Virus record (IMG/VR): IMGVR_UViG_3300028837_000933
Coordinates: 1-64,000 of that record
Length of the DNA stretch: 64,000 bases
Reading direction: 5' to 3' (one strand)
Source: a virus
Shown: positions 1 through 64,000 of the stretch, one piece after another
How the letters are laid out: each line of letters opens with the position of its first letter
How positions within the stretch are numbered: position 1 is the first letter of the stretch
Program-made: the position numbers and the translations under genes
Notes under the pieces: generated by a model
The model's input: only the letters and a program-made list of their open reading frames with translations
What the model was told of the DNA's origin: nothing
Databases searched by the model: none

Positions 1-2
1 AG

Positions 3-323
3 CGCGAGATCGAGTTCAGCAACGAGGAGTTCGCTGGTCTGGCAGCCGTTGCCAACGAGCGAAGTCTAACAGGCCGCGAGATCGAGCGCTGCGTCAAGGC
101 ATCCAAGCGCCGATGCTATAAGACCGACTTTGACCTGTTCGATGCCCTGATCAACGCGCTAAAGCAGATCAAGGGCCTTGCCGCCAGCCGGCCCAAGGAC
201 GTAGAGGCGATCAGGGCCTGGATCGCAGAACACGCCATGGCCGCTTCCAGCGGTGTCGCTCTGAGCGATGACGATGCACCCACCGTGGAAGAGGATGGCG
301 ATCCGGTCGAGTATCTCATGTAG
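3..323 (+). CDS. C-terminal part of a possible AAA-type ATPase (truncated by window edge)
   Basis: An open frame runs from the window edge to TAG at 321-323, giving the last 106 residues of a longer protein. The segment around LTGREIERCVKASKRR resembles the helical lid at the end of AAA+ ATPases, where a 'sGREI..lvk.A' helix packs on the nucleotide. No Walker motifs are visible because the N-terminus is missing, so the assignment rests on this lid-like helix and on context: the next two genes are DUF1257 and DUF2997 family members, which I recall being found beside AAA ATPases. The tail is acidic (DDDAPTVEEDGDP). Two hairpins follow the stop, suggesting the transcription unit ends here. An unrelated helical protein is possible. 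Confidence 0.4.
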   Translation, partial: REIEFSNEEFAGLAAVANERSLTGREIERCVKASKRRCYKTDFDLFDALINALKQIKGLAASRPKDVEAIRAWIAEHAMAASSGVALSDDDAPTVEEDGDPVEYLM

Positions 324-332
324 TCAAGGCCA

Positions 333-389
333 GGGCGGGCAACGCCCGCCCCGGTCTTTATCGTTTCGGTCAATCGAAACCGTGTTTTT
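333..389 (+). terminator. Two consecutive hairpins, the second followed by a T run
   Basis: The first hairpin is a perfect 8-bp GC stem (333-340 with 344-351) with loop AAC. The second is a 6-bp stem (GTTTCG 363-368 with CGAAAC 375-380) followed four bases later by five T residues (385-389). The pair lies between the AAA-like gene and DUF1257 and looks like an intrinsic terminator, possibly a partial one. Confidence 0.6.
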
Positions 390-428
390 GCGTTAGATAG
401 ATACCACAGAGAAAGGGAGGGTGAACCA

Positions 429-884
429 ATGTCCGAATACGTTGAGATCAAGGTCAGCTACACCGACCGCCAGATCCTGGCTGATGCTATCGCCAAGGTC
501 TGCGCCGAGATGGGCGTGGCGCTGGAAGTACACGATACGCCCAAGAAACTGGTCGGCTGGAAAGGCCGCCAGCGGTCCCAGACCGCCGAGTTCATCGTTC
601 GCCAGAACCAGCTGAACACATCGAGCAACGACATGGGTTGGGGCTTGCGCGAGGATGGAACCTACGGGGTTCACGTGTCCGCCTATGACCAGTCCGAGAG
701 GATGATCGCCCGCCAGCTGGCCGATGCGGTAGACGTGGAGTACACGACCGCAGAGATCAAGCGACAGATCGCCGCGAACCCTGACGTGTTCTACGGCGCC
801 CAGGTACACGTCGAGGACGTGGCCACGGGCGGGGTGAACATCGTCATCAAGGGTGTCGAGGTCAAAGCAGGGGGAGGGTGGTAG
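429..884 (+). CDS. DUF1257 (Ycf35-like) family protein
   Basis: A 151-residue protein that fits DUF1257, the family of plastid Ycf35 and phage or bacterial relatives of unknown biochemical role. Features matching my memory of the family are the N-terminal 'SEYVEIKVSYTDRQIL' strand-helix, the 'VEVH..PK.LVGW.G..R...AEFIVR' core at about 33-60, the SSNDMGWG motif near 66-73, and a 'DGTYGVHVSAYDQ' strand followed by a helix. The length is typical of phage members. ATG at 429 follows a purine-rich GGGAGGG ribosome site. It is followed after two bases by a DUF2997 gene, and an AAA-like protein lies upstream. The role is unknown; the conserved neighbourhood suggests the three act together. Confidence 0.75.
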   Translation: MSEYVEIKVSYTDRQILADAIAKVCAEMGVALEVHDTPKKLVGWKGRQRSQTAEFIVRQNQLNTSSNDMGWGLREDGTYGVHVSAYDQSERMIARQLADAVDVEYTTAEIKRQIAANPDVFYGAQVHVEDVATGGVNIVIKGVEVKAGGGW

Positions 885-886
885 CC

Positions 887-1078
887 ATGGACAAGACAAT
901 CACTATCGAGGTCCGACCGTTCGAGCCAGTCAGTGTTGACTTGGAAGGTTTCCAGGGCCAGGGCTGCAAAGGCGTGGCCGACCTGTTCGCCAAGCTAGGC
1001 GAGGAGACCAAGCGCACCACCAAGCCCGAGTTCTATGGCGTGGGTGAGTCCCACGTGGATACGACCATCGGCCTGTAG
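887..1078 (+). CDS. DUF2997 family small protein
   Basis: A 63-residue protein. It starts with 'TITIEVRPFEPVSVDLEGF', then G-Q-G-C and a helix, and ends with a 'KPEFYGVG' segment. This is the DUF2997 pattern: an IEV strand, Gf.G..C, then KPEYY near the end. A GTG at 878 is in frame, but ATG at 887 is preceded at good distance by GGGGGAGGGTGG, so I chose ATG. It is encoded just behind DUF1257, and the pair is probably co-translated. The biochemical function is unknown. Confidence 0.7.
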   Translation: MDKTITIEVRPFEPVSVDLEGFQGQGCKGVADLFAKLGEETKRTTKPEFYGVGESHVDTTIGL

Positions 1079-1094
1079 TACAATCGAGACTGTT

Positions 1095-1121
1095 GCCCCT
1101 GGCGTCTTTGACGCCGGGGGC
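1095..1121 (+). promoter_or_regulatory. 12-bp hairpin with UUU loop between DUF2997 and the next gene
   Basis: The arms 1095-1106 and 1110-1121 pair over 12 positions with one G-U wobble, around a TTT triloop. No T run follows, so a classical terminator is not supported. It could act as an attenuator, processing site or mRNA stabiliser for the 1174 gene. Confidence 0.5.
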
Positions 1122-1173
1122 TTCAGTGGTTGGGTGGCAGGACGGATCGCCAGCCACGAAACGAGGCGACTTT

Positions 1174-1767
1174 ATGGAAGACGTACACGCCGGAGCCCGT
1201 CTCAAGGCACGAGTGCGCCTTGAGACCGCTAACGTGCCCGCGTCCACGGCCAACAACAAGCCCAGCGAAAAGCTCGACCGAGCTGCCCGATTGCTCGCTG
1301 AGATGCCAGAAACCGCCCCGGTCTTACTGACTGACGTGCCGTTTGTGAGTGCTTTGGTCAGTGGTTTCCTGCACCTGTTTGCTGATGGGTTGCCCAACGC
1401 CTTCGATGGCTGGGAGGGCAAGACGCTACAGGGCATCCGGCTGGAGAAAGACGGCTCCAGAATCGTCCTATTGCCCGTTGACAGAGAAAGCGGCGCCCCT
1501 GGTTATATCCGGTTTTTCAGTTCGGGCCTAGTTGGCATACCCATGAGCACCGTCCCGCAGGAGAATTGGCTCCACCAACCCGTTGCGGGCTACCGCGCAC
1601 TGGCGCAATACGAGGCGGCTTATGTGCCGGCCAAGGGGCCGACCGTTGGCGTGTTCCTGTTCAATGGTCACGCGTTCGTCCCGATGGGCGATGACACGGG
1701 CGGCGGCTTTGCCGTGATGATCGATGATGAGTTTGCTGGCGTCTTACTGGCTGAGGAGGCCGAATGA
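1174..1767 (+). CDS. Hypothetical protein
   Basis: A 197-residue protein that I do not recognise. ATG at 1174 is preceded by GAGGCG and skips 27 codons of upstream open frame that overlap the hairpin. The N-terminal third is charged and probably helical. From about residue 90 the chain looks like a compact beta-rich domain with strands 'RIVLLPVDRESGAPGYIRFF', 'TVGVFLFNGHAFVPMG' and 'GFAVMIDDEFAGVLL'. It has no signal peptide or membrane segment. Its stop overlaps the next start (ATGA), so the two genes are probably translationally coupled. Confidence 0.75.
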   Translation: MEDVHAGARLKARVRLETANVPASTANNKPSEKLDRAARLLAEMPETAPVLLTDVPFVSALVSGFLHLFADGLPNAFDGWEGKTLQGIRLEKDGSRIVLLPVDRESGAPGYIRFFSSGLVGIPMSTVPQENWLHQPVAGYRALAQYEAAYVPAKGPTVGVFLFNGHAFVPMGDDTGGGFAVMIDDEFAGVLLAEEAE

Positions 1768-2138
1768 CAGAAAAGACAGAGCAGTTGCCGTGGTGGAAAG
1801 AGGACTTGATCACGTTGCGCCAGATGGTTGGCCACGCTGGAGACTGGCTACTCGTTCCCGTGGATCTTGCGCTGCTGACGCTTGTGTTCCCTGGTCTCGT
1901 TGCGCTGTCCAAGCGTCTCGACAACAAGCGTTTCAGCCACATCGTGGCGAATATGGTGTTCACATGGACTGTATTCCGCATCGGCTTCGAGACACTCGAA
2001 GAGGCCATGGTGGAAGATGGTGACTTTGTGTTGCTGCGCGTGTATCACGATGACCAGGGCGCCCACCGAGTCTACCAGCACCACGAGGACGGCGGAGAGG
2101 TGACCATCACCGAACGGAGACACAGCCGTTCCCCATAA
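1764..2138 (+). CDS. Hypothetical protein with one hydrophobic segment
   Basis: A 124-residue protein of no recognised family. The start overlaps the upstream stop as ATGA. Residues about 29-50 (LLVPVDLALLTLVFPGLVAL) are hydrophobic enough for a membrane-associated helix, though an internal Asp argues for a buried or amphipathic helix instead. The C-terminal half ('FVLLRVYHDDQGAHRVYQHH') looks like a small beta domain. The stop TAA at 2136-2138 directly abuts the regulatory box at 2137. Confidence 0.7.
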   Translation: MTEKTEQLPWWKEDLITLRQMVGHAGDWLLVPVDLALLTLVFPGLVALSKRLDNKRFSHIVANMVFTWTVFRIGFETLEEAMVEDGDFVLLRVYHDDQGAHRVYQHHEDGGEVTITERRHSRSP

Positions 2139-2175
2139 ATTACACCAATGCGAGTTATCCCGCATTTCCGATTTT
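2137..2175 (+). promoter_or_regulatory. Two-part conserved box, copy 1
   Basis: AAATTACACC (2137-2146), then 18 bases, then TTTCCGATTTT (2165-2175). The same two blocks, 17 bases apart, recur at 15667-15704. Both copies lie right after a stop codon and in front of a new gene group, which suggests a promoter or operator element used at least twice. Confidence 0.55.
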
Positions 2176-2233
2176 AGTCCGAGATAGTCCGACATTTGTC
2201 AGAGGTAATCCGACAGTGACCGAGAGTGGCCGA
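2167..2233 (+). repeat. Helically phased TCCGA repeat array upstream of the ParB-like gene
   Basis: NCCGA pentamers begin at 2167, 2178, 2188, 2209, 2219 and 2229 (TCCGA four times, then ACCGA and GCCGA). The spacing is 10-11 bases with one position skipped, so all copies fall on one face of the helix. The array runs up to the start codon at 2235, two genes before the ParB-like protein ends. It could be a parS-like centromere, an operator or an origin. Confidence 0.5.
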
Positions 2234-2234
2234 A

Positions 2235-2564
2235 ATGAACTCAAAAATGTGCTCATACGTTGGGCAGTATCGAATAGCCGATGCAGCGGTGCAAAGGCGT
2301 GTCGACCAATTCACCAATCGCAACATCGGGCGCCATTCCGCCGAGACGGATGGGTTAGGCCAGATTTGCGAACATCCCACGACCTTCCGCAAGCGCGTGA
2401 CTTGCCCTGTCTGCAAGCGCCGCATGAAGGCCGACACCAAGTTTGGACCCGATGCCGTGCTTATGTGGCGCGTCCCGCCCCACAAGCGCAAGGGCTGGTG
2501 GAAACGCAACAGGCACAAGCGCAAGAAAGCTCAATCCCGTTACCATAGGAACCGCAAACAATGA
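2235..2564 (+). CDS. Small basic zinc-finger-like protein
   Basis: A 109-residue protein. A possible zinc site is formed by C-E-H near residue 45 and a CPVC knuckle near 57 (ICEHP...VTCPVCKRRM). The last 35 residues are strongly basic (KRKGWWKRNRHKRKKAQ), suggesting nucleic acid binding. A GTG three codons upstream is also in frame; I prefer ATG at 2235. It ends with an ATGA overlap into the ParB-like gene, so both are likely expressed together behind the phased repeats. It may be an accessory or regulator of the ParB-like protein; that is inference only. Confidence 0.65.
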   Translation: MNSKMCSYVGQYRIADAAVQRRVDQFTNRNIGRHSAETDGLGQICEHPTTFRKRVTCPVCKRRMKADTKFGPDAVLMWRVPPHKRKGWWKRNRHKRKKAQSRYHRNRKQ

Positions 2565-4564
2565 CAGATGAACTAACAACCATCGACACCACCGCAGAGT
2601 TCTTGCACGTCCATTCTGGACAGATGCGCACGTTCATGGACGAGGCGGAGCTGATCTCACTGGTCTGGAGCATCTACCATCGAGGGCTTACCCCCGACCA
2701 GCCCATCATCGCCGCCCCACGCGATAATGGGACCAGCTACGATTGCATCAGCGGCCACCGCCGCTTCCTGGCCTACTTGCTCGCCGCCCGCCTACGCGAC
2801 TCTCTCGCTGGTGGAGAGACCGACTACGAGGACATCCATGGCCTTGTAGAGCACTACAACGAAAGGCCGGGCGGGCTCATAGCCGCCTACGAGCCCCTCA
2901 AGGAAATGTACGCCGCTCTACCTCTTCGGCTCGTTCTGTTCGAGGGCAATGAGCGCGACCAGCAGCTGGCCATCATCAGCCACAATTTCGGCTCGGAGCA
3001 CCCCGACCTACTCGGCCAGGCGCGAGCCTTCGCCCGTGCTCTCAAACTCGGTTCAACAGTCAAGACGATCAGCCACAACGCAAGCGTCACACCCGCATAC
3101 GTCCGGAGCCTTGTTGCGATCACCGAACTACCCGAAAGCATCCAAACCCTGATCGGTGAGCGCCGTGTGGCCGTGGGAGCGGGCAAGGCAATCACGCAGC
3201 TACGGGCGGACAAGCAAGCTGGCGTGTGCAAGATGATCGAGTACCAGGGCTCCATCACCTTAGAAGTCATCCAGCGTGTCTGCAAGAACCTCAAAGACTG
3301 GGACGGTTTCCCTCTCCCGCTCGAGGCCCCGTCTCCAAAGATGTACCACCTACCTAGGCTGCTCAACGAGATATGGCAAGAGGCAGTGGTAGCCGACTCC
3401 TCTCAAGCCTGGGCCATCGCGGCCAACATCGCCCGCTGGCACGGCTGGAAAACCTCTCTATACGAGACAGATTGGATCGAGGGCCTTCTCACCGAGGACT
3501 ACATCACACAGGACATCTACCGCCGTAAGTCACCCAACTTCAAGCTCCTTCTACCCGAGTACTTGCCCCACATCACGTGCCAGGAATGCCCGCTAGGCAA
3601 ACTCCCCAAGTACCAACTGCATGAGGATCTGCCACCAGCGCAGTTCCCGTGCCGTGCCAAGAAGGAAGGCCCCTGCATCAATGCACCCATGGACGGAGCC
3701 CCGTTCATTGTTGAGGCGCCCCACTCCTGGCAGTCCCTACCCGGCCTCATCGATCAGACCAGCCACCGCGTTGTGATCTCCAGTCCCGAACTAATGGTTC
3801 AGGCTTGGAACGAGCAACACGGCAGGGAAGATGGCGAGCGTGAGCAAGACCTAGGAGTCTACGATGCCGTGGCCACAGGCAAACGGCCCATCGATAAGTT
3901 CCGTGCCGAGATCCGCCATTTCATGCAAAACCACACGGAGCTTTGGACCGAACACCCGCTGGCTACACCTTGCGGCGATTGCGTCCATATTCGCGAGGAT
4001 TCACCCACAAACGACCCAGACCTACCTTTCTGCGAGTGGGCCGCCCGGATGCGCAAAGCCGAGTTCTACGTCCGGAACCCCGAAGGTTTTGGCAAACCCA
4101 TTCCCGTTTGCCGACAGTACCAGCCCATCCCCGATGCCACATGGGAAGCGCTATTGCCGTCAACACCAGCGCCCGATCTCCCGCGGAAATGGATGCTGGA
4201 ACAGATCCGCCGCATGACCTTTCAGCTGAACCAGCAGCATCACCAACACTCGGCATCCGGCCGGCGCACGATGCTGGAGAGCTTCACCGGACGCCCAATG
4301 GTCAAGACCGTAGACCACTCTGGGTGGTTTGTCGAGCAACTTGAGGCGCACGAAGAGGCCCTGACCACGGAGCAACTCTGGACACTCACCCTGTTCGTCA
4401 CCTCTGACTGGCAGGCCATGACGCGCAGCCCAACCGGCGAGCACTACGAGCGCACATCAAGGTATCTGCTACTGGTAGACGGCCAGCCTCTATGGCACAA
4501 GGATGTCCCCTGGTTCGATTGGTGGAAAGCGTTCAAGAAGCAAGAGAAGGAGGATGCAGAATGA
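2561..4564 (+). CDS. ParB-like N-terminal domain protein with HTH and cysteine clusters
   Basis: A 667-residue protein. Residues about 20-135 form a ParB/sulfiredoxin-type domain with the SGHRR nucleotide-binding motif at 64-68. Residues about 165-210 form the ParB-type helix-turn-helix (TPAYVRSLVAITELP, then GERRVAVGAGKAI). The C-terminal 400 residues are an extension with two cysteine groups, CQEC..PC..PC near 330-370 and CGDC..FC..C near 470-510, that may bind zinc. Typical partition ParB proteins are about 300 residues, so this is a large, chimeric relative, as in many phages where such proteins serve in DNA binding, CTP-dependent loading or regulation. No ParA was seen. It overlaps its upstream and downstream neighbours by ATGA. 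Confidence 0.8.
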   Translation: MTDELTTIDTTAEFLHVHSGQMRTFMDEAELISLVWSIYHRGLTPDQPIIAAPRDNGTSYDCISGHRRFLAYLLAARLRDSLAGGETDYEDIHGLVEHYNERPGGLIAAYEPLKEMYAALPLRLVLFEGNERDQQLAIISHNFGSEHPDLLGQARAFARALKLGSTVKTISHNASVTPAYVRSLVAITELPESIQTLIGERRVAVGAGKAITQLRADKQAGVCKMIEYQGSITLEVIQRVCKNLKDWDGFPLPLEAPSPKMYHLPRLLNEIWQEAVVADSSQAWAIAANIARWHGWKTSLYETDWIEGLLTEDYITQDIYRRKSPNFKLLLPEYLPHITCQECPLGKLPKYQLHEDLPPAQFPCRAKKEGPCINAPMDGAPFIVEAPHSWQSLPGLIDQTSHRVVISSPELMVQAWNEQHGREDGEREQDLGVYDAVATGKRPIDKFRAEIRHFMQNHTELWTEHPLATPCGDCVHIREDSPTNDPDLPFCEWAARMRKAEFYVRNPEGFGKPIPVCRQYQPIPDATWEALLPSTPAPDLPRKWMLEQIRRMTFQLNQQHHQHSASGRRTMLESFTGRPMVKTVDHSGWFVEQLEAHEEALTTEQLWTLTLFVTSDWQAMTRSPTGEHYERTSRYLLLVDGQPLWHKDVPWFDWWKAFKKQEKEDAE

Positions 4565-4794
4565 AGGTTCGACTGGCAAGCCAAGAGACAACCGCCGCAA
4601 GCGATGTGGGTGGCACGCCACATGCCGTCCGGGCCGGGTTGGACGTTGTCCTAGAGGCCAAGCCGGGATGGGACGGCGTGCAGCTTTCGCTTGCAGACCC
4701 GAACAACGCGCCAGAATACTCGCGGACGTTCACGGTGAATCCGCGTGAACTCTCCGCGGCCGCGGAGATGTTAGAAGTTGTCTGCGCTGACTGA
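4561..4794 (+). CDS. Small hypothetical protein
   Basis: A 77-residue protein starting at the ATGA overlap with the ParB-like gene, with GGAGG upstream. The chain reads as a small alpha/beta unit (VRAGLDVVLEAKPGWDGVQL ... ELSAAAEMLEVVC). It has no motif I recognise. Tight coupling to the ParB-like gene suggests co-expression. Confidence 0.6.
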   Translation: MKVRLASQETTAASDVGGTPHAVRAGLDVVLEAKPGWDGVQLSLADPNNAPEYSRTFTVNPRELSAAAEMLEVVCAD

Positions 4795-5029
4795 CGACAC
4801 TTCAACGGCAGACGACTGGGCCGAGGCCCAGGTAATGACGATGACCTATGTCGATTGCTCTTGGTGCGGTACGCGGTCTTACTTCGAGGGCGACCCGTGC
4901 GAGGTCATCTGTCCAGATTGCGGAGGTCACTCTTTCCGCGACTCCTCCGGCGAGTGGCCCAAGGGAAACCTACTTGTGGCTACGATCAACGATCACGCCG
5001 CACCGCCCCAAGGCACGAGGACTGAGTAA
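4778..5029 (+). CDS. Small zinc-ribbon-like protein
   Basis: An 83-residue frame with two CxxC pairs, CSWC at about 27-30 and CPDC at about 45-48, 15 residues apart, the layout of a small zinc ribbon. The start is uncertain: TTG at 4778 overlaps the previous gene, while ATG at 4835 would give a 64-residue protein that keeps both knuckles. The partner and role are unknown. Confidence 0.55.
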   Translation: MSALTDDTSTADDWAEAQVMTMTYVDCSWCGTRSYFEGDPCEVICPDCGGHSFRDSSGEWPKGNLLVATINDHAAPPQGTRTE

Positions 5030-5030
5030 C

Positions 5031-5276
5031 ATGAGAAAGCTATGGTCTACCATCGATTATAAGTTCCATACGCTCTTGATACGACTCGAACTCTGGTTGC
5101 GTCAGTCCGTTTGCTCTCACTATTGGCACTGCGAGGCAAGGCCAATACCTGTGAGCCACAATCAAGTCGAACTATTCAGGCGGCGGCCCAATCTCACTAC
5201 CTGGTGGTGTGAGAAGTGCGGTAAGCGCATCATCAAAAGCCGGGAGTGGATTCCGCTCAACTACATACACCGATAG
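5031..5276 (+). CDS. Small Cys-containing hypothetical protein
   Basis: An 81-residue protein that begins one base after the preceding stop. It holds a possible zinc site made from C-S-H..H-C near residues 28-33 and WWCEKCGKR near 63-70. The N-terminal 25 residues are amphipathic. No family was recognised. It is one of a run of short zinc-type genes at 4.8-5.5 kb. Confidence 0.6.
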   Translation: MRKLWSTIDYKFHTLLIRLELWLRQSVCSHYWHCEARPIPVSHNQVELFRRRPNLTTWWCEKCGKRIIKSREWIPLNYIHR

Positions 5277-5277
5277 G

Positions 5278-5523
5278 ATGGCATTCTATACATGGGTGCC
5301 CTACACGTGGGCCTATCAGCAAGCGCAGTTGGACTTCCCGCCGTACAAGCGAAGGCGAGTTCATGTGCTGGACGAGTATCTAAACTGGGGCGAGAGAACC
5401 CTGTGCGGCTTGTTCACTACAGGCGGCGAATGGGGCGACAAGGTTACAGAGATGGACGGTAAGGACTACCAATGCAAGCGGTGCGTAGCGGCGTTGCGGG
5501 AAAGGATGCAGCGTGGAAAATGA
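5278..5523 (+). CDS. Small zinc-knuckle phage protein
   Basis: An 81-residue protein whose ATG follows the previous stop by one base. It has the layout of a common phage zinc-protein type: a histidine early (RVHVL), RTLCG in the middle, and YQCKRCVAALRER at the end. It overlaps the methyltransferase start by 11 bases, so it is probably co-translated with it. Confidence 0.6.
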   Translation: MAFYTWVPYTWAYQQAQLDFPPYKRRRVHVLDEYLNWGERTLCGLFTTGGEWGDKVTEMDGKDYQCKRCVAALRERMQRGK

Positions 5524-6775
5524 GTTCACGGTCGGCTCTCTCTACTCTGGAATTGGAGGGCTCGACTTAGGCTTAGGACGCGCCGGCATGATCACCATCT
5601 GGCAGGTCGAGCAGGACAAATGGCGTCGACGAGTTCTGGCAAAGCACTGGCCAAACGTAGATCGGAGCATCACGGATGACAGGAAAGCAGGCATCGAAAC
5701 CCTACCAACAGTCGACCTTATTGCCGGAGGCTTCCCTTGCCAATCTCACAGTGTGGCCGGGAAGCAAAGAGGCGCAGACGATGACCGCAACCGCTGGCCA
5801 GAGATGCTCCGTATCATTTCCGAACTCCAGCCCCGGTGGGTTCTTGCCGAGAATGTTCCTGGAATCATCAGTACCGGCTATCTCGAAACGGTGCTATCTG
5901 ACCTGGAGGGCGCGGGATATTGGGCATGGCCGATTGCTGTTCCTGCTGTGGCCTTCAATGCCCAACATCCAAGACTACGGATCTTCATTGTGGCCCACTC
6001 CCAAGAAGGGTGGCGGACGGAACTCGCGACAGGCCATCATAGACAAGAAAGGTGGCGGCAAACACAAATCGAGCTTGGCCTTGGAGCAAGCGGTGGAAGT
6101 GGCGGACGGGATCTTGCCGAGGGAACTGGAAGCGATCGACGAGCTTCCACCGAAGTACAGGGAGATGTTTCCGACTCCGAGGAACTCGCCAGCGATGGTG
6201 TACGGCACCGAGGACCAAGTACGGCGGACGGTGGAGAGGGACGGTTACAAGAGTCGGCTGGAAGAGGCCGTGATGTGGCCACCGACTCAGGATGCGGAAG
6301 GCACAGGGGGCCAAGCGAGGCCGCCAAGAGCGACAGCCGAGCGCCGGGAGGAGTATCTCAAACGAATGGCTCTCTGGCGCACACCCCAGGCGAGGGACTG
6401 GAAGAACGCGAGGAACCCAAAGAAATGGCTGGATGGCAACAGGCAGCCCGGCCTGGGCGACCAAGTGCGCGTGACGATAGAAAACCCGACCACGGTCGCG
6501 GAGAGGAACGGCCAGCTGAACGCCGACTGGGTCGAGGCGCTCATGGGATTCCCGCTCGGTTGGACGGACTTGACTTTGGTGGATGGACAGTCCCCGACCA
6601 CTGGCCAGACTCCTGGGAAGAAGGCATCCCCCGCATCGTCCAGCCAGGCGGCCTCAAGTATCGAAGACAGCGGCTCGAGGCCCTAGGCGATGCAGTCGTG
6701 CCCATTGTGGCGGAATGGATCGGTAGGCACATACTCGCCGCCGACAAGGTGTTACGAAACGTAGGAACTTCTTAG
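5513..6775 (+). CDS. C5-cytosine DNA methyltransferase
   Basis: A 420-residue enzyme that would transfer a methyl group from S-adenosylmethionine to cytosine C5. Motif I is at 8-20 (GSLYSGIGGLDLG), motif IV at 73-79 with the PCQ catalytic cysteine C76, motif VI AENV at 112-115, and motif VIII at 152-160 (HPRLRIFIV). Motif X is at about 391-397 (GDAVVP, usually GNAVVP). Between motif VIII and X lies about 220 residues of low-complexity, Gly/Arg/Ser-rich sequence with repeated 'DS.../...HTPGEGLEER' pieces. This is where other C5 enzymes hold the target recognition domain. The same DNA carries a second open frame of 336 codons. The likely use is protecting phage DNA from restriction; the target site cannot be read from sequence. 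Confidence 0.9.
   Translation: MENEFTVGSLYSGIGGLDLGLGRAGMITIWQVEQDKWRRRVLAKHWPNVDRSITDDRKAGIETLPTVDLIAGGFPCQSHSVAGKQRGADDDRNRWPEMLRIISELQPRWVLAENVPGIISTGYLETVLSDLEGAGYWAWPIAVPAVAFNAQHPRLRIFIVAHSQEGWRTELATGHHRQERWRQTQIELGLGASGGSGGRDLAEGTGSDRRASTEVQGDVSDSEELASDGVRHRGPSTADGGEGRLQESAGRGRDVATDSGCGRHRGPSEAAKSDSRAPGGVSQTNGSLAHTPGEGLEEREEPKEMAGWQQAARPGRPSARDDRKPDHGRGEERPAERRLGRGAHGIPARLDGLDFGGWTVPDHWPDSWEEGIPRIVQPGGLKYRRQRLEALGDAVVPIVAEWIGRHILAADKVLRNVGTS
5676..6686 (+). CDS. Overlapping phage 'WPTP/GFPLGW' family protein, fully inside the methyltransferase gene
   Basis: A 336-residue frame, +1 relative to the methyltransferase and on the same strand. It is not a random shadow. It shows the ordered motifs of a phage protein family I know from near methyltransferases: an N-terminal 'SSPGGFLPRMF' and 'CYLTWRARDIGHGRLLF' (about 51-90), several proline-tryptophan blocks (SLWPTP at 104-109, MFPTPR at 164-168, MWPPTQDA at 200-207, LWRTPQARDWK at 233-243), and the closing LNADWVEALMGFPLGW at 281-296. 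In the other frame the same DNA gives the variable region of the methyltransferase. ATG 5676 has GGAG about nine bases upstream. The function is unknown; the overlap suggests a role linked to target recognition or modification. Confidence 0.65.
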   Translation: MTGKQASKPYQQSTLLPEASLANLTVWPGSKEAQTMTATAGQRCSVSFPNSSPGGFLPRMFLESSVPAISKRCYLTWRARDIGHGRLLFLLWPSMPNIQDYGSSLWPTPKKGGGRNSRQAIIDKKGGGKHKSSLALEQAVEVADGILPRELEAIDELPPKYREMFPTPRNSPAMVYGTEDQVRRTVERDGYKSRLEEAVMWPPTQDAEGTGGQARPPRATAERREEYLKRMALWRTPQARDWKNARNPKKWLDGNRQPGLGDQVRVTIENPTTVAERNGQLNADWVEALMGFPLGWTDLTLVDGQSPTTGQTPGKKASPASSSQAASSIEDSGSRP

Positions 6776-6807
6776 GATTACCATAGGAAACGTAACAAGG
6801 AGGAACG

Positions 6808-7101
6808 ATGGACGAGCCACAGGTTGTTGACTTCATTGACCAATTCTGCGAGGCGTTGCGCCAGCAACTCCTAGAGGACGCCGAGCGCCACGGCAGCACT
6901 TGGCTGGAACTGAACCGCAAGGATCAAGTCTTTCGCATTCGCGACCGCCTAGACCAGTACTTCCACGAATGGGTCGTAGGCGGAGGCGTCAACGGTCCAG
7001 ATTATCCCTGGCTCAAAGGCGCTGGCAACATGATGATCGGCTGGATTCGCGACAACTTCCCTGGACTATCTGCGTGCTGGTCCGATGAAGACGTTAGTTG
7101 A
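6808..7101 (+). CDS. Hypothetical protein
   Basis: A 97-residue, probably all-helical protein with AAGGAGG upstream of ATG 6808. The core 'STWLELNRKDQVFRIRDRLDQYF' followed by a proline-glycine turn and 'WLKGAGNMMIGWIRDNFP' suggests two helical hairpins. I recall similar short phage proteins with an 'AGNA.IGWIRE' segment, but no function. It is preceded by 30 bases with no clear promoter. Confidence 0.65.
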   Translation: MDEPQVVDFIDQFCEALRQQLLEDAERHGSTWLELNRKDQVFRIRDRLDQYFHEWVVGGGVNGPDYPWLKGAGNMMIGWIRDNFPGLSACWSDEDVS

Positions 7102-7147
7102 CGCCCATCTAGCCCACCTAGCGCGGCGAGCGCTGGAAGGAGACAAC

Positions 7148-7399
7148 ATGAAAAGCGGTGAAACGTTCATGGTAAGCGAGGAGTGCGACCAGGCTCTCCA
7201 GGCCACGATCAGCAATCTGGAAGGCGCCTACTCGGCGTTCGAGGTGGCGTCCAAACGAATCGCCCACGAGCGGAAGAACCTATTCAGGATCATCCGCGAG
7301 AACCATCCGGAGCTGGAGGGACACGAGTTCAGCACCGACAGGAAGGATGGAAAGATCGAGGTCACGGTCATGTGGCACGATGACGGGCCAGGATCATGA
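7148..7399 (+). CDS. Small hypothetical coiled-coil protein
   Basis: An 83-residue protein. ATG 7148 has a strong AAGGAG seven bases upstream; an in-frame ATG at 7085 would overlap the preceding gene and has a weaker site. A helical stretch (CDQALQATISNLEGAYSAF) is followed by a basic helix and a small beta end. It ends in an ATGA overlap with the endolysin gene, so it may be translated with it. The role is unknown. Confidence 0.6.
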   Translation: MKSGETFMVSEECDQALQATISNLEGAYSAFEVASKRIAHERKNLFRIIRENHPELEGHEFSTDRKDGKIEVTVMWHDDGPGS

Positions 7400-8781
7400 G
7401 AGTAGGAGTACACGGCAGAAATGCCACAAACTACGAGGAAGCCGACTTTGAACTCATAGAGCGAGCCAAGATAGACCAGATGGTCGTGATGAGCTTCACT
7501 GAGCCGGCGAACCTCCAGCGTATCCGCACGATCCGCCCGGACTTGGAGTTTCTCATCCGGCTCTATACGGGCGGCTTTGGGCCGGGACATCATCCCGGCG
7601 CTATGCGCTTCTGCTCTGAAGTCATCCCGCAAGTCGCTAGGCTCCAGCCCTTTGCCAAGCGCTTCCAAATCCACAACGAGCCCAACCATGCCCACGGCAC
7701 GGAAGGATGGGACGCAAGCAACGCCTCTGCCAAGGACTTTGCCGCCTGGTACGACACGGCGTTCACAATCTTGAAGTCAGAGTTCCCGCATCTCCAGTTC
7801 GGCTTCCCTGGCTTGGCTGTCCCTGGTTTCGTTCACCGCGACTACCAATGGCTGGATATTTGCGCTAGGCAGATCCAAATGAGCGACTTCCTAGGCGCAC
7901 ACGCGTACTGGCAGGGCGTGGACCAGGAAAATATGTGGTCTGATCAGTGGGGTCTGCGATTCAAGAACTATCACAAGCGATTCCCCAACAAGCGCATCGA
8001 ACTGACCGAGGTCGGCAACAGCACGGAGGGCATCGATCCCGAGGTCGTGGCCTACGAGTATCCCAACTACTACTCCGCCCTTATGCACTATCCGTACCTT
8101 GGCGGCGTCTCGCCGTTCATCGCATCCAGTCCCGATCCTCAGTGGGGAGACTTCACATGGCGCTACGAGAATGGCAACATGAAGCCCGTAGTAGAAGCCG
8201 TGGGCTGGCTTCCCAGGATTTTCCCGCCAACGATACCGGAAATCATCAACGTCCGCAACCAGCTACCAGTCAATCGCAAGGCCAAGCCATACGGCCGGCG
8301 TTCTCTGAACCAGCTCCGGTGGATCGTCTTTCACCACAGCGATGCCCCACCGAGCCATCCTGTAGAGCGCGTTGCCTGGTATCACACACGCGTCCGCAAG
8401 TACCGCCGAATCGCTTACCACTTCTACGTTGGCCTAGACTACGTGGATGGCGTGCCGGTAGTCACAATCTACCAAACCAACCGCGTGCGCACGCGGTCCT
8501 GGCACACGGGCGGGGATGCCAACACGTTCGGTATCGGCGTTTGTATCGCAGGCTCGTTTATGAACGGACGCATCCCACACGAACTACAGATCCAAATGGC
8601 CGAAGCCCTATGCGACTATCTGTACTACAAGTTCCCATCGCTCACCATCGACTGCGTCAAACGCCACAAAGACTTCAGGCAGACCGCTTGCCCAGGCAAG
8701 ACTTCAGATCCGCCCGATTCCTGGTACTTCCAGATGGTTGACAGACTCAAGCTCAAATGGAGTAGACACCCAAATGGCTAG
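7396..8781 (+). CDS. Endolysin: glycosidase-like barrel fused to N-acetylmuramoyl-L-alanine amidase
   Basis: A 461-residue, two-domain protein. Residues 1-275 look like a TIM-barrel glycoside hydrolase with an acid/base NEP motif at 94-96 (HNEPN) and a candidate nucleophile in LTEVGN near E205. Residues about 300-460 are an Amidase_2/PGRP domain: HHS at 313-315, YHF at 341-343, SWHTGG around 369-373, RHKDF at 423-427 and ACPG at 431-434, which together supply the usual His/Cys zinc ligands. The amidase would cut the bond between MurNAc and L-Ala in peptidoglycan. There is no signal peptide, so release needs a holin or another route. Both lytic activities in one chain would be economical. Barrel activity is inferred from motifs only. 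Confidence 0.85.
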   Translation: MRVGVHGRNATNYEEADFELIERAKIDQMVVMSFTEPANLQRIRTIRPDLEFLIRLYTGGFGPGHHPGAMRFCSEVIPQVARLQPFAKRFQIHNEPNHAHGTEGWDASNASAKDFAAWYDTAFTILKSEFPHLQFGFPGLAVPGFVHRDYQWLDICARQIQMSDFLGAHAYWQGVDQENMWSDQWGLRFKNYHKRFPNKRIELTEVGNSTEGIDPEVVAYEYPNYYSALMHYPYLGGVSPFIASSPDPQWGDFTWRYENGNMKPVVEAVGWLPRIFPPTIPEIINVRNQLPVNRKAKPYGRRSLNQLRWIVFHHSDAPPSHPVERVAWYHTRVRKYRRIAYHFYVGLDYVDGVPVVTIYQTNRVRTRSWHTGGDANTFGIGVCIAGSFMNGRIPHELQIQMAEALCDYLYYKFPSLTIDCVKRHKDFRQTACPGKTSDPPDSWYFQMVDRLKLKWSRHPNG

Positions 8782-9160
8782 GAAACCCAGGCCCGATCGA
8801 CCAGTGGTAAGGCTGCCAAGTCTCAAGAGGCTGAGCAGCACGCCGGACAACGTTTCACTCACGGTGGAAAAATCGAAGGAGAAACCCGAAGTGGCCAGGA
8901 AGCGAAAGCCAGATCCGCCCCAGGTTCCTATGCGTACCTGCGCTCTCTGCTCGGAAAATCCAACCGACATGGAGTACTCATCGCCTGTCGAGCACGAGGG
9001 CCGCACCGTGATGCTGATGGACATCCCCATCTGCTTTGATTGCTGGGGTGGAGCCATCGGCGGCGATGAGGAAATCAACGCAAGGCTGCTCGAGATGGCC
9101 AAGCAGCAAGGACTATTCGACCCGCAACAGAAGCCCTTGCTGGATGTGCCTAGTGTGTAA
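8774..9160 (+). CDS. Hypothetical protein with CxxC pair
   Basis: A 128-residue protein. I chose ATG 8774, preceded by GGAG, over a TTG 12 codons upstream. The first 60 residues are basic and proline-rich (probably disordered). CALC near 70 and CFDC near 100, with strand-forming sequence between, suggest a small zinc-bound domain. The C-terminus is helical. It overlaps the endolysin end by 8 bases. The function is unknown. Confidence 0.65.
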   Translation: MARKPRPDRPVVRLPSLKRLSSTPDNVSLTVEKSKEKPEVARKRKPDPPQVPMRTCALCSENPTDMEYSSPVEHEGRTVMLMDIPICFDCWGGAIGGDEEINARLLEMAKQQGLFDPQQKPLLDVPSV

Positions 9161-9173
9161 GGGATCTGAAAGC

Positions 9174-9650
9174 ATGACTGATGCTCACTCCGTGAAGGTA
9201 GCGATCGTCACCGATGTCTACGCTGATGGCATCGATGAGGAACGCGCCCAAATACTAGAAGAGTTTGAAGCTCGACTACAAGATGCCAGCCGGGAGCCGG
9301 TTTCTGTGGTCTTGGTGGCTTCAGGCAGAGGCATTCACGAGGTCAAAGACAAGACCTGTGACGTGCTCATCTTCGACTATGGCGCCGCACAGTTTGGCGC
9401 AACGGAAATGGCGCGGTGCCAGGCCAATGACGCCCACAAGTGGGCGGAGGATCACCCATCAAGCGTACTCCTGCTGTGGACATCGTTCACCAAGCAAATC
9501 TACGAAGCGGAATGGGGCGCGTACAGCAACCATGCGAATGTGATCTATCGCTTCGAGTCACCCCCGCTCGAGGCCGATGATGACGACCTATTCGACCATG
9601 TGTTCATAGCGATTGCCAAGTGGCTCGGGCTACTGGAATCGGAGGACTGA
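9174..9650 (+). CDS. Rossmann-like hypothetical protein
   Basis: A 158-residue protein with an alternating strand-helix pattern: VKVAIVTDVY, then a helix, SVVLVASGRGIHEV, DVLIFDYGA, another helix, SSVLLLWTSF, NVIYRFES and a closing helix. This resembles the receiver or flavodoxin-like fold, but the usual phosphate or nucleotide motifs are not evident. It could be a DNA-end or regulator protein; I do not assign a function. It precedes the PAPS-reductase-like gene, with its stop just before that gene's TTG start. Confidence 0.7.
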   Translation: MTDAHSVKVAIVTDVYADGIDEERAQILEEFEARLQDASREPVSVVLVASGRGIHEVKDKTCDVLIFDYGAAQFGATEMARCQANDAHKWAEDHPSSVLLLWTSFTKQIYEAEWGAYSNHANVIYRFESPPLEADDDDLFDHVFIAIAKWLGLLESED

Positions 9651-9652
9651 CG

Positions 9653-10510
9653 TTGATCGCGCTATCCTGGGGCTTAGGCAGAAACAGCACATGGCTGCTG
9701 GTCAAAAGCATCCACGAGGGCAACCCGCCCGATGTGGTCTTGTTTCTCGACACGGGGATCGAACACGAATCCACGTACTGCGTAGAGCGCTGGTACGTCA
9801 AGAACGTGATCGGGCCGGCTGGCATCGACTACGTTCGGCTTACGCCCCAGACGCACCCGCAGTACTACGACAAGTACGTTGCGGAGCGCACGCTCTTGCA
9901 GTTCTGCCGCGACAAGCAAGTCGTTCCTTTGGGCGCGGCAAAGTGGTGCAGTTCTGATTGGAAGTCCCGCCCTGGTAACGCCTGGCTGCCTGAGCATGGC
10001 TGCACGGAGAACTGGGTGGGCTTCACTGCGGAAGAGACGAGGCGCGTTATTCGGCGGGGCTGCTGGATGCCCGAGACGGAGGCCGACCGCGTCTCGCAAT
10101 CCAGCTTTGACTTCTTGGCCCAGATCCCCAAAAAGTACAAGCGACCGAGCGAGCGCGGCGTTAGACCTACATGGGTGTTACGTGCGCCATTGTGGGAAGA
10201 GGACGAGACTCTTCAGGACTGCCTGGACGGCTTGGAAGCCCACGATATGCTGGTGCCGGACAAGTCAGGTTGTCGGATTTGCCCGTTTCACGTAGTAGAG
10301 GCGCTGAGGGGCGCACGCGGGGGTGATGAATTGGCCATCGATACCATCGAATTGATGATGACGCTGGAGGATTCGGCCAGTCAGAAGGCCGGGCGCAGGG
10401 TCGGCATCATGGCCACTGGTGAAAGTGTGACGCAACTTTGGACACTCAATCAGCCACTAGATGGCTTGGACATTCCAGCAATCTATCGGCCCTGTGAGTG
10501 CGCCGTCTGA
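9653..10510 (+). CDS. PAPS reductase-like (adenine nucleotide alpha-hydrolase) protein
   Basis: A 285-residue protein from a TTG start preceded by GGAGGA at good distance; no suitable ATG exists. The N-terminus 'IALSWGLGRNSTWLL' corresponds to the SGGxxS PP-loop, and 'PDVVLFLDTGIEHESTY' is the second strand-helix typical of phage PAPS-reductase-like proteins. A C-terminal 'GCRICPFHVVEAL' supplies a Cys pair used by many phage members. Relatives include sulfate assimilation enzymes and DndC-type DNA sulfur-modification enzymes. In phages the substrate is generally unknown; nearby methyltransferase and ASCH genes make nucleic acid or nucleotide modification plausible. Confidence 0.75.
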   Translation: MIALSWGLGRNSTWLLVKSIHEGNPPDVVLFLDTGIEHESTYCVERWYVKNVIGPAGIDYVRLTPQTHPQYYDKYVAERTLLQFCRDKQVVPLGAAKWCSSDWKSRPGNAWLPEHGCTENWVGFTAEETRRVIRRGCWMPETEADRVSQSSFDFLAQIPKKYKRPSERGVRPTWVLRAPLWEEDETLQDCLDGLEAHDMLVPDKSGCRICPFHVVEALRGARGGDELAIDTIELMMTLEDSASQKAGRRVGIMATGESVTQLWTLNQPLDGLDIPAIYRPCECAV

Positions 10511-10522
10511 GAGACTTCAATC

Positions 10523-10813
10523 ATGGCAGAAGGAGACTACCGAATCGACGCCCACGAACGGGTTTTCATCCTCACGGATGGTTCCGACAATCCGATGATG
10601 GCGGTGTTCCACAACACGAAGAAGCGCTATCTGATGGTGTACCAGGACCCCTTTCTGGCAGCAAAGGATGCGGAAGAGAGAGATGCAGAATTGGTCACGC
10701 TCGAGTTCTATCAGGCGGTGGCCTTTGCAAAGCGGCGCAAGGCGGATAACGTGTGCATCAAGAACAGCGATGAGGACCTAGGGATGCCAGTGCAGGGAGG
10801 ACTTGGTGACTGA
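10523..10813 (+). CDS. Hypothetical protein
   Basis: A 96-residue protein of unknown family. The predicted order is a beta hairpin with 'RVFILTDGSDNPMMAVFHN' and 'RYLMVYQDPF', then two charged helices. It has no Cys cluster or membrane segment. It overlaps the ASCH gene start by 8 bases, so it is probably co-translated with it. Confidence 0.65.
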   Translation: MAEGDYRIDAHERVFILTDGSDNPMMAVFHNTKKRYLMVYQDPFLAAKDAEERDAELVTLEFYQAVAFAKRRKADNVCIKNSDEDLGMPVQGGLGD

Positions 10814-11318
10814 AGAAACGATGAAGGCCATAACGCTCTGGCAGCCTTGGGCTACACTCGTTGCCATAGGCGCCAAGCAGGTAGAAACTCGGTCCTGGGA
10901 CACGCCACACCGCGGCCCGCTGGCCATCCACGCGGCGCTTACGGACCGCCACATAGACTTCGCGGGCCATCCGAGCTTTTGGACTCCTTTGTCTTCAGCC
11001 GGTTACCGGACTCCATACGATCTCCCACTCGGCAAAGTGGTGGCCGTCTGCAAGCTCACGGACACCTGGAGCACAAACGACCAGGCGAAACTTGGCGAGT
11101 TATCGGAAGAGGAATTGGCGTTCGGGGATTACAGCCCCAACCGATTTGCGTGGGTGTTGGAGGAGATCGAGATGATGAAGGAGCCCTTCCATGCCCGCGG
11201 CAGGCAACGGCTCTGGCGCTTGGAGTTGCCACTACCGACAATGGAAACAGTCAGCGCCACACGCTACATGCCATTACCATCGGAATCCCAAACACAGGAG
11301 GAAGCAAGTGGCAAATGA
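10806..11318 (+). CDS. ASCH domain protein
   Basis: A 170-residue protein. The 'MKAITLWQPWATLVAIGAKQ', 'VETRSW' and 'GPLAIHAA' run is the signature start of phage ASCH-domain proteins (a PUA-related beta-barrel fold that binds RNA or nucleosides; some members hydrolyse modified nucleosides). The later segments 'GKVVAVCKLTDTW', 'FGDYSPNRFAWVLEEIEMM' and 'RGRQRLWRLELP' also fit. GTG 10806 sits after GGGAGGA; the family usually begins at the Met encoded at 10821, so the extra five residues may be absent. The acidic tail is disordered. A link to modified bases is inference from the neighbouring modification genes. Confidence 0.85.
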   Translation: MTEETMKAITLWQPWATLVAIGAKQVETRSWDTPHRGPLAIHAALTDRHIDFAGHPSFWTPLSSAGYRTPYDLPLGKVVAVCKLTDTWSTNDQAKLGELSEEELAFGDYSPNRFAWVLEEIEMMKEPFHARGRQRLWRLELPLPTMETVSATRYMPLPSESQTQEEASGK

Positions 11319-11622
11319 TAAGCCCAAGAAGACCAGCGTAGAGGCGCCGCCCCAAGAGTTCAAGGAGTTCAAGCTCCGCATCGCGTTCCGCAAAGTCCTG
11401 ACGCACCCGGACGATCCAACATCGATCGTCAGCGTGACCGTCACCTGGATCACCGTTCACGTGCAATCTATCAGCGTCCAAAAAGCACTGGAAGGCGTAC
11501 ATCGTCACATCAAGACGTTTGGCATGTACGTGGAAGATGAGAAAGACGGCCCGCGTGTCTATGCCGGCGACTCGCTACTCCACATCGAACTCGCTCCAGA
11601 AGAGGAGGCAGGGGAGGACTAG
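11308..11622 (+). CDS. Hypothetical protein
   Basis: A 104-residue protein from GTG 11308 behind CAGGAGG. The N-terminus is Lys/Pro-rich, followed by two beta strands (KLRIAFRKVL and SIVSVTVTWITVHV), a helix and an acidic tail. No family was recognised. Its stop is directly followed by the ATG of the next gene. Confidence 0.65.
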   Translation: MANDKPKKTSVEAPPQEFKEFKLRIAFRKVLTHPDDPTSIVSVTVTWITVHVQSISVQKALEGVHRHIKTFGMYVEDEKDGPRVYAGDSLLHIELAPEEEAGED

Positions 11623-12024
11623 ATGAGCGTCCAGTTCGGCTTTTTTCCAGGTGAAGAGATGGTTGTTGCTGGCGATGCGGTCGACCGCATCAAGTGGGTC
11701 TTGGACCATTACCCGCCTACCCGCGACAACAAGAAGCTGTTCATGGCCCTGTATCGTCTTGAGGCTGAAGGCTTGGCCTCTCGCTTCCAGATGGTGGCTT
11801 CGAGGATGGCAGATCAATACAAGCTCACCGCGGCCGAGGAGCAGGAATTGTACCACATGCTCTACGATGAGTTCCGTGCCTGGTACATCCATCATGCCAA
11901 GTCGGCTAAGACGGTTCTCAACAGGCTCATGGAGATCCAGAAGAACCCCAAGTACGAGCCGTCTGACGATGAACGCAAGCGCCGTGACAAGCAATCCAGA
12001 GTGACTGGAGGAAACGTGCGATGA
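11623..12024 (+). CDS. Hypothetical helical protein
   Basis: A 133-residue protein starting with no gap after the preceding TAG. It is largely helical, with strongly charged segments (KLTAAEEQELYHMLYDEFRAW) and a basic C-terminus (DDERKRRDKQSRVTGG). No motif was recognised. The end overlaps the tandem-HTH gene by 4 bases (ATGA), which suggests coupled translation. Confidence 0.65.
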   Translation: MSVQFGFFPGEEMVVAGDAVDRIKWVLDHYPPTRDNKKLFMALYRLEAEGLASRFQMVASRMADQYKLTAAEEQELYHMLYDEFRAWYIHHAKSAKTVLNRLMEIQKNPKYEPSDDERKRRDKQSRVTGGNVR

Positions 12025-12689
12025 CACAAGCGTATGCAGGCATCTTGGGTACGAGAAACCACCGGGCGAAGCTCACGGCCGAAGAGGTGCTTGAGATTCG
12101 CCGCAAGTACTGTTCCAAGGAGGCCACCCAGCAAGAACTAGCACGCGAATACCACGTGACGCAGCCCACCATCCACCACATCCTCAACCGCCACACCTGG
12201 CGTCATCTGGAGCCCCTCTCGGAAGAGGCAGAGCTTCCGGAGTGCTTGCACGACTTCGATGTTGGCAACAAGGGCTACTCCAAGCTGTCGCCCGAACAGG
12301 TCACCCAGATCCGCGAGCGTTACGCGAGCGGCGAGAGCGACCAGCGGACTCTCGCTAGAGAGTTTGGGGTCTGCCAAACCCATATCTCAGCTATCGTGCT
12401 GGGCCTTTGCTGGAAGCACCTACCGATGATGCCAAACAACGGGCACGGCACAAGGGGAGAGCGCAACCCGCGCTCAACGTTCACAAATGGTGATGTTCAG
12501 GCCATACGGCGCAAGTACCTCACGGGCTGCATCTCGCAGACCGATCTTGCTTCGGAATACGGCGCACACACGTCAACGATTTCCATGATTCTGCGTCGAC
12601 GGACTTGGTCACATCTTCCCTTGGTACAAGGGGAAGAAAGGATAGGGAGCCTACTGAAACGAGGACGGAGGATACCACAAGGAGACTGA
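12021..12689 (+). CDS. Three tandem helix-turn-helix repeats, DNA-binding protein
   Basis: A 222-residue protein built of three copies of a helix-turn-helix unit about 50 residues long: roughly 17-62, 85-133 and 150-200. Each copy reads 'LT.EEV..IR.KY......Q..LA.EY.V....I..I...R.W.HL'. The units are linked by charged or glycine-rich spacers. This resembles the DNA-binding repeats found beside homing endonucleases and resolvase-like HTH domains, but no nuclease motif is present. It would bind an extended DNA site of three successive half-turns. A second array protein of a different repeat type is at 21780. It could be a repressor, an origin binder or a scaffold. Confidence 0.75.
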   Translation: MTQAYAGILGTRNHRAKLTAEEVLEIRRKYCSKEATQQELAREYHVTQPTIHHILNRHTWRHLEPLSEEAELPECLHDFDVGNKGYSKLSPEQVTQIRERYASGESDQRTLAREFGVCQTHISAIVLGLCWKHLPMMPNNGHGTRGERNPRSTFTNGDVQAIRRKYLTGCISQTDLASEYGAHTSTISMILRRRTWSHLPLVQGEERIGSLLKRGRRIPQGD

Positions 12690-12690
12690 C

Positions 12691-13620
12691 ATGGCAGAGT
12701 TCACAATGCACTTTTGCGGGCACTATGGAACCGTGTTCGAGGGTGGCGACACACAACGAACACTCTACGAAGCCTGCACCCAAGATGAGCAGCCCGTATG
12801 CCCCTACGGAATAGGGGAAAGCGAGCGCGACCGCTGCGGGTGTTGGGGATGTAGGCTCTATCTCACCGGCTGGCGACGTGGCGATGAGCCGACTAAGGCG
12901 GCCCGCTGGGTGGACGGTCGCAATCTAGCCGCTCAGACACCTGTCTACGGAGGCGGGATCGCAGAGGGCACTTTACAGACCAACCGCATAGCCTGTGGAA
13001 CGAGTGTGCGAGAAGACTTCATCTTCGGGCTTAGCGCCGTCATCCAGGCCATAAGCGCAACGTCCGCGGCATCGGTCTTTGGCGTTGTGTCGCCTATCTC
13101 GGGGAGCATTACTGCGGTTTCCACCACACCCACTTCGAGCATTATCGGCTTCATGTGGCTGTATTCGGCTACAATTGCTGCCGTCTCAACAACGCCCGCT
13201 GCTGTCCTTGGCTTTATCTTCGAGATGGCGGCATCGATGGACATTGCATCGACAACGCCCGACACGCCGGATCTCATCAAGGGACGGCACTTCGATGATG
13301 CGCTGATACTGGCAGCTTCAACAACGCCCGATACCGTGGATCTGCCCGTAGCGAGGAACATGCTGGCTACACTCGCGGCCGCTTGCACCACGCCGGACAC
13401 ACCGATTCTTGCGGTTGAGCGCGAATACGCTGCCACACTGGCCCCAGCTTCCAGCACACCCGACACTGTCGCACTCGACTGCTGGGAACTGTTCTCAGCC
13501 ATACTGGCGGCCGCTTCCACCACGCCGGACACCGTAGCCCTGGCGGTTCAGCGCGAATACGCTGCCGCAATCGATGTCGCTGCCACCACGCCAGACGATG
13601 TGGATCTGACGATCAGCTAG
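12691..13620 (+). CDS. Cys-rich head plus eight STTPD-type repeats
   Basis: A 309-residue protein. Residues 1-110 are a compact, Cys-containing head (CGHYG, VCPYG, RCGCWGC) that may bind zinc. From about 115 to the end there are eight units of 20-25 residues with the pattern 'FAA.I.AASTTPDTV.L.V.RE'. The same repeat fills most of the 994-residue minus-strand protein at 57747. At DNA level 13531-13560 matches 59880-59909 on the other strand with only a few differences. The repeat probably forms a fibrous or solenoid structure; the plus-strand gene may have captured it by recombination. No signal peptide is visible. The next gene is a glycosidase-like protein. Confidence 0.7.
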   Translation: MAEFTMHFCGHYGTVFEGGDTQRTLYEACTQDEQPVCPYGIGESERDRCGCWGCRLYLTGWRRGDEPTKAARWVDGRNLAAQTPVYGGGIAEGTLQTNRIACGTSVREDFIFGLSAVIQAISATSAASVFGVVSPISGSITAVSTTPTSSIIGFMWLYSATIAAVSTTPAAVLGFIFEMAASMDIASTTPDTPDLIKGRHFDDALILAASTTPDTVDLPVARNMLATLAAACTTPDTPILAVEREYAATLAPASSTPDTVALDCWELFSAILAAASTTPDTVALAVQREYAAAIDVAATTPDDVDLTIS

Positions 13621-13629
13621 GAGGCCCGA

Positions 13630-14541
13630 ATGGGATACAAGCATCTAGGAGCACACGTAAACTGGACCGCACAAGACGTTGACCTACTCATCGAAACCTG
13701 GAAGCCGCCGCTCGTTGTGTTGCTCGACCAAAGCGAGGGCTGGAGGCGTGTCAAGCGATCGTGCCCAAACACGATCTTCGTTGGCAGAATCATGCTCGAC
13801 CATCAGCCCGACTTCAACCAGCCTCTCGATGTGCCACAATACGCAGCCGAGTTTGTCGCCACGGTGCGGCCCATGGTGGAGCGGATGATCGATGTCTGGG
13901 ACTACATGCAAACTCTCAACGAGCCGGTGATCAATAGCGTTGAGGCGGCCCAGCGACTTGGTGAGTTCGAGATGATCGTAATGAGCTGGCTCCACGACTT
14001 CACAGGCGGCAGGATCAAGCCGGCCATCTTCTCGTTCGGCGTAGGACATCCCACGGACTTGGGCGCTTTCTGGCCGCCTCTTCTTCACGCGCTCGAAATG
14101 TGCAAGAATCAAGGCGGCGCCCTGGCCAAGCACCAATACGACTGGCCCAATCTGAACCGTGACCCAAAGTGGTACATATTGAGACATAGATTGGACTACG
14201 GCGGCTGTCCAGAACAGGGCTGGCCGGGCTTCCCCGAGCACTTGGCCGATCTTCCGCTGCTTATCACGGAGTGTGGGCTCGATGGCTTGATAGAAGGCGG
14301 AACACCCCGAGGCTGGCGCACACTCTACACAGATCCCGAAACTAGCATAGTCGATCCGGCTCCTTACCTACAAGAACTCACATGGTTCGATGAGCAGCTA
14401 CACCAAGACAAGCAAGTCAAGGGAGCCGCGGTGTACTGTTTCATCGGCGGCGCTGTATGGGAAGCCTACGAGTGTATGCCAGAGATAGGCCACGGCTTGG
14501 CGCAAGAGGCCACGCCGATCTATCGAACGTCTTGTACCTAG
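13630..14541 (+). CDS. Glycoside hydrolase-like TIM-barrel protein
   Basis: A 303-residue protein. It has the two acidic sites of clan-A type glycosidases: TLNEP with the candidate acid/base E98, and LLITECG with the candidate nucleophile E214. The strand-helix spacing fits a TIM barrel. It has no signal peptide, so it either works in the cytoplasm, is released at lysis, or is on the virion. GGAGG lies upstream of ATG 13630. It resembles the barrel halves of the proteins at 7396 and 48523 in layout but not closely in sequence. The substrate cannot be named from sequence; peptidoglycan or surface glycan is plausible in a phage. Confidence 0.7.
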   Translation: MGYKHLGAHVNWTAQDVDLLIETWKPPLVVLLDQSEGWRRVKRSCPNTIFVGRIMLDHQPDFNQPLDVPQYAAEFVATVRPMVERMIDVWDYMQTLNEPVINSVEAAQRLGEFEMIVMSWLHDFTGGRIKPAIFSFGVGHPTDLGAFWPPLLHALEMCKNQGGALAKHQYDWPNLNRDPKWYILRHRLDYGGCPEQGWPGFPEHLADLPLLITECGLDGLIEGGTPRGWRTLYTDPETSIVDPAPYLQELTWFDEQLHQDKQVKGAAVYCFIGGAVWEAYECMPEIGHGLAQEATPIYRTSCT

Positions 14542-15068
14542 TGTGTAACGTCCGCATCGTGGCGGGCGTCTAATCGGCCAACGCTCAGAGTGGTGACAGA
14601 ACGCAAGACGAGACCCTTTACCAGAGTCGGTACTAGCCAGTCTTGCTTCTGGAGTAACTGGTTCACCATGCAAATCGCCGCTCTGACGCGGAGAGGGAGG
14701 TGATAGCCTTGACAACGCCTAGCGGCGGTGGCACAGACTAAGTCGATACCATGTGTCGTTTCTACCGGATTACAACTCGTGTTGAATTGGGTGACATGGG
14801 GAGACCTGACACAAGCACCGGGTGTTGTGCGCTGAAAGTCAGAGGTCTTGGCGTAGATCCTCCTTTGCTGGAAAGTGCAAAAGACGTAAGGTATACGCCA
14901 AAAAGACTACTTAGCCTTACCACCAAATCTAGGAGAAAATCGAGGCCGGGAGCGACAGAGCACGCTTCCTTGGCGGCCCCAATGGGACAACCGCCATCTA
15001 ACCAGTAACACATGGGGGGTGTGCAAAACGCTCCCGGCCCTCAATCTCTCACCGGAAAGGAGTCCAAC
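14542..15068 (+). ncRNA. Candidate structured non-coding RNA region
   Basis: There is no convincing gene in this 527-base gap between a stop codon and the start of the nuclease gene. It is dense in helices: 14548-14555 with 14562-14569 (8 bp, one wobble); TCAGAG 14585-14590 with CTCTGA 14681-14686 enclosing GCAAGAC 14603-14609 with GTCTTGC 14640-14646; a CGCC/GGCG hairpin near 14717; AGACCT 14802-14807 with AGGTCT 14843-14848; and TGGCGTA 14849-14855 with TACGCCA 14894-14900. GTAAGG 14886-14891 with CCTTAC 14915-14920 would make a pseudoknot, and CTAAGT 14738-14743 can pair with ACTTAG 14909-14914. A very strong ribosome site (GGGAGGTGAT, about 14696-14704) precedes TTG 14709, which would encode only ten residues. 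No RNA family was recognised. Confidence 0.5.
14944..15039 (+). promoter_or_regulatory. 11-bp closing stem with internal hairpins before the nuclease gene
   Basis: The arms 14944-14954 and 15029-15039 pair perfectly over 11 bases. Inside are a TGGCGG/CCGCCA hairpin and a CACA/TGTG hairpin. The whole unit ends 30 bases before the GTG at 15069 and just upstream of its AAGGAG, so it could regulate translation of the nuclease or be the 3' domain of the structured RNA. Confidence 0.5.
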
Positions 15069-15644
15069 GTGGAGTTGAGTACACAACAGCGCCTCTTTCT
15101 CGAAAAGTGGATACAGCACGCGCCATCACATCTGCCTCAGCCGGAGTTTGAGCACCGCTTTGCCAAAGACGACTTCAAACGCCAATGGCGGATTGACGTT
15201 GCGTGGCCCTCTCTCAAAGTCGGCTTTGAGATAGAGGGCGGCGCGTTCGCTCGGCGCAGAGGAAAGCGTTGCCGTACCTGTGGTCAAACGCCACCAGGGC
15301 GCCACACCAGCGGCATCGGCTTCTGGCGTGACTTGCGCAAGTACAACGCCGCCCGCGCCCTCGGTTGGGTTGTACTCCAATTCCCGACAAACCTGTTCCG
15401 CGATTCCCTTGGCATGATTCTCGATGAGATGATCGCGGTCGTTGGGGGCCGCTACATCCGCAAGAGCGGACTTGCCGCACTTGTCGAGGCCCTTGAGGAC
15501 ATCCAGGAAGGCGATCCACACAGCGATGATGAAGCGATCGAAAGCATGATGCAAGTCATCAACCGACTCAACAACGACACGCTCGCGACGCGCGAGAGCT
15601 TTGGTAGAAACCTGTACCCGCAAAAGAAGAGGCGCAGCACGTAA
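15069..15644 (+). CDS. Vsr/DUF559-like PD-(D/E)XK endonuclease
   Basis: A 191-residue protein from GTG 15069 with AAAGGAG upstream. The core matches the PD-(D/E)XK layout of Vsr-like and DUF559 nucleases: 'PEFEHRF' (helix with conserved Glu), 'WRIDVAWPSLKVGFEIEGG' (the D..ExE metal-binding strands), then 'GFWRDLRKYNAARALGWVVLQFP'. A CRTCG and T-C pair sits between core strands. Family relatives include mismatch-nicking enzymes and phage homing endonucleases of the EDxHD type. Its position directly behind a structured RNA region makes a homing role worth testing, but a repair, recombination or DNA-degrading role is equally possible. Confidence 0.65.
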   Translation: MELSTQQRLFLEKWIQHAPSHLPQPEFEHRFAKDDFKRQWRIDVAWPSLKVGFEIEGGAFARRRGKRCRTCGQTPPGRHTSGIGFWRDLRKYNAARALGWVVLQFPTNLFRDSLGMILDEMIAVVGGRYIRKSGLAALVEALEDIQEGDPHSDDEAIESMMQVINRLNNDTLATRESFGRNLYPQKKRRST

Positions 15645-15666
15645 GCCCCCTTTACCCTATCGGCCA

Positions 15667-15704
15667 AAATTACACCGTAAGGGCTGCGGTAGATTTCCGA
15701 TTTT
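15667..15704 (+). promoter_or_regulatory. Two-part conserved box, copy 2
   Basis: AAATTACACC (15667-15676), 17 bases, then TTTCCGATTTT (15694-15704). Matches the copy at 2137-2175 in both blocks, with the spacer one base shorter. It lies 92 bases before ATG 15796. Confidence 0.55.
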
Positions 15705-15736
15705 TCGTCTGGCAGTGGAGGCTTGCTACAATCATT

Positions 15737-15764
15737 TTGACAGAAAGTGCGTTAGATGTAGGAA
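15737..15764 (+). promoter_or_regulatory. Possible sigma-70-like promoter
   Basis: A perfect TTGACA (15737-15742) is followed after 16 bases by TAGGAA (15759-15764), a weak -10. A TACAAT at 15727-15732 is an alternative -10 with a poor -35. Located between the shared box and ATG 15796. Confidence 0.4.
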
Positions 15765-15795
15765 TAGTGTTTGATGTGCCGAGGAGACGAGTGTA

Positions 15796-16101
15796 ATGTC
15801 GCAGACGTTGGCAACAGCCCAGATGGCTCAAGACAAGAACTTTGAGGTCGCCTACCTCATGGGCAGCCGAAGCGCTCATACTATGATGCTTTCCGCGATT
15901 CTCACGGGTCTTGGCTATGACTCTAACGAAGACCCATTGATCACGGTAGGCCGACTCGTTTCGGAGAGGGAAGCAACGGTCGCAATACTTCGCAAGGCGT
16001 GCCTGGAGTTTGGTGACAACGATTGGAGTGACCAGCTGCATCTGCGCGATGTAATCGACAAGCATCTCTTACCCTATCTACACGAGCAGGCGAGTGGCTA
16101 A
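15796..16101 (+). CDS. Hypothetical protein
   Basis: A 101-residue, probably all-helical protein with a GAGGAGACGAG ribosome site. Segments such as 'NFEVAYLMGSRSAHTMMLSAIL' and 'RLVSEREATVAILRKACLEF' suggest a helical bundle. No family was recognised. It is the first gene behind the promoter-like region and shared box, so it leads the transcription unit that contains DUF5131 and thyX. Confidence 0.65.
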   Translation: MSQTLATAQMAQDKNFEVAYLMGSRSAHTMMLSAILTGLGYDSNEDPLITVGRLVSEREATVAILRKACLEFGDNDWSDQLHLRDVIDKHLLPYLHEQASG

Positions 16102-16414
16102 GTTTGATGTTAGGTACGATGGACTCAACCGACCGCTTCCCAGTCCACCGCTCGTCACGCTCGGTGGCGTTGAGTGCATACTCCAAAAGGTCAAACTCCA
16201 CGAACTGGATGAGTGGCAGAACGAACACCAAGTGCGATGGGTTCGCAACACGTTCATGGGCAAGTTCGGTCACGTTTCGGTGTTCCATCCGATAGCATGG
16301 GCCACCTATACCCAGGAGGAAGGAAATGAGAAAAGAGACCAAGTTCCAGGCGATGGCCAAGACAATGGGACAGATCCTTCTGATCGCGGCGATAGCGATC
16401 CTGGCCCTGAATGA
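16094..16414 (+). CDS. Hypothetical protein
   Basis: A 106-residue protein from GTG 16094, overlapping the preceding gene by 8 bases. The first 70 residues look like a small folded domain (VRYDGLNRPL..VTLGGVECIL, then KLHELDEWQNEH). The last 30 residues are Gly/Asp/Pro-rich and overlap a second gene in another frame (16326), so the C-terminal tail may be a by-product of that overlap. Confidence 0.55.
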   Translation: MAKFDVRYDGLNRPLPSPPLVTLGGVECILQKVKLHELDEWQNEHQVRWVRNTFMGKFGHVSVFHPIAWATYTQEEGNEKRDQVPGDGQDNGTDPSDRGDSDPGPE

Positions 16415-16481
16415 GCTTGGCTGGCTCGATGAATATCTGATACCGCCGCAAGTCCGTGCTACTGTTCTCGGTTGGTTCTAG
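16326..16481 (+). CDS. Small single-span membrane protein
   Basis: A 51-residue gene starting at ATG 16326 with an excellent CAGGAGGAAGG ribosome site. The order is a basic N-terminus (MRKETKFQAMAK), one hydrophobic helix (QILLIAAIAILAL) and a polar C-terminus, the topology of a one-span membrane peptide. It overlaps the end of the 16094 gene by 89 bases in another frame. It could be holin-like or regulatory; nothing beyond topology supports that. Confidence 0.55.
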   Translation: MRKETKFQAMAKTMGQILLIAAIAILALNELGWLDEYLIPPQVRATVLGWF

Positions 16482-16498
16482 GCCCAAGGGAGGCGTGT

Positions 16499-17440
16499 AT
16501 GCCCAAACATGAAACCGGAATCCAGTGGACTCATCGGCCAGGCACGAAAGGTGTGTCCCACAACTTCATAGCTGGCTGCACCAAGGTCAGCCCCGGCTGT
16601 GCCCACTGTTACGCGTTACGTGACAGCTGGCGCATCTTCAACAACCCCAGCCATCCTGAGAGGTACAATGGGGTTGTTGAGAAGGTCAACGGCGTGGTGC
16701 GATGGACCGGACGGGTCAATGTGGATATGGAAGCGCTGCGGAAGCCGCAGAACTGGCGAACGCCCCGCACTGCTTTCGTTTGCTCGATGGCAGACATCAT
16801 GCACGATAACGTACAAGTCGAGGTAATCCACCAGGCACTGGACGTGGTCAAGGACTCACCCGATCATTTCTTCTTGATGCTCAGCAAACGTGCGGAACGC
16901 CTTCGCGGAATTATGAACCGGCCCCGGACCATGCTCAACGGGCGACCTATTCCGAATCTCGCTGTCGGTGTGTCGGCAGAGGATAACGACTGGCTCAAGG
17001 CAAGGGCGCCCCAACTCATTCGCACATCGGCCGCGCTGCGCTATCTCAGTCTCGAGCCGCTACTTGGTCCTATGCCCGATCTCTGGGAGTATCTACAGAT
17101 GCACCGCTGCGCCCATTGCGGCAACGAGTGCTTCCACGATGAGCGCTCATGGGACAGGAAACACAATAAGGTCTGCCCGCTATGTAGATCACCCGACTGT
17201 GCCGATGATGAGCCCCTTCTCATCGATCAAGTTCTGATTGGATGCGAGAGCGGTCCGAACCGCCGATTCTTTCCCATGGAAGCGTTGGAGGCAATCATAG
17301 CCACCTGCGACAAGGCCGGGACAAAGGTGTTCGTCAAGCAGATCCGCGTTCCTGGAGGAAAGGTTAGCCACGACCCCATCGACTGGCATATCAAGTATCG
17401 CCGTCAAGAGTTCCCCGTGTGGACTCCAGGCATTAGCTAA
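16499..17440 (+). CDS. DUF5131 family protein (phage Gp37/Gp68-like)
   Basis: A 313-residue protein with the family's opening '[17 protein letters not shown]' and its Cys triad: C27, C34 and C37 in '[14 protein letters not shown]'. Such a triad suggests an iron-sulfur centre of radical-SAM type, and the family is often considered radical-SAM-like. '[11 protein letters not shown]', '[10 protein letters not shown]' and '[13 protein letters not shown]' are typical later blocks. An extra Cys group in the middle ([17 protein letters not shown], about 200-235) may bind zinc. The substrate is unknown. It lies in a group with thyX, and its AGGCGTG ribosome site supports ATG 16499. Confidence 0.85.
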
Positions 17441-17456
17441 CGACAAGGAGACTGAA

Positions 17457-18224
17457 ATGAAGACAAGGCTACTGGTTACGTTCCTCCTCCTGCTCTTGGT
17501 GTTGTTCATCGGCACTGAGGGTCAGGCGCTAACCAACGGCATGAAGATCATCGAAGCCCCCAATGTAGATGACTATGAGTGCGATTCGACAGAGTGGCAC
17601 TTTGTCATCACTCAGGCAGATCCGGCGAGGATGCCAGAATCGATCTTTGTGACTTGGGACTGTGGCGGTCCTATCGAAGTGCCACTGGCAGGCATAAGCG
17701 GCTCCACAGGGCACTACTACTACTATGACAATCTCACGTGTCGTCTCGTCAAGGTTTGGGCTGAAATCTACATAGAGTTCGATGGCAACTTCCGTGTAAG
17801 TCATGGCCCCTGTCTTGAGGAACCAACGCCAACACCTACCAACACGCCAACAGCAACGAATACACCCACACCCACGGACACACCAACCGCAACCCCAACT
17901 CCGACCAACTCACCCACGCCAACGGATACCCCTACAGCTACGCCTACCGCAACACCAACCAACACAGCCACGGCTACCCCTACGCCTACCGATGGACCGA
18001 GCCCCACACCCACCAACACACCCACGGCAAGCAACACGCCCACACCTTCCAAGACGCCCACACTCACACCCACTCCCACAAGCACTAGACGAGTCACACC
18101 TACTCCAACGCCAACCGATGTACCCTTCGTCCCCGAGGCGTCAACAATCGGCTTGATGGTGCCTGCGTTGGCGGCTGGAGCGGCCTACATTGGTCTTCAG
18201 CTACGCAGTCGGCGCCGGAAGTAA
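17457..18224 (+). CDS. Secreted Thr-Pro-rich protein with PEP-CTERM-like anchor
   Basis: A 255-residue protein in four parts: a signal peptide ([19 protein letters not shown]); a folded domain of about 95 residues with Cys pairs; a Thr-Pro tract of about 85 residues with units like [10 protein letters not shown]; and a C-terminal 'PEAST' motif, hydrophobic helix and RSRRRK tail. This matches PEP-CTERM-type sorting signals (V-P-E-x-S/G-T, helix, Arg cluster), which are processed by exosortase-type enzymes, and Chloroflexota proteins often carry such TPTP tracts. A phage that makes a host-style surface protein may change the cell envelope, for example to exclude other phages. The exact motif lacks the second Pro of PEP. 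Confidence 0.75.
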
Positions 18225-18234
18225 GGGAGGCCCC

Positions 18235-18873
18235 ATGCAGGTTCAGCTTATCGGTTTCACGGAAGTACCGGAGTTCCTCAAGACATCCGAGCATCCAGGC
18301 GAGCGCCTCTGCGAGAGGGCTGGTCGGTTGTGCTACCGCAGCACACACGAGAAGGGTAAAACGGCCAGCTTCCTCCAGTCCCGCATACAAGAAGGCCACG
18401 AGTCCTTGATCGAACACTTCTCCATGACGTTCGAGATCACCGGTATCTCGCGTGCGTGCAGCCACCAGTTGGTGCGCCACCGCATCGCATCTTACTCCCA
18501 GGAGTCTCAACGATACGTTGACATGGCACGGCCCGAGTTCGTGCTACCCGCCACCATCGCATCGGACGATGAGAGCAGGGCCGTGTGGGACGACTTCATG
18601 CAGCACGTGACGGCTACCTACCGTCATCTACGCCGCCTTGGTATCCCTAAACAGGATGCCCGCTTTGTGCTTCCCAACGCAACGGCAACCAGCATCATCG
18701 TCACGATGAACGCCCGAAGCCTACGCCACTTCTTCGAGGTACGTCTGCACAAGGCGGCGCAATGGGAAATCCGGTGGGTGGCACTCGACATGCTGGCACT
18801 GGCCTACAAAGAGGCGCCGGCGCTCTTTGCAGACATCGCAAGGTTCCTGCCTCTGGATGAGGGGGAGGGCTAA
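18235..18873 (+). CDS. thyX: Flavin-dependent thymidylate synthase ThyX
   Basis: A 212-residue enzyme that makes dTMP from dUMP using methylenetetrahydrofolate, FAD and NADPH. The ThyX signature RHRxxSxxxxSxR is complete at R81-H82-R83, S86, S91 and R93. Flanking blocks 'HESLIEHFSMTFEITG' and 'ACSHQLVRHR', and the late 'FFEVRLHKAAQWEIR' segment that contributes the conserved dUMP-binding region, also fit. The length matches the usual 210-250 residues. GGGAGG precedes ATG 18235. It would supply thymidine nucleotides for phage replication and can replace host ThyA or ThyX. Confidence 0.95.
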   Translation: MQVQLIGFTEVPEFLKTSEHPGERLCERAGRLCYRSTHEKGKTASFLQSRIQEGHESLIEHFSMTFEITGISRACSHQLVRHRIASYSQESQRYVDMARPEFVLPATIASDDESRAVWDDFMQHVTATYRHLRRLGIPKQDARFVLPNATATSIIVTMNARSLRHFFEVRLHKAAQWEIRWVALDMLALAYKEAPALFADIARFLPLDEGEG

Positions 18874-19097
18874 TGGCTTTTCTTGTTGGACGACTCCAGG
18901 AAGTAGTTCTCGCAGAAGATCCAACCTTCGACAACGTCACTGACGCCCACAACTACGCTCTCTCCCAGGCGCTGGATGACATCCCGCCGTACGGAATATG
19001 GGAGGAGGTCGGTGGTTCTGACTCAGAGGAATGGGAGCTTCAAGCAATCGCATTCCAGCAAGCCATCTACGTCTGGCACTACGGCGTTGACCAGTAA
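18873..19097 (+). CDS. Small acidic hypothetical protein
   Basis: A 74-residue acidic protein whose ATG shares the last A of the thyX stop (TAATG), indicating translational coupling. No motif was recognised. The last 30 residues form a predicted helix rich in Trp, Glu and Gln (WELQAIAFQQAIYVWHY). Confidence 0.6.
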   Translation: MAFLVGRLQEVVLAEDPTFDNVTDAHNYALSQALDDIPPYGIWEEVGGSDSEEWELQAIAFQQAIYVWHYGVDQ

Positions 19098-19110
19098 ACG
19101 AGACGTTTCG

Positions 19111-19413
19111 ATGAAAGATGACACCAAGATACCAACCACAGGACATCATACTGACAAGGACACTGGGAAGATCCCGCTCTGCCCTCATTGCGGCGACACG
19201 CGAAACACGTACCGCACAGCCAGGGCCAGCGGCACTGTCGAACTCTACTACGATGAACAAGGAGAGGAAGACTACACCTATTCAGATGATGTATACTTTG
19301 AACCATGGTCGGAGGCCGTTCGCTGTTGCTCGTGTCAAAAGATACGCCGGGATGTTAGTCCGGCTGGCCGTGTTACCGTTCAGGTTGTCCAGGAGAAAAC
19401 CACGGATGGATGA
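19111..19413 (+). CDS. Zinc-knuckle hypothetical protein
   Basis: A 100-residue protein with CPHCG at about 29-33 and CCSCQ near 75-79, separated by an acidic loop containing several Tyr residues; this fits one zinc site. The remainder is a polar helix and a short strand. The end overlaps the next gene by 8 bases. The function is unknown; it belongs to the same class of small zinc proteins that crowd this arm. Confidence 0.6.
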   Translation: MKDDTKIPTTGHHTDKDTGKIPLCPHCGDTRNTYRTARASGTVELYYDEQGEEDYTYSDDVYFEPWSEAVRCCSCQKIRRDVSPAGRVTVQVVQEKTTDG

Positions 19414-19639
19414 GCCCCTGAAGCCTATCAAACCAGATGAGATCGTAGAGATCGAAAACGTCTGCGGCATAGAGGTCAACGCCTATTTGGGCGGTTTCTC
19501 GCAAAGTGTCCCGGTTGTGGAGGTCTTGGTGCGAAGCGGACGTGTCGCCCTGAACCTAGAGCAAACTGATACCCTGCGCCGCCTACTCTCTCGCGCCCAG
19601 GGCTACTGGGAGTCACAAGGCCATGTCCACAAGGGCTGA
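19406..19639 (+). CDS. Small hypothetical protein
   Basis: A 77-residue alpha/beta protein (VEIENVCGIEVNAYLGG, VVEVLVRSGRVALNL, then a helix). It overlaps genes on both sides (8 and 17 bases), typical of this compact operon. No family was recognised. Confidence 0.55.
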   Translation: MDEPLKPIKPDEIVEIENVCGIEVNAYLGGFSQSVPVVEVLVRSGRVALNLEQTDTLRRLLSRAQGYWESQGHVHKG

Positions 19640-19817
19640 ACAGCTTGAACAACTCAAGTCTCTTTCACAGCAAAGCTGCCAGTGTACTTATGAGCAGTTG
19701 GCTGGCCAACTTGTTGGCATCTGCCGTACTTGCGAGGCGATAGATACTCTCGAGAGGATAGAGCGTCTGGTGGATGCACAACTACGGCGCTTCTTTCGAG
19801 AAGGAGAATACGCATGA
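19623..19817 (+). CDS. Small hypothetical protein with Cys pairs
   Basis: A 64-residue protein. CQC near 19-21 and CRTC near 34-37 lie between two helices (MSTRAEQLEQLKSL and EAIDTLERIERLV), a layout consistent with a small zinc hairpin. It overlaps the previous gene by 17 bases and the next by 4 (ATGA). Confidence 0.55.
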   Translation: MSTRAEQLEQLKSLSQQSCQCTYEQLAGQLVGICRTCEAIDTLERIERLVDAQLRRFFREGEYA

Positions 19818-20149
19818 AGGCATGGTGGGTGACGGTTACTGGCGATCAGTGGGACTACTCGGACATCGTACACGCCGAGACCCCAGGACAGGCCAAGATC
19901 AAGTCTTGGATGTACACCGAGGAAGGCATAGACTTCATTGAGCTTCGCGTGCGCCGCGAGCCCAAGCTCGATGACATGGAACTCACCCAAGAAAACATCC
20001 ACAACGCAGGCTATGCCGTGTACTGCACCGAGTGCGATGACTGGAGTCTTGGAGGCGGCGAGATGGTGTTCAAACACGGGAAGCCCTACCACGAACAATG
20101 CCTTGCCCGTCTGGAGGCCAAGGCCAAGGAGACCAAGTCACATGGTTAG
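19814..20149 (+). CDS. Hypothetical protein with Cys/His site
   Basis: A 111-residue protein. The first half is an alpha/beta domain beginning 'MKAWWVTVTGDQWDYSDIVHA', reminiscent of small phage proteins that start WWVT with an ETPGQAK helix. The second half has CTECDDW and HEQCL, a plausible zinc-binding set. GAGAA precedes ATG 19814. The function is unknown. Confidence 0.65.
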   Translation: MKAWWVTVTGDQWDYSDIVHAETPGQAKIKSWMYTEEGIDFIELRVRREPKLDDMELTQENIHNAGYAVYCTECDDWSLGGGEMVFKHGKPYHEQCLARLEAKAKETKSHG

Positions 20150-20438
20150 CGGACTATATGGCGCAACCTTCACCGATGAAGAGTATGATGCAGAAGCCCG
20201 TAAGAACAAAGAGCGCCTCATCCCCAAGCTCACCAGGGAGTTCCTGTCCACGCTGTCCCAGGCTGGACGCACCATCGGTTGGTCGGTCGATTACGTGGAG
20301 GTTCACAGTTTCATTCGGGAATGCTTCGCCTTGGCCGAGGTAGAACCACCAGAAGACATCAAGAAAACCTACATGGTGCTGTGGGAAGAGCAACTCGCAG
20401 CCAAACAGGCCGCCGAGCGAGAGACAGAGAAAGGATAG
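20142..20438 (+). CDS. Hypothetical helical protein
   Basis: A 98-residue, mostly helical, charged protein (IPKLTREFLSTLSQAGRTIG; LWEEQLAAKQAAERETE). The segment 'GWSVDYVEVHSFIRECFALAEV' has the pattern of a small DNA-packing or replication accessory helix, but no family could be named. It overlaps the preceding gene by 8 bases. Confidence 0.6.
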   Translation: MVSGLYGATFTDEEYDAEARKNKERLIPKLTREFLSTLSQAGRTIGWSVDYVEVHSFIRECFALAEVEPPEDIKKTYMVLWEEQLAAKQAAERETEKG

Positions 20439-20443
20439 AGACC

Positions 20444-20632
20444 ATGGCAGTACGTCTAGCACATTTCACGAACGATAGTGGAGATGAGTACATCGCCCTC
20501 TTCACCGATGGCCAAGAAGAGCCCGAGGACTTCCTGGAAGACGGCTACGAGTTCAAAGGACTGTTTGAGCTTGAGGTGATTGACGGCTCCGACCACCAGC
20601 TACCAACAGGCAGTCTGCTCAAGGAGTGGTAG
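20444..20632 (+). CDS. Small acidic hypothetical protein
   Basis: A 62-residue acidic protein with alternating strands (VRLAHFTNDSGDEYIALFTD, then YEFKGLFELEVID). AAAGGA precedes ATG 20444. No motif was recognised. Confidence 0.55.
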   Translation: MAVRLAHFTNDSGDEYIALFTDGQEEPEDFLEDGYEFKGLFELEVIDGSDHQLPTGSLLKEW

Positions 20633-20634
20633 AG

Positions 20635-21024
20635 ATGTCCACTCCAACGCTAGAGCGTTGCCCATTCTGCGGCAGCCACCAAGTAACGATCCGCAGCTTC
20701 CCGATTAGGCTGGAAGACGGTCCTGTGCTCTCTACCTTCAGAATCATCTGTAACACCTGTGGCTCCGAAGGGCCGCCGATCACGACATCGCCCACGAAGC
20801 GCCTATTCTCAGCCCCACATGAGGCAACCATGCGGTGGAACAAGAGAGACCTTGGCATACCCACCGACCAGCAGATGGCCTGGTTGAGACAGTTCATAAG
20901 CAACGTCAACGCCATTGCCGAAGAGAAAATGATAAAGACCGGGAAGCTGGAAGGCTCTCACTACGCCGCCATGGTCACGGAGGCAGACAGGCTTGGGCTT
21001 CTGCGTAAAGGACAATGGCCCTAG
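20635..21024 (+). CDS. Lar-like restriction alleviation/zinc protein
   Basis: A 129-residue protein. The first 70 residues fit the Lar restriction-alleviation family: 'LERCPFCGS' at 6-14, then 'IICNTCGSEGP' at about 40-50, and 'EATMRWNKR' at about 65-73. The two CxxC knuckles bind one zinc. The C-terminal 55 residues form an added helical domain not seen in short Lar proteins. Lar proteins reduce type I restriction, which would fit a phage, but many zinc proteins with this start have no shown activity. It overlaps the next gene by 10 bases. Confidence 0.7.
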   Translation: MSTPTLERCPFCGSHQVTIRSFPIRLEDGPVLSTFRIICNTCGSEGPPITTSPTKRLFSAPHEATMRWNKRDLGIPTDQQMAWLRQFISNVNAIAEEKMIKTGKLEGSHYAAMVTEADRLGLLRKGQWP

Positions 21025-21461
21025 AACTCCAACCTATCACCTTGCGGGAGTGCAATCGCTTCATCACTCTACACCACAGCCACCACCTACCACCGCAGGG
21101 AGCCAAGTTCGCAATCGGAGTCAACGATGGCGAAGCAGTAGTCGGCGTGGTCGTAGTCGGACGACCCGTGTCAAGGATGCTCGATGATGGATGGACAGCG
21201 GAGGTCACTCGATGCTGCACGGATGGCACCAAGCACGCCGCCAGCAAGCTCTACGGCGCCGCCTGGCGTGCAGCCCGCTCCATGGGCTACAAGCGCCTCA
21301 TCACCTACACACTGGCCACAGAGAAGGGCACGTCCCTCACCGCAGCCGGCTGGAGGTGCATAGGGGAAGCAGGAGGCGGTTCTTGGTCGCGTCGATCGCG
21401 GCCACGGGTAGACACACATCCGCTCCAGATGAAGATGCAATGGGAGCGGCGGCTAGAATAG
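21015..21461 (+). CDS. XF1762-like GNAT-related protein
   Basis: A 148-residue protein closely matching the XF1762-type family common in phages: 'ITLRECNRFITLHHSHH', 'KFAIGVNDGEAVVGVVVVGRPVSR', 'EVTRCCTDGTKHAASKLYGAAWRAARSMGY', 'LITYTLATEKGTSL', 'AAGWRCIGEAGGGSWSR' and 'RPRVDTHP'. The fold is that of a GNAT acyltransferase, and it often sits near restriction or modification genes, though the substrate is unknown. Length and motif order are complete, so the gene looks intact. Confidence 0.8.
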   Translation: MALELQPITLRECNRFITLHHSHHLPPQGAKFAIGVNDGEAVVGVVVVGRPVSRMLDDGWTAEVTRCCTDGTKHAASKLYGAAWRAARSMGYKRLITYTLATEKGTSLTAAGWRCIGEAGGGSWSRRSRPRVDTHPLQMKMQWERRLE

Positions 21462-21469
21462 AGGGAGCC

Positions 21470-21787
21470 ATGAGAGTAAGACCGAACCAAGGGAAGCAGT
21501 TTGCGGGCGTACAGGCAGACACGATGGACGCCCCCGTGTTCAGCGAGGCATTCCTGTACGGTGTAGCGTTCAATGAATGCTATCTCACCAAAGGGGATGC
21601 CCGCTTCATCGATACCATCGGTGAGGAATACGAGACACTCATCCGCTTGCTAGGCGAAGAGACCGTCAACCAACTCCTGGGCTTAGAACCTCCCTGCACG
21701 ATTACCTTTCATGTCGCGTATCCTAGCCAGGACATCAAAACCGAAGCACGGCTGGTAACCCCCCGAAAGGAGGCGAGAGATGGCTAG
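21470..21787 (+). CDS. Hypothetical protein
   Basis: A 105-residue protein with GAGGGAG before ATG 21470. It has two helices (ETLIRLLGEETVNQLLGL) and a C-terminal strand (CTITFHVAYPSQDIKTEARL). No family was recognised. It ends 8 bases into the next gene. Confidence 0.6.
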   Translation: MRVRPNQGKQFAGVQADTMDAPVFSEAFLYGVAFNECYLTKGDARFIDTIGEEYETLIRLLGEETVNQLLGLEPPCTITFHVAYPSQDIKTEARLVTPRKEARDG

Positions 21788-22439
21788 GCCACCGCGCAAC
21801 CTCACATACGAAGGCCGCACCCAAAGCCTAACTGACTGGGCAAACGAGATTGGCCTCAATGTGAGCACGCTCCGCGCCCGCATCGACCACTACGACTGGC
21901 CACTAGACAAGGCACTCACAACCAAGGCTCGCAAACTTGGGCCGCGGCTACTCACATGGGATGGCGTGACCAAGCCCCTGATCGAATGGGCCAAAGAGAC
22001 AGGGCTCTCCGTTTCGACTATCCACAACCGAATCTTCCTTTACAACTGGACGGTCGAGGATGCCCTAACGACTCCAGTAGGGCGGCCAACTCGAGCCGAC
22101 CGACTCATCACCCACAACGGTAAGACGCAAACGATCAGAGACTGGTCTAAGCAGACGGGTATCCCTTCCACCCGCATACTCGCCAGACTTGAAGTACTGT
22201 CCTGGACCCCTGAGAGGGCACTAACCGTCACAGGGGACGGCCGCGTGCAACGCCTTATCACCGCCCAAGGCCGGACGCAAACCCTAGCCCAGTGGGCACG
22301 GGAAACTGGCCTGCACATCACCACCATCAAGAACCGCATCGACATTCTCGGCTGGACGGAAGAGGACGCAGTCACCAAACCGCTCCAACGTCACCGCCAT
22401 TCCCAAGGGAACGGCAAAGGGGACAAGGCCCATGAATAA
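21780..22439 (+). CDS. Four tandem helix-turn-helix-like repeats, DNA-binding protein
   Basis: A 219-residue protein of four repeats about 50 residues long, starting near residues 8, 57, 109 and 163. Each reads 'LIT.NGKTQTL..WA.ETGL..STI..RI..L.WT.E.ALTTP'. This repeat is known from phage HNH endonucleases and related DNA-binding proteins, where it serves sequence recognition, but here no HNH or other nuclease motif follows. The protein would bind several turns of DNA. It overlaps both neighbours by 8 bases. Together with the three-repeat protein at 12021, the window has two different extended DNA-binding arrays. Confidence 0.75.
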   Translation: MARPPRNLTYEGRTQSLTDWANEIGLNVSTLRARIDHYDWPLDKALTTKARKLGPRLLTWDGVTKPLIEWAKETGLSVSTIHNRIFLYNWTVEDALTTPVGRPTRADRLITHNGKTQTIRDWSKQTGIPSTRILARLEVLSWTPERALTVTGDGRVQRLITAQGRTQTLAQWARETGLHITTIKNRIDILGWTEEDAVTKPLQRHRHSQGNGKGDKAHE

Positions 22440-23037
22440 GAAAGACCGCGAACGCCTAGCCCGCTTCCGCCATTTGAACAGCCGTATTCCGTTCCCCCTA
22501 ATGGAAGGCTGGAGCCCCTCTATCTCGGGCCTTGTCGCATTCGAGCAAGACATGAGGGCCATGCGTCCCTATCTGGACAAGGTTCTGGAGTCGATGCTGT
22601 TAGAGGGACCGGACGTTCTCGAAGAGGGAAGGGACTACGAGCCAATTGACTTGCTTCTCGATGCGCTAGAGGAATGGGTGAAACAGCGGGCACGCGATCT
22701 CTGGAAAGACGCTTCTGCCCTTGGTTTCCAGCGGTTCTACGATGACTTCAAGCGCAAAGCGCAAGAGGCAAGGCAACAAGCCGAAGAGAAGGCCAAACAG
22801 TACACACCAGCCACCGTCAAGGAAGGATGGGAGATGCCAGCCCCCCCGGAAAAGGTATGCTCCCGCTGCAACGGCAAACCCGTTGCCCAGGCTTACCTAG
22901 ACGTAGATGTGTGGTACTTCTTCTGGGATTGCGAAGGAGATTGCCAGCTTCACGAAGAGCCAATCGACACATGGCCCTTTGTGGAAGACAAGGCATGGCC
23001 ACAGGACTTGAAGAAACTAGGCTTCCAGATCGTCTAA
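22432..23037 (+). CDS. Hypothetical protein with Cys-rich C-terminal domain
   Basis: A 201-residue protein. Residues 1-130 are helical and charged, with a probable coiled coil (FKRKAQEARQQAEEKAKQY). Residues about 140-180 hold CSRCNG and CEGDC, which probably bind zinc, followed by 'PFVEDKAWPQDLKKLGF'. No family was recognised. The ATG overlaps the preceding gene by 8 bases. Confidence 0.65.
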   Translation: MNKKDRERLARFRHLNSRIPFPLMEGWSPSISGLVAFEQDMRAMRPYLDKVLESMLLEGPDVLEEGRDYEPIDLLLDALEEWVKQRARDLWKDASALGFQRFYDDFKRKAQEARQQAEEKAKQYTPATVKEGWEMPAPPEKVCSRCNGKPVAQAYLDVDVWYFFWDCEGDCQLHEEPIDTWPFVEDKAWPQDLKKLGFQIV

Positions 23038-23049
23038 AAAGGGGGGGAC

Positions 23050-23262
23050 ATGAAGTGCGATGAATGCGATCAAATGGATGCGGTACTCGCGTACGTGCAA
23101 CACAGCAAGGCTAGGTCAATGGAGCGGCCGGAGACCAAGATCCATCGGCTGTGTGTGACCCACTACGTGGCACTGGAGAACGATGCGCGGCGCAACCCGC
23201 GCATCAATGTTCACCATGTCGAGGTTCTTGGAAGGGAGGAACCTACAGATGCAGAAGATTGA
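23050..23262 (+). CDS. Small zinc-finger-like protein
   Basis: A 70-residue protein starting MKCDECD and with HRLCVTHYVAL near residue 35, which together give a Cys2-His/Cys zinc site. GGGGGGGAC precedes the start. No family could be named. Confidence 0.6.
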   Translation: MKCDECDQMDAVLAYVQHSKARSMERPETKIHRLCVTHYVALENDARRNPRINVHHVEVLGREEPTDAED

Positions 23263-23413
23263 GGACTGGTGGGATAGTCAATACGAGCAGACGCGGCGTG
23301 ACATCCGCTCGTTCGTGCAGTTCATCGTCCTGCCTCTGGCTGTAGCCATCGTTATCATCTGCGTCTCGTTTGTGTGTATGTCGCTGGCATTCGGCAGCCC
23401 TGGCGGCCCGTGA
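23249..23413 (+). CDS. Small single-span membrane protein (holin-like topology)
   Basis: A 54-residue protein from ATG 23249, with GGGAGGA about nine bases upstream. An acidic/basic cytoplasmic-type head (MQKIEDWWDSQYEQTRRDIR) is followed by one long hydrophobic helix (FIVLPLAVAIVIICVSF) and a short tail. One-span proteins of this size include some holins and antiholins, and an endolysin is present at 7396, but the genes are not adjacent. It overlaps the preceding gene by 14 bases. Confidence 0.6.
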   Translation: MQKIEDWWDSQYEQTRRDIRSFVQFIVLPLAVAIVIICVSFVCMSLAFGSPGGP

Positions 23414-23426
23414 GGGAGGAGACAGT

Positions 23427-24032
23427 ATGCAGGACTGGGAAACCTGGGTGCGCTCAGAAGTAAAGGCGATCGAGGAGCTTCTCGACTCCTTACACATACC
23501 CGCCCACGATGAGCGCGGCACCATCCCGCTCTCCGAGCGGGTACGCCGTGCGCTGTATAGAAATGCCGATAGAAATGAACAACTATCGGCACAATTAGAC
23601 GGCCTCATAGCCCGCAAGACCGATCTCGCAATGCAGGTACAGCTTCTGCGGTGGGCTATTGACGGATTCCTCAAAGAGTGGTTTGACGAACTCTACCCCG
23701 AAACAGTGTTTGACGGAAGCTCGGGAGATCCAGGCCCCATCAAGATAAAGGAACTACGAGCCCGCGCCGGGGTGGCCCTAAAGTTCTCGGAAGCCAAGCC
23801 CGGCGAGTCCGAATCAGTGGCCCGCATGATGCGGCTGATGGGCCTACACGAAGTTCGATACATCCCCATAGACTACATCCGGACGGTCCTGAACCGAGAG
23901 GCGAGTGAGTGTAACAACTGCGCCGCGGGTGGTTGCGATGTCTACGATTGCGAGTGCCAGTGCCACGACACCTACGACAAGGCAAAGACCACCGTGGCTA
24001 CGTGGATAGCGGAGTTGTGTGATGAAAAATGA
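23427..24032 (+). CDS. Hypothetical protein with Cys-rich end
   Basis: A 201-residue protein. The first 90 residues are helical (WVRSEVKAIEELLDSLHI, then NEQLSAQLDGLIARKTDL). A Cys cluster lies near the end (CNNCAAGGCDVYDCECQCH), where six Cys and one His could hold zinc or a metal cluster. GGGAGGAGAC precedes ATG 23427. No family was recognised. Confidence 0.6.
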   Translation: MQDWETWVRSEVKAIEELLDSLHIPAHDERGTIPLSERVRRALYRNADRNEQLSAQLDGLIARKTDLAMQVQLLRWAIDGFLKEWFDELYPETVFDGSSGDPGPIKIKELRARAGVALKFSEAKPGESESVARMMRLMGLHEVRYIPIDYIRTVLNREASECNNCAAGGCDVYDCECQCHDTYDKAKTTVATWIAELCDEK

Positions 24033-24981
24033 CCTAGGCTTTGGAAAGTGGTTGGAGGACATCGGCAGTAAGCTCTCCTTGCTCAAAAAGGTGGATTACA
24101 CAGCCTACCAGAGCATCAAGGAGACCGCGAGGATGGCATGGCACGACTCTGCCAGAGCCACAGAGTCAAGGCTAAGGGAGCCCCAGCTGTGCGGACATCC
24201 CGCCGCCGCGATAAAGTCAACCGATGAGGGCACCAGCCACTGTGCATGGTGCGAAGAAGTCGGTCGGCTCGAGGACTGGGTCGCGGACTTGCAGGCCGGC
24301 ATGTACGTCAACTGCATCTACTGTGGCCACCGCTACGGACCGGAAGATGACGTGCCGGCCACCATGGCGGATGTTCTCAAAGAACACATCGAGCATTGTC
24401 CAGAACACCCTGCCTCAAAGCTCCGGGTACAGCGCACACGGCTCCAGAAGGTATTGTATGCCTGGATTGAGTTCAAGCGCCGATGGTGGACAAACATCCC
24501 CCTTCCTGGTGGCCAGAGTCAGGGCGAGGCCCAGCGTCAATTGATGGAAGAGACGGTAGCCGTCCTGTCCGAAATCTATGAACCACCACCCTTTCGGCCT
24601 GAGTATTGCCAGGATTGCTACCTATTGGCCTGCGACTTCTACGATGGGGATTGCACAAGACAGACACTGGAGCGACAGATGAGAGACATAGACTGGCTGC
24701 GCCGCCGTGCCGCTGCATGGAAAACTAAGGCGAAGGAGTACCGTAGGCTATTCGTCAAGTTCTTCGATGAAAGCGGCGCTACCTTCAACAGATGGCTGGA
24801 TTCCGCCGCACGTAATGAAGAACTTATAGAACTCCTGGATGATCTGCATGTTGCAGGCGAGGCGTTTCTCGAAGAGCCTACGTCACAGGCAAATCTCGAC
24901 AACTTCACCGATGCAATGGCCAAGGCCCAACCCGCCCTCGAAGCCGCACTCGAGGCCACAAAGAAAGGCAAAAGTGATTAG
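24022..24981 (+). CDS. Zinc-finger protein with coiled-coil C-terminus
   Basis: A 319-residue protein. Residues about 95-135 match a zinc-finger type common in phages, 'CIYCGHRY...VP......LKEHIEHCPEHP', with two Cys, one His and one more Cys. A further C-G-H..C-A-W-C group precedes it and CQDC.....C follows. The C-terminal half is a long charged helix set (TRQTLERQMRDIDWLRRR, then KTKAKEYRRLFVKFF). It is a probable DNA- or RNA-binding accessory. The gene overlaps its upstream neighbour by 11 bases. Confidence 0.65.
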   Translation: MKNDLGFGKWLEDIGSKLSLLKKVDYTAYQSIKETARMAWHDSARATESRLREPQLCGHPAAAIKSTDEGTSHCAWCEEVGRLEDWVADLQAGMYVNCIYCGHRYGPEDDVPATMADVLKEHIEHCPEHPASKLRVQRTRLQKVLYAWIEFKRRWWTNIPLPGGQSQGEAQRQLMEETVAVLSEIYEPPPFRPEYCQDCYLLACDFYDGDCTRQTLERQMRDIDWLRRRAAAWKTKAKEYRRLFVKFFDESGATFNRWLDSAARNEELIELLDDLHVAGEAFLEEPTSQANLDNFTDAMAKAQPALEAALEATKKGKSD

Positions 24982-25357
24982 AAAACACCAACACGCCGTG
25001 CCGTCTGACTACAGCAACTGCTCGATCTGCGGTAACTACGCGGACTTGGTTCGTCACGTGTGCCCACCTGTCTGGCACGTCCGGTTCGATGACTACGACC
25101 CAGATGAATCGGAAGAGGTTCGCGCCCCTCTAGCCCACTCGGCAGCTGAAAAGTACATGGAAGATCACTCAGGAGATGGCGAGCAGATTGGCGACTACGA
25201 TGTGTGGGTGCGGGCCGATTCACCAGAAGCCGAATGGAAGAAGTATGAAGTCCAGTGCGAACTGGTTCCCACGTACCGTGCCATCCGACTTCTGAAAGAC
25301 GGAGAGCACATCACCGAGCCCTTTGAGGAGGCAACGGATGATCAAGAAGCTCTATGA
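24974..25357 (+). CDS. Hypothetical protein
   Basis: A 127-residue protein from GTG 24974, preceded by AAGAAAGG. The N-terminus carries CSICG and HVC, a small possible zinc site. The middle (AAEKYMEDHSGDGEQIGDYDVWVRA) resembles short domains in which a Tyr-rich helix is followed by 'DVWVR' strands, seen in other small phage proteins. No function is assigned. Confidence 0.55.
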   Translation: MIRKHQHAVPSDYSNCSICGNYADLVRHVCPPVWHVRFDDYDPDESEEVRAPLAHSAAEKYMEDHSGDGEQIGDYDVWVRADSPEAEWKKYEVQCELVPTYRAIRLLKDGEHITEPFEEATDDQEAL

Positions 25358-25796
25358 CGCTGGCACCCGCAAGGCTGATGATGTGAACTACTGGCGAACG
25401 TCTACCACGGCCCCGGCCACCTGGCTCGACAGGGCCAAGAAGCTGATTTCCGACTCCGGTGGTGACGTAGAGAGGGAGGGATTCATCAGCGAAAAGCGTG
25501 GCGCCGCCTACATTCTGGCATTCTCCTTTGGCAACGACTACTACAATGTGATCTGGCCAGTGCTGGCACCCAGGGACACGAAGCACATGAGCGCCGCCCG
25601 AATCCAAGCCGCCACCGCCCTCTACCATGAAGTCAAGGCGTGCTGCGTGAAGCTCAAGTTCGTAGGTGCCAGGGCGGCCTTCTTCGCTTACTTGATGATC
25701 AACGGTCGGCCGGCTGCGGAACTGGCTGCGCCAGAACTAGTGAGCGCGGTTCCGGCCTTGCTGTGCTTAGCATCCGATGAAGGAGAGATGACATGA
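25338..25796 (+). CDS. Conserved phage-type hypothetical protein
   Basis: A 152-residue protein with GAGGAGG before ATG 25338. The C-terminal part 'AATALYHEVKACCVKLKFVGARAAFFAYLM' followed by 'NGRPAAELAAPELVSAVPALL' resembles a phage/prophage family I have seen with this closing pattern but no assigned role. The N-terminal part is helical and basic. It forms a tight cluster with the next gene (ATGA-type overlap). Confidence 0.6.
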   Translation: MIKKLYDAGTRKADDVNYWRTSTTAPATWLDRAKKLISDSGGDVEREGFISEKRGAAYILAFSFGNDYYNVIWPVLAPRDTKHMSAARIQAATALYHEVKACCVKLKFVGARAAFFAYLMINGRPAAELAAPELVSAVPALLCLASDEGEMT

Positions 25797-26128
25797 TCCG
25801 CAAACGTGTCACACCCGCCCAAGTCGCCGCGTATCTCAACCAGCTGATCATCGCAGATCCCGCAGCTATGAAAGCCCTGGCTCTGCACCGCGTACCCTGC
25901 AACAAAGAATTGGCCGACCACCCCGATGTCCAAGTCCACTCGGACGGAGCGGCCTATTCTGTCGGACTGATCGGCATTCTAAACGGCATGTTCGGAACGT
26001 TTGAGGATGGATGGGGGACTCTCGCCTTCACGTTCCTAGCCCCTCCCCCAGAAGGACAGCTTCTGATGGTCGAACTGCTTCGCGCCGCAGATCACCACAA
26101 GGACAAAGAGGAAAGGAGAGACGGATGA
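25793..26128 (+). CDS. Conserved phage-type hypothetical protein
   Basis: A 111-residue protein. The pattern 'ADPAAMKALALHRVPCNKELADHPDVQV' then 'GLIGILNGMFG' is one I recognise from many phage proteins without known function, which vary mainly in the N-terminus. The PCN segment and the glycine-rich 'LNGMFGTFEDGWG' are the conserved points. It is likely co-expressed with the neighbouring genes. Confidence 0.65.
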   Translation: MIRKRVTPAQVAAYLNQLIIADPAAMKALALHRVPCNKELADHPDVQVHSDGAAYSVGLIGILNGMFGTFEDGWGTLAFTFLAPPPEGQLLMVELLRAADHHKDKEERRDG

Positions 26129-26937
26129 TAAAGGCAGACGAGAAAGAAGCAAGCGGCCTCTATAACAAGTATGTTATAGCCAAGGAGAGCGGCGAGCCAC
26201 TCGACCCCGATGCAGAATACTTCGTACTCCGGATTGATTCAGATCCAGCGGCCCGCATGGCCCTACGGTACTTCTGTCTGTACTGTGCCGCAGAACTGGC
26301 GGCCGAGTTGCAGCATCTGCTTGAACGGCTCGACCGAGAACTACCGCTGCCGCCGCCACCGCGCCGTTTCCCGCGAGAACCCGTGGACGATCTCACCATC
26401 GCAGGTGCATGGCCACACGGCATAGTCGAGACGGTTAGCTTGCCACCCGCCCTTGGCGTGTCATCGGGCATTCAAGAAGAAGGCGGCCTTGCCCACGTTG
26501 GCTGGAAGGAACTCAAGGTGGAAGAACAAGAGACCCCGGTTCCCGTATGCCCAACGTGCCTACAGCTGACTCTAGGTGAATATCAAACCCTGCTGATTCA
26601 GTTGCTGTGGTACTACATCGGCCAAGACGATGACGGTGAACTACTCAGCCCGAACCGACGCTCTCTCCAAGAGTGGGCCTGCAAGCTCCTTGTGCGGGAT
26701 GGCTATCTCACGCCCGATGAACACAGACCTCACGGCTTCCGACTACTGTGGACCAAAGAGGAACATCAGCAGGCACTCGAGCAGCATCTCGGTGAAAGCG
26801 AAAGCTGGACCAAGGTCATGGAGAGGCTTGGCGAACTGTACGAAGAGTGGGCCACCGCCACCAGGGAGACCGTCCGCGGCACATTGATGGACCTCGTCTG
26901 GCGCTTGATGAAAGCCTACGATGACTGGCTGGATTAG
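26125..26937 (+). CDS. Hypothetical protein, two-part
   Basis: A 270-residue protein. The first 75 residues have the 'DPDAEYFVLRIDSDPAARMALRYF' pattern seen in short phage proteins of unknown role. The middle is Pro-rich (LPLPPPPRRFP). CPTC near 140 starts a second domain that is mostly helical (GEYQTLLIQLLWYYIG, LQEWACKLLVRDGYL). It may be a fusion of two gene pieces. It has no nuclease or polymerase motif. GAAAGGAGAG supports ATG 26125. Confidence 0.6.
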   Translation: MIKADEKEASGLYNKYVIAKESGEPLDPDAEYFVLRIDSDPAARMALRYFCLYCAAELAAELQHLLERLDRELPLPPPPRRFPREPVDDLTIAGAWPHGIVETVSLPPALGVSSGIQEEGGLAHVGWKELKVEEQETPVPVCPTCLQLTLGEYQTLLIQLLWYYIGQDDDGELLSPNRRSLQEWACKLLVRDGYLTPDEHRPHGFRLLWTKEEHQQALEQHLGESESWTKVMERLGELYEEWATATRETVRGTLMDLVWRLMKAYDDWLD

Positions 26938-26945
26938 GGGGTGGC

Positions 26946-27203
26946 ATGAGCAAGAGACGCAAGATTGGAGACAGGGTCTGGCTTAGTCCCGGCGTTGGCT
27001 TTGGCCAAAGCGAGGGCGAGTACGCCACGATCATAGACTGGCCATCAAACCAGCCCGACCAACTGGACCCGTGCATGATAGACTGTGGAGATCCTGATTG
27101 CACGGAGTGGAACGATCTCGCCAATGACGGCAAGAGCTTCTACCATGTCAGTGAATGCGAGATGTTTGACGCACCACCCGATCCAGCAGAGAGTATAATC
27201 TAG
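26946..27203 (+). CDS. Small beta-rich hypothetical protein
   Basis: An 85-residue protein. 'RKIGDRVWLSPGVGFGQSEGEYATIIDW' looks like the start of an SH3-like or KOW-type beta barrel. DCGDPDC and the late SEC group contribute three Cys. The start follows a GGGGTGG purine run. No family was recognised. Confidence 0.55.
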   Translation: MSKRRKIGDRVWLSPGVGFGQSEGEYATIIDWPSNQPDQLDPCMIDCGDPDCTEWNDLANDGKSFYHVSECEMFDAPPDPAESII

Positions 27204-27211
27204 GAGGTTCC

Positions 27212-27505
27212 ATGCCATTCCCGAGTGATGACGAAGCTACGATACAAGCCTTCCGCGAGCCCGCGGTGGGTGACCGATTTAGTGAGATTATGAACTTCTT
27301 CGTCTACGTTGTTCATCGTGAGGGTGACGAGCAGATCATTACCATGGAAGGCACCGGCCCCTGCACCTTCCCTGATGACGGCGAGGTCCGAGTGCAGACG
27401 CTGGCAGAGTTCCAGCAACGCTTCCGGTATTCATCATCACCCGATGAAGAAAAGTACTGGGTTCGTCTGATCGGCCGCGGCCACAACGTTGACGGATGGG
27501 TCTGA
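27212..27505 (+). CDS. Hypothetical protein, last gene before the palindrome region
   Basis: A 97-residue protein from ATG 27212 behind TAGGAGG. It has alternating strands (FFVYVVHREGDEQIITMEG; KYWVRLIGRGHNVDGWV) and an EFQQRF helix. No family was recognised. Its end lies five bases before the first ATATGTC copy. Confidence 0.6.
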   Translation: MPFPSDDEATIQAFREPAVGDRFSEIMNFFVYVVHREGDEQIITMEGTGPCTFPDDGEVRVQTLAEFQQRFRYSSSPDEEKYWVRLIGRGHNVDGWV

Positions 27506-27509
27506 GCCC

Positions 27510-27574
27510 CGATATGTCCACGTTTCCCGGTTTTATCGACATATCCGGGCGATATGTCGATGGCATCGACATAT
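27510..27574 (+). promoter_or_regulatory. Cluster of alternating ATCGACATAT/ATATGTCGAT palindrome halves
   Basis: ATATGTC (27512-27518, partial), ATCGACATAT (27535-27544), ATATGTCGAT (27552-27561) and ATCGACATAT (27565-27574). Copies two and three form a 10-bp inverted repeat with a 7-base spacer; copies three and four form one with a 3-base spacer. This is the layout of an operator or replication-protein site. Confidence 0.65.
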
Positions 27575-27784
27575 TTTCATCCCGTTACTATCGGAACCTC
27601 ATAAAACCCCATGAACCCATGTGAACTATGCGAAACACGTCAAAAACACGCTCTCCTAAAAGCCCGTACAGCTTTTTTCCGCTGGTTTTCACCCTATTTC
27701 CGCCCTTGCTGGCTCTCGTACAGGCGCTTTCTAGTGGTCTGTGTATGAAAACGGACGGATACCGTCCCTTTGGAGGCACGCAAC
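27575..27784 (+). other. Non-coding stretch after the palindrome cluster
   Basis: No gene is supported here. It is locally A/T-richer than its surroundings and holds a weak hairpin AAAAGC/GCTTTT with a following T run near 27657-27677, and a GGACGG-ATA-CCGTCC hairpin about 15 bases before the RBS of the next gene. Together with the palindromes it is a candidate origin or promoter-operator region. Confidence 0.4.
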
Positions 27785-28123
27785 ATGATGAACCGTAGCG
27801 ACCCACCCAACACGTTCCACATTCGGCTGTATTGGATGCTTTCGATAGCTCGCCAGCAGCAGGGCCAACTCGTGGAGGATGATGATCCCGATTACAACGC
27901 CACGTTCTTTGCGCTCCTCATGCAAAAGGTCGGACGGATCGCCCAAGCACTCCATCCCCGTCCTCACCACAAACTCGAGCAGGCGCCGAGCACAGCCTTA
28001 GCCATTGCCATAGTCGAGTGTTGTGCGCTGCTGATGAATTGGCTCAAGTTCTATGTTGGGACAGAGGAGATCCTCGAGATCCTCGCGACCCACTGGGAAG
28101 CAAAGGCTCACGGCGACAGTTGA
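27785..28123 (+). CDS. Hypothetical helical protein
   Basis: A 112-residue protein. ATG 27785 follows TTGGAGG; an in-frame TTG at 27770 is less likely. The chain is helical: 'FHIRLYWMLSIARQQQG', 'DYNATFFALLMQKVGRIAQAL' and 'TALAIAIVECCALLMNWLKFYVG'. The 'VGRIAQAL' helix faintly recalls MazG-type nucleotide pyrophosphohydrolases, but the acidic metal-binding EExxE residues are lacking, so I do not assign that function. Confidence 0.6.
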   Translation: MMNRSDPPNTFHIRLYWMLSIARQQQGQLVEDDDPDYNATFFALLMQKVGRIAQALHPRPHHKLEQAPSTALAIAIVECCALLMNWLKFYVGTEEILEILATHWEAKAHGDS

Positions 28124-28148
28124 CAAACCGCTTGCTCTCGGATATACT
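28120..28148 (+). promoter_or_regulatory. Near-consensus sigma-70 promoter
   Basis: TTGACA (28120-28125, all six consensus bases), 17-base spacer, TATACT (28143-28148, five of six). It overlaps the end of the preceding gene and lies 23 bases before ATG 28171. It would drive the 28171 and 28437 genes and read toward the tail genes' convergent end. Confidence 0.75.
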
Positions 28149-28170
28149 GAGGTCACTCAGGAGGTGTCCG

Positions 28171-28401
28171 ATGGCACGAACAAGCAACTGGCGTGATAGG
28201 CTCCGAGATCGACTAGGTGAGGGCGCCTTTGAGCGTTTGGAGGAACACGATCCTGAACTGGCTGCAATTCTTGAGGAAGCCATGGGCCAAGACGCAACCC
28301 CAGAAGAAGTCTACAGATTTTGCTTGCAGCACGACAGCTCCCCCGAACTGGCCCGATGGGCCAGGGCTGCGTGCCAGCACCTAGTATCACATCGCGAGTA
28401 A
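28171..28401 (+). CDS. Small helical protein behind a strong promoter
   Basis: A 76-residue protein with CAGGAGG upstream of ATG 28171. It is entirely helical and charged: 'NWRDRLRDRLGEGAFERLEEHDPELAAILEEAM', then 'ATPEEVYRFCLQHD' and 'ELARWARAACQHLV'. It has no clear HTH signature. Having its own near-consensus promoter suggests early or constitutive expression from the host polymerase, as expected of a regulator or host-takeover protein, but this is inferred. Confidence 0.65.
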   Translation: MARTSNWRDRLRDRLGEGAFERLEEHDPELAAILEEAMGQDATPEEVYRFCLQHDSSPELARWARAACQHLVSHRE

Positions 28402-28436
28402 CAGCACCCAAGCCACATAACTGGAAGGAGGATGCG

Positions 28437-28862
28437 ATGGTTTTGACGACTGTCGTTACCATGACTGCTGTGTTCACAGGTGGAATCACATTCTATCCAG
28501 AAGCCGCATGGGGAGGCCGACCACTCGGCTGCGACTACCCCCAGCACACCTACGTCTGCGATGGCTCGGAATCGGCCTGGATGGCCGCCCCCATCGAGTG
28601 GCTACAGTCCGGCCTGTTCCGCTGCGGAGACCGCGTCAAGATCATATTCAAAAGCGGACGCGAACTCTGGGTTCGCGTCCGCGATGCCTGCGGCGGCTGC
28701 TTGCGTCACAATATCTGGGATACGGGCTCAGCCTTCGTTGCTGACTTGCCCGACTGTTGGCGCGATGGCGAGCCTACCGCCACCGGGCGCATCTTCAACC
28801 TAGACCTACTCCTCCGACTGCGCGAGCGCATGTTCCATCGCTCCCGCTACGGGCCACTCTAA
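28437..28862 (+). CDS. Secreted expansin-like double-psi beta-barrel protein
   Basis: A 141-residue protein with GGAAGGAGG before ATG 28437. The first 20-24 residues are hydrophobic like a signal peptide or membrane anchor (VLTTVVTMTAVFTGGI). The rest fits a double-psi beta barrel as in RlpA, expansins and plant kiwellins: 'LFRCGDRVKII' (CGD 63-65), 'LWVRVRDACGGC' (80-88), 'HNIWDTGSAFVADL' with D95. Such proteins cut or loosen cell-wall polysaccharide; RlpA is a lytic transglycosylase. A role in lysis or wall penetration is plausible. It ends nine bases from the end of the last tail gene, which runs the other way. Confidence 0.7.
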   Translation: MVLTTVVTMTAVFTGGITFYPEAAWGGRPLGCDYPQHTYVCDGSESAWMAAPIEWLQSGLFRCGDRVKIIFKSGRELWVRVRDACGGCLRHNIWDTGSAFVADLPDCWRDGEPTATGRIFNLDLLLRLRERMFHRSRYGPL

Positions 28863-28870
28863 GCAAGTCG

Positions 28871-31525
28871 CTACTCTTCGACCAGCGCCTGCGGTGACGC
28901 TGCGTTGAAACTGCCAGGCGTTCCAGTCTTGACAATGTGGACTACGAGCATCAGGTTGGAAGTCGATAAGCTGTCCGAGCGACCAGTGCTTGAAAGCACA
29001 TACCACGTGTCAGCCGAGAGGGCGCTGGTGTTCAAGCTCAGGATCGAGCCTCCAGACTGCCTATTCAGCTGAATAGTGTAGTAGTGGCTCGGCCCATTGT
29101 TGGACACCACCATCACGGCAATGTGGAACTCCTTCAGCGTTAGTGTAGCTGGCACAGTCGCAAGAAATAGGTTAGTCGTAGCGCCGGTGACGCCTGATCC
29201 CACTTGATCAAAAGCCGCAAAAGATAGATACCTCTTCGTGTCGCCGCCTCCACCCCCACCACCAGGCAGACCACCGGCCGAATAGTCAAAGAGCGTGTCT
29301 GTTACGGGAGTCCCTCCTGAGTCAACGCTGGTGATAAGGATGTCGCCGTCATCTCCAGAATCCGTCCCATCGGACAACCACATCACAGCCTGACTATCCT
29401 CCGGCGCGTTCGGATCGGCTGACATAGCGCTGATCGGCAGTCCTGCTCGTAGCCTACCCTCAAAGTCTATGATAAGGTTGCCATCGGGGTCCTGGATGCC
29501 CTCGGGATCGATCAACAAGCCCCTTGCTCCGCTAGGTCCGTACGGCGGTTGGCTCGCAGGCGACCACTCGGTCGGATACCGTCCTTTCTCTAACTGAACA
29601 CGGTCTGCATGGACCACCTGCGGCGCACGCATGTTTCGCACATTGAACTTGACAAGGAGATAATAGCGGTCCCAGTACCCAGGCCACACATCTTCCTCTT
29701 TTATCTGATAAGAGAAGATAACGCGGCGCCAGCCATTGTCACCGTGCTCGACCACCACATTACTGTAGTCGGTCTCAAAAGAGATGCCATAGTAGCCATC
29801 GTAGTCGGTCAAGCCGGTGCAGATGCTCAGTGATAAGTAGCCGTCATTGAAGTTCCCGTCATACCGGATGACATCTTCGTCCTCATCGCTCCAGAAATAG
29901 ACCGAGGCAGTATACCATTCTCCAATCTCTACCCTGATCTTCCGCGATGTCCCTGGGTATGGCCAGAAGCAGTAACGGTCCGTGTCGTAAATCATGTTGA
30001 AACGCAGGCCCTTACTGTTCTCAAACCCGTAGTCCCCCCAAGTCACGCGCCACCCATCATTCAGCCACGGCTCGGGCCAGTTATCACCATCCATGTCTCT
30101 TTCAAAGTCGGAGTTGGTACATAGGTTGTTACCTACTCCAGTCTGCGCTGTCCCCAGCAGCCAAGTCGCCTCTGCAAAATCACTTTCATTGTCCCAGTTG
30201 TCGACCGCCCGTAGGTTGAAGTACCTACTTGTCCCAGGATACATATCGTAGAAGGTCTCGGAGCGAATACCCACCTTCTTCACCAACTCGGAGCCGTTCC
30301 CATACTGATCATCTGCGGCGTAGACCCAAAAGCCGGCGAGATCCGGCACAGCAACGATACCCGGCCCTGTCCAAGTAAGCACAACGCCATTTATGGCATC
30401 GATCACGTCCAGCCCTGTCGGCGCTGTCGGCGGGTCCAAGTCAACCCCCGTGGTGGTGCTTGACCACTCGCTCCAAACGGAGAAGGCACCGTCCGGCCTA
30501 TGAGCCCTGATCCGAAAGTTATAATCGGTGTTCGGAGCAAGGTATCCCACGAGTTCACCGTTGGACATCCCCAGCACGCCCTGTGCGAAGGCATGTGAAG
30601 CCGCAGTTGTACCGCCAGCTCCCCTGGTACAGCCGGAGAAGCAGGCTGAAATCTCATACGTCCCACTCACGGGAGTACCTACAACGAGCAACTCCGTGGC
30701 GGTATTGCTGACTATCAGAAACAGGTCATCGTTGCTGTCGATCAGCACATAGTCTCGCCACTGGTTCGTATCCCAAGCCGCACCAGAATCGGTGAAGTAG
30801 TTACCTGATGCCGTGCCGGTTCCGGAGACGCCTGACACTTGCCCTGCATAGCGAGCATAGTCGATCTTCTCGCTTTCGATTTTGATGCGTCCTTTGTACC
30901 AAGCAAAATGGTTTGAATAAAGCATTCCTCCCGTGCTGCCACAGGGAATGATGGTTTGGCTATCATCAATACCTACGCTGTGGGTCAGCGTTGACGTTGC
31001 CACGTTCCCTATAACCACGAAATCTGGAAACGTGTCGTCCATGTCATTCTCTCGCACGGCAACGGTGTAATTGCAGACGCCCCACTCCAAGCCTAGAGAC
31101 AACCAACTCACATATACCCACGGGAAAATAGCACCACCTGCCACAGCCGGCCGAATGTCGGTGGTCAGGGCTATGTTGGTCGGCACCGGGATTGTGGCCT
31201 CTTCATCGCCGTATGGGTTTGCCGAGATGCTCGCAATACGGCGAATCATCCGCCAGCCGGTGACGGCCTTCCCACCGATGTTCTCTACTTCTAGTACATC
31301 GCCTTCATAGAGCGGCATACCGTGGTCGAAGAGTACGGCCTGATTGGCCACGCCATCGATCGTCGCCTGCACATGCTTGATCCGCTCTTGCGTGTCACGC
31401 ACAACGTTCGACACCGTTGCGTGCGTGGTGTACCGCCTCTCCTGGTAACGTTCATCCAATGCCTGCCAAATCGCTGCTACTGCCCGATCTGTGGCCTCGC
31501 TGGCCATCGCTCCTTCTTCAGACAT
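28871..31525 (-). CDS. Large tail-tip/baseplate protein with FnIII and carbohydrate-binding-like domains
   Basis: An 884-residue last gene of the tail operon. Residues 1-130 are helical then beta (VRDTQERIKHVQATIDG; PLYEGDVLEVENIGGK), as in tail-tip proteins. Residues about 355-450 contain a fibronectin-III-like unit ('DPPTAPTGLDVIDAINGVVLTW'). About 475-640 resembles a carbohydrate-binding jelly roll opening with 'NLCTNSDFERDMDGDNWPE'. A Gly-rich hinge (GGLPGGGGGGGD, near 755) separates a C-terminal jelly-roll-like domain. It lies beside the other large tail protein, fitting a receptor-binding baseplate role. Ligands cannot be named. Confidence 0.7.
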   Translation of the reverse strand: MSEEGAMASEATDRAVAAIWQALDERYQERRYTTHATVSNVVRDTQERIKHVQATIDGVANQAVLFDHGMPLYEGDVLEVENIGGKAVTGWRMIRRIASISANPYGDEEATIPVPTNIALTTDIRPAVAGGAIFPWVYVSWLSLGLEWGVCNYTVAVRENDMDDTFPDFVVIGNVATSTLTHSVGIDDSQTIIPCGSTGGMLYSNHFAWYKGRIKIESEKIDYARYAGQVSGVSGTGTASGNYFTDSGAAWDTNQWRDYVLIDSNDDLFLIVSNTATELLVVGTPVSGTYEISACFSGCTRGAGGTTAASHAFAQGVLGMSNGELVGYLAPNTDYNFRIRAHRPDGAFSVWSEWSSTTTGVDLDPPTAPTGLDVIDAINGVVLTWTGPGIVAVPDLAGFWVYAADDQYGNGSELVKKVGIRSETFYDMYPGTSRYFNLRAVDNWDNESDFAEATWLLGTAQTGVGNNLCTNSDFERDMDGDNWPEPWLNDGWRVTWGDYGFENSKGLRFNMIYDTDRYCFWPYPGTSRKIRVEIGEWYTASVYFWSDEDEDVIRYDGNFNDGYLSLSICTGLTDYDGYYGISFETDYSNVVVEHGDNGWRRVIFSYQIKEEDVWPGYWDRYYLLVKFNVRNMRAPQVVHADRVQLEKGRYPTEWSPASQPPYGPSGARGLLIDPEGIQDPDGNLIIDFEGRLRAGLPISAMSADPNAPEDSQAVMWLSDGTDSGDDGDILITSVDSGGTPVTDTLFDYSAGGLPGGGGGGGDTKRYLSFAAFDQVGSGVTGATTNLFLATVPATLTLKEFHIAVMVVSNNGPSHYYTIQLNRQSGGSILSLNTSALSADTWYVLSSTGRSDSLSTSNLMLVVHIVKTGTPGSFNAASPQALVEE

Positions 31526-31540
31526 TTGTTCCCCTCATCC

Positions 31541-34435
31541 CTAGTAAGTCAATTCCATGCGCCTCATGGCTACGCTTGCCGTCCACGACTTGCCCCTAAC
31601 TCTACCCTCTGTCACCTTCTCAAAGCCGATTGAATAGTTCACGCTGGTTATGCAGAAGTTGGCGCCGTCAAAGTATTCTCCCTCGAGATCCGTGTCCCAG
31701 GTCAGAGTACAACGCATTCCAGGCCGTACCCACTCTGCGAGCCCTACGGGCACCAACGTAACAGTGATCGGACCGCTGTGCTCATCGAACAACAGCTGAG
31801 CCAGCGAGAGGGCCTCCTCACCCGCTCCCACAATCCGGTTTTGCACAACCTTCTCGCTACCGAATGGCAGAGGTGTTGGTGGGTAACTCGTCTTGTAGTG
31901 GTCGCTAGTCATCGGGTCTTCCGATTCCAGCATGATATTGCTGACGTTGTGGCGGAAGGGACGATTGAAGTCCACGCGCCTTGCGTTCGTTCTGTCCCAC
32001 TCAATGTCTATGTCGACTAGACCACCGATGGGATAGAAGGGGTTGAACTTGTGTGTGACTCTCGAATCCAACTCATAGACCAGCCAGCAGCCCGTGCTTT
32101 GCAGCATCTCACGGATTAGGCTCCCCGCCTGCGTCTTCTGGGTGCGGAGTTCCCCCGTGATTTGCCTGCCAAGCGACTCCATGGTGAACTTGTCTTCATC
32201 GAGCCCAAACCGTCGAACCAGGATGTCCTTGATAATGGTGCCGGACATCCCGCCTTCCCACGTGGGGTTATCGGGATCATCCGGGTCTTCAATGTCGCCA
32301 GTGGCCCCCCAAACCTTGAACTCGTTGAGTTTTACCCTTCCACCATCGGTCATCTCCCGGCAAAGCACCAGCACCTTACGCACCCGCAGCGGCGTAAAGG
32401 TCTTGGACCAACGGAAGGTCTTGTTGTTGTGGACGTTGTTGTGCCTAGCCCAATAGTCGACCCATCCTCCCTGGCCAACGCCATCGTCCCATTTAGGATC
32501 ATCGGGCATGACCGGTTGGGTCCAATTGGTGATGTATATCTCAAACCGCCTAATCACGTTAGGCTCGTCAGTGGCGGCGGTCATCACCGCTTTCCGCAAC
32601 ATCTCCCACCCATCCACAAGGTGAGTCTTGTACGGCCATTCATTCTCGAACTGCTCAATGATGCTCCCCTCCGGATGCACATCAGCCGGCGTGCCGTGTC
32701 GTGCCCGAGTTAGGGTAAGCAACTTATTGTTGATGTCGTCCCGTTCCTCATAGGCTATGATCTCGGAGTCTATCTTCACCTCGCCCGATCTGGTCAAGCC
32801 GTACGTGCTAGTCACTACGATTTCATCGACCTCGTCCACTGCGAGTTCTGCGTCAAGTTCGATCCCCATCTCGTCGAGTGTAATGCAGAACCACTCGGGT
32901 TCTCCAGTCATTTGATAGCCGGGCGTTGGCGTTGACTCTGGCCAGAACCAATCACTAGCCCTGTTCGGCTGGCTTGTCTTACCACTTGGGCTTTTTCGGA
33001 ACGTGTGGTTCCGAGGCAGCGTATCCTCATCGGTCGGAATCGTGCCACCCGTCCAATTGTTCCCACCGCCATCTCCATCGTAGCCATACGGCGTGATGTT
33101 CCCAAACCAGACCTCATCCACATGGTCGTAGCCCCAATGCCGTAGCGCCAGGAAGTCGGCATCCGGGTCCATCACCCAGGAGCCGATGATGCAAGAACGC
33201 CAATCAATGAATAGGTCAGCGTCACTCGTTCCATAACGCTCCAGGTGGGCGGCGCCATTGGAGCATATTACGCAAAACGAACCTTCATCACTCCCATCGA
33301 TCTTGCCGTTTCCCACGGCCCACTTCAGCCCCAAGAAGTTTTCCTTCGGCAGCCTCTCATTGATCGGGTCCCAGCCGGACCATTTGAACGTGGTACGCTT
33401 GTTCGATAGATTATAGGAGCCCACCTTGGCACTACCACCGTACACAAAGAGTTCAATCCAGATGTTGTCCTTCCAGGGCAACCACCAATACGGTCGCAGG
33501 CTCACTTCGTTGATCACCAGTCCGCAGCCTACTGGCGTCTCGGGCGTAACGTCTGGTGTGCCGGCGCTGATCCACAATGTACCCATATCCTCGTCAACGA
33601 TGTTATCGCCATCAAGGCTCGGTGTGCCAATGAACTCGCCACTGCCTTGCTCCTCGGCTGGATAGTCTAGGTAGCTCGACACTTCGACTGAAGCGTTTGC
33701 TGCTAGGTTGACTCGCCCGTAGCGCATCCCCGGAACGTCCGTATTGGCCACATATTGGTTCAGCCCAACGACCGCACCATTCCAGGTGCGCTTTTCGTCT
33801 GAGTCATCCCGGATGCGACAATTCTTGAGGTAGCCCAACCATGCCACTTCCCACGGCGTCCACTTACCTAGGTCGCCGCCCTCGCCCGGTCGGAACCTCC
33901 ATTTTGCCAAGATCGACCGGTCATTCTCAAACAAGAATGAATCGTACTGTTGCCCCCGCATGTTCGCAGACCACGCCACTATCCCGCCATTTTCGCTTAC
34001 GTTTAGGTCGCAGTCGGTGATTCGGTCTGTTACCTCGATCCACTCGGTGACCTCGGCACCACTGGTATGATTGTTAGAGAAGTTCGACCATTCATCCTGG
34101 CGTGTCAAGCCCTGAAAGAGTGTGGTTGTCTTTGCTGTCCAGAGTACCAGTTCATCGAACTCGGAAGCGCCATCGCCAGCAATGATGATGCTCCCCAGCT
34201 CAAAGCCCGTCGTGGACACCACTGGAATCTCAGTATCAGTCTCGTCCACATCCGCCGATAGAGTGGTCAACGCATTGACAGTGTAATCCTGGCCCGTCCG
34301 AATGGCTTGTAGGTTCACCATCGCGTGCTTCGGTCCTACAAAGAATCGGAACTCGAAATCAACCCTCGGGGCAGACAGCCGGGTCAATTCATCATCACGT
34401 CGACTAAAACTGTCCAGCAAGATCAGAAGGGTCAT
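31541..34435 (-). CDS. Large tail-tip/hub protein
   Basis: A 964-residue protein. The start (TLLILLDSFSRRDDE) and end, with strands 'GPITVTLVPVGLAEWVRPGMRC' and 'DGANFCITSVNYSIGFEK', look like phage tail hub or baseplate proteins, in which the C-terminal part packs against the tail tube. The middle contains an insertion starting 'VGCGLVINEVSLRPYWW' followed by 'WIELFVYGGS', which resembles a lamin-tail-like beta domain. Two 'STTGFELGSIIIAGDG..F..L.LWTAKTT' and 'TSTYGLTRSGEVKIDSE' segments appear to be repeats of a small beta unit. GAGG precedes ATG. Function is inferred from position after the tape measure. Confidence 0.7.
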   Translation of the reverse strand: MTLLILLDSFSRRDDELTRLSAPRVDFEFRFFVGPKHAMVNLQAIRTGQDYTVNALTTLSADVDETDTEIPVVSTTGFELGSIIIAGDGASEFDELVLWTAKTTTLFQGLTRQDEWSNFSNNHTSGAEVTEWIEVTDRITDCDLNVSENGGIVAWSANMRGQQYDSFLFENDRSILAKWRFRPGEGGDLGKWTPWEVAWLGYLKNCRIRDDSDEKRTWNGAVVGLNQYVANTDVPGMRYGRVNLAANASVEVSSYLDYPAEEQGSGEFIGTPSLDGDNIVDEDMGTLWISAGTPDVTPETPVGCGLVINEVSLRPYWWLPWKDNIWIELFVYGGSAKVGSYNLSNKRTTFKWSGWDPINERLPKENFLGLKWAVGNGKIDGSDEGSFCVICSNGAAHLERYGTSDADLFIDWRSCIIGSWVMDPDADFLALRHWGYDHVDEVWFGNITPYGYDGDGGGNNWTGGTIPTDEDTLPRNHTFRKSPSGKTSQPNRASDWFWPESTPTPGYQMTGEPEWFCITLDEMGIELDAELAVDEVDEIVVTSTYGLTRSGEVKIDSEIIAYEERDDINNKLLTLTRARHGTPADVHPEGSIIEQFENEWPYKTHLVDGWEMLRKAVMTAATDEPNVIRRFEIYITNWTQPVMPDDPKWDDGVGQGGWVDYWARHNNVHNNKTFRWSKTFTPLRVRKVLVLCREMTDGGRVKLNEFKVWGATGDIEDPDDPDNPTWEGGMSGTIIKDILVRRFGLDEDKFTMESLGRQITGELRTQKTQAGSLIREMLQSTGCWLVYELDSRVTHKFNPFYPIGGLVDIDIEWDRTNARRVDFNRPFRHNVSNIMLESEDPMTSDHYKTSYPPTPLPFGSEKVVQNRIVGAGEEALSLAQLLFDEHSGPITVTLVPVGLAEWVRPGMRCTLTWDTDLEGEYFDGANFCITSVNYSIGFEKVTEGRVRGKSWTASVAMRRMELTY

Positions 34436-34447
34436 GCGCTGAATCCT

Positions 34448-34828
34448 CTATGTACGAACCAGTCGCGTTATCACGATCTCGAAGTTCACATAGGCGCCAC
34501 CCCAAGTTGTACCCGCATGGTCTGGACGGTGCAAGATACCACTGGTGTAATCCACCCAAGCCGGCCCACCTGGCGTGTGTGGGTCGTAAATCACCAAGTC
34601 GCTCACCACCACTGATAGTTCGCGGCCAACAATATCCAGCCACCACTCGGCAGCCGCTCTGGGCATTGGGCTCCATTTGGTCTCAAACATCTCGTAGCCG
34701 ACCGCACCGCAGGGAGTCCCCTCGCCCGATGAGCCTGTCGCTTCTGGATAGACTAGGCGGGACTTCGGCCCTAGGGGAATCCCGCCAGCTGGCGGCGTTA
34801 GGTTATTTATCTTGAACTGCGATGCCAT
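34448..34828 (-). CDS. Small tail protein between tape measure and hub
   Basis: A 126-residue, beta-rich protein (LVYPEATGSSGEG; VVVSDLVIYDPHTPGG; VNFEIVITRLVRT). It is located where distal tail or tail-hub adaptor genes usually lie, directly behind the tape measure. I recognise no family motif; the location is the main support for a tail role. AGAGGAG precedes the ATG. Confidence 0.65.
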   Translation of the reverse strand: MASQFKINNLTPPAGGIPLGPKSRLVYPEATGSSGEGTPCGAVGYEMFETKWSPMPRAAAEWWLDIVGRELSVVVSDLVIYDPHTPGGPAWVDYTSGILHRPDHAGTTWGGAYVNFEIVITRLVRT

Positions 34829-34833
34829 CTCCT

Positions 34834-37800
34834 CTAGTCCCCTCCCATTCTCTCGGCCAGTTTCTCCATGACTATCATCACGATGAGATCGATTAGATCA
34901 TGCTCCCCGAAGCGCTCCTTTACACCCGTCCAGATAGGAGCGACTAGGCCGCGTCCCACCCGTTTTAGGCCAGCGCCCTTGCTCCTGACGAGGTCCTTTT
35001 CCATCGCTGACGCAAACATTTCGGTCCAGGTATACTCTCCCAGCTTGATCTGTATGTCGTGGGTCATCGTTGAAACCATACTCTCTGCGAGCGGTTCCAA
35101 GGTCTCTCCACCGAATTGGATGGCCGTCATCACTCCCGCGATTTTCTGCGAAAGGGTTTCAGCCACGGTCTCGGGCTCCTGTCCACCAAAAAACATCTGC
35201 TCGAACATCGAGCCGCCCACTGCTGCCGCATCTGTTGATAGCCCCGTTCCTCCCGTGTCTGTCGTCTGCATCTGGGCAGACAAGCCTTCCCAAATCAGGG
35301 CCAGCATGTTCGTACCGATACCCCTGACACTTTCCTGCTTCTCTTCAAGGTCGCCTTGAAGAGTGCTGACGAAGCTCTCGGTCCAGCCCACACCCCCTAT
35401 CACATTCTGGAAGCTCAGAGCACTCGCTTCCAGAAACTCAAGGGCCAAGTCGTCCAAGTCTCCAGGCGCGATTTCCAGCGAGCCAGCAGCATCGATGAAG
35501 GCATCCACGAACCCGGACGCTCCTACATCCACGATCTTCTCCCACAGCGGAGTACCTATGCGCTCGCCCAGCTTTTCAAGATCCGTCTTCTTTTTGTCGA
35601 TACTACCCTGGACCGCGCCCGTGAACATCGGCACCCAATCCACGTCCTCGAGGTCGTCCTTGAACCCCGTGGACACATGGCCGCTCAGTTGACCCGCCAG
35701 CGGGTCCACTGCTTCCTTTTTCACCTGCACGCCACCCAGCGCCTCTTCGATTTTCGGTGCCAGATCCTTCCCGGCCTGTTCTGGTGTAGCCCCTCCAAAG
35801 AATGCGTTCTCGAACTCAGAGGTCAGCCCCAGCGCCTGCATCACGTCCTGGCGCGTGGCGGTGATGCCGCGCTTCTTCAGTTCCTCGATGGCCGTCTTGA
35901 CGAGGTTTTGCTTCCCGATCTTTTCCGCAATCCGCCGCTCAAAGTCTCTGGCAAACGCATCCCAATTGATGTGCTCGGGTAGCATCCCCTGATAGAACTG
36001 ACGGATGCGCTCCTCGCCCCAGGCGTTGATCTCCTTCTGGTCGTTCCGCATCTCCATGTCAGATGGCAGTAGGTGCTTCCACTCGGCGGACCCTTGCATG
36101 GCAGCCCGCAGCTGGCGCACATACTCATCCCACTTGTCTTCGTACGTCCCCATGTCCGTCTTGGCTACATCCTCTGCCGTGACCGATGTGGGCGTTAGGC
36201 CAGCCTCCACTTCGCTTTTGAAGGCGTCCCGGATCTTCTCCTGCATCTTGATGAGCTTGTCATTGTGCTCTTCGGCAAGCCGCTCCCTCTCCCGGACGGC
36301 TTCCTTTTCGCCGCTGATCCAGTCAGACCACCATTGGTCATACTGGGCCTTTCGGAAGTCGATATGACGCTGGTCTTGGCCCTCGACTTCCTGATAGAGA
36401 GTGACCAACCCTTCGAGGTAACGGTTCTGCGCCTCCTCGATCTGGGCGGGGCTCATAATATCGAGCAGTCCGTGGAATTGCGCCAGCCCACCACGGGCAG
36501 CCTCCCCCGCCTGAGTCGCCACCTCGCGAGAACTCGGTATGAACTCCGTCACCATCTTGATGGCTTGCTCGATCTCGGACAGATCCCACTCGCCCAAGAC
36601 CAGCCGTACTGTGCCGACTTCCCGCCCGAATATCCTGAGCTGCTCTATGTTTATGCCGAGAGCTTCGGCCAATGAAAGAAGCGCTTTCTCCTTCTCCCAC
36701 ATCTCGGCTTTGACACCCGCGATTTGGATGCGTTGTTCTCTGAGGCGCCTTGCCTGTTCTTCCAGTAGGTAGTTCTCGTACTCCATGGGGTAGGGGTCTC
36801 GCGCTGGACCCCAATCGACAGCCATCCGGGCTTGGAAAGCCTGTTCCCTTATCGCTCGCCTTGCCTCGTTCTGGGCATAGGCTGCATCGGCTCGCGCCTG
36901 CCGGATGTCGCCACGGGTCTCCTCAGCCGCTTTTTGAGACGCAATCTGTAGTTCTTGGAGCCGATTTTCCAAGGCATCGATCTGCGCTTGGACTTCCACC
37001 CAATCGGATTCGATCAGCTTGGTCGAGATCAGCCACTCACCAGCGCCCTTGCCGGTAAACGCCTTGTACTCGTCTGGCACGTCCTCAAACTCGAGCCCCG
37101 AAGTGTCGCCTTCCCAAATCTTGCGAACAGCGACTACGCCCTTCTCAGCATACGCTTCGAGCGCGAGACGCTCCTCCTTGGCCTTCTCAAGAAGGACCTC
37201 GGCCTCAGTGCGCTCCATCTCGGACGCTTCCTGCTCGGCCTCCAGGACAGCGGCCCACTTCTCTTCCTTGACACTGAATAGGTCGTACAAGTCCTTCTCG
37301 GTCGCCAGCGATGAAATAACGTTCCCGACAATCAAAGCCGTCATTACGGCAATGCCGCCTGCCACCACTGCCCCACCAGCACCGCCACCCTTAGCCGGTC
37401 CTTTGGTGAAGAAGCTCGTGCCACCCATCTTGGTCGCGGCCGCATCCATGCCTTTTGCAGCCAGCAAGTTCTTGTCGGCGGCGATTACCATCGCCCTGGC
37501 GGCCTTCCACATGAGGATGTCAGCCGCCATGGCCACCACTTTACCCAGTGCCGTGACCGTTGCACCGATGGCCAAGATGGCGCCGGCCCCTACCGCCGCG
37601 CCACGCACAAGCTCGGGATGCCGCTCCAGAAGGGCGATCAGTGTTCCGAACTTCTCCACGTATTCACTGATGGCTGGTACGATTACGGTGGCAAGTGACT
37701 TCCCAACCGTATCCACGAACGCTGCCCAGCGTGCCTTTGCCATGTCGGCCTGGCCCGTGAGGCTCTCCGTGTACGCCGTCCACTGCTGGTTCATGGTCTC

Positions 37801-39996
37801 CATGGCAGACTGGGTGTGCATGGCATACCCGGTTTGGGCCTCCCTCATGGACACGTAAGTTCTGGTTCCAGCGTCCTCGAGGCCCTCCAGCAAGTTTATC
37901 TCGGCATCAATGGCATCGATGCCCCGCTCGCGAGCCTGCAACTGCATGTCCATGAGCGGGAGCAGCACACGCAGGGCGTTCTGCGTGGTGATGGTGGCCA
38001 GGAACTCTGTGCGCTGCGCTTCCTCCATCTCGCCCGTAGCCTCGGCCAGCACGCGCACGGCGCCAGCTATACCGATGAACTTACCCTCAGCATCGATGAA
38101 GGCGCCTTCCCCCACAACCGCATCGAGTGCCGCCCTTGCTTTGTCCGATGGCGCGATGAGGTTCTCCAGCACGCGGGCCAAGCCACGTCCAGCCCTGCTG
38201 CCACGCTGGCCATACGCCGCCAGGATATTGAGCACCGCGGCCGTTTCCTCGAACGAGACATTCGCCATGTCAGCGAATCCACCGACCATAGAGAATGCCT
38301 GTCCCAAGTCGTCCACTTCCGCCTTGGACCTTGCGGCAACGGTGATGAGCTTCGCCACGACATCGGTCGTTTCGCTGGTGTGTTTGCCGTACATGGAGAG
38401 GATGTCGGTGGTGATCTCGACAGCTTGAGACTGGTCGATGAAGCCGAGCTTGGTCAGCTGCTGAATGGCCTGGCTGTCCACCAGAATCTGATTTAGGTCG
38501 TCCTGGCTCTTTACCTGCGCACCCGTGGCCGTGGCCCATTTGAACAGCAGATCCGCCTGCTCTTCTGGCTTGAGGGCACTCACACTGCCGGCCATTTGCC
38601 GCAGCGCGTAGTCCAGCGCCTCGGTCTGCTCTCTATTGGCCTCTAGGTTCCGGGCGGCCCTTTCGAGCGGACGATTCAGATCCATGTACTCTTTGGCGGT
38701 CGCGCCTAGCCCTCCCAGTGCGGCACCACCGGCCATCATCATCCCGCGCCCGTAGCCCGCCATTTGATAGCCAAAGCCACGCATACCCCACGCGCGTCGC
38801 TGTGCCGCCTGGATGCCTGCTGAGTACTTTTCAATGCCGCCCATCTTCGCCCACTTCTCGGGCGCAACGGTCAATTGCTCGAAAATCTTCTTCTGCTCTT
38901 TGGCGAGCTTCTTCGCCCTTGTCTGCTCATCTTCGACTAGGTCGAACTGCTTTTGCATCGCCTTGTGATGCCGTGCGATTGCACCCGCGATTGACTTGGG
39001 ATCTCTGGCATCGGGTAGATCCTCGATCGTCACTAGGCCCTTGATCTTGGATTTGTCAACATGAACATCCATGGCGCGGGTGAACCGGATGTTTTGTTCG
39101 GTCGCTTTCTTGAAGATGACGCCCCGCTTCTCGAAATACTGCTTGAGCTGGTCGAGGCTGGCCATCCGCCCGCCAAGCGGCTCACCCTGCTCGCCTCGTG
39201 CGCCAGCTGGAAACCTCATCGTGCGGAAGGCTTTCACCATCTCTTCGCTGAGATGCTTGGCCTCCATGATCATGGGATCAAAGGCGCCTTCCTCGGCCGT
39301 TTTCATCGTGTCGATCCAGTGGATAACACCCTCGACCATGGCGGGAATGTAGGAGCCACCGACTACCTGCGTATGCGCTTGGAGTGCGCTCTCGATCAGC
39401 GGTGCGAACGCATCAGCCAACCCAGCCTGCATCGCCTCGGTGGAGGTCTGGATCTGCGCGACCGTTGATGCGTAGGTAGAGGCAACTGACGTTACATCGC
39501 CAATCCAGTCCTGGAGCGTCATGCTCAGCGATTCCCAGCGAGCAATCTGGGACGTTAGCCTCCGCGACTGTGAAGTGGTTTCCGTTCCCAGTTTCCTTGC
39601 ACCGGCCGCCGCTGCCTCGAAAGAGGACTTCAGAGCCCCGGAGTGCCCAGCTAGTTCACTTGACGACTTGCTTGCCATCTTGGCGGCCTCAGCGTACGCC
39701 ACCAGGGGGGCCTGAATGTTAGCACCAGATCCTAGACCTTTGAACGCGCCCGAGAGCGATGTCTGAATCTGTGAAGCGGCGGCCTGCACGCCTGTTGCGA
39801 GTGCAGGCCCGACTTCAGCAGCCCTTGCCTCCAACTGCTCGAACACCTGATAGATATTCTCTGGCATCTGGAGTTCAGGCAGCTTGATCGACTGCGCCTC
39901 TATGACAGCGGTAACGGCAGACGCCCATTTCTGGGCCTCTGCCTGGGCGCTCGAGTGGTCAATTGTCAGAACGAATGCGTGTTTTGCAGCCGGCAT
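34834..39996 (-). CDS. Tail tape measure protein
   Basis: A 1720-residue protein that spans the tail lumen and sets tail length. It has the family's profile: N-terminal coiled regions, then a glycine/alanine-rich patch (GGAALGGLGATAKEYM) and a TP901-type core ('FKWATATGAQ', 'TTDILSMYG', 'AQRGSRAGRGLARVLENLI'). Two hydrophobic segments follow ('AAVGAGAILAIGATVTALG' and 'VAGGIAVMTALIVGNVI'), then long charged coiled coils and a C-terminal part with four related helical units near 1480-1690. With the rule of about 1.5 angstrom per residue, the tail would be about 250 nm, so a siphovirus-type long tail is expected. GGAGA precedes ATG. Confidence 0.9.
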   Translation of the reverse strand: MPAAKHAFVLTIDHSSAQAEAQKWASAVTAVIEAQSIKLPELQMPENIYQVFEQLEARAAEVGPALATGVQAAASQIQTSLSGAFKGLGSGANIQAPLVAYAEAAKMASKSSSELAGHSGALKSSFEAAAAGARKLGTETTSQSRRLTSQIARWESLSMTLQDWIGDVTSVASTYASTVAQIQTSTEAMQAGLADAFAPLIESALQAHTQVVGGSYIPAMVEGVIHWIDTMKTAEEGAFDPMIMEAKHLSEEMVKAFRTMRFPAGARGEQGEPLGGRMASLDQLKQYFEKRGVIFKKATEQNIRFTRAMDVHVDKSKIKGLVTIEDLPDARDPKSIAGAIARHHKAMQKQFDLVEDEQTRAKKLAKEQKKIFEQLTVAPEKWAKMGGIEKYSAGIQAAQRRAWGMRGFGYQMAGYGRGMMMAGGAALGGLGATAKEYMDLNRPLERAARNLEANREQTEALDYALRQMAGSVSALKPEEQADLLFKWATATGAQVKSQDDLNQILVDSQAIQQLTKLGFIDQSQAVEITTDILSMYGKHTSETTDVVAKLITVAARSKAEVDDLGQAFSMVGGFADMANVSFEETAAVLNILAAYGQRGSRAGRGLARVLENLIAPSDKARAALDAVVGEGAFIDAEGKFIGIAGAVRVLAEATGEMEEAQRTEFLATITTQNALRVLLPLMDMQLQARERGIDAIDAEINLLEGLEDAGTRTYVSMREAQTGYAMHTQSAMETMNQQWTAYTESLTGQADMAKARWAAFVDTVGKSLATVIVPAISEYVEKFGTLIALLERHPELVRGAAVGAGAILAIGATVTALGKVVAMAADILMWKAARAMVIAADKNLLAAKGMDAAATKMGGTSFFTKGPAKGGGAGGAVVAGGIAVMTALIVGNVISSLATEKDLYDLFSVKEEKWAAVLEAEQEASEMERTEAEVLLEKAKEERLALEAYAEKGVVAVRKIWEGDTSGLEFEDVPDEYKAFTGKGAGEWLISTKLIESDWVEVQAQIDALENRLQELQIASQKAAEETRGDIRQARADAAYAQNEARRAIREQAFQARMAVDWGPARDPYPMEYENYLLEEQARRLREQRIQIAGVKAEMWEKEKALLSLAEALGINIEQLRIFGREVGTVRLVLGEWDLSEIEQAIKMVTEFIPSSREVATQAGEAARGGLAQFHGLLDIMSPAQIEEAQNRYLEGLVTLYQEVEGQDQRHIDFRKAQYDQWWSDWISGEKEAVRERERLAEEHNDKLIKMQEKIRDAFKSEVEAGLTPTSVTAEDVAKTDMGTYEDKWDEYVRQLRAAMQGSAEWKHLLPSDMEMRNDQKEINAWGEERIRQFYQGMLPEHINWDAFARDFERRIAEKIGKQNLVKTAIEELKKRGITATRQDVMQALGLTSEFENAFFGGATPEQAGKDLAPKIEEALGGVQVKKEAVDPLAGQLSGHVSTGFKDDLEDVDWVPMFTGAVQGSIDKKKTDLEKLGERIGTPLWEKIVDVGASGFVDAFIDAAGSLEIAPGDLDDLALEFLEASALSFQNVIGGVGWTESFVSTLQGDLEEKQESVRGIGTNMLALIWEGLSAQMQTTDTGGTGLSTDAAAVGGSMFEQMFFGGQEPETVAETLSQKIAGVMTAIQFGGETLEPLAESMVSTMTHDIQIKLGEYTWTEMFASAMEKDLVRSKGAGLKRVGRGLVAPIWTGVKERFGEHDLIDLIVMIVMEKLAERMGGD

Positions 39997-40033
39997 TAGC
40001 CTATCTCCATAACGTTACCTTCGGAACGGCAAG

Positions 40034-40132
40034 GATTCAGCAGCAAGAAACCGCAAAGGAGAACACAATGCTGAGGGAGCCAAGTCGACCAACATACATC
40101 GGTACTCCTTTGCGGCCTCCTGATGCTGAATC
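40034..40132 (-). promoter_or_regulatory. Two-helix hairpin with symmetric internal loop, 5' of the tape measure gene
   Basis: The outer helix is GATTCAGCA (40034-40042) with TGCTGAATC (40124-40132), 9 bp. The inner helix is CCGCAAAGGAG (40051-40061) with CTCCTTTGCGG (40105-40115), 11 bp. Eight unpaired bases lie on each side between the helices. The outer arm overlaps the stop of the tail completion gene. Two helices around an internal loop match the shape of RNase III processing sites in phage mRNAs. Confidence 0.55.
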
Positions 40133-40628
40133 AATCCAGCTTGGCGGCAGCTCTCTCCAACGCTTCAACGATCGCATGATCGATCTGCGCAATGTCTTCG
40201 TCAGCCAACAAGTGCATGGGTCGAGGCGGCAGGCGGAGCAAAGTGCTCCCGGTTGTCAGCAAGTCCACATGCGGATGCTCGCTTCCCACCACCAGGATCG
40301 TGAACCCCGCAAACGTGCCCCAGTCCTCGACATGGTCAGAATGCCCTGGATCGGTCCAGGAGTACATCAGATTGCGCGTTCGCTGCAAGATCGGATGCTC
40401 GCCCGGAAAGCCGGCATCGCGCCTCTCCCGAATCGTTCGCGCTGCCAGTTCTGGCCAGCGCATCGGCGCCGGCCCTTCGCTCTCGAACGTGCGGGAGAAG
40501 CCGAACCTAATCCGGTCGGCAATCTGTTTCTTCTCGTCTGCGCCCAGTCTGTTCGGCACATCCGCATACTCGCGGGCGGCCTCCATCAAGGCCACCTTGT
40601 CGATCGCCAGCGTGCGAACTATGGGCAT
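40131..40628 (-). CDS. Virion morphogenesis/tail completion protein (Mu gpG-like)
   Basis: A 165-residue protein. 'MRWPELAARTIRERRDAGFPGEHPILQRTRNLMYSW' in pieces shows the typical layout of Mu gpG/phage virion morphogenesis proteins: W-x-x-L-x-x-x-T, then a short loop, then ILxxTG/RxL..S. The C-terminal helix is rich in Ala and Glu. In most phages this gene lies before the tail tube; here it lies between the tail chaperones and the tape measure, an unusual place. It is separated from the small gene 40630 by one base, so coupling is likely. Confidence 0.7.
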   Translation of the reverse strand: MPIVRTLAIDKVALMEAAREYADVPNRLGADEKKQIADRIRFGFSRTFESEGPAPMRWPELAARTIRERRDAGFPGEHPILQRTRNLMYSWTDPGHSDHVEDWGTFAGFTILVVGSEHPHVDLLTTGSTLLRLPPRPMHLLADEDIAQIDHAIVEALERAAAKLD

Positions 40629-40629
40629 C

Positions 40630-40803
40630 TCATTTCTCCCAGGAGAACGTGTACCTCGGCTCCACGTTGGCCTCGCGGCCCACCAGCTGCACGGCGCCGC
40701 AGCACACCTCTAAAGGACCATCGCTCGTTTGTAGCATTACAACCTTGGGAATCGTCTCCACTTCATCATCCACTTTCCTGCTTTCATCCAAGTTTGGCGT
40801 CAT
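40630..40803 (-). CDS. Small hypothetical tail-operon protein
   Basis: A 57-residue gene in the gap between the frameshift product and the tail completion protein. ATG 40803 overlaps the preceding stop (ATGA) and its own TGA is one base before the next ATG, so coding use is well supported by position. The protein begins MTPNLDESRKV, contains 'VVMLQTSDGPLEVCCGAVQLV', and ends 'EPRYTFSWEK'. No family was recognised. Confidence 0.65.
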   Translation of the reverse strand: MTPNLDESRKVDDEVETIPKVVMLQTSDGPLEVCCGAVQLVGREANVEPRYTFSWEK

Positions 40804-41180
40804 TGGTTCTCTTTCTTGGCCGCTAGTTCGGCCTGAATCCTTGCCACGCGATCCCTGGCCTTCTCGACAGCCTGCACCTCGCGCTCGAGATGGCGCTTGC
40901 GCTGGTCTATGATGGCTATGTCATGCAACCACCACGCAGCTTGGTCCAGCAGCGCACCACCCCAAGGGAGATGGCGCCAATCCAGGATCTCGCAAAGTCG
41001 ATAGAGTTCTAGGCTGACATCGGGACGAACCATTTTGAGCCGTGTCGTAAGCCAGTCTGACTCATCCTCTTCGTCCTCGCGGTCATATTCTTCGTCAGCG
41101 TCCGTTTGTTCCGACCGCAGCCAGGCTTCCAAGTAGGGATCGATTCGCCCCCACTGTTCCCGAAGCCTGGCGGGACTTAG
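40800..41180 (-). CDS. -1 frame extension of tail assembly chaperone (GT part)
   Basis: There is no start of its own that fits: the frame is entered by a -1 shift at 41180-41186. After the shift the chain reads LSPARLREQWGRIDPYLEAW and continues for 126 residues to TGA at 40800-40802, ending in a coiled coil (KRHLEREVQAVEKARDRVARI). The fused product would be about 365 residues. Phage T-type extensions bind the tape measure during tail assembly, which fits the acidic, helical sequence here (EEYDREDEEDESDW). Confidence 0.8.
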   Translation of the reverse strand, partial: LSPARLREQWGRIDPYLEAWLRSEQTDADEEYDREDEEDESDWLTTRLKMVRPDVSLELYRLCEILDWRHLPWGGALLDQAAWWLHDIAIIDQRKRHLEREVQAVEKARDRVARIQAELAAKKENQ

Positions 41181-41896
41181 TTTTTTGGGCCGTCCGCCGT
41201 CTCCACCACCACATCGGATGCCAGCCAGTCTGGCGTCCAATCGGGATTGCAGGCGTACGACTGAGAGAGAACAGGCTCTACGATGTAGTTCGGCACGTTG
41301 ACCCAGTCCTGAATCCTTTGCGGCCACTCGAAGTTTTCCACCAGTGGTTCGCCCTCATCATCGCGAGCGACCGCCCCTATGATCGTAGCGGCGGCAGACA
41401 TCGTTGCCCAGGCTTCCGCCTGCGGACTGGTCAGGGCTGCCTTGAGATCGGCATTGAGCGGCAACTCCGGATCATCTGGATCGAGCCCCGCGTTTTCGAG
41501 ACGCTTCCGCCTCGCCCAACGCTGGGCATCAGCCGCGGCCTGAACCTGTCTCATGCGCCCGGCGAACGTTGCGACCTGCACGGTCAGTACGATTCGGCGC
41601 TCCTTCGCCCGTTTCTTTTGCAGTCTCTCGATGCGCCGCAGTTCTTTTTGGGCGTCCTTCAGCCGCTCCTGCGCCTTTTCTATTTTCGCATCGAGTTTCG
41701 GATCGTCCTCCGGTTCCTTCGGTTCGGTCGGTGGTGCATCCCGCTCAGCGATCAGGGCATCGAGCTGCTCCTGACGTTCATCCACCAGAAGCCGCTTTTC
41801 CCTACGGTCCTGGAGTAGTTCCGTCTCCCGGAGCAGCTCGTCCCCGATCAACGGTCGAGATACCTCGACCCGTACGGTCTGAATCAAGTCTTTCAT
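41177..41896 (-). CDS. Tail assembly chaperone, zero-frame product (G part)
   Basis: A 239-residue protein lying just after the tail tube gene, where G/GT chaperones occur. It is a long charged coiled-coil protein (EEREAPP-type linker at about 50-60, then 'KLDAKIEKAQERLKDAQ' and 'ELRRIERLQKKRAKERR'), followed by 'EAWATMSAAATIIGAVARDDEG' and a C-terminal globular part ending ADGPKN at the stop. GAGAGGGAG precedes ATG 41896. The end overlaps a second frame through a slippery heptamer, giving the longer GT form at low frequency. G and GT in fixed ratio coat the tape measure in assembly. Confidence 0.8.
   Translation of the reverse strand: MKDLIQTVRVEVSRPLIGDELLRETELLQDRREKRLLVDERQEQLDALIAERDAPPTEPKEPEDDPKLDAKIEKAQERLKDAQKELRRIERLQKKRAKERRIVLTVQVATFAGRMRQVQAAADAQRWARRKRLENAGLDPDDPELPLNADLKAALTSPQAEAWATMSAAATIIGAVARDDEGEPLVENFEWPQRIQDWVNVPNYIVEPVLSQSYACNPDWTPDWLASDVVVETADGPKN
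41180..41186 (-). promoter_or_regulatory. A-AAA-AAC slippery heptamer for -1 ribosomal frameshift
   Basis: On the minus strand the zero-frame codons are CCA AAA AAC followed by TAA. The heptamer A AAA AAC is an exact X-XXY-YYZ slip site and is placed one codon before the zero-frame stop. In the -1 frame translation continues CTA AGT CCC for 126 codons. This is the textbook arrangement for phage tail chaperones. Confidence 0.85.
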
Positions 41897-41928
41897 GGCT
41901 CCCTCTCTTTAGTTGTAGGACTTCATCA

Positions 41929-43692
41929 CTAGGCCACGTATTCGTAAGCCTTGAAGTCCATGTTGTTGACCAGACCGATCATCCAGCCCGTGCTGTCCCG
42001 CTCCAACTCACAGGTGAGATCGCCGTGGACGAGGTCCCCAGCGGCCTGCGGCGTGGTGCGGTTCATCAGGTTGGCCTCATCGGCTTCGAGCCGGAACGCA
42101 AACCTCTCCGTGCTACCGGTTTGGCCGGGCACGACCGTACCGCTGGCATAGAAGAGGTCCAACGTCTTTTCAACGGGCGTGGTCGATGGCGAGTTGCCAT
42201 CAATCGCGCCGAAGAAAATCTCCCTGTAAATCTCACCCTCGCGGGCTCCGAGATACACATCGATGGTGACGTTGCACGAGCGCTCGTTCGGCTCGATGTT
42301 GTACGGCTCGCCCTCGCACTGCTGCGGCTCGACCTGCACGTCCCAGGTCATTTCGATGCTCGAAGCCGCGATGCGGAAGGCGGTGCCGTCCAGTTCGGTG
42401 TGGCCGTAGGCATCCAGGGTGTTGGGTGCTACCACACCTGTCTGCTCTGCCGTGACGTTCAGCGTCTCGGCCTCGACCTGTTTCCAGGTCACGGCCTGGC
42501 CGCTGAAGTTGATGGTGAGTTCGGCCTTGTCGGCACCCTCGATGGTTAGGCTGGACAGGCGGCTCGCCTTGTAGATCAAGTCCAGCCAGGCGGCAGGATC
42601 GACCTGGTTGCGGAAGGTGTAGTGCGGGAAGTCGGCGCCCACATCGATCGGCACGAACAGATGCTTGTTCGCCTTGACTTTCGCGTCATCGGCGGTGTAA
42701 GTGGTGGCGCCCGTGTCATCCGCGGTGAAGCCAAGGTCATCGGAGATCGTGCAGGCCGCATCCGTCCAGTCGATGTCAAGACTGACGGAATCGGTCTCGA
42801 TGGTGTACAGGTTGGTGCTGGTGTCGTAGGTGACGGTATACACCCCATCCAGCGTACCTTGGTTATCGAGCACCGCCTTGAGTGCCGCCCCGACAGAGAA
42901 CGGCGACAGCGGGTAGCGGGCTGTGCAGATGGAGCCCGTACCTCCGATGACGCTCACGGTGAACGGCCCGCCACCATTATCGGTGATGACGATGCCATCG
43001 TTGATGCCAGTGCGGAACCAGTGCTTCGCGGTGACATCCCCATCAGAGCGCTCGTCATCGGCCTCGTAGGTGACGCCGCCCGTGTCATCGGCCGAGTGAT
43101 CGTACCCCAGCAGATTGGCCATCATGGGCGTGGTTGTCCAGTGCAGCGACAACGTGGTCCCGGCGTGCGCGATGGTGATCTTGTCATCGGTCACGCTGAC
43201 GGTGTAGGTCTGAGTGAGGGTCGTATCGGCATCGAGCATGAGCTGCAACGCCGCTGCCACCTCAGTCAGAGTGTAGGGGGTGCCTGCCACCAGTGGTGTC
43301 AAGTACCCCGGATCGATGACATCAAGCAAAGAGATCGTGACCGGCCCGCCGCCGTCATCCGTCACGGAAATCTCGTCATTGACGCCAGCCCAGAACTGGA
43401 TGCCACCGCTCCACGGTTGCATCCCGAAAGCTGCCAGCAAGTGCCCTTGATTGCCGGCGCGGAGGCGTCCGTTACCGGTCAGGTCTACCGCGTCAAAGCC
43501 CAGAATCGGCGGTACGGTCCTGTCCAGCTTTTGCTCGCCCATCTCGGCGGCATCATCGCCACGCACGGGATTGGGCGTGTGGTCAAAGTCGTACAACCGG
43601 AACTTGTACAGCGTCTCCGCATAGGTATCCTCATCGAGTTGAGGCCCCATGGAGACTACTGTGGTTTTGCCCGAAGGCGTCTTGTCAGCCAT
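41929..43692 (-). CDS. Major tail tube protein with two inserted related domains
   Basis: A 587-residue protein. The ends ('KTTVVSMGPQLDEDTYAETL' and 'ELTINFSGQAVTWKQVEAETLNV', then 'GDLVHGDLTCELERDSTGW') are of the phage tail tube type. In between are two copies of a domain of about 110 residues: one begins 'NDEISVTDDGGGPVTIS', the other 'NDGIVITDNGGGPFTVS', and both end in 'DDTGG/ATYEADD'. Usual tube proteins are 150-300 residues, so the two inserts nearly double it and would decorate the tail surface. It is placed before the frameshifting chaperone, as expected for the tube gene. Confidence 0.8.
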   Translation of the reverse strand: MADKTPSGKTTVVSMGPQLDEDTYAETLYKFRLYDFDHTPNPVRGDDAAEMGEQKLDRTVPPILGFDAVDLTGNGRLRAGNQGHLLAAFGMQPWSGGIQFWAGVNDEISVTDDGGGPVTISLLDVIDPGYLTPLVAGTPYTLTEVAAALQLMLDADTTLTQTYTVSVTDDKITIAHAGTTLSLHWTTTPMMANLLGYDHSADDTGGVTYEADDERSDGDVTAKHWFRTGINDGIVITDNGGGPFTVSVIGGTGSICTARYPLSPFSVGAALKAVLDNQGTLDGVYTVTYDTSTNLYTIETDSVSLDIDWTDAACTISDDLGFTADDTGATTYTADDAKVKANKHLFVPIDVGADFPHYTFRNQVDPAAWLDLIYKASRLSSLTIEGADKAELTINFSGQAVTWKQVEAETLNVTAEQTGVVAPNTLDAYGHTELDGTAFRIAASSIEMTWDVQVEPQQCEGEPYNIEPNERSCNVTIDVYLGAREGEIYREIFFGAIDGNSPSTTPVEKTLDLFYASGTVVPGQTGSTERFAFRLEADEANLMNRTTPQAAGDLVHGDLTCELERDSTGWMIGLVNNMDFKAYEYVA

Positions 43693-43709
43693 GTTTCATT
43701 CCTCCTGGT

Positions 43710-44141
43710 TTAGAGTTCCTTCGCGTCATTTCGCCAGCCCATGACTCTCTCGTCCGAAACCCCGTAGAGTTCCAGCGCGATCTCATGGCAGCGGTCGTCG
43801 CTCAGGTTTTTCAAGTCATCCACTGTGGCCACACCGAACTCGCGAAGCTGCTGGGCTCTGCCCTCACCGATACCGGGTACATCGGACAACCCGGATGGTT
43901 CAGCGGGCACCACCTCCGCGAATGCGTCTGACCTCTCGGTCGGCTCGACGACCTCTGCGAATGAGCGGCGGATGGGTTCGGCGGGAGTCTCCCATGCAAA
44001 CGCCCCACTTTCGACCAGCTCGTCGGCTAGACCTGCCTCCACATCAACAGCATGTCCGAGCCTCGTGAAGCTGAGCCCGGCTATCCTGGGATGGGTGAAC
44101 GTACCCTCTCCTGCGTAGTAGATCCGTTTCATTGCTGTCAT
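43710..44141 (-). CDS. Neck-region protein with helix-hairpin-helix domain
   Basis: A 143-residue protein. The N-terminal half is a beta-strand start (KRIYYAGEGTFTHPRIAGLSFTRLG) typical of small tail-neck proteins. The C-terminal part 'LSDVPGIGEGRAQQLREFGV' followed by 'VDDLKNL' is a clear helix-hairpin-helix, normally a non-specific DNA-binding unit. Located between neck and tube genes. DNA contact at the tail entry during packaging or ejection is possible, but it may simply be a domain borrowed for protein contact. Confidence 0.7.
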   Translation of the reverse strand: MTAMKRIYYAGEGTFTHPRIAGLSFTRLGHAVDVEAGLADELVESGAFAWETPAEPIRRSFAEVVEPTERSDAFAEVVPAEPSGLSDVPGIGEGRAQQLREFGVATVDDLKNLSDDRCHEIALELYGVSDERVMGWRNDAKEL

Positions 44142-44154
44142 TTCTATGCTCCTC

Positions 44155-44727
44155 TCACCATTTGAGGTCTTCCGTCCTCATCAGGACTTCCCAGACGATC
44201 TCGCCGCGCCAGGCTAGAGTACCCTCGCGAAACAGCACAAACCTGTGTCTGCCCAGTTCGAGATTACCACTGGCCTCATCCTCATACTGTACAGTCGGCG
44301 CGAACGATCGCATTGCCCTCCCGATACGCTGCTTGAGAACCTCGGTACTGGCGTAGCACGCCTTGTAAAACTCCGCCTCTGTGGGTTCCGCCCCATACCC
44401 CATGCTTTCGGGCGTGTATCGGATAACGGCGAAACAGTTCCAGAGATACTCGTAGTCACCTCCCCGCGTCTGGGTGCCAGGTGGTATGTCCTCACGGAAT
44501 AGGTACTGTATGACATAGGCTGGAACCTCGTCATCGTCCCATTCGGCCTGGGGAATGACTTTGCCCAGCCGGCACGTCTTCAATTGTAGGTACTTAGGGA
44601 CAGCGTAGGCTTCCCCCCCACTCGCACACAGGCGATTGACCTCATCACAGATAGCCTGTTCCACATCTGCCAGGAACGAGCCTGTAATGATCCCGTTTTC
44701 CAACGTGCCGTCAACTGTCTCTACCAC
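44155..44727 (-). CDS. Tail terminator/neck protein candidate
   Basis: A 190-residue protein from GTG 44727, with AGAGGAG upstream. It has alternating strands and helices (KYLQLKTCRLGKVIP; PAYVIQYLFREDIPPG; NCFAVIRYTPESM; HRFVLFREGTLAW). Located between the MuF-type protein and the tube, where tail terminator and head-tail joining proteins occur. I recognise no family motif; the assignment is positional. Confidence 0.55.
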   Translation of the reverse strand: MVETVDGTLENGIITGSFLADVEQAICDEVNRLCASGGEAYAVPKYLQLKTCRLGKVIPQAEWDDDEVPAYVIQYLFREDIPPGTQTRGGDYEYLWNCFAVIRYTPESMGYGAEPTEAEFYKACYASTEVLKQRIGRAMRSFAPTVQYEDEASGNLELGRHRFVLFREGTLAWRGEIVWEVLMRTEDLKW

Positions 44728-44738
44728 GGTGCGCTCCT

Positions 44739-45995
44739 CTACCAGTCCCCTGCTTCAAAGGACAACGCCTCGTCCTTTGGCTCTTTGTCTTTCGACTGCC
44801 AACGCTCATAGGCCAGTGCCAGCATGATCAGCAACAGCCACCACCAACTACCGCGGTCGCTCGGAATAAAGCCCGCGTCCGGTTCTGGCGGCGGCACGGT
44901 CGGGATCGGCTCCAAAACTAGCCCCATCTGTTGAGAGTATTGATCCATCTCTGGCCAAGGCTCTTCGCCTAGTTGCCATCTCCGGAACCTTTCCTCGAAC
45001 TCCTCGCGAGTCATCAGTTCCGGCAAGAGAAAGCACATGCACAAGATGTGCAACGGTAGGCTCACCGAGCCAACGGGCAAGACCTCACTCACCCTACTGT
45101 TAGGCCAGCCTACGATTTCCTCGCACTCGCAGTCAATGTCTGGCGGGTGTAGGTCGTGTAGGTAGAGCCTCTCCCCAATCACCCACGGGATTGCTGCGAA
45201 GATCCGTCTTAGCGCCGCCTGATGGGCCAGCTGGATCTCGTTTCTCGCCAGCCGGAGCGCATTGTAGGCCACGCCTTCGCTACCGCACACCTCGCCTTTT
45301 ACGAGGCCGGTCGGGTCACCGGCTGCAATTTCAGCCGGCGTCAGCGCCATTCTTGCTTCCGTCCATCTGGGGCAACGTGACGAAGCGCCCAAGTGGTTCT
45401 CAAGCTCGGCGGCGATCTCATAGACCGTCAGCCCACGGCTGAACCCATTCACGATGACTTGCTGGATGGCGGCTCGCCCACCCTGTTCCAATCTCCAGAT
45501 CCGCCCTGAAAGGGTGAAGCCGTCCGAATAGACGTGGTTCTCAAGCTCCCTCAGTACATCTTCCACCTCCGCCATCCAGGGCAACGCGCCTGCAAACGGC
45601 AGCGTCCCTCCGAACTGCTCAATGAATTGGCCGACCGACTGGCCACGTCTCTCGTCCAATTCTTCGACTCCAAAGGCTTCAACGTGAAGCCTCGCCAGGG
45701 TTGCCAGGCCGATCTCCGCGGCCTCTCGCCGCGCTCTCTCAAAGGTAACTCGCCATTGTGCAAATGCCAGGAGCCAGGCCGAGCCAGCCTTGTCGACCGC
45801 GAAACGGTTGCCGAGCACGGTCAAGCGCTTTTTCTCATCGTAGTATCTCGGATTCGACAACACCACCTTGATCTCTTCGTAGATCCATAGCAGCAGCTGG
45901 TGCGTGATGCCAGTCATCCGCACGTGTAGTTTTTCAAGGGCCATCTGCTGATACACGGCCCATTCCTCAACCGGGACCTCGTAAAAGGGTGCCAC
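44739..45995 (-). CDS. MuF-type head morphogenesis protein
   Basis: A 418-residue protein from GTG 45995, two bases after the portal stop. The MuF core is 'RLARNEIQLAHQAALRRIF', then 'WVIGERLYLHDLHPPDIDCECEEIVG' and 'LPLHILCMCFLLPE', with the usual D-C-E-C and H-x-x-C-x-C residues near 285-330. MuF-type proteins are minor head components made next to the portal and some carry toxin domains; here none is seen. A C-terminal 'WWWLLLIMLALAYERW' is hydrophobic enough for a membrane-like helix, which is odd for a MuF protein and might help pack or insert the protein. Confidence 0.8.
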   Translation of the reverse strand: MAPFYEVPVEEWAVYQQMALEKLHVRMTGITHQLLLWIYEEIKVVLSNPRYYDEKKRLTVLGNRFAVDKAGSAWLLAFAQWRVTFERARREAAEIGLATLARLHVEAFGVEELDERRGQSVGQFIEQFGGTLPFAGALPWMAEVEDVLRELENHVYSDGFTLSGRIWRLEQGGRAAIQQVIVNGFSRGLTVYEIAAELENHLGASSRCPRWTEARMALTPAEIAAGDPTGLVKGEVCGSEGVAYNALRLARNEIQLAHQAALRRIFAAIPWVIGERLYLHDLHPPDIDCECEEIVGWPNSRVSEVLPVGSVSLPLHILCMCFLLPELMTREEFEERFRRWQLGEEPWPEMDQYSQQMGLVLEPIPTVPPPEPDAGFIPSDRGSWWWLLLIMLALAYERWQSKDKEPKDEALSFEAGDW

Positions 45996-45997
45996 GC

Positions 45998-47380
45998 TTA
46001 GTCCTCTTCGTCCTCTACGTCCTCGTCATCGTCCTCGGGTTCTTCTGCGGCCCAGCCTACCCGTGGCATCCGGATCGGCTGGTTCAGTCGGCCTATCTCA
46101 TCGGGTAGGCCCACTCCCATCTCAGCGGCTTCCTGCTCGATACGGTCGATCTCCGCAGTTGGATCGAAATCCGGGATGAATCGGGCCAGCACGCGCAAGG
46201 ATGTCTCCAGAGATAGCATATTCTGCGCACGCAGCGTTTGGAGTGCTATACTCACCTCCCGCAACACACGGGCGGAAATGGTCTTCTTCGTGCCCCATTC
46301 CAGTTCGTACGGATAGGACTCGTACCAAATGCCCGAAAGCAGCCACTGCCTTTGGAGCAAGGGCACCACAATCTCAGCGCCCATCCATGAGGACAGCGAC
46401 TCGAGAGCGGAATGATACTCGTCCGTCTGTTCCTGCAAGATGTCACGGTTGAGATCCTCGCCATACGCCATGAGACCCATAGGCACGGGGCTTGACAGCC
46501 ACCATGTCGAGATATGGTGACGGACATCTCCAATCTCGCCTAGGCTGGCATCTCCTTGCACAGCCGTAATAGAGCCCTTGTGTGGAGTGAAGAAGTCAGC
46601 TACGGCAGCAAACGAGTCCTGCAAGATCGATTTGTTCCGCTGGCGGTACTCTTCGATCTGCGTGTCACTGGCGCCCTCCAGTACGTGAAGATAGCGCATC
46701 CCTGCCCGTACCTTCCGTCTGATGGCGATGTCCAGTTCGCCCTCCCGCACTCGCTTCCATGGCCCGGTGGCCGTGGAAAACATCGGCGTACCATAGCGGT
46801 TGCCCTCATCGTGGTTGGCGCGGGCATGGACAATCTGCCAGCTGCTGAACCAGATCGAGTCCTCGTTAGGCCCCAGTGACATCCAGGCATTGGCATCCCA
46901 CCAGTAAGCCATTTCGGGATCGTCAAACTTGTCGAACTCGTTACTGGCTCGGTGCATCTCCAGAGTCGGCTTGCGACTTATCTCCCGGATAAGGTTGTCG
47001 GCAGATACGCCCACTTCAAGGAACGAGTCGCCGTCCCTCTCCGTGAGTCGATACCAGGGCGGCAAGGTAGTATCGAGCTCCAACCTCTCGATGAGGGCTT
47101 GGCCCTCCTCCTCCATTTCGCTGTTGGTTGGCACCGACACTCTAAGCCCGCCCTTTGTGATGTCCCTCGAGACTTTGCGCAGAATCCCCGAGCAACGCGG
47201 GTCTTCATCGTACATCTGCCTACACACGCGAACTGTATTGCTCCGGTCCTGTTCCGCCTGCAAACGCGAATACAGTTCATCGTGCCGCACGGGTTGCGCG
47301 TGGGCATCTATGGTTGTCTCGGGGTCGTCATCCGATTGCCTACGCCGGAAGAAGGCTGCGATTCGGTCCGTTAGCGCCAT
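45998..47380 (-). CDS. Portal protein
   Basis: A 460-residue protein forming the dodecameric DNA gate of the head. Typical portal features are the N-terminal 'NTVRVCRQMYDEDPRCSGILRKVSRDI', the middle 'LEMHRASNEFDKFD' and 'SIWFSSWQIVHARANHDEGNRYGTPMF', and the stem and wing helices 'AIRRKVRAGMRYLHVLEGAS' and 'ILQEQTDEYHSALESL'. The acidic C-terminal tail (EEPEDDDEDVEDEED) is seen in many portals. It is followed by the MuF-type gene, which confirms the assignment. It is separated from the major capsid gene by about 16 kb. Confidence 0.85.
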   Translation of the reverse strand: MALTDRIAAFFRRRQSDDDPETTIDAHAQPVRHDELYSRLQAEQDRSNTVRVCRQMYDEDPRCSGILRKVSRDITKGGLRVSVPTNSEMEEEGQALIERLELDTTLPPWYRLTERDGDSFLEVGVSADNLIREISRKPTLEMHRASNEFDKFDDPEMAYWWDANAWMSLGPNEDSIWFSSWQIVHARANHDEGNRYGTPMFSTATGPWKRVREGELDIAIRRKVRAGMRYLHVLEGASDTQIEEYRQRNKSILQDSFAAVADFFTPHKGSITAVQGDASLGEIGDVRHHISTWWLSSPVPMGLMAYGEDLNRDILQEQTDEYHSALESLSSWMGAEIVVPLLQRQWLLSGIWYESYPYELEWGTKKTISARVLREVSIALQTLRAQNMLSLETSLRVLARFIPDFDPTAEIDRIEQEAAEMGVGLPDEIGRLNQPIRMPRVGWAAEEPEDDDEDVEDEED

Positions 47381-47393
47381 ATCCTAGTCCCTC

Positions 47394-48077
47394 TTAGTAG
47401 AGGCCCTCCAACTCCCACGCTTCAAAGCTGTGGCCGAAGGCTCCTCCGTAACTCGTATCGCTGGTCATGTCCGCCTTGTACCTTTTTGTAAGGTGCTCGA
47501 TCTGTTCTCTCACCACCTTCACTGGGTCAGTGGTGTTCTCGCTGACTCCTTGAATGGTGTGCTTGGTGGCATCGGATGCCATCTGATTGGCGATGATGGT
47601 CAAGGCATACGCCTGGGCCATCTGTGAGAAGATTTCCTCATCAGCATCGGTGAGATTCGCATACACCAGATTGCTGTCAACAGTCGTTAGGACGTGAACA
47701 GACAGATACCTCACTTCCCGTTCACTCCAATCATACACCGGTTCCGGCTGGATGACAAGCGTCTGACCCTGGACCTCGAACCTCTCAGTCCAAGTATCGC
47801 CTATCGGGATTAGGCCCGTCTCGGTGACAAGAACCGTCCGACCCTCAACGAAGAACTCTTGCACCGTAAGCAACTTGAAAAAGTCGCTCGGCATGGCATA
47901 CTCCGCTGTGCCACTCACCACATCGATGGTCGTGGTCTTGAGCATCGGTCGGTCACGGCCATACTTGGCCACTGACCGTTTCACGCACAGTTCGTATTGT
48001 CCCTCATTCGGAACGCGCCCACGCTTCGGCACATCCAGCTTGAGCTGTGCAATCAGCGTTGCAAAATCTAGGCCCAT
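47394..48077 (-). CDS. Head-tail adaptor-like protein
   Basis: A 227-residue protein. 'VSGTAEYAMPSDFFKLLTVQEFFVEG' and 'FEVQGQTLVIQPEPVYDW' followed by a helical end with 'ADEEIFSQMAQAYALTIIANQMA' fit the layout of many phage head-tail connector or adaptor proteins (beta start, helical finish). It is directly upstream of the portal in transcription order. No single diagnostic motif was recognised, so this is family resemblance plus position. Confidence 0.6.
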   Translation of the reverse strand: MGLDFATLIAQLKLDVPKRGRVPNEGQYELCVKRSVAKYGRDRPMLKTTTIDVVSGTAEYAMPSDFFKLLTVQEFFVEGRTVLVTETGLIPIGDTWTERFEVQGQTLVIQPEPVYDWSEREVRYLSVHVLTTVDSNLVYANLTDADEEIFSQMAQAYALTIIANQMASDATKHTIQGVSENTTDPVKVVREQIEHLTKRYKADMTSDTSYGGAFGHSFEAWELEGLY

Positions 48078-48092
48078 GCTGCCCTCCCGTCA

Positions 48093-48509
48093 CTATTCGG
48101 ACGAATCCTCAGCCGGCTCGTCCTGCTTCTCTGCCTCTTTCTTTGCCGCCGCCCCTTGCGACCGCGTCGATCGACGTCGAGTGGCCTTCTTCGGCGGCTC
48201 TTCCTTGGTCTCCTCCGCTTCTGGCTCGGGTTCGGGTGGCGGCGTTGCCTTCTTGCGCGGCGCCCGTTTCCGCGGAGCTGGCTTGCGCTTGGGCTTGGGC
48301 TTCGGCGGTGGCTTCCAGCCGGGCGGCTTCTCCACAGGCTGTTCTTCAACGGTGGGCCAGAACCTTTCAAACAAGCCCGGATGGCTCACCGTTAGCCGCG
48401 CCTCTTGTCTCGGCGTGAACTGGTATAGATGGTTCGGATAGCGTAGGTAGCTGTTCACCACCATCGGCATTTGCCCAACGAATCGTACTGTTACCTTTTG
48501 CTCTGGCAT
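48093..48509 (-). CDS. Lys/Pro/Arg-rich protein with small N-terminal domain
   Basis: A 138-residue protein. ATG 48509 has AAGGAGG upstream. Residues 1-55 form a small domain ('KVTVRFVGQMPMVVNSYLRY', 'HLYQFTPRQEARL') with a beta start. The rest is disordered: tandem P-K/R runs such as PPPKPKPKRKPAPRKR, then PEPEPEAEETKEEP and RRRSTRSQG. Charged, Pro-rich tails bind DNA or other virion proteins. It lies between the glycosidase-like gene and the adaptor, in a position sometimes used for head proteins. Confidence 0.6.
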   Translation of the reverse strand: MPEQKVTVRFVGQMPMVVNSYLRYPNHLYQFTPRQEARLTVSHPGLFERFWPTVEEQPVEKPPGWKPPPKPKPKRKPAPRKRAPRKKATPPPEPEPEAEETKEEPPKKATRRRSTRSQGAAAKKEAEKQDEPAEDSSE

Positions 48510-48522
48510 CGTTTCCTCCTTC

Positions 48523-49776
48523 TCAGAAATCAACCATCGATGCTCGCGATGGCACGTCCCAGGTTTCAACGCGGTGACGGATAGCAATCACCTCTCGCTG
48601 TATCTCCGCTTTCGGGCTGTCCGGTTCATTTGGATCGATCAGCTGCGGCGGGTTGGCTGCGAGCAGCCCCGTCACAGGCTTACCGAAACCGTACTTGTCA
48701 TGGAAGCTCCCCCCAAACCAGCTGTCATCTTCCCAGCCGCCCGTGCCGCCCATCCAGGAGTTCGCCAGCAGCCACGGCGTGAGAGCGAACATCCCGTGGT
48801 CAGTGCCCTCAAACATGGCATAGGTCTTTTCAGCCACCTTGATGGGTGTGGTCTGCGGCCACCTATCATCGATGTCATCCCCTGTGCCCGGCCTGTCCCG
48901 CGGGACCCAGCCGCCTTCCGTCATGCACAACGGGATGTCACAGCCCAGAATCTCCTGGGCATAGTACCTCACATTCCGCCAGGCGCCAAAGCAAGTACTG
49001 TCATCCAGAAACGTCTTGTCCGGGTCGGCTAGGTGCGTGCGATACCTATTCATGCGGTCCAGCGGCACATCGTTGAAGGCTGGGTTGTCGTAGTAGTCGT
49101 CAAGCGCGTCTCTCAGCCCATCCTGAGTCATCGGCCAGCCGTGTAGGCTTACGCCGTCCTCTGGATAGTCTTGCGGGCGAGCCTTCCCGTAGAAATGGCC
49201 CGTGAAGCACGCCAAGCCTTCTTCCCACATCCAGCGCAGATCCCGCATCTCATTGAAGAACCATGGCCACTCACCCAGCGGGTCTGGGAAGCCCGGTATC
49301 CCACCGTGTTTCAGGATCAGTTGCGATGACGCTTTCCAGCGCTCCATGAAGTGCTCGGCGGCATTGTCAGGCGCCGTGTCCTGCCTCCATTCCCGGTCAT
49401 CGAAGATTTCGTTTCCATCGATGACAATCGGCCTCATCTGGTAACGCTTGAAGATCGGCACTACTTCCTGGACGAACGCCTCGTTCCGAAACCATCCATT
49501 CAGCACATCAAAGTCGCGGAAGACGGGCACCATCTGGTTCTGGAGTACCCATTCGGCGGCTGTCAGCCCATCGAACTCTTCGAGCGCTGACATCCCGCTC
49601 GTACCCATCAGTACCCACGTGATGTGCATCGCCCTGAGACGCGGCAGCCACTGGCTCCGCTTCTCTTCGTCTCCCAGCCAGCCCCAGTGATACGGGCTGG
49701 CCAGCAGATGCACGCCGCGGTTGCTGTGTGGCCAAGGCGGCTTGCAGCCTACTGGGTAGAGGATCTCAGATGGCAT
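48523..49776 (-). CDS. Glycoside hydrolase-like TIM-barrel protein in the virion operon
   Basis: A 417-residue protein from ATG 49776 (GGAGG upstream); about 46 upstream in-frame codons lack a good start. 'IVIDGNEIFD' supplies a candidate acid/base E123 and 'PLCMTEGGWVP' a candidate nucleophile E287, the arrangement of clan-A glycosidases. It resembles in layout the proteins at 7396 and 13630, so the window has three such barrels. As part of the virion operon it may be a tail- or head-associated enzyme that cuts the host's surface glycans. It overlaps nothing and has no signal peptide. Activity has not been established. Confidence 0.7.
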   Translation of the reverse strand: MPSEILYPVGCKPPWPHSNRGVHLLASPYHWGWLGDEEKRSQWLPRLRAMHITWVLMGTSGMSALEEFDGLTAAEWVLQNQMVPVFRDFDVLNGWFRNEAFVQEVVPIFKRYQMRPIVIDGNEIFDDREWRQDTAPDNAAEHFMERWKASSQLILKHGGIPGFPDPLGEWPWFFNEMRDLRWMWEEGLACFTGHFYGKARPQDYPEDGVSLHGWPMTQDGLRDALDDYYDNPAFNDVPLDRMNRYRTHLADPDKTFLDDSTCFGAWRNVRYYAQEILGCDIPLCMTEGGWVPRDRPGTGDDIDDRWPQTTPIKVAEKTYAMFEGTDHGMFALTPWLLANSWMGGTGGWEDDSWFGGSFHDKYGFGKPVTGLLAANPPQLIDPNEPDSPKAEIQREVIAIRHRVETWDVPSRASMVDF

Positions 49777-49780
49777 ACCC

Positions 49781-51019
49781 TCAGTCCTCCAGCAGTTCGA
49801 TGATGCGATCCAGCCTCGCGAGAATGTCGGTGGTCGCCTGTTCTCCAAGAATCTTGCCGCCCTCGAGCTTGGCTGCAAGGGCCGCCAGCGTTGCCTGCAT
49901 CGCGCCAAAGTCACGCCTCATGGCCTCTATGGCCACCGCGCAGTCGCACTCGCCCGGCTCCGGTTCGGGATCAGGGTCTGGGTCAGGGTCTGGGTCAGCC
50001 TCCCTTTCCACGAAGGCTAGGTTGAACCAGCGGTCGCCAAACTCTTCGCCATCGGCAGCCTCTACCCAACCAGTTACGGCCACATCGGAATGGCCAGACG
50101 GCTCTCTGCGAATCCACACACGCACGGGCGGCTGGCTGCCTAGCGCGTACTTCCAGAGGTCGTCCATTCTAAAGCAGGCCACCCCGGACGGATCGGTTTC
50201 CACCGTCACTTTCTCACCTGTGTTCATGTACTTGGCTCTTACCTGGATACCAGGAATCCCCACGCAGTCCTGGCCCTGAACCAGCACCGTAAGCGGATAC
50301 GGCTTCTGGTGTCCATTCGCCTCCATGGCCAGCACCTCTGACACCTTGAAGCGGCTTTCTGACTGCGGCTCCACTTCAAACCGCCCAAACTGGTCATTCT
50401 GCCACTCGTGCGTTTTCTCCTCGCCGGCAAAGCCAGACACTCGGTAGTCCTGGTACTCTGGCGGGTCGGGATCTGGGTCGGGATCTGGATCTGGCTCGGT
50501 GGTCCATGCGTATCTGATCATAAAGTGCCTGTGGTTGGTATCAACAAGCATCCCAATTCCGTTGATCACCTCGCAACGCACGCCGCACAGCCAGATCGTA
50601 TGCGGTCCATACGCTGGATCATCATCGTCTCGTTCTGGATGGCTTGGACTGTAGTAGTACGAGCCCCCTCCCCACGTGAAGTGACAATGCCCCTCGTGGT
50701 TGGACCCGTCTAGGTCCGCTCGTGGCTCAATCTCGGTTTCGGGCGGGAGCCCATCCAGTGGCAGATGCTCCGGCCCCCGCAGCGGTGCGCCTTCCCAGTA
50801 TTGGGCAGCGGTGATCTCGTTCTCTGCTGCGCCGTCAACGATGACCTCAACCCCGGACCACGAATTGTATCCCGAGTCTTCCAGCGAGATAATGCGGTAG
50901 CCCTCACCGCCTCCAGGGATCGGGAAAATCTCGAACTCTCCGAACACTGACCGGAACTTGGCCTCAGTGACTTCCTGGATTGCCTGGTGGCCGTCATGGC
51001 CCTTCAGCATAAACTTCAT
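49781..51019 (-). CDS. Virion-operon protein with (DP)n linkers
   Basis: A 412-residue protein from ATG 51019. Domain 1 (about 1-165) is beta-rich. It is joined by an Asp-Pro linker (TTEPDPDPDPDPDPP) to domain 2 (about 185-335), and by a second linker (EADPDPDPDPDPEPEP) to a C-terminal helical coil (MRRDFGAMQATLAALAAKLEGG). Domain 2 contains 'YPLTVLVQGQDCVGIPGIQVRA' and 'GVACFRM', resembling the carboxypeptidase-regulatory or CNA-type beta sandwiches that occur in virion decoration proteins. The DNA encoding the linkers is a short-period repeat, so its length could vary. It is likely a fiber or surface component. Confidence 0.65.
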   Translation of the reverse strand: MKFMLKGHDGHQAIQEVTEAKFRSVFGEFEIFPIPGGGEGYRIISLEDSGYNSWSGVEVIVDGAAENEITAAQYWEGAPLRGPEHLPLDGLPPETEIEPRADLDGSNHEGHCHFTWGGGSYYYSPSHPERDDDDPAYGPHTIWLCGVRCEVINGIGMLVDTNHRHFMIRYAWTTEPDPDPDPDPDPPEYQDYRVSGFAGEEKTHEWQNDQFGRFEVEPQSESRFKVSEVLAMEANGHQKPYPLTVLVQGQDCVGIPGIQVRAKYMNTGEKVTVETDPSGVACFRMDDLWKYALGSQPPVRVWIRREPSGHSDVAVTGWVEAADGEEFGDRWFNLAFVEREADPDPDPDPDPEPEPGECDCAVAIEAMRRDFGAMQATLAALAAKLEGGKILGEQATTDILARLDRIIELLED

Positions 51020-51105
51020 TTCAGCTCCCTCCTTGCCTTTCCCATGGGAAACGCATAAACCCCACGCTGCACGTCCCAACGGTTGGTCTTGTTGTTCTTC
51101 CTCAT
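51016..51105 (-). CDS. Very small basic peptide gene
   Basis: A 29-residue open frame in the gap between the winged-helix gene and the (DP)n gene. ATG 51105 follows a weak AGGAACAG; the TGA overlaps the next ATG (ATGA). The peptide is basic (MRKNNKTNRWDVQRGVYAF, then PMGKARRELK). Coupling-type overlap favours use, but the size and weak ribosome site leave it uncertain. Confidence 0.4.
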   Translation of the reverse strand: MRKNNKTNRWDVQRGVYAFPMGKARRELK

Positions 51106-51121
51106 GGTTCTGTTCCTGTTC

Positions 51122-51454
51122 TTACCCTTGCTGTTCCTCTTGGCCCTGGTCTTGTTGTTCATCGGGCGGCGGGAGCAAGCGGTACGCATCAACTTTCATC
51201 GTTCGCCGGCTGCCCAGCACCTTGATGCTCTTTTTCACCTGCTGTAGCCTATCCTGCTCATCGTACCAGTGAAGTTCCTCCCTTACCCTATCAACGCTCA
51301 TTTCCAGTCTCTTCGAGAGTTCCTTTGTGGTGTAGATTCCATCCTTGTCTGGTTCAGCTGCCCCGGCTCTGCCTACCTCTATCTCATGCCTTCGACGAAT
51401 GTCGCCTAGTAAATCGACTACGGTGAAATCCGGTTCCACAGGGACTGCATCCAC
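51122..51454 (-). CDS. Winged helix-turn-helix protein
   Basis: A 110-residue protein. 'DGIYTTKELSKRLEMSVDRVREELHWYDEQDRL' in pieces gives helix-turn-helix then a wing strand 'QQVKKSIKVLGS'. The C-terminus is Gln/Glu-rich and polar. It overlaps the metallophosphoesterase gene by 37 bases, so the two are coupled. A DNA-binding protein in a late operon could be a late regulator; a structural use is less likely. The start is at the ATG in the end of the neighbouring gene. Confidence 0.65.
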   Translation of the reverse strand: MDAVPVEPDFTVVDLLGDIRRRHEIEVGRAGAAEPDKDGIYTTKELSKRLEMSVDRVREELHWYDEQDRLQQVKKSIKVLGSRRTMKVDAYRLLPPPDEQQDQGQEEQQG

Positions 51455-52314
51455 TTTTTCCTTCCTTTCGCTGCCTCAGTGTACGTCTCCCTTGCCAGTT
51501 TGGGATGCCGGAAGCGCAGCCAGTGGACATTGAAGGGCTGCCTCATGGTTCCCAATCGGTCGGGTAGCAGTTCGATGAGCACCATCCCCAGCCATTGGGT
51601 TAGGTATCGATTCGGCCACCGACTCGAGCGAGCAAAAGACGTCTGGAGTTGCATCGGAGGCAGAGCCAACGCACACCGTCCATCCACTTCGATGAAGCTA
51701 CCTAGGTGAGCGTGCGCCCGGATGATGATGTGCGGCATCGACTTGAGTTCCGTCACCTGCCACGCGAACCGTATCTCGCGCTCGAGTGGCATGGTGCGGT
51801 TCACGATGGTAACGCTCTGGTGATGCCCTACATCGGCTATGATGCCCTCGATGTTCAATTCCGGCAACCATTCCCAGGTGTGCCGGCCAAACGGATCGGG
51901 CGTGGCGCCTAGCTGCTGAGCTACCCACTCTTCAGCCTCGCCATTGGGGCCAACGTGATACCCTGACCCCCGAAACACATAGACTACATCAGCCATGTTA
52001 GCAAACGGCTCGATGATCTGATACGCCGCTTCGGCCTGATAGGTCGTGTCCCTCTCTATGATGTACTCGCCATCGTCCTTCTTTTGCTTTCCATCCACAG
52101 AGTCGCCCACCACACCGAGAACGTGGAGGGTTCCGCCCGTAATACGACGAACGGCATCCTCAATGATTTTCGTGTTGGCCAGCACGTATTGCTGTCCCTT
52201 GTTGAGATTCAGAGTCACGCCATTGGACCCAACCATTCCGGGAGGCCAGATGGAAAACGCGCTCCCGAGATGTAGGTCAGACATCCATAACGACCACAGC
52301 CTCCTTTCGCTCAT
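51418..52314 (-). CDS. Calcineurin-like metallophosphoesterase
   Basis: A 298-residue enzyme. Metal-site motifs are SDLHLGS (D13, H15), VVGDSVDG (D71), a divergent GSGYH at 116-120 where most relatives have GN(H/D), HHQS (H164-165) and RAHAH (H201, H203). Two-metal phosphodiesterases of this fold cut phosphate esters in DNA, RNA or small molecules. The altered third motif may change activity. It follows the fibre genes and overlaps the winged-helix gene by 37 bases. Substrate candidates in a phage include nucleic acid ends or signalling nucleotides. The start at 52314 is preceded by AAGGTGG; ATG 52284 is an alternative. Confidence 0.75.
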   Translation of the reverse strand: MSERRLWSLWMSDLHLGSAFSIWPPGMVGSNGVTLNLNKGQQYVLANTKIIEDAVRRITGGTLHVLGVVGDSVDGKQKKDDGEYIIERDTTYQAEAAYQIIEPFANMADVVYVFRGSGYHVGPNGEAEEWVAQQLGATPDPFGRHTWEWLPELNIEGIIADVGHHQSVTIVNRTMPLEREIRFAWQVTELKSMPHIIIRAHAHLGSFIEVDGRCALALPPMQLQTSFARSSRWPNRYLTQWLGMVLIELLPDRLGTMRQPFNVHWLRFRHPKLARETYTEAAKGRKKWMQSLWNRISP

Positions 52315-52315
52315 A

Positions 52316-53605
52316 TCAGTCAGCCACCTTTACTGCCGCGTAGTAAAACGGAGCGCTCGATGTAGCGGTAGTGATATAGCAGTTCAAGGTAAATCCATCC
52401 TCATCCATCGACTTGAATGAAAACGCTTGCTGTGAAACACCTGCTGGCGACATTATCTGGAAACATCTGTTAGTATGAGCGATCCTGGAACCAACCGATG
52501 GTCCTATGCCATTACTCCCGGCAGCATTAGTAGCGAATTGATTACCATTCGCATCCATGAATCCGAGGCCCATCTGCCCTTGACCGTTCCAGTGTATATC
52601 ACGAGCACCGTAATGACCTCCGAAGATCACAAAGTCCGGTTGGAATCCGACACCAGTTACTTGCCATGTACTTGGGAAACCACCGCCGGTGGACCAAACG
52701 GCTCCCTTGATATTCGCTGGTCCGCCGTCAAGACAGAGCGCATGATAACCGTAGGCGTAACCAGGGCTTATTGTCTCATTGATGGTAAATCCATCACTGT
52801 CAAGCGTATTGCAGTTGATAAGTGCTCTCGTACCAGGAGCTGGAGTAGGACTGGCCATACACGCAAATGACCATGTGGAATTGCGGCTGTTCCCTCTCGG
52901 ACCCCACGGACTAACCTGGTGATTGTTGCACTCTGAAACAGACCAATGGCCACCGCTACCGGCCTCAAAACCGACTGAAGCGTACATCGTTGTTCGTGTA
53001 CCAGTGGTAGAATTGTAGATGCCACCACCTAGGTTGAGCAGGATGTTTTCTGGCTGGAATCCAACACCCGTGATCCCAAGGGTGCCTACACTCCCGCGGG
53101 ATAGATACTGTTTTATGAATCTCTCTGCTATATCCGAGCTTCTAAACGCTAGGTAGCCAAAGTATTCGTTGTTGCCACTTATAGTGTCCCAAGTGATAGT
53201 GAAACCATTATTATCGAAGGACTTGATCTTGCCGCGGCTACGGTTTGTACCATCCCAGTAGAATGTGTAGAAGCAATAAGTAGCAGTTAGGCCAGCTCGC
53301 GAGTCCGCCGCTCCTATTGCAGCACCATGCTCAAAGGACCATGACTGCCCAGATTGATAGATTGTCTCACTCGTACTACGACAAGCCATGCCTATTGAGT
53401 TGACATGGTGATTCACAGCAGAGCCAAGTGTAGACACGGCGCTACCAATACACAGGATAACCTGCGGTTTGAATCCAAGAGTTGATATGGCCTGGTCGCC
53501 AGTCGAGGACGGTTCCTGGAAGCTACCGACCTCAACCTGCCCGCCGCCAGCAGCTTCTTCCTCGGCGTACAGTAGTGCCCGTCTAGGACCTGTCAGTAGT
53601 GGCAT
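52316..53605 (-). CDS. Tail fibre/surface protein with TGPRRALL N-terminal tag
   Basis: A 429-residue protein starting MPLLTGPRRALL, an N-terminal tag nearly the same as in the next protein (MPLRTGPRRALL). The body has several copies of a beta unit with 'GFKPQVILCIGS', 'GVGFQPENILLNLGG' and 'GVGFQPDFVIFGGH', a phage and environmental repeat known from tail-fibre-like proteins. The sequence is rich in Ser, Thr, Gly and Asn. The shared tag probably anchors both fibres to the same virion site. AAGGAACG precedes the ATG. Confidence 0.7.
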   Translation of the reverse strand: MPLLTGPRRALLYAEEEAAGGGQVEVGSFQEPSSTGDQAISTLGFKPQVILCIGSAVSTLGSAVNHHVNSIGMACRSTSETIYQSGQSWSFEHGAAIGAADSRAGLTATYCFYTFYWDGTNRSRGKIKSFDNNGFTITWDTISGNNEYFGYLAFRSSDIAERFIKQYLSRGSVGTLGITGVGFQPENILLNLGGGIYNSTTGTRTTMYASVGFEAGSGGHWSVSECNNHQVSPWGPRGNSRNSTWSFACMASPTPAPGTRALINCNTLDSDGFTINETISPGYAYGYHALCLDGGPANIKGAVWSTGGGFPSTWQVTGVGFQPDFVIFGGHYGARDIHWNGQGQMGLGFMDANGNQFATNAAGSNGIGPSVGSRIAHTNRCFQIMSPAGVSQQAFSFKSMDEDGFTLNCYITTATSSAPFYYAAVKVAD

Positions 53606-53640
53606 CGTTCCTTCGCGTTTCACTCTTCATGTCGCTTTGC

Positions 53641-54975
53641 TCAACCGTGAATCAAGTGCATGGCCAACTCTGGGCCGTAGTTTCCATTGGTCAGCATGTT
53701 CATCTGCGAACCAGCGCTCTGGTACGTCCACGCCTCTATGTACTGGCCCGCTGTCATTTCGTACTGTGTGGCGAGCGCACCATACCCGTAGCCGGCAGGC
53801 GTTGTGTCGAGTTGTGAGATGACAGTAGAGCCCCCGAGCCTTATCTGGTATCGCCGGAGCCCGGTCAGCACATAGGCCCAGTGACCGGAAAAAGTGATGA
53901 TGTACGTGCCATCATAAGGCGCATACATGCGACTGTTGTTGGTGGCTGTATCATGGAAGGGAGCGGCAGCCCAATCCCATCTCTCGCTGTTGAGTTCGAC
54001 AGGTTCCCAAGAATTATGCTGTACGGCCTGCTGTGCATTGTGGTACGCCCTGCATCCAACATTCCCCAGCTTCTCCATCATAAAGGCTGGAGTAGCATAA
54101 CCTATGGACATGACTAGAGGATTGCCGGGGCCAGATGTCTCCATGTTCATCAGTTCCACATAGTCGCCAACACCCAGATAGTAGATCGTGGGCACAGAGA
54201 ATGTGGTGGCATCCCAATAGGCGGCCGGCTGATGGTGTACGGCCAGGAAGGTAGTACCATTCAGCCGAACCCCCAAGTAACGAGATGACCAATAATCGTT
54301 TTGAAACTCCGCATTCCCTATGACTAGGTAGAAGCCTGCCGTTTGCGCTGTCAACCTTGAATTGTTGGTTACTGGATCATGGATACCATCGGTGTCCCAT
54401 TCAGAGACATTGAGGGCAGTCGGTCCCCACACCCCCGCCCCAGCTGCCTGGTTACTTCCGTGCCACGCACCTGCACCGATGCCCCCCACGAGTTTCACGG
54501 CCGCAAACTCAGGCCCCTGCTGAGCCGTAGACTCGAGATCGATGTTCGTTGTAGCGTTCTGGAACACCTGATAATAGGCGTACTCATCTTGGGTGAAGGG
54601 ATAGATACGACTGAACTGCTGGCGTGAACAGTGTGATCCCCCCCTGGTTCGTAGCCTCGCAATCAGGGTAGGGTCGCCAGTTTGGATGTGCGAGTACCTA
54701 GTGTTGCTACTAACTTCCTCCCAGTCGTTGTTAGCCCAAAGGAAGTACCGACCAGTTTCGGGCATGGTCAGTCGGTGATTGTTCGTCACCAGATCGTGCA
54801 TGTTGTACGGATCTGTGCCACGCTCACTGTTGAGTGCAACGGTTGTCATCGTGTTTTTCACGATTTCAACAGTAGTGTCGTGATAGGCGCGGACATGCGG
54901 CACGGGAGGAAAAGCATAGTCCTCTTCCTCGCCGGGATCCAGCAATGCCCGCCTAGGCCCTGTGCGCAATGGCAC
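53641..54975 (-). CDS. Triple C1q-like tail fibre protein
   Basis: A 444-residue protein from GTG 54975. After the tag MPLRTGPRRALL come three C1q/TNF-like jelly-roll units near 25-105, 150-230 and 290-370, each with 'AYH...V..N...ALNSER......HD.VTNN.RLT....G.Y.I'. C1q-type modules form trimers, and in phages they occur as head or tail tip receptor-binding parts. The two neighbouring proteins with the same tag suggest that both bind the same base. The start codon is GTG with a modest ribosome site. Ligand unknown. Confidence 0.75.
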   Translation of the reverse strand: MPLRTGPRRALLDPGEEEDYAFPPVPHVRAYHDTTVEIVKNTMTTVALNSERGTDPYNMHDLVTNNHRLTMPETGRYFLWANNDWEEVSSNTRYSHIQTGDPTLIARLRTRGGSHCSRQQFSRIYPFTQDEYAYYQVFQNATTNIDLESTAQQGPEFAAVKLVGGIGAGAWHGSNQAAGAGVWGPTALNVSEWDTDGIHDPVTNNSRLTAQTAGFYLVIGNAEFQNDYWSSRYLGVRLNGTTFLAVHHQPAAYWDATTFSVPTIYYLGVGDYVELMNMETSGPGNPLVMSIGYATPAFMMEKLGNVGCRAYHNAQQAVQHNSWEPVELNSERWDWAAAPFHDTATNNSRMYAPYDGTYIITFSGHWAYVLTGLRRYQIRLGGSTVISQLDTTPAGYGYGALATQYEMTAGQYIEAWTYQSAGSQMNMLTNGNYGPELAMHLIHG

Positions 54976-54980
54976 GGTTT

Positions 54981-55634
54981 CTATCCGTGGTCCTGCATGA
55001 AGTAGAGCCGGATAACGAGACCGTCTGCTGCATACGTCTCGGTGCCCTGGCTCACTCCAGCTAGGTAGAGGTTGTCAACGGCGCTGTCTGCCATCATTCC
55101 CATGCCAACGTTGGGCAGTGGAACGTAGGTCTGATCACCGATGTCGATGTAATCGTCCCCTACTATTTGGATGTAATGGAGCACATCGACAGCTTCGGCG
55201 TCACTCATTGATAGGGCAGCATTGGCCGCGCCGACATTGACGTTGCTGGCAAGCAGGATTAGATCAAAGTCGCCACTGACCTTGCCTTTGTCGAGAACAC
55301 TGATGGAATGCAGGGCGGCGGTTCCGCCATTGGCCCTCACAGCATCGGTGAGAGTCACTGTCGCGAACAGGACATCTCCGACTGCATACGCTCCTGTGTC
55401 AAGCGTTGGCGTCATCTCAAACCCTTTGCCGGGCGTGGCGACAGGCACATCGGTCTGGTCGCTGGCGATGACGGTCGGGAGCGAACTGGCCATGGCTGCC
55501 TGGCCTTTGAGTTCGTTGCCGTCACTGTCGACCAGCACAAGGGGCTGGATCATCTTCCCCCCACCGGTTAGGTAGGTAAGAAAATCATCACCCGATGAAT
55601 CGTTAGTTCTGGTTACGTCATCTGCTGCTCCCAT
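54981..55634 (-). CDS. Virion structural protein
   Basis: A 217-residue protein with AAGGAGA upstream. The segment 'MASSLPTVIASDQTDVPVATPGKG' is a marker seen in many phage virion or baseplate proteins of unknown detail. The rest is a beta-rich chain with 'AVGDVLFATVTLTDAV', 'ISVLDKGKVSGDFDLILLASNVNVG' and 'LYLAGVSQGTETYAADGLVIRLYF'. It sits among fibre genes, so a fibre-base or head-surface role is likely. Confidence 0.65.
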   Translation of the reverse strand: MGAADDVTRTNDSSGDDFLTYLTGGGKMIQPLVLVDSDGNELKGQAAMASSLPTVIASDQTDVPVATPGKGFEMTPTLDTGAYAVGDVLFATVTLTDAVRANGGTAALHSISVLDKGKVSGDFDLILLASNVNVGAANAALSMSDAEAVDVLHYIQIVGDDYIDIGDQTYVPLPNVGMGMMADSAVDNLYLAGVSQGTETYAADGLVIRLYFMQDHG

Positions 55635-55646
55635 AGCGTCTCCTTA

Positions 55647-56042
55647 TTAGATGCCTGCTACCCAAACATCGACATCGAAAGAAGTGGGCGAGCCCAGCAC
55701 GTTGTCGATATTCACAAAGACATCCCATCCGTTCACGTCTAGATCCCACACATAATCCCCTTCGAGCAGATCGCTACTGCCGTCCCACTCAAGGATCTGC
55801 CACTGGACGATGGGGGTTTGGGCATCCATCGGCTTGAGCCACACGGTGAGGGTACAAGTCGGCGTTGTCCCCCCGGTGAAGTCGATGCTCGCAACAACGC
55901 GACCGACCTTCTGAAAGCCGGGATTTGCCCAGAACGCCGTGTAAACTGGCGTCCCTACATCGGCTGTAGAAATGCTGTCCCGGTGCAACGTTAGTTCTCC
56001 AGGCGTCACACCAACGGCAACGGTTTGTCTTGGCCTTTCCAT
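55647..56042 (-). CDS. Small jelly-roll-like virion protein
   Basis: A 131-residue protein with GGAGGGTGAC upstream of ATG. Eight or so predicted strands ('VTPGELTLHRDSIS', 'VASIDFTGGTTPTCTLTVWL', 'VQWQILEWDGSSDLL', 'GWDVFVNIDNVLGSPTSFDVDVW') fit a jelly roll. It has no known motif. Likely a decoration or fibre-base protein by location. Confidence 0.6.
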   Translation of the reverse strand: MERPRQTVAVGVTPGELTLHRDSISTADVGTPVYTAFWANPGFQKVGRVVASIDFTGGTTPTCTLTVWLKPMDAQTPIVQWQILEWDGSSDLLEGDYVWDLDVNGWDVFVNIDNVLGSPTSFDVDVWVAGI

Positions 56043-56105
56043 GTCACCCTCCTGTTCAATAGCGAGCCCCTACTTACTTCTCGGCTCGGTCCTGCCCCCG
56101 TAATT

Positions 56106-56423
56106 CTAGCCGCCACCGGTTGTTGCGGCCACGAAGATAGCGGGGAGCACGCTCCCCAAAAACTGCAAAATGTCTGGTGCAAGAGCGGCCAGCTTGTCCG
56201 TCAGCTTTTCGGCCTCTTCTTCTCTGTTGTGCTGAATGGCCATGCAAAGCTCCTCGAGCACCCGTGTCTGCGCTGGCGTCTTGGCCATCTTCTTGGCAGT
56301 GCTCCAGGCATCCGCGTACTGTGGCATCGGATATTCCGCCCGGCCTCTGATGTTCAGATCCCGCCCTACAATGTTCCCAGACAAGTCTCCCCCGACATCC
56401 AGTGAATCGATTGTAACGCCCAT
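56106..56423 (-). CDS. 'SGNIVGRD' protein with hydrophobic C-terminus
   Basis: A 105-residue protein with AGGAGGGGG upstream. The first 27 residues carry 'DSLDVGGDLSGNIVGRDLNI', a short beta motif also found at the end of the preceding gene's product. The middle is helical (QTRVLEELCMAIQHNREEEAEKL) and the end hydrophobic (ILQFLGSVLPAIFVAATTGGG), which could insert in a membrane. Related GD-x-SG-x-I-x-GRD motifs occur in proteins of bacterial conflict and effector systems. Together with the two upstream genes it forms a small cassette. Confidence 0.6.
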   Translation of the reverse strand: MGVTIDSLDVGGDLSGNIVGRDLNIRGRAEYPMPQYADAWSTAKKMAKTPAQTRVLEELCMAIQHNREEEAEKLTDKLAALAPDILQFLGSVLPAIFVAATTGGG

Positions 56424-56447
56424 CTTGGCCCCCTCCTGTGTTTTGTG

Positions 56448-56807
56448 TTACTCGGTTACGTCTCTCCCGGCTATGTTTCCGGACAGGTCGCCCTCTACGT
56501 CCATATCGGCCACGTGGGTTCCGCCCACGCTGACTGAGATGTCGCGTGCCTGTGATGCTAGGCTGCTCATCTGCTTCTTGTCGTCATCCGCCAGCGCCGC
56601 TAGGTACTGGGCGATAATCGTCAGTGCCGCCTCGAGCCGCTCGGTGATGGTACATTGTCTGAGTTGTAGTTCAAGTACTTGGTCGAGCATCTCGCGCAAG
56701 ATCCGAAAATCCGCACGGCGTTCGGTCTCCAATTGCACCTTTCGTTCCGTGGCTTGGAGGAGGTCTCTCAGGTCCTGAAACTGGTCCGTGTCTTGGTGCT
56801 CTGTCAT
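56448..56807 (-). CDS. Coiled-coil protein ending in 'SGNIAGRD' motif
   Basis: A 119-residue protein from ATG 56807 with GGAGG upstream. It is a long coiled coil (DQFQDLRDLLQATERKVQLE; RADFRILREMLDQVLELQL) ending in 'HVADMDVEGDLSGNIAGRDVTE', the same motif that starts the next protein. Its first 137 bases overlap the membrane protein gene in another frame. Membrane protein plus coiled coil suggests a sensor or scaffold pair. Confidence 0.6.
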   Translation of the reverse strand: MTEHQDTDQFQDLRDLLQATERKVQLETERRADFRILREMLDQVLELQLRQCTITERLEAALTIIAQYLAALADDDKKQMSSLASQARDISVSVGGTHVADMDVEGDLSGNIAGRDVTE

Positions 56808-57465
56808 TGGCCTCCACGATCCTTTCGTAGCCATGGGCAACGCCGTTGATTGCCTCCATTCTTACCCTGTTTGCTTCAATGAGCTTTTCAACCATCTGGT
56901 GCATACAAACGTCAGTTAGGTACATCGCCACGGCTACGAAGTAGTAGGTAAGAATCGTGTACAGCAACTGCGCTCCTCCCAAGAACCACTCGGCCAGAAA
57001 GATCAGCACCGTCTGAAACGCCAGTACAGGCAAGATAGCCTTGGGGGGTAGCACTGCGCCAGCCACAATCAACGCGACCATAAAGTAGATCAGATACCTG
57101 CCCGAACTCACAGCCTCCGCATCGTGAAGTACCATTATTGACATGGCCAGTAACGTGGCGAGGAAAATCACCGCGCTAGTAGGATACCGCAGACCACTCA
57201 CCAAAAGGCACACCAACACGATTAGTTGCAGCGCCCCCGCAGCCAGCAAAAGCCTCGCCTCCTGCCACGTCTCAGCGCCACTCCCAAAGCGCACCACGGT
57301 CACGATGAGAATGCCCACCGAGAAGACAACTGACCAATGAACGAGCACTCGCAGGAGCGCGAGTTGGCGACTGGCGTGCGTGCTCACTTCCAAACAGGGC
57401 GGCCCTGAAGGAAGGAACCAATTGCGCAACTTACTCCGGACTAAAACATACTCAGGAGGCATCAT
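56671..57465 (-). CDS. Six-span membrane protein
   Basis: A 264-residue protein from ATG 57465 behind GAGGTAGGGG. Six hydrophobic segments are clear: 'ALLRVLVHWSVVFSVGILIV', 'LLLAAGALQLIVLVCLLV', 'SAVIFLATLLAMSIMVL', 'YLIYFMVALIVAGAVL', 'AILPVLAFQTVLIFLAEW' and 'YTILTYYFVAVAMYLTDV'. A helical linker 'VEKLIEANRVRMEAINGVAHGYERIV' follows. The last 45 residues are Pro/Arg-rich and coincide with the start of the coiled-coil gene in another frame, so they may not be a selected domain. A multi-span protein inside the virion operon is unusual. It resembles 6-TM sensor inputs in shape only. Confidence 0.65.
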   Translation of the reverse strand: MMPPEYVLVRSKLRNWFLPSGPPCLEVSTHASRQLALLRVLVHWSVVFSVGILIVTVVRFGSGAETWQEARLLLAAGALQLIVLVCLLVSGLRYPTSAVIFLATLLAMSIMVLHDAEAVSSGRYLIYFMVALIVAGAVLPPKAILPVLAFQTVLIFLAEWFLGGAQLLYTILTYYFVAVAMYLTDVCMHQMVEKLIEANRVRMEAINGVAHGYERIVEANDRAPRHGPVSGPERPPPSHGTKGAIGDRTPCGFSDLARDARPST

Positions 57466-57469
57466 TCCC

Positions 57470-57742
57470 CTACCTCTCTTTACAGTCCACCAAGAACGAG
57501 CGATCGTCTCCACCGCCGCCCGTGAAGGTTACGCGATTGGTCACTCGGTACACCTGCCCAGCTGTCCCACCGCTGATCCAAATCGCGGTCGCCGTATCGC
57601 TGTAGGTCGATGACTCCTCATTCAGACCGGAAGGCATTATCCAGGTGCTTCCACTGAGCGTGTCGCTACCCAGCCAGGTCTCCCAATTGAAACCATAGGG
57701 CAGTTCCGCATCCGGGTCTTTTGGAACAATCGGCAGGGCCAT
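57470..57742 (-). CDS. Small fiber-adaptor-like protein
   Basis: A 90-residue protein with GAGGTAGACC upstream. It matches a common small phage type that opens 'KDPDAELPYGFNWETWLG' and has a 'TATAIWISGGTAGQVYRVTNRVTF' and 'DDRSFLVD' end; such proteins are often called fiber-tail adaptors. The match is good in order and spacing but I cannot check it by search. It lies just before the giant repeat protein in coordinates (downstream in transcription), consistent with an attachment role. Confidence 0.6.
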   Translation of the reverse strand: MALPIVPKDPDAELPYGFNWETWLGSDTLSGSTWIMPSGLNEESSTYSDTATAIWISGGTAGQVYRVTNRVTFTGGGGDDRSFLVDCKER

Positions 57743-57746
57743 GGGT

Positions 57747-60731
57747 CTACCTCACTTCAAACACACGGATCTCAGCCGGCACATCGAAGACGCGAAGTTC
57801 AGCCGGCACAAGGAAATAATCGGCCACGTTCATCAATAAGAGCGGAACAGTATCAGGCGTCACGCTCGCGGCGTGTATCAGGGCTGCAAAGTTTGCCTCC
57901 CCCACGGTGAGAACCACGTCATCGGGCGTGCTCGAGACAGCGCTCAGCACTGCGGCTAGGTTCGTTGCTAGGTCCAGATTAGCTGTCGGCGTGGTCGACT
58001 GAGCGGCAATGATAGCCGCCATGCGGAAGATGATCCCCAGCATGGCAGTATCGGGAGTGATGGACCCCGTGGCTATCGCTGCGACATAGGCTCTAGTAAC
58101 CGCCAGCACTACCGTATCGGGCGTGCTGCTGTCAACACCAACCGCCGCGGCTATCGGCAGCACCAGCCCCAGGATCGCATCGGGCGTTGTCGAAACCGCA
58201 TCCAAGGACGCCGTCATCGCCATGACGGCGGTCATGTCTACTGTGTCGGGCGTAGTCGATGCAGCCTCCAGCGATGCGACCATCTCCCGGCTAACTGCCA
58301 ATGGCACCGTGTCGGGCGTTGTGGTCGCGCTATCCAGAGCCGCCGCGAATGACTTGATGATGTCCAGCGAAATGTTGTCGGGCGTGGTGGATGCGGCCAA
58401 AATCAGCGCATCATCGAAACTCGGTTGTCGGTCGAGCGATGCAGTATCAGGCGTTGTTGAGACTGCGTCCAGGGAAGCCGTCATCTTCATGACGGCAGTC
58501 ATGTCTACGGTGTCGGGCGTGGTGGAAACCGCGGCAATGGTGGCCGCGAAAAGAATATCAGCCTCCACGTCCAGTTCCACGGTGTCGGGCGTGGTGGAAG
58601 CCGTATCGATGGCAGCGGAGTACTTCCTGGACACAGCCAGTTCAAACGTGTCGGGTGTGGTTGACACCGCATCCAGGGACGCGACCATCTCCCGGCTAAC
58701 TGCCAATGGCACCGTGTCCGGCGTGGTCGTGGCCGTGTCGATGGACGCAACCAAGCTCGGTTGTCGGTCGAGCGCAACGGTATCCGGTGTGGTCGATGCG
58801 GCTACCGCTGATGCGGCCAGTTCGCAGAACACATCCAGGACTACGCTGTCCGGTGTCGTGCTGGCGGTGTCGATGGTAGCCGCGTACTCGCGAGTGACGG
58901 CCAGCGGCACCGTGTCGGGCGTGGTTGATACAGCCGCCAGGATCGCATCCAGTTCGCAGAACACATCCAGGACTACAACGTCCGGTGTGGTGCTCGCGGC
59001 AGCGGCCAGGGCCGCGAAGGTCTTTATGATCGTCAGCTCGACCGTGTCGGGCGTGGTGGAAGCCGTATCGATGGAAGCCGCGAGCTTCCTGGACACAGTC
59101 AGTTCAAACGCATCGGGTGTGGTGGATGCGGCCAAAATCAGTGCATCATCGAAACTCGGTTGTCTGTCGAGAGAGACCGTGTCCGGCGTGGTCGTGGCCG
59201 TATCGATGGCGGCCGCGAGTTTCCTTGTAATTGCCAAGGTAACGGCATCGGGAGTGGTGGAAACGGACGCCAGGATCGCATCCATCTCCACGAACACGTC
59301 CAGTTCCACGGTGTCGGGTGTCGTGCTGGCGGTGTCGATGGTAGCCGCGTACTCGCGAGTGACGGCCAGCGGCACCGTATCGGGTGTGGTTGAAACGGCC
59401 GCCAGCGTGGCATCCAGTTCGCAGAACACGTCCAGGACTACAACGTCTGGGGTTGTAGTCGCGGCAGCGGCGAGGGCTGCGAAGGTCTTTATGATCGTCA
59501 GTTCGGCGGTGTCGGGTGTTGTGGATGCGGCCAAAATCACCGCGTCATCGAAACTCGGTTGCCGATCGAGCGATGCGGTATCAGGCGTTGTTGAGACTGC
59601 GTCTAATGAAGCCGCAAACTCAATGGTGGCCGTGAGACCAACGTTATCGGGTGTGGTTGACGCTGCATCCAGTGTAGCGGCCAGTTCGATCACGGCGGTC
59701 AGGGCTACGGTGTCGGGCGTAGTCGATGCAGCCTCCAACGATGCGACCATCTCCCGGCTAACTGCCAATGGCACCGTGTCGGGTGTAGTCGCAGCCGCAT
59801 CGATGGCAGCCACGAACTCCCTAGTGACCGCCAGGGGCACGGTGTCGGGCGTGGTCGAAGCTGCGGTGATGACAGCCACGTACTCGCGCTGCACCGCCAG
59901 GGCTACGGTGGTAGGCGTAGTCGAAACAGCTGCACAGACCGCTGAGAAGTTGACATCCTGCCCAACATCCTCGTACAGCGCAGTGATCGCGCCTACCCAC
60001 TCAGAAGAAGAGGAGATCGTACCCGTGACCGTGTCGCCTGTTAGGGCCGTGGCCAGTCGGTACTCCAGCTGAACGGCCACGTTGGATTCGCCGGCGCCTG
60101 CTGTGCCCGACCCGATCGGTGTCCCTAGGTTGGTGTAATCGGCATCTGCGGAGACCGTGACGTTCGTCTTGTTCTGGATGCCCGTCACGTGCAGCATCAA
60201 GTAGTCGCGCTCGGTTAGACTGCTGATGGTCGTGCTTACACTGGTTCCGCTACCATTGGAGCCAGTATCAGCCTCTTCGGTAACGCTTCCAGCCGTGGAG
60301 AACTCCCAGACGCCGATCGCCCGTGCGTAGCAGCTGTGGTGCGTACCCGTGACGGTATCGCTGGCCGCGGTGGTCAGCGCGGTTGTCAGTTCGCTCATCC
60401 AGAGGCTGACGGTCACGCCATCGTTGGCAGAGCCAGATGACCGCGTCCACTCTACGAGTTTTGTGTAGGCGTTGGACTGGTCATCCTGGACCTGCGTGTG
60501 ATCCGTACTGGCACCGCTGGTGGTTGTGTTGTTGTCGGTGACGAGAACAACGATCGCAAGGTCTCCGACCGCTATGTCTGCTGTTACATCGACAGCAGAA
60601 GTAGTGCCGGTGGACCTAAATCCTGCGCCTCCTCGTTCTCCTTGGTAAGCAAATGCCATTTTCTTCGGTTTCTTGGGCTTCTTCGGTTTTTTAGGCTTTT
60701 TCTCCTCGGTGCGACCGAGTGGCGCCCACAT
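57747..60731 (-). CDS. Giant virion protein with about 32 STTPD repeats
   Basis: A 994-residue protein. A Lys/Pro tract (EKKPKKPKKPKKPKK) starts it. Residues about 25-240 form a jelly-roll-like domain ('VDVTADIAVGDLAIVVLVTDNN'). From about 250 to 970 there are about 32 units near 22 residues of the form 'REYAATIDTASTTPDTV.L.V', with some replaced by 'SLDRQPSFDDA.ILAASTTPD'. A C-terminal 'PAELRVFDVPAEIRVFEVR' closes it. The repeat probably makes a long beta or solenoid fibre. Units are alike enough that recombination can change their number. The start could instead be the internal Met after the Lys/Pro tract. Confidence 0.75.
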   Translation of the reverse strand: MWAPLGRTEEKKPKKPKKPKKPKKMAFAYQGERGGAGFRSTGTTSAVDVTADIAVGDLAIVVLVTDNNTTTSGASTDHTQVQDDQSNAYTKLVEWTRSSGSANDGVTVSLWMSELTTALTTAASDTVTGTHHSCYARAIGVWEFSTAGSVTEEADTGSNGSGTSVSTTISSLTERDYLMLHVTGIQNKTNVTVSADADYTNLGTPIGSGTAGAGESNVAVQLEYRLATALTGDTVTGTISSSSEWVGAITALYEDVGQDVNFSAVCAAVSTTPTTVALAVQREYVAVITAASTTPDTVPLAVTREFVAAIDAAATTPDTVPLAVSREMVASLEAASTTPDTVALTAVIELAATLDAASTTPDNVGLTATIEFAASLDAVSTTPDTASLDRQPSFDDAVILAASTTPDTAELTIIKTFAALAAAATTTPDVVVLDVFCELDATLAAVSTTPDTVPLAVTREYAATIDTASTTPDTVELDVFVEMDAILASVSTTPDAVTLAITRKLAAAIDTATTTPDTVSLDRQPSFDDALILAASTTPDAFELTVSRKLAASIDTASTTPDTVELTIIKTFAALAAAASTTPDVVVLDVFCELDAILAAVSTTPDTVPLAVTREYAATIDTASTTPDSVVLDVFCELAASAVAASTTPDTVALDRQPSLVASIDTATTTPDTVPLAVSREMVASLDAVSTTPDTFELAVSRKYSAAIDTASTTPDTVELDVEADILFAATIAAVSTTPDTVDMTAVMKMTASLDAVSTTPDTASLDRQPSFDDALILAASTTPDNISLDIIKSFAAALDSATTTPDTVPLAVSREMVASLEAASTTPDTVDMTAVMAMTASLDAVSTTPDAILGLVLPIAAAVGVDSSTPDTVVLAVTRAYVAAIATGSITPDTAMLGIIFRMAAIIAAQSTTPTANLDLATNLAAVLSAVSSTPDDVVLTVGEANFAALIHAASVTPDTVPLLLMNVADYFLVPAELRVFDVPAEIRVFEVR

Positions 60732-60777
60732 GCCTTATAGCCATACCTTTATCCCCCCCAGGAAGGCATGGCGCATC

Positions 60778-60810
60778 GGCCAGGGCTTACCGCATTGGAA
60801 AACCCTGGCC
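60778..60810 (-). promoter_or_regulatory. 8-bp GC hairpin between virion genes
   Basis: GGCCAGGG (60778-60785) pairs with CCCTGGCC (60803-60810). It lies in a 130-base gap between the duplicated-domain protein and the repeat protein. No T run follows on the minus strand. A processing or attenuation role is possible. Nothing else is seen in this gap. Confidence 0.45.
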
Positions 60811-60869
60811 AGTCCAAGGACTTGCGCCTACCAATTGATGTGTATCCATGCCCAGCCTCCTTGTCGGAA

Positions 60870-61688
60870 CTAGGACATGGTGATGTCGAGATCCCCCGCG
60901 GGGAACTTTGCAGTGTCCCCGTTGTCAACGGCCTGATCGGTCATGCCGTTGTCATAGAAAAGGAGATCCCCGGCCGTCACGGCCGAACAGATGGCCACGG
61001 CTATGATGGTTCCCCAGTTGGCGGTGGCGGTGGTGAAGGTGATGTCATCGTTGTTGTCCACCAATCCAGCAGCGGCATTGTTCCAATCCGGTGCGGCTCC
61101 GCCATTCGGAGTCACTTGCTCCCTGGCGTACGAGCCACCACTGGGCTCGGTGATCGTGGAACCCGTCATACCGTCCGTGACCGGGTTCGTGATGATCAAG
61201 GCCACGTAGGTGTCGGGCGCCGCGTACGCCTGGTTGCGGAACATCAGATCCAGAAGGTCGATGCACAGGCTGTCGGAGATTTCGCCGGCGCTGAAGGTGA
61301 CATCGATCTCGCCGGAGGCGATGGATGGCGTGTTCCCGCTGACGATCGACTTGCCGGACGCGAACTGTCCGTGGGCGAGCATGTTTCCAGTCCCATGCGC
61401 ACTGGCGTCCACAATCGCCCAGTGGGTAACGGTTCCCCAGGAGCCCGTGGCCTCGGGGAACGTCACCGCGCCCGTCTGGTCCACGGCACGGCTGGCCGCA
61501 GCGGCAAACGTAATGGCGGTTCGGGCGTAGGAGCCCGAGTCGGCGCACTCGCTCATCGAGGCGCCCGTACCCGCATCCGTTGGGTCTGCGGTACAGAGCG
61601 CCACATACACTGTGGCAACGGGGCTGTACGCCGCGTTGCACACATGGTCGAGCAACTCAAGTTCTGCGTAGTCTGAAAGGCTTCCCAT
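60870..61688 (-). CDS. Virion protein with two copies of a tail-fiber-like domain
   Basis: A 272-residue protein with GGAGG upstream. It has two copies of a phage domain of about 130 residues. The first includes 'ELELLDHVCNAAYSPVATVYVALCTADPTDAG', then 'SYARTAIT', 'WGTVTHWAIVDA' and 'GNMLAHGQF'; the second includes 'LLDLMFRNQAYAAPDTYVALIITNP', 'SYAREQVTPNG', 'NWGTIIAVAICS' and 'GDLLFYDNGM'. Such single domains are a common phage protein usually annotated as tail fibre or hypothetical, so this is an internal duplication. It is probably a surface protein of the virion. Confidence 0.75.
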   Translation of the reverse strand: MGSLSDYAELELLDHVCNAAYSPVATVYVALCTADPTDAGTGASMSECADSGSYARTAITFAAAASRAVDQTGAVTFPEATGSWGTVTHWAIVDASAHGTGNMLAHGQFASGKSIVSGNTPSIASGEIDVTFSAGEISDSLCIDLLDLMFRNQAYAAPDTYVALIITNPVTDGMTGSTITEPSGGSYAREQVTPNGGAAPDWNNAAAGLVDNNDDITFTTATANWGTIIAVAICSAVTAGDLLFYDNGMTDQAVDNGDTAKFPAGDLDITMS

Positions 61689-61740
61689 TGTCTAGTCCTC
61701 CCTCTTATGATGGAAGCTACCTGAAAATCGCGTTGGAAGC

Positions 61741-61953
61741 TCAGCGCTTCCTCTTGCGTTTGCGTCTCTTGCCAATCTTCCTCATCTTCTTGGCGAAGGA
61801 CGCTCTTTGCCGGGTCTTCCGGCTCCGGCTCTTGAGACCTTTCGCGATGCAGGCGTTGGTCACGCCTCCGTAGCCCTGCCGCTTACAGTACGCCGTGAAG
61901 GCCCCTGGTTTCTTTACGGCACCTTGAATCCACTTCTTCTTTTTCTTGGCCAC
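61741..61953 (-). CDS. Small very basic virion protein
   Basis: A 70-residue protein from GTG 61953 (AGGAGG upstream) with about 40 percent Lys/Arg. It opens MAKKKKKWIQGAVKKPGAF and ends RKIGKRRKRKRKR, with 'GGVTNACIAKG' between. This resembles a widespread short phage type that begins KKWIQxAIKKPGAL and occurs beside capsid genes; I know no fixed role. High charge suggests packing with DNA inside the head or binding to capsid or mRNA. Confidence 0.7.
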   Translation of the reverse strand: MAKKKKKWIQGAVKKPGAFTAYCKRQGYGGVTNACIAKGLKSRSRKTRQRASFAKKMRKIGKRRKRKRKR

Positions 61954-62268
61954 CGTGTACCTCCTAGCTGAAACAAACGACTGGCTCCCTCGCTAGGCGA
62001 CCAACGCGACAGGGCCGCGTGCCCTATGGCACCCGGCCTATACCTTACAGAGAATGAAAGGATTTTGCACTGGGACGCACTGAAAGGCGGGCTTGTTCGG
62101 CCCGCTTCTCAAGCTCGTCACAGCACTCCAGGGCCATCTATCGACATACCGCACGGTCCCTCCCGATGTGCGAAGTGAGCCGGCGACCGTCTGGACTGCC
62201 TGTGACGGTGTGGTAGTGTGACGACCTTTCGGTCGCCGGCTCGCACTAATTCCCCACTAGGGGAGGAA
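61954..62268 (-). promoter_or_regulatory. 315-base gap with a 13-bp stem and a GC hairpin
   Basis: No gene is seen. GAGCCGGCGACCG (62177-62189) pairs perfectly over 13 bases with 62230-62242. GCGGGC (62087-62092) pairs with GCCCGC (62100-62105); on the minus strand this hairpin is followed by CTTTC, so it may be a weak terminator. These lie just after the second decoration-like gene and could lower expression of the later virion genes relative to the capsid. Confidence 0.5.
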
Positions 62269-62697
62269 CTACGTGATAGGCATGGCGTAGATGTAGACGC
62301 GGCCAGCGCCTACGTCATCGCCCGTGTCGTTATCAACGGGCGTAAGGGTCAGGACATCGCCAACATCGACATCCGCATAGGCATCATCGATAGTTCCGGC
62401 TGACACGAGCACATTGTCAGCGCCTGACCAGTCAAACGCATCGGTGATGGCGTTCGCGCCGTTTTTGAGCTGCAACGTATCGGACAGCTCTCCAGCCCCT
62501 CCGGTGTGGATGGCATCGACGCGGAAGATCCGACACTTGAACGCACAAGTCAGGGTCACATCGGCAGCAGCGCCCGATGCTACCTCCATATAGAAGCATA
62601 GCGGCAACTGGCCATCGCCTCTGGCCCCTGACGCCTTTCTTTCTACCTCGCCGGTTTTTGAACCCGCTGGAACATGGACGTGTTTCTTTCGAGCCAT
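62269..62697 (-). CDS. Decoration-like virion protein, paralogue B
   Basis: A 142-residue protein, about three-quarters identical to its neighbour at 62758. It starts MARKKHVHVPAGSKTGEV and contains 'FRVDAIHTGGAGELSDTLQL', 'ADNVLVSAGTIDDAYADVDVG' and 'GAGRVYIYAMPIT'. The beta pattern fits a small jelly-roll or decoration protein made in large amounts next to the capsid gene. It is a tandem duplicate; two Cys (LCFYM, TCAFKC) occur only in this copy. GGAGG upstream. Which copy is on the capsid cannot be told. Confidence 0.7.
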   Translation of the reverse strand: MARKKHVHVPAGSKTGEVERKASGARGDGQLPLCFYMEVASGAAADVTLTCAFKCRIFRVDAIHTGGAGELSDTLQLKNGANAITDAFDWSGADNVLVSAGTIDDAYADVDVGDVLTLTPVDNDTGDDVGAGRVYIYAMPIT

Positions 62698-62757
62698 TAC
62701 ATCTACCTCCTTAGCCTCAAGACAGCTAGACTACCTCACGCCTCATACAAGCGATGC

Positions 62758-63189
62758 TTACGTGAGCGGCATGGCGTAGATGTAGACGCGACCGGCTCCC
62801 AGATCGCTGCCTGTGTCAAAGTCCACCGGGACTAGGGTCAGAACATCACCCACATCGACATCCGCATAGGCGTCATCGATGGTCCCAGCTGACACAACAA
62901 CGTTGTCGGCTCCCGACCAGTCCATGTCATCCGTGATGGCGTTGGTATCGCCGTTCTGGAGTGTCAGGGTATCGGAAGCCTCGCCGGCGCCGCCAGTATG
63001 GATGGCATCGACACGGAACACGCGGGCCTTGAACCGGGAAGTCAGGGTCACATTGGCAGCAACGCCCGCTGCCACCTCCATATAGAAGACGAGGGGAAGC
63101 TGCCCATCGCCCCTGGCCCCCGCGGCCTTTGCTACAACCTCGCCGGTTTTGGAACCGGCTGGTACGTGAACGTGTTTTGTACGAGCCAT
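62758..63189 (-). CDS. Decoration-like virion protein, paralogue A
   Basis: A 143-residue protein with CAGGAGG upstream, directly behind the major capsid gene in transcription order, the usual place for a head decoration protein. It is nearly the same as the next gene (62269): 'GARGDGQLPLVFYMEV', 'RVFRVDAIHTGGAGEASDT', 'GTIDDAYADVDVGDVLTL', 'GAGRVYIYAMPLT'. Copy A lacks the Cys pair of copy B and has one extra residue near the centre (GDTNAITD). Tandem duplication with divergence suggests either mixed decoration or a new role for one copy. Confidence 0.7.
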   Translation of the reverse strand: MARTKHVHVPAGSKTGEVVAKAAGARGDGQLPLVFYMEVAAGVAANVTLTSRFKARVFRVDAIHTGGAGEASDTLTLQNGDTNAITDDMDWSGADNVVVSAGTIDDAYADVDVGDVLTLVPVDFDTGSDLGAGRVYIYAMPLT

Positions 63190-63478
63190 TGCAATTGCCT
63201 CCTGGTCTCATAAAAGCCGGGAAGGGACGGACGCAGATTTGGGGGGGTGATGTGCCCGTTGGTTAGGCGGGCGGTGAGCGATCACCCCAACAAACTTTCG
63301 TTCGTGGGAATAGGAGTTTGACACATGCCCGATAGAGATCCACTAGACCCGGTTCCTCTATCGGCCACCACTGGCTGCTGGAGAACCGAATCCGTACAGG
63401 TCATGCAGGAGACTCCAGCGAGCCAGTGCGGCTATGGGTTTGTATGCCATCCATCCCTATCCCGGCAACGGTCCGTCA
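63190..63478 (-). promoter_or_regulatory. 289-base gap with two strong hairpins after the major capsid gene
   Basis: No gene is supported. GGGGTGAT (63244-63251) pairs with ATCACCCC (63281-63288), with an inner GCCCG/CGGGC helix. CCGATAGAG (63329-63337) pairs with CTCTATCGG (63356-63364). No T runs follow on the minus strand, so these look like mRNA processing or stabilising structures between the capsid and decoration genes. Confidence 0.5.
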
Positions 63479-64000
63479 CTAGGACAGCACCACGTGGGCA
63501 GCCTTCTCCGGAACCGGGGAATCCGATCCGTTGAACTCTTCCACGTAGTACTGCTCCGCGGCCACCAGCTTCGCATTGGCTGTCGTCCCGTAGGGGCCGA
63601 ACAGCTGCCAGGGCTGCAAGACTCGGTGATGCACGATTTCGCGGTTGCCAACCACGGCATACCCATCGCGCATCTCGGTGGACTGAATGAGCGGCAGGCC
63701 CTTGATCCTGCCGATGAAGCCGTTGGCGTTGAGCATCGCATCGGCGCGAGTGCCAGCGGCGGTGAAGTTGTCCCAGTTGGACGCGACTTCGGCCTGGGTG
63801 GCGGACATGAGGATGAAGGTGGGGTCGTAGTAGCGGTTGATGATGCGGACCTTGGCTGTCCCCAGCCGTTCGATCAGGACATCGATGGTCTCGCTCGAGG
63901 AATCCCAGGCAAGGCCGGCGTTCGCGGGCACCTGGAGGGCGGCCGCGATGGCCATGTCGATCAGTTGCGCGTCGACGTACCTCTGGCACCGGCGGGTCAT
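63479..64000 (-). CDS. Major capsid protein (C-terminal part, cut by window edge)
   Basis: The last 173 residues are visible; the gene continues beyond 64000. It matches HK97-fold capsid proteins: 'SETIDVLIERLGTAKV' helix, 'DPTFILMSATQAEVASNWD', then 'NANGFIGRIKGLPLIQSTEMRDGYAVVGNREIVHH' (read in parts), a P-domain/A-domain pattern with the GLP and DGY turns, and an 'EEFNGSDSPVPEKAAHVVLS' end. The next two genes are decoration-like, which supports this assignment. No start or protease gene can be seen. The in-frame ATG at the very edge need not be the true start. Confidence 0.75.
   Translation of the reverse strand: MTRRCQRYVDAQLIDMAIAAALQVPANAGLAWDSSSETIDVLIERLGTAKVRIINRYYDPTFILMSATQAEVASNWDNFTAAGTRADAMLNANGFIGRIKGLPLIQSTEMRDGYAVVGNREIVHHRVLQPWQLFGPYGTTANAKLVAAEQYYVEEFNGSDSPVPEKAAHVVLS

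What the first reader, a model, noticed from the sequence alone, without database searches (positions are those of the whole stretch)
12691..13620. STTPDTV repeats shared by two genes on opposite strands 44 kb apart
Eight units at the end of a plus-strand gene match the 32-unit protein at 57747-60731. At DNA level 13531-13560 and the complement of 59880-59909 differ at only a few bases. Inverted homologous repeats of this size could recombine, invert the segment between, and move units between genes. This may be a system for changing fibre length or antigenic form.
Basis: partly seen in the sequence, partly recalled or inferred. Interest (0 to 1): 0.75.

Follow-up and report, generated by a model that had tools for sequence, protein, structure and literature searches.

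The report
Phage tail-fibre repeats in two genes
Two genes of one tailed phage carry the same 22-amino-acid repeat; the long one belongs to a conserved virus-surface appendage module (adaptor, fibril, repeat protein), the short one is an old, diverged copy, and nothing indicates that the two recombine or flip the genome.

Summary
P0002 (57747-60731, -) has 32 units of about 22 aa; P0001 (12691-13620, +) has eight TP-bearing units plus one degenerate. The arrays are specific kin: 48% aa identity over 201 columns, against at most 36% to other phages' arrays. DNA matches of 14 bp or more exceed codon-shuffled expectation (14 vs 2.7; 0 of 500). But the longest exact match is 18 bp and overall nucleotide identity is about 65%.

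The inversion/switching idea is not supported. P0002 lies between homologues of two Ralstonia phage GP4 appendage proteins, Gp80 (fiber I) and Gp77 (fiber-tail adaptor), both in PDB 8JOU. The repeat lies beside Gp80 in about eleven other phage lineages; in one contig it is fused to Gp80 twice. Phage LSH1 has such a three-protein module, found in virions by mass spectrometry; its large protein has a region its authors could not explain, and a relative (Slicko01) has a roughly 20-aa array in its C-terminal half. An inversion inside P0002 would split this operon.

Best reading: P0002 is the array-bearing outer part of a GP4-type appendage, lengthened by duplication within the gene; P0001 is an old transplanted piece of that array on a Cys-rich protein, function unproven.

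The parts
57747..60731 (-). P0002, 994 aa: K-rich start, N-terminal globular domain with no match (about aa 25-255), 32 tandem ~22-aa units (about aa 257-978), C-terminal VPAELRVFDVPAEIRVFEV tail
   Evidence: no Pfam, NCBIfam, PDB or GenBank-phage relative
12691..13620 (+). P0001, 309 aa: Cys-rich N-terminal region with no relatives found, then eight TP-bearing units plus one degenerate unit up to the stop codon; no VPAExR-type tail
   Evidence: AGGAGA-type ribosome site just 5' of the ATG read in the sequence
60870..61688 (-). Gp80 homologue (GP4 fiber I protein), 272 aa, two stretches matching the family
   Evidence: PF23140 E 1.6e-65; PDB 8jou_a E 1.2e-4; phrog_240
57470..57742 (-). Gp77 homologue (GP4 fiber-tail adaptor), 90 aa, immediately downstream of P0002
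   Evidence: PF23148 E 1.2e-23; PDB 8jou_D E 3.7e-4; sequence
58572..59528 (-). Internal duplication of P0002: two ~500-bp copies, 79% identical, offset 465 bp (7 units), containing the 62-bp exact direct repeat at 59378 and 58913
13249..13581 (+). Units A4-A8 of P0001, best co-linear with units B12-B16 of P0002
   Evidence: 66% nt over 326 bp; unit-order permutation P 0.02 (DNA) and 0.013 (protein), 0.05 and 0.18 after centring; blastp in the same register, 48% over 201 columns

Best explanation
P0002 is the large, array-bearing outer component of a virion appendage of the kind known from Ralstonia phage GP4: a Gp77-like adaptor fastens a Gp80-like fibril to the tail, and the fibril carries a large protein with an N-terminal domain and a long shaft of 20-23-aa beta repeats. 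The number of units sets the reach of the shaft and changes by in-frame duplication and loss inside the gene. P0001 is a second gene outside the module that long ago received roughly nine units from the P0002 array (or the reverse) and now evolves separately; most likely it is a small accessory surface protein that uses the repeats as a spacer. Shown: both arrays, their kinship, the gene neighbourhood and its recurrence, the fusions, the duplications inside P0002. Inferred: position in the virion, shaft role, beta structure, effect of unit number, direction of the transfer, role of P0001.
For: P0002 is flanked by PF23140 Gp80 and PF23148 Gp77, both matching PDB entry 8JOU. A search with the repeat alone hit four distinct lineages (L006, L017/L018, L007, L020), all with Gp80 as the next gene. 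A scan with Gp80 brought in further lineages whose neighbour matches the repeat profile: L024, L025, L029, L031, L034/L028/L036, L035, and weakly L037. L037 has two ORFs that fuse array and Gp80. Of 151 control ORFs one has a 20-23-aa period of comparable strength, and it is a minor tail protein near a Gp77 gene in Mycobacterium phage Aegeus. LSH1 gp34-36 is such a three-gene module, detected in virions, with the published working model gp36 to gp35 fibril to gp34 payload (PMC13243795); the Slicko01 relative carries a ~20-aa array. One-unit difference between L006 and L017. P0001 is closer to P0002 than to any other array.
Against: No virion proteomics or structure of this phage. AlphaFold models are poor (pLDDT 54 and 45; all beta but unreliable) and Foldseek found nothing significant. 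Gene order is Gp80-array-Gp77 here but array-Gp80 in L006, L007, L017, L020 and L024, so the module is rearranged between lineages. P0001 lies outside the structural gene block and its N-terminal part has no known relative. The window's tail has a tape measure protein whereas GP4 is a podophage, so the attachment site must differ. The Slicko01 Gp80 match is below Pfam's cut-off.
Confidence: 0.7

Rival explanations
1. The two arrays are inverted recombination partners: recombination between them inverts the 44-kb segment and swaps array parts, switching fibre length or identity.
For: Opposite orientation, real DNA kinship, partly co-linear blocks.
Against: Longest identity 18 bp, ~65% overall; no recombinase seen beside either array among the genes scanned. 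The breakpoint would split gp80 from gp77 and leave part of the structural genes on the other strand. Other lineages keep the array gene co-directional with Gp80.
Confidence: 0.03
2. P0001 is itself a virion appendage part, a second short fibre or decoration protein, perhaps working with the neighbouring gene at 13630-14541.
For: Other lineages carry two or three array genes (L020, L007, L037).
Against: There the array genes lie next to each other and to Gp80; P0001 is far away in the plus-strand block, and its neighbour gave no family match.
Confidence: 0.35
3. P0001 is a chimeric ORF (array piece captured behind an unrelated gene) without function.
For: No relatives of its N-terminus; the array ends mid-unit at the stop codon; the only array found outside a fibre module.
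Against: The reading frame is intact over 309 aa despite ~35% nucleotide divergence from P0002; good ribosome site; most unit consensus positions are kept.
Confidence: 0.2
4. The similarity is convergence on a simple S/T-T-P-D-T repeat, not common descent.
For: Short, low-complexity-like unit; several repeat types of similar period exist beside Gp80.
Against: Excess of shared DNA beyond codon usage; a shared rare 23-aa unit type ending FDDALILAA; 48% identity to P0002 against 26-36% to other arrays.
Confidence: 0.04

Closest known systems
Ralstonia phage GP4 fiber I and fiber-tail adaptor (Pfam PF23140 Gp80, PF23148 Gp77; PDB 8JOU)
   Same: Homologues of both proteins flank P0002 directly
   Different: This virus has a tape measure protein (long tail) whereas GP4 is a podophage; the array protein has no Pfam or PDB match; Gp80 here has two matching stretches
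Alishewanella phage LSH1 gp34-gp35-gp36 module (PMC13243795) and Slicko01 WGH49683.1
   Same: Three co-occurring virion proteins: one matching the GP4 fibril in 8JOU, one Ig-like, and a large one whose C-terminal region defeats AlphaFold; the Slicko01 relative has a ~20-aa period there
   Different: gp34 has a lyase-like beta-helix N-terminal domain, P0002 does not obviously; the arrays were not shown to be homologous by sequence; LSH1 itself was not available to check
crAssphage BACON tandem repeats (PMC6949934)
   Same: Tail-associated beta-domain tandem array grown by sequential duplication
   Different: A different, larger, already described domain
Enterococcus phage EfV12-phi1 tail fibre (PMC6365445)
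   Same: In-frame tandem duplication changes the length of a tail-fibre gene, there during experimental coevolution
   Different: 1.8-kb unit, unrelated sequence
Mycobacterium phage Aegeus gene 25, minor tail protein (phrog_9784)
   Same: Array of 20-aa period, VPAExR-type C-terminal tail, gene near a Gp77 homologue
   Different: Glycine-rich N-terminal domain; repeat consensus differs

Membership tests
GP4-type appendage module (Gp77 adaptor + Gp80 fibril), for P0002 | Gp80 homologue next to the array gene | tested here: met
   PF23140 E 1.6e-65, 60870-61688
GP4-type appendage module (Gp77 adaptor + Gp80 fibril), for P0002 | Gp77 homologue next to the array gene | tested here: met
   PF23148 E 1.2e-23, just downstream of P0002
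GP4-type appendage module (Gp77 adaptor + Gp80 fibril), for P0002 | Proteins present in the virion | not testable with these tools
   Shown for LSH1 gp34-36 by mass spectrometry in PMC13243795, not for this virus
22-aa STTPDTV-type arrays beside Gp80 | Profile match to arrays of other phages | tested here: met
GP4-type appendage module, for P0001 | Gp80 or Gp77 gene adjacent | tested here: not met
   Upstream gene 12021-12689 matches HTH/HNH families; downstream 13630-14541 has no match
Recombinational inversion switch | Long near-identical inverted repeats | tested here: not met
   Longest exact inverted match 18 bp, ~65% identity
Recombinational inversion switch | Dedicated recombinase with crossover sites | tested here: inconclusive
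   None seen in the genes scanned, but not all genes were scanned
Recombinational inversion switch | Both orientations present in a population | not testable with these tools
   No reads available
Described repeat family (Pfam, NCBIfam, PDB) | Match of the array to a described family or structure | tested here: not met
   No Pfam or NCBIfam hit; PDB profile searches empty or spurious

The most novel reading that the evidence does not exclude
A widespread, undescribed class of 20-23-aa beta-repeat shafts is a standard component of GP4-type adaptor-fibril appendages across many tailed phages, and its units can spread to other genes of the same phage, as in P0001.
Probability: 0.5. Interest if true: 0.55.

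Novelty: new variant of a known kind. Interest (0 to 1): 0.4.

Why it matters
The flanking genes tie an unannotated repeat family to a structurally characterised appendage, and suggest an answer to a question left open in the LSH1 paper: why a predictable domain is always followed by long unpredictable sequence (in Slicko01 it is a tandem array). Because Gp80 and Gp77 have Pfam models, array genes can be found by neighbourhood, and appendage length becomes something that can be compared across phages. P0001 shows that units can settle outside the module.

Tried and rejected
Single-protein searches for relatives of P0002, of P0001 and of the P0002 N-terminal domain gave nothing. A first pseudo-alignment slid out of register and was discarded. 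Both AlphaFold jobs gave low confidence; their common content, all-beta, is stated only as consistent. Foldseek hits are not significant. The BIR hit on P0001 (E 0.019, below cut-off) was rejected. The periodic ORF in L054 is a different, leucine-rich-type repeat and was not counted. Identical arrays in L028/L034/L036 come from contigs too closely related (99.8-100%) to test unit-count stability. Convergence was rejected by the codon shuffle.

Full report
What the source is. The window is the first 64 kb of a 121,820-bp virus record of IMG/VR. It is a tailed phage: terminase large subunit, head morphogenesis proteins and a tape measure protein are encoded on the minus strand, a DnaB-like helicase and a sliding clamp near the far end. 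The host is unknown.

The observation. P0002 (57747-60731, minus) has 32 units with spacing 21-24 aa; P0001 (12691-13620, plus) has eight TP-bearing units plus one degenerate unit at its C-terminal end. The rest of the record holds no further array.

Is the kinship at DNA level real? When synonymous codons are shuffled and both proteins kept, the arrays share 2.7 exact matches of 14 bp or more on average; 14 are observed, and none of 500 shuffles reaches that. The longest match, 18 bp, is within the shuffled range (P 0.17). A second, unrelated 18-bp inverted repeat occurs in the same window. So the arrays descend from common DNA, but long ago. The best block is A4-A8 with B12-B16, 66% over 326 bp; unit-order permutations give P 0.02 (DNA) and 0.013 (protein), weakening to 0.05 and 0.18 when unit averages are removed, so co-linearity is suggestive, not proven. 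P0001 matches P0002 at 48% over 201 columns but arrays of other phages at 26-36%: the relation is specific to this genome.

P0002 itself. It contains direct repeats of up to 62 bp exact and a ~500-bp, 79% identical pair offset by 465 bp, i.e. a 7-unit duplication. Growth by duplication inside the gene is therefore documented. Among relatives, L006 and L017 (84% identical over 5.1 kb across the locus) differ by exactly one 22-aa unit.

What module it belongs to. The gene upstream of P0002 is PF23140 Gp80, GP4 fiber I protein (E 1.6e-65); the gene downstream is PF23148 Gp77, GP4 fiber-tail adaptor (E 1.2e-23). Both hit PDB 8JOU. Searching IMG/VR with the repeat alone gave four distinct lineages (L006, L017/L018, L007, L020), all with Gp80 as the next gene. 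Searching with Gp80 gave 33 loci; a profile of the array matches neighbours in L024, L025, L029, L031, L034/L028/L036, L035 and, weakly, L037. The Gp80 scan is biased towards relatives of the window's own Gp80. In L037 two ORFs carry array and Gp80 in one polypeptide, which argues that the two proteins work together physically. Array proteins begin with different N-terminal domains, a Laminin_G_3 lectin domain in L024 for example, and several end in short VxAExR-like repeats. As control, one of 151 other ORFs shows a comparable 20-23-aa period, and that one is a minor tail protein near a Gp77 gene.

Published counterpart. Siphophage LSH1 has a three-protein module, gp34-36, detected in virions by mass spectrometry. 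gp35 matches the GP4 fibril in 8JOU, gp36 is Ig-like, gp34 has a C-terminal region that AlphaFold cannot model; the authors mention a repetitive motif as one possible reason, and propose that gp36 attaches a gp35 fibril that carries gp34 (PMC13243795). In Slicko01, whose protein the paper names as a relative of gp34, I find an array of 20-aa period in the C-terminal half of a 1,850-aa reading frame; that this frame is the protein meant in the paper is my identification. A gene two places downstream matches Gp80 only weakly (E 0.0036, below cut-off).

How it most likely works. Adaptor (Gp77-like), fibril (Gp80-like) and array protein form a tail appendage; the array is a beta-rich spacer or shaft, its unit number setting the reach. 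Shown: genes, neighbourhood, fusions, homology, duplications inside the gene. Inferred: location, oligomeric state, the role of length. Structure prediction does not settle it: six units pLDDT 54, four units pLDDT 45, both all-beta, no significant Foldseek match.

P0001. It has a Cys-rich N-terminal region without relatives, then the array, no VPAExR tail, no Gp80 or Gp77 neighbour. Its upstream neighbour resembles HTH/HNH proteins, its downstream neighbour matched no family. Other phages also carry several array genes (L020, L007, L037), but side by side; in the eleven related records searched whole, no array was found away from the fibre locus, though those contigs are fragments. A transfer within the genome long ago is the simplest account; which way it went, and what P0001 does, are open.

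The inversion hypothesis. It needs long identical inverted repeats or a recombinase; the first were tested and not found, the second was not seen in the genes scanned. It would also cut between gp80 and gp77. I rate it at 3%. Length change by recombination inside P0002 is a different and plausible matter, with precedents in other phages (PMC6365445, PMC6949934), but it was not tested in a population.

Verdict. Real, specific homology; a rather ordinary origin (tail-appendage repeats) and not a switch; some added interest because the repeat family is unannotated, recurs beside Gp80 in many lineages, and bears on an open question in a recent paper.

Noticed in passing
L037:831-3986 and 4384-6783: Two ORFs in tandem each fuse a 22-aa H-rich repeat array (SHxHTAEN type) to a Gp80 domain, followed by a third array ORF at 6787-8379.
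   Followed up: partly
L062:5569-11100 (Slicko01 WGH49683.1): Large protein with an array of ~20-aa period (DKSxFDI type) in its C-terminal half, probably the region reported as unpredictable in LSH1 gp34 and its relatives.
   Followed up: partly
window 60661-60702: 18-bp tandem repeat giving KPKKPKKPKKPKK at the very start of P0002; the real start may be the ATG after it.
   Followed up: no
window 17892-18030: 54-bp tandem repeat (2.6 copies) with a Thr/Pro-rich consensus, overlapping ORF 17457-18224.
   Followed up: no
window 12021-12689: Protein with repeated HTH/HNH-like segments directly upstream of P0001; possibly a mobile endonuclease relative next to the transplanted array.
   Followed up: no
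window 18789 and 44826: An 18-bp exact inverted repeat 26 kb apart, unrelated to the arrays.
   Followed up: no
window 2561-4564, 5513-6775, 9620-10510, 26011-26937: ParB-like protein, DNA methyltransferase, PAPS-reductase-like protein and sulfatase-modifying-factor-like protein in the plus-strand block.
   Followed up: no
L017 and L018: Array DNA is 100% identical while the contigs around it align at about 92%, which suggests recent exchange or strong conservation of the array.
   Followed up: no

Follow-up and report, generated by a model that had tools for sequence, protein, structure and literature searches.

The window analysed here comprises bases 1-64000 of a 121,820-base virus record. 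Within it, the TAG stop codon (14539-14541) of a gene for a 303-aa protein and the GTG start codon (15069) of a nuclease gene bracket a gene-free spacer of 527 bases, exactly the interval 14542-15068 that the original prediction had delimited. An AAAGGAG ribosome-binding site at 15056-15062 precedes the start codon of the nuclease. The features of the locus are listed below.

14542-15068, plus strand: the whole feature, a gene-free spacer and candidate structured RNA (codon score; fold z -3.73 to -4.1)
14548-14569, plus strand: 8-bp hairpin ACGTCCGC/GCGGGCGT, directly 3' of the TAG that ends the 303-aa gene (z -3.18)
14580-14692, plus strand: domain B, with nested stems TCAGAGTGGTGA/TCGCCGCTCTGA (12 bp, 2 of them G-U), CAGAA/TTCTG and GCAAGAC/GTCTTGC (fold z)
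14696-14741, plus strand: strong Shine-Dalgarno-like GGAGGTGAT (14696-14704), then TTG at 14709 of a 10-codon frame
14848-14920, plus strand: TTGGCGTA/TACGCCAA stem and possible pseudoknot GTAAGG (14886-14891)/CCTTAC (14915-14920) (pairs present in the sequence)
14930-15052, plus strand: domain D, with GGCCGGGAGCG/CGCTCCCGGCC (11 bp, continued past a bulge), GCACGCTTCCT/GGGGGGTGTGC and TGGCGG/CCGCCA (fold z)
14997-15013, plus strand: loop of 17 nt in domain D that is predicted to be unpaired (partition function)
15056-15062, plus strand: AAAGGAG, the ribosome-binding site for the nuclease, open in the predicted ensemble (partition function)
15069-15644, plus strand: gene for a 191-aa DUF559/Vsr-like endonuclease (phrog_503, tblastn, alignment)

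The spacer was proposed to hold no gene, and both tests agreed. Its best-frame codon score of -0.159 is below that of every other 527-base window sampled between 7 and 28 kb, where the next lowest value was -0.137 and the median +0.071, and the open frames of the spacer gave no Pfam match. A decayed gene was likewise rejected, given that no family appeared in any tested frame and that the codon score was the lowest in the sample. Neither promoter-like nor terminator-like sites were found inside the spacer, nor an A+T-rich stretch or an iteron array. The hairpin at 14548-14569 is no typical terminator because it is not followed by a T-run. The near-perfect Shine-Dalgarno 9-mer GGAGGTGAT occurs twice in the whole 121.8-kb record; together with the 10-codon frame at 14696-14741 it may mark a leader peptide or be part of the fold.

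Folding energies supported the original view of a strongly folding half-kilobase. The plus strand of the whole spacer reached a minimum free energy (MFE) of -200 kcal/mol (z -3.73, 0/100 shuffles as stable; z -4.1 and 0/60 shuffles in a second estimate), and the minus strand reached -195 (z -3.59, 0/100 shuffles as stable). The folding energy thus lies beyond that of shuffled sequence, as would be asked of a selected fold. The excess is concentrated in two domains, both stronger on the gene-sense strand: domain B (MFE -45.6, z -4.26 on the plus strand with 0/300 shuffles, z -2.56 on the minus strand) and domain D (MFE -58.9, z -5.94 on the plus strand with 0/300 shuffles, z -4.06 on the minus strand). 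Because G-U pairs count only on the transcribed strand, this difference mildly favours a sense RNA. The region 14848-14920 gave z -1.71 on the plus and -3.05 on the minus strand, and stem counts of such size are not above chance, while the middle third (14690-14850), where CTAAGT is located, had no folding excess (z +0.21).

The individual pairings fared less well than the overall fold. The three six-base pairings that had been named (TCAGAG/CTCTGA, CTAAGT/ACTTAG and the GTAAGG/CCTTAC pseudoknot) are all present as sequence, but the stem count of the spacer is not above that of shuffles: Watson-Crick stems of 6 bp or longer number 23, versus 24.8 +/- 5.0 in dinucleotide-shuffled copies, and those of 7 bp or longer number 8, versus 6.4. 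With stem counts at the level of shuffles, these stems and the pseudoknot carry no weight alone, and visible six-base stems within half a kilobase are no evidence by themselves.

We also scanned the genome for folding in 490 windows of 260 nt (mean z -0.45, sd 1.31). Of these, 14802-15061, which corresponds to the second half of the spacer, ranked 2 on the minus strand (z -4.88) and 8 on the plus strand (z -3.91). The strongest fold excess of the 64-kb scan was at 60822-61081 on the minus strand (z -6.28, 260-nt windows), adjoining or inside a frame of 272 aa on that strand.

Such a landscape could arise by chance, the spacer being decayed or neutral sequence that folds well by accident. Stem counts equal to those of shuffled sequence, scores on both strands, similar z values in several other windows of the genome and the failure to find a relative would all fit such an origin. 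Against it speak the z-scores of the two domains (-4.26 for B and -5.94 for D, neither matched in 300 shuffles) and the presence of 527 nt without a gene in an otherwise dense arm, and we consider an accident somewhat unlikely, while giving it serious weight. Folding on both strands would also be produced by inverted repeats acting as DNA, in a replication or recombination site, and three copies of TGCAAA, two of them within GTGCAAAA, point the same way. However, B and D fold more strongly on the sense strand, neither iterons nor an A+T-rich stretch accompany the repeats, and the genome is rich in repeats at a different place, near 77-80 kb of the record; an element at the DNA level seems to us quite improbable.

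Several repeats elsewhere in the record were noted in their own right. At L002 13437-16165 (77.4-80.2 kb of the record), repeats of ~80-170 bp occur in several copies that are 94-100% identical, with few long frames, possibly an origin or recombination region. Dispersed repeats of ~70-140 bp, 75-96% identical and in many copies, occupy L002 17098-19728 and L003 114-6195; they may represent repeated modules of promoter and leader, which would allow a covariation test within the genome. Proteins encoded on opposite strands at 12691-13620 and 57747-60731 have common STTPDTV-type repeat arrays whose copies are ~65-85% identical in DNA, and the 255-aa protein at 17457-18224 carries long TPTPTNTPT repeats. 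We associate the latter style of repeat with surface proteins of Chloroflexota, possibly a hint at the host.

The original prediction could assign the spacer to no known RNA class, and this was borne out by Rfam. Cmscan of the window and of the rest of the record with Rfam 15 gave no match at the gathering score. At E<=10, searches of the spacer and of 14400-16200 (spacer, nuclease and flank) yielded nothing relevant, with no group I, group II, GOLLD, ROOL or OLE hit, even though Rfam contains GOLLD, ROOL, OLE and both intron types (PMC12286853, PMC12350094). GOLLD often adjoins tRNA genes (PMC12286853), and ARAGORN found 0 tRNA genes in the window and 0 in the rest of the record. The suggested kinship with GOLLD or ROOL was therefore not supported. 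Two further candidates were rejected: a Ro60/Y RNA, as there is no TROVE protein, and a diversity-generating retroelement, as there is neither a repeat of the upstream gene end nor an RVT_1 domain.

Membership of a described class aside, the spacer could encode a trans-acting, free-standing large phage noncoding RNA comparable to GOLLD or ROOL, processed from the operon or transcribed apart from it, with a loop-loop contact between B and D. The AACCAGT in the loop of domain D is complementary to ACTGGTT at 14657-14663 in domain B, a 7-bp match that is not above chance alone; a kissing contact between the D loop and B is possible on the basis of this complementarity. The match of the open D loop to B, the two strong domains, a possible pseudoknot and a length of 527 nt with no gene are what such an RNA would offer. 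On the other side, there was no Rfam match at E<=10 and no tRNA island, promoter and terminator were not found in the spacer, the middle third shows no more structure than expected by chance and relatives were not found, so that we judge a free-standing RNA unlikely. We give still less credence to a new class of ~500-nt phage noncoding RNA in which B and D would be locked by the ACTGGTT/AACCAGT contact around a pseudoknotted middle and which would be too rare for Rfam or the public collections searched.

A self-splicing intron had been suggested as well, and it did not survive the model searches. There is some resemblance to intron consensus sequences: GUGUG at 14541-14545, at the 5' edge, looks like a group II 5' end, and CACAGACUAAG / CACAGACTAAG at 14732-14742 like a strand of group I P7. 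For group I, the sole partner of the P7-like strand (14735-14743) is 14909-14917, which includes an A-C mismatch, and Rfam gave nothing. For group II, an arrangement with the GUGUG edge, the nuclease as the domain-4 gene and 15645-15795 as D5/D6 had no model match; a D5 hairpin or a matching P7 strand was not found by reading. A reverse transcriptase in the genome is an optional feature of group II introns; RVT_1 (PF00078) was absent from the record, while control genomes gave signal. A mobile intron, intact or a remnant, whose homing gene is the nuclease would gain from the GUGUG edge, the P7-like CACAGACUAAG and the existence of phage introns with Vsr-like homing genes (PMC12350094, PMC11878797). 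Yet no covariance model of group I (P3-P7 core) or group II (D1-D4, D5/D6) matched at E<=10 over 14400-16200, the upstream 303-aa gene has no sign of interruption and no split gene is apparent, and relatives of the nuclease occupy ordinary phage gene cassettes. We regard this origin as scarcely credible.

Nor was support found for the nuclease as the partner that had been envisaged, a homing enzyme of the EDxHD/Vsr type. It belongs to phrog_503 (E 1.4e-14), which is no homing family, whereas the Vsr group of homing genes is PHROG 559 (PMC11878797). Its tblastn matches in phages and plasmids are 30-43% identical; the relatives weakly match DUF559, and two are annotated as mismatch endonuclease. 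Pfam gave no match above cut-off on the nuclease, and no recognised DNA-binding module is attached. Compared with seven aligned relatives, it carries an extra CxxC insert, RRGKRCRTCGQTPP, between the EGG and GRHT motifs, which is absent from all seven, and the alignment also revealed a long C-terminal tail.

Neighbourhoods of related nucleases were compared with this locus. Eight annotated relatives had no comparable spacer upstream; in most of them the nuclease directly follows the preceding gene, several times near ssb or replication genes. At 70 scored IMG/VR nuclease loci, the distance from the nuclease to the open frame before it had a median of -1 nt and, counted generously, a maximum of 443 nt; such a spacer was present at none of them. 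Blastn, nhmmer and the covariance models of B and D found nothing of the spacer RNA at these 70 loci. There is thus no sign, in the sequences compared, of a conserved tie between the spacer and the nuclease.

Relatives of the spacer were sought more widely. Blastn in phages and plasmids was empty, and overall no homologue emerged from phages, plasmids, the fetched IMG/VR loci or 238 genomes. Other genes of the phage, used as bait in IMG/VR, had almost no kin: searches through terminase, DnaB, DUF5131, ThyX and the upstream gene returned either nothing usable or ThyX bearers only, and the few ThyX-bearing viruses were without the spacer. The models of domains B and D, each built from a single sequence, recovered only themselves in 745 kb of loci, bar a weak antisense mirror of D and one chance-level match, and nothing in the 238 genomes; these negatives are weak evidence because models of this kind have little sensitivity and kinship to the host played no part in the choice of genomes. 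An identical match of 19 bases in a deltaproteobacterial genome was dismissed, as its flanks had no similarity, and a scan of IMG/VR with the loop sequence returned 46 contigs, in all of which the resemblance ended with the 15 bases. The putative structured RNA segment has so far been found in a single phage only.

Our preferred reading, held tentatively, is that the spacer forms a lineage-specific structured leader within an operon transcript. The region would be transcribed by read-through from the upstream operon genes, the simplest transcript given that the spacer contains no promoter-like and no terminator-like site. We infer that the sense RNA folds into B and D as self-contained domains, with a loosely structured middle between them. 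Domain D would close on itself just before the ribosome site of the nuclease and leave that site open, which, we propose, would allow the nuclease to be translated independently of the upstream gene; the fold would then serve translation of the nuclease. The absence of a gene, the excess folding of B and D and the predicted open ribosome site are computed. In the predicted ensemble, AAAGGAG has a mean unpaired probability of 0.86 versus 0.52 +/- 0.19 with shuffled upstream sequence; this places it at the 95th percentile, for one site, and is no strong test. With the noncoding codon score and the folding excess of B and D on the sense strand, this accessibility makes a leader that would keep the nuclease translatable the mechanism with the most direct support.

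Several observations weigh against a leader. No homologue was found in the collections searched, the antisense strand also folds above chance, and a single ribosome site could be kept open by far less than 500 nt. Moreover, CTCCTTT at 14860-14866, a 7-nt complement of the ribosome site, could close the site instead. This complement could turn the site into a switch, but the predicted ensemble does not pair it, and sequestration of the ribosome site was rejected since the ensemble predicts an open site.

We provisionally class the spacer as a candidate structured RNA, one of the structured noncoding RNAs of phages, broadly understood. The tests run here place it neither among introns nor in GOLLD or ROOL. 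As a single orphan sequence it is a candidate for a list rather than a result. To our knowledge, few large phage RNAs of unknown function have been described, and every further example that turns up in relatives would help to tell what such RNAs do.

A hallmark of ROOL is the presence of multiple pseudoknots supported by covariation, whereas the pairs described here are predicted from one sequence, with neither an Rfam match at E<=10 nor a tRNA island. What the spacer has in common with GOLLD and ROOL is a phage genome, a length of at least half a kilobase and an elaborate predicted fold without a protein product (PMC12286853). With introns that carry Vsr-like homing genes it shares a predicted structured RNA adjoining a Vsr-like nuclease, but here neither intron type has a model match and no split gene is apparent; the nuclease differs from Vsr homing nucleases in having no recognised DNA-binding module and in belonging to PHROG 503, not 559. 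Among the phrog_503/DUF559 phage endonucleases, the neighbour gene is a member that differs by its CxxC-containing insert and its long C-terminal tail. Compared with structured leaders between phage genes, the spacer is unusually long and comes without a known ligand, leader family or terminator, but it resembles them in that the gene-free stretch ends closely upstream of a ribosome site predicted to be open.
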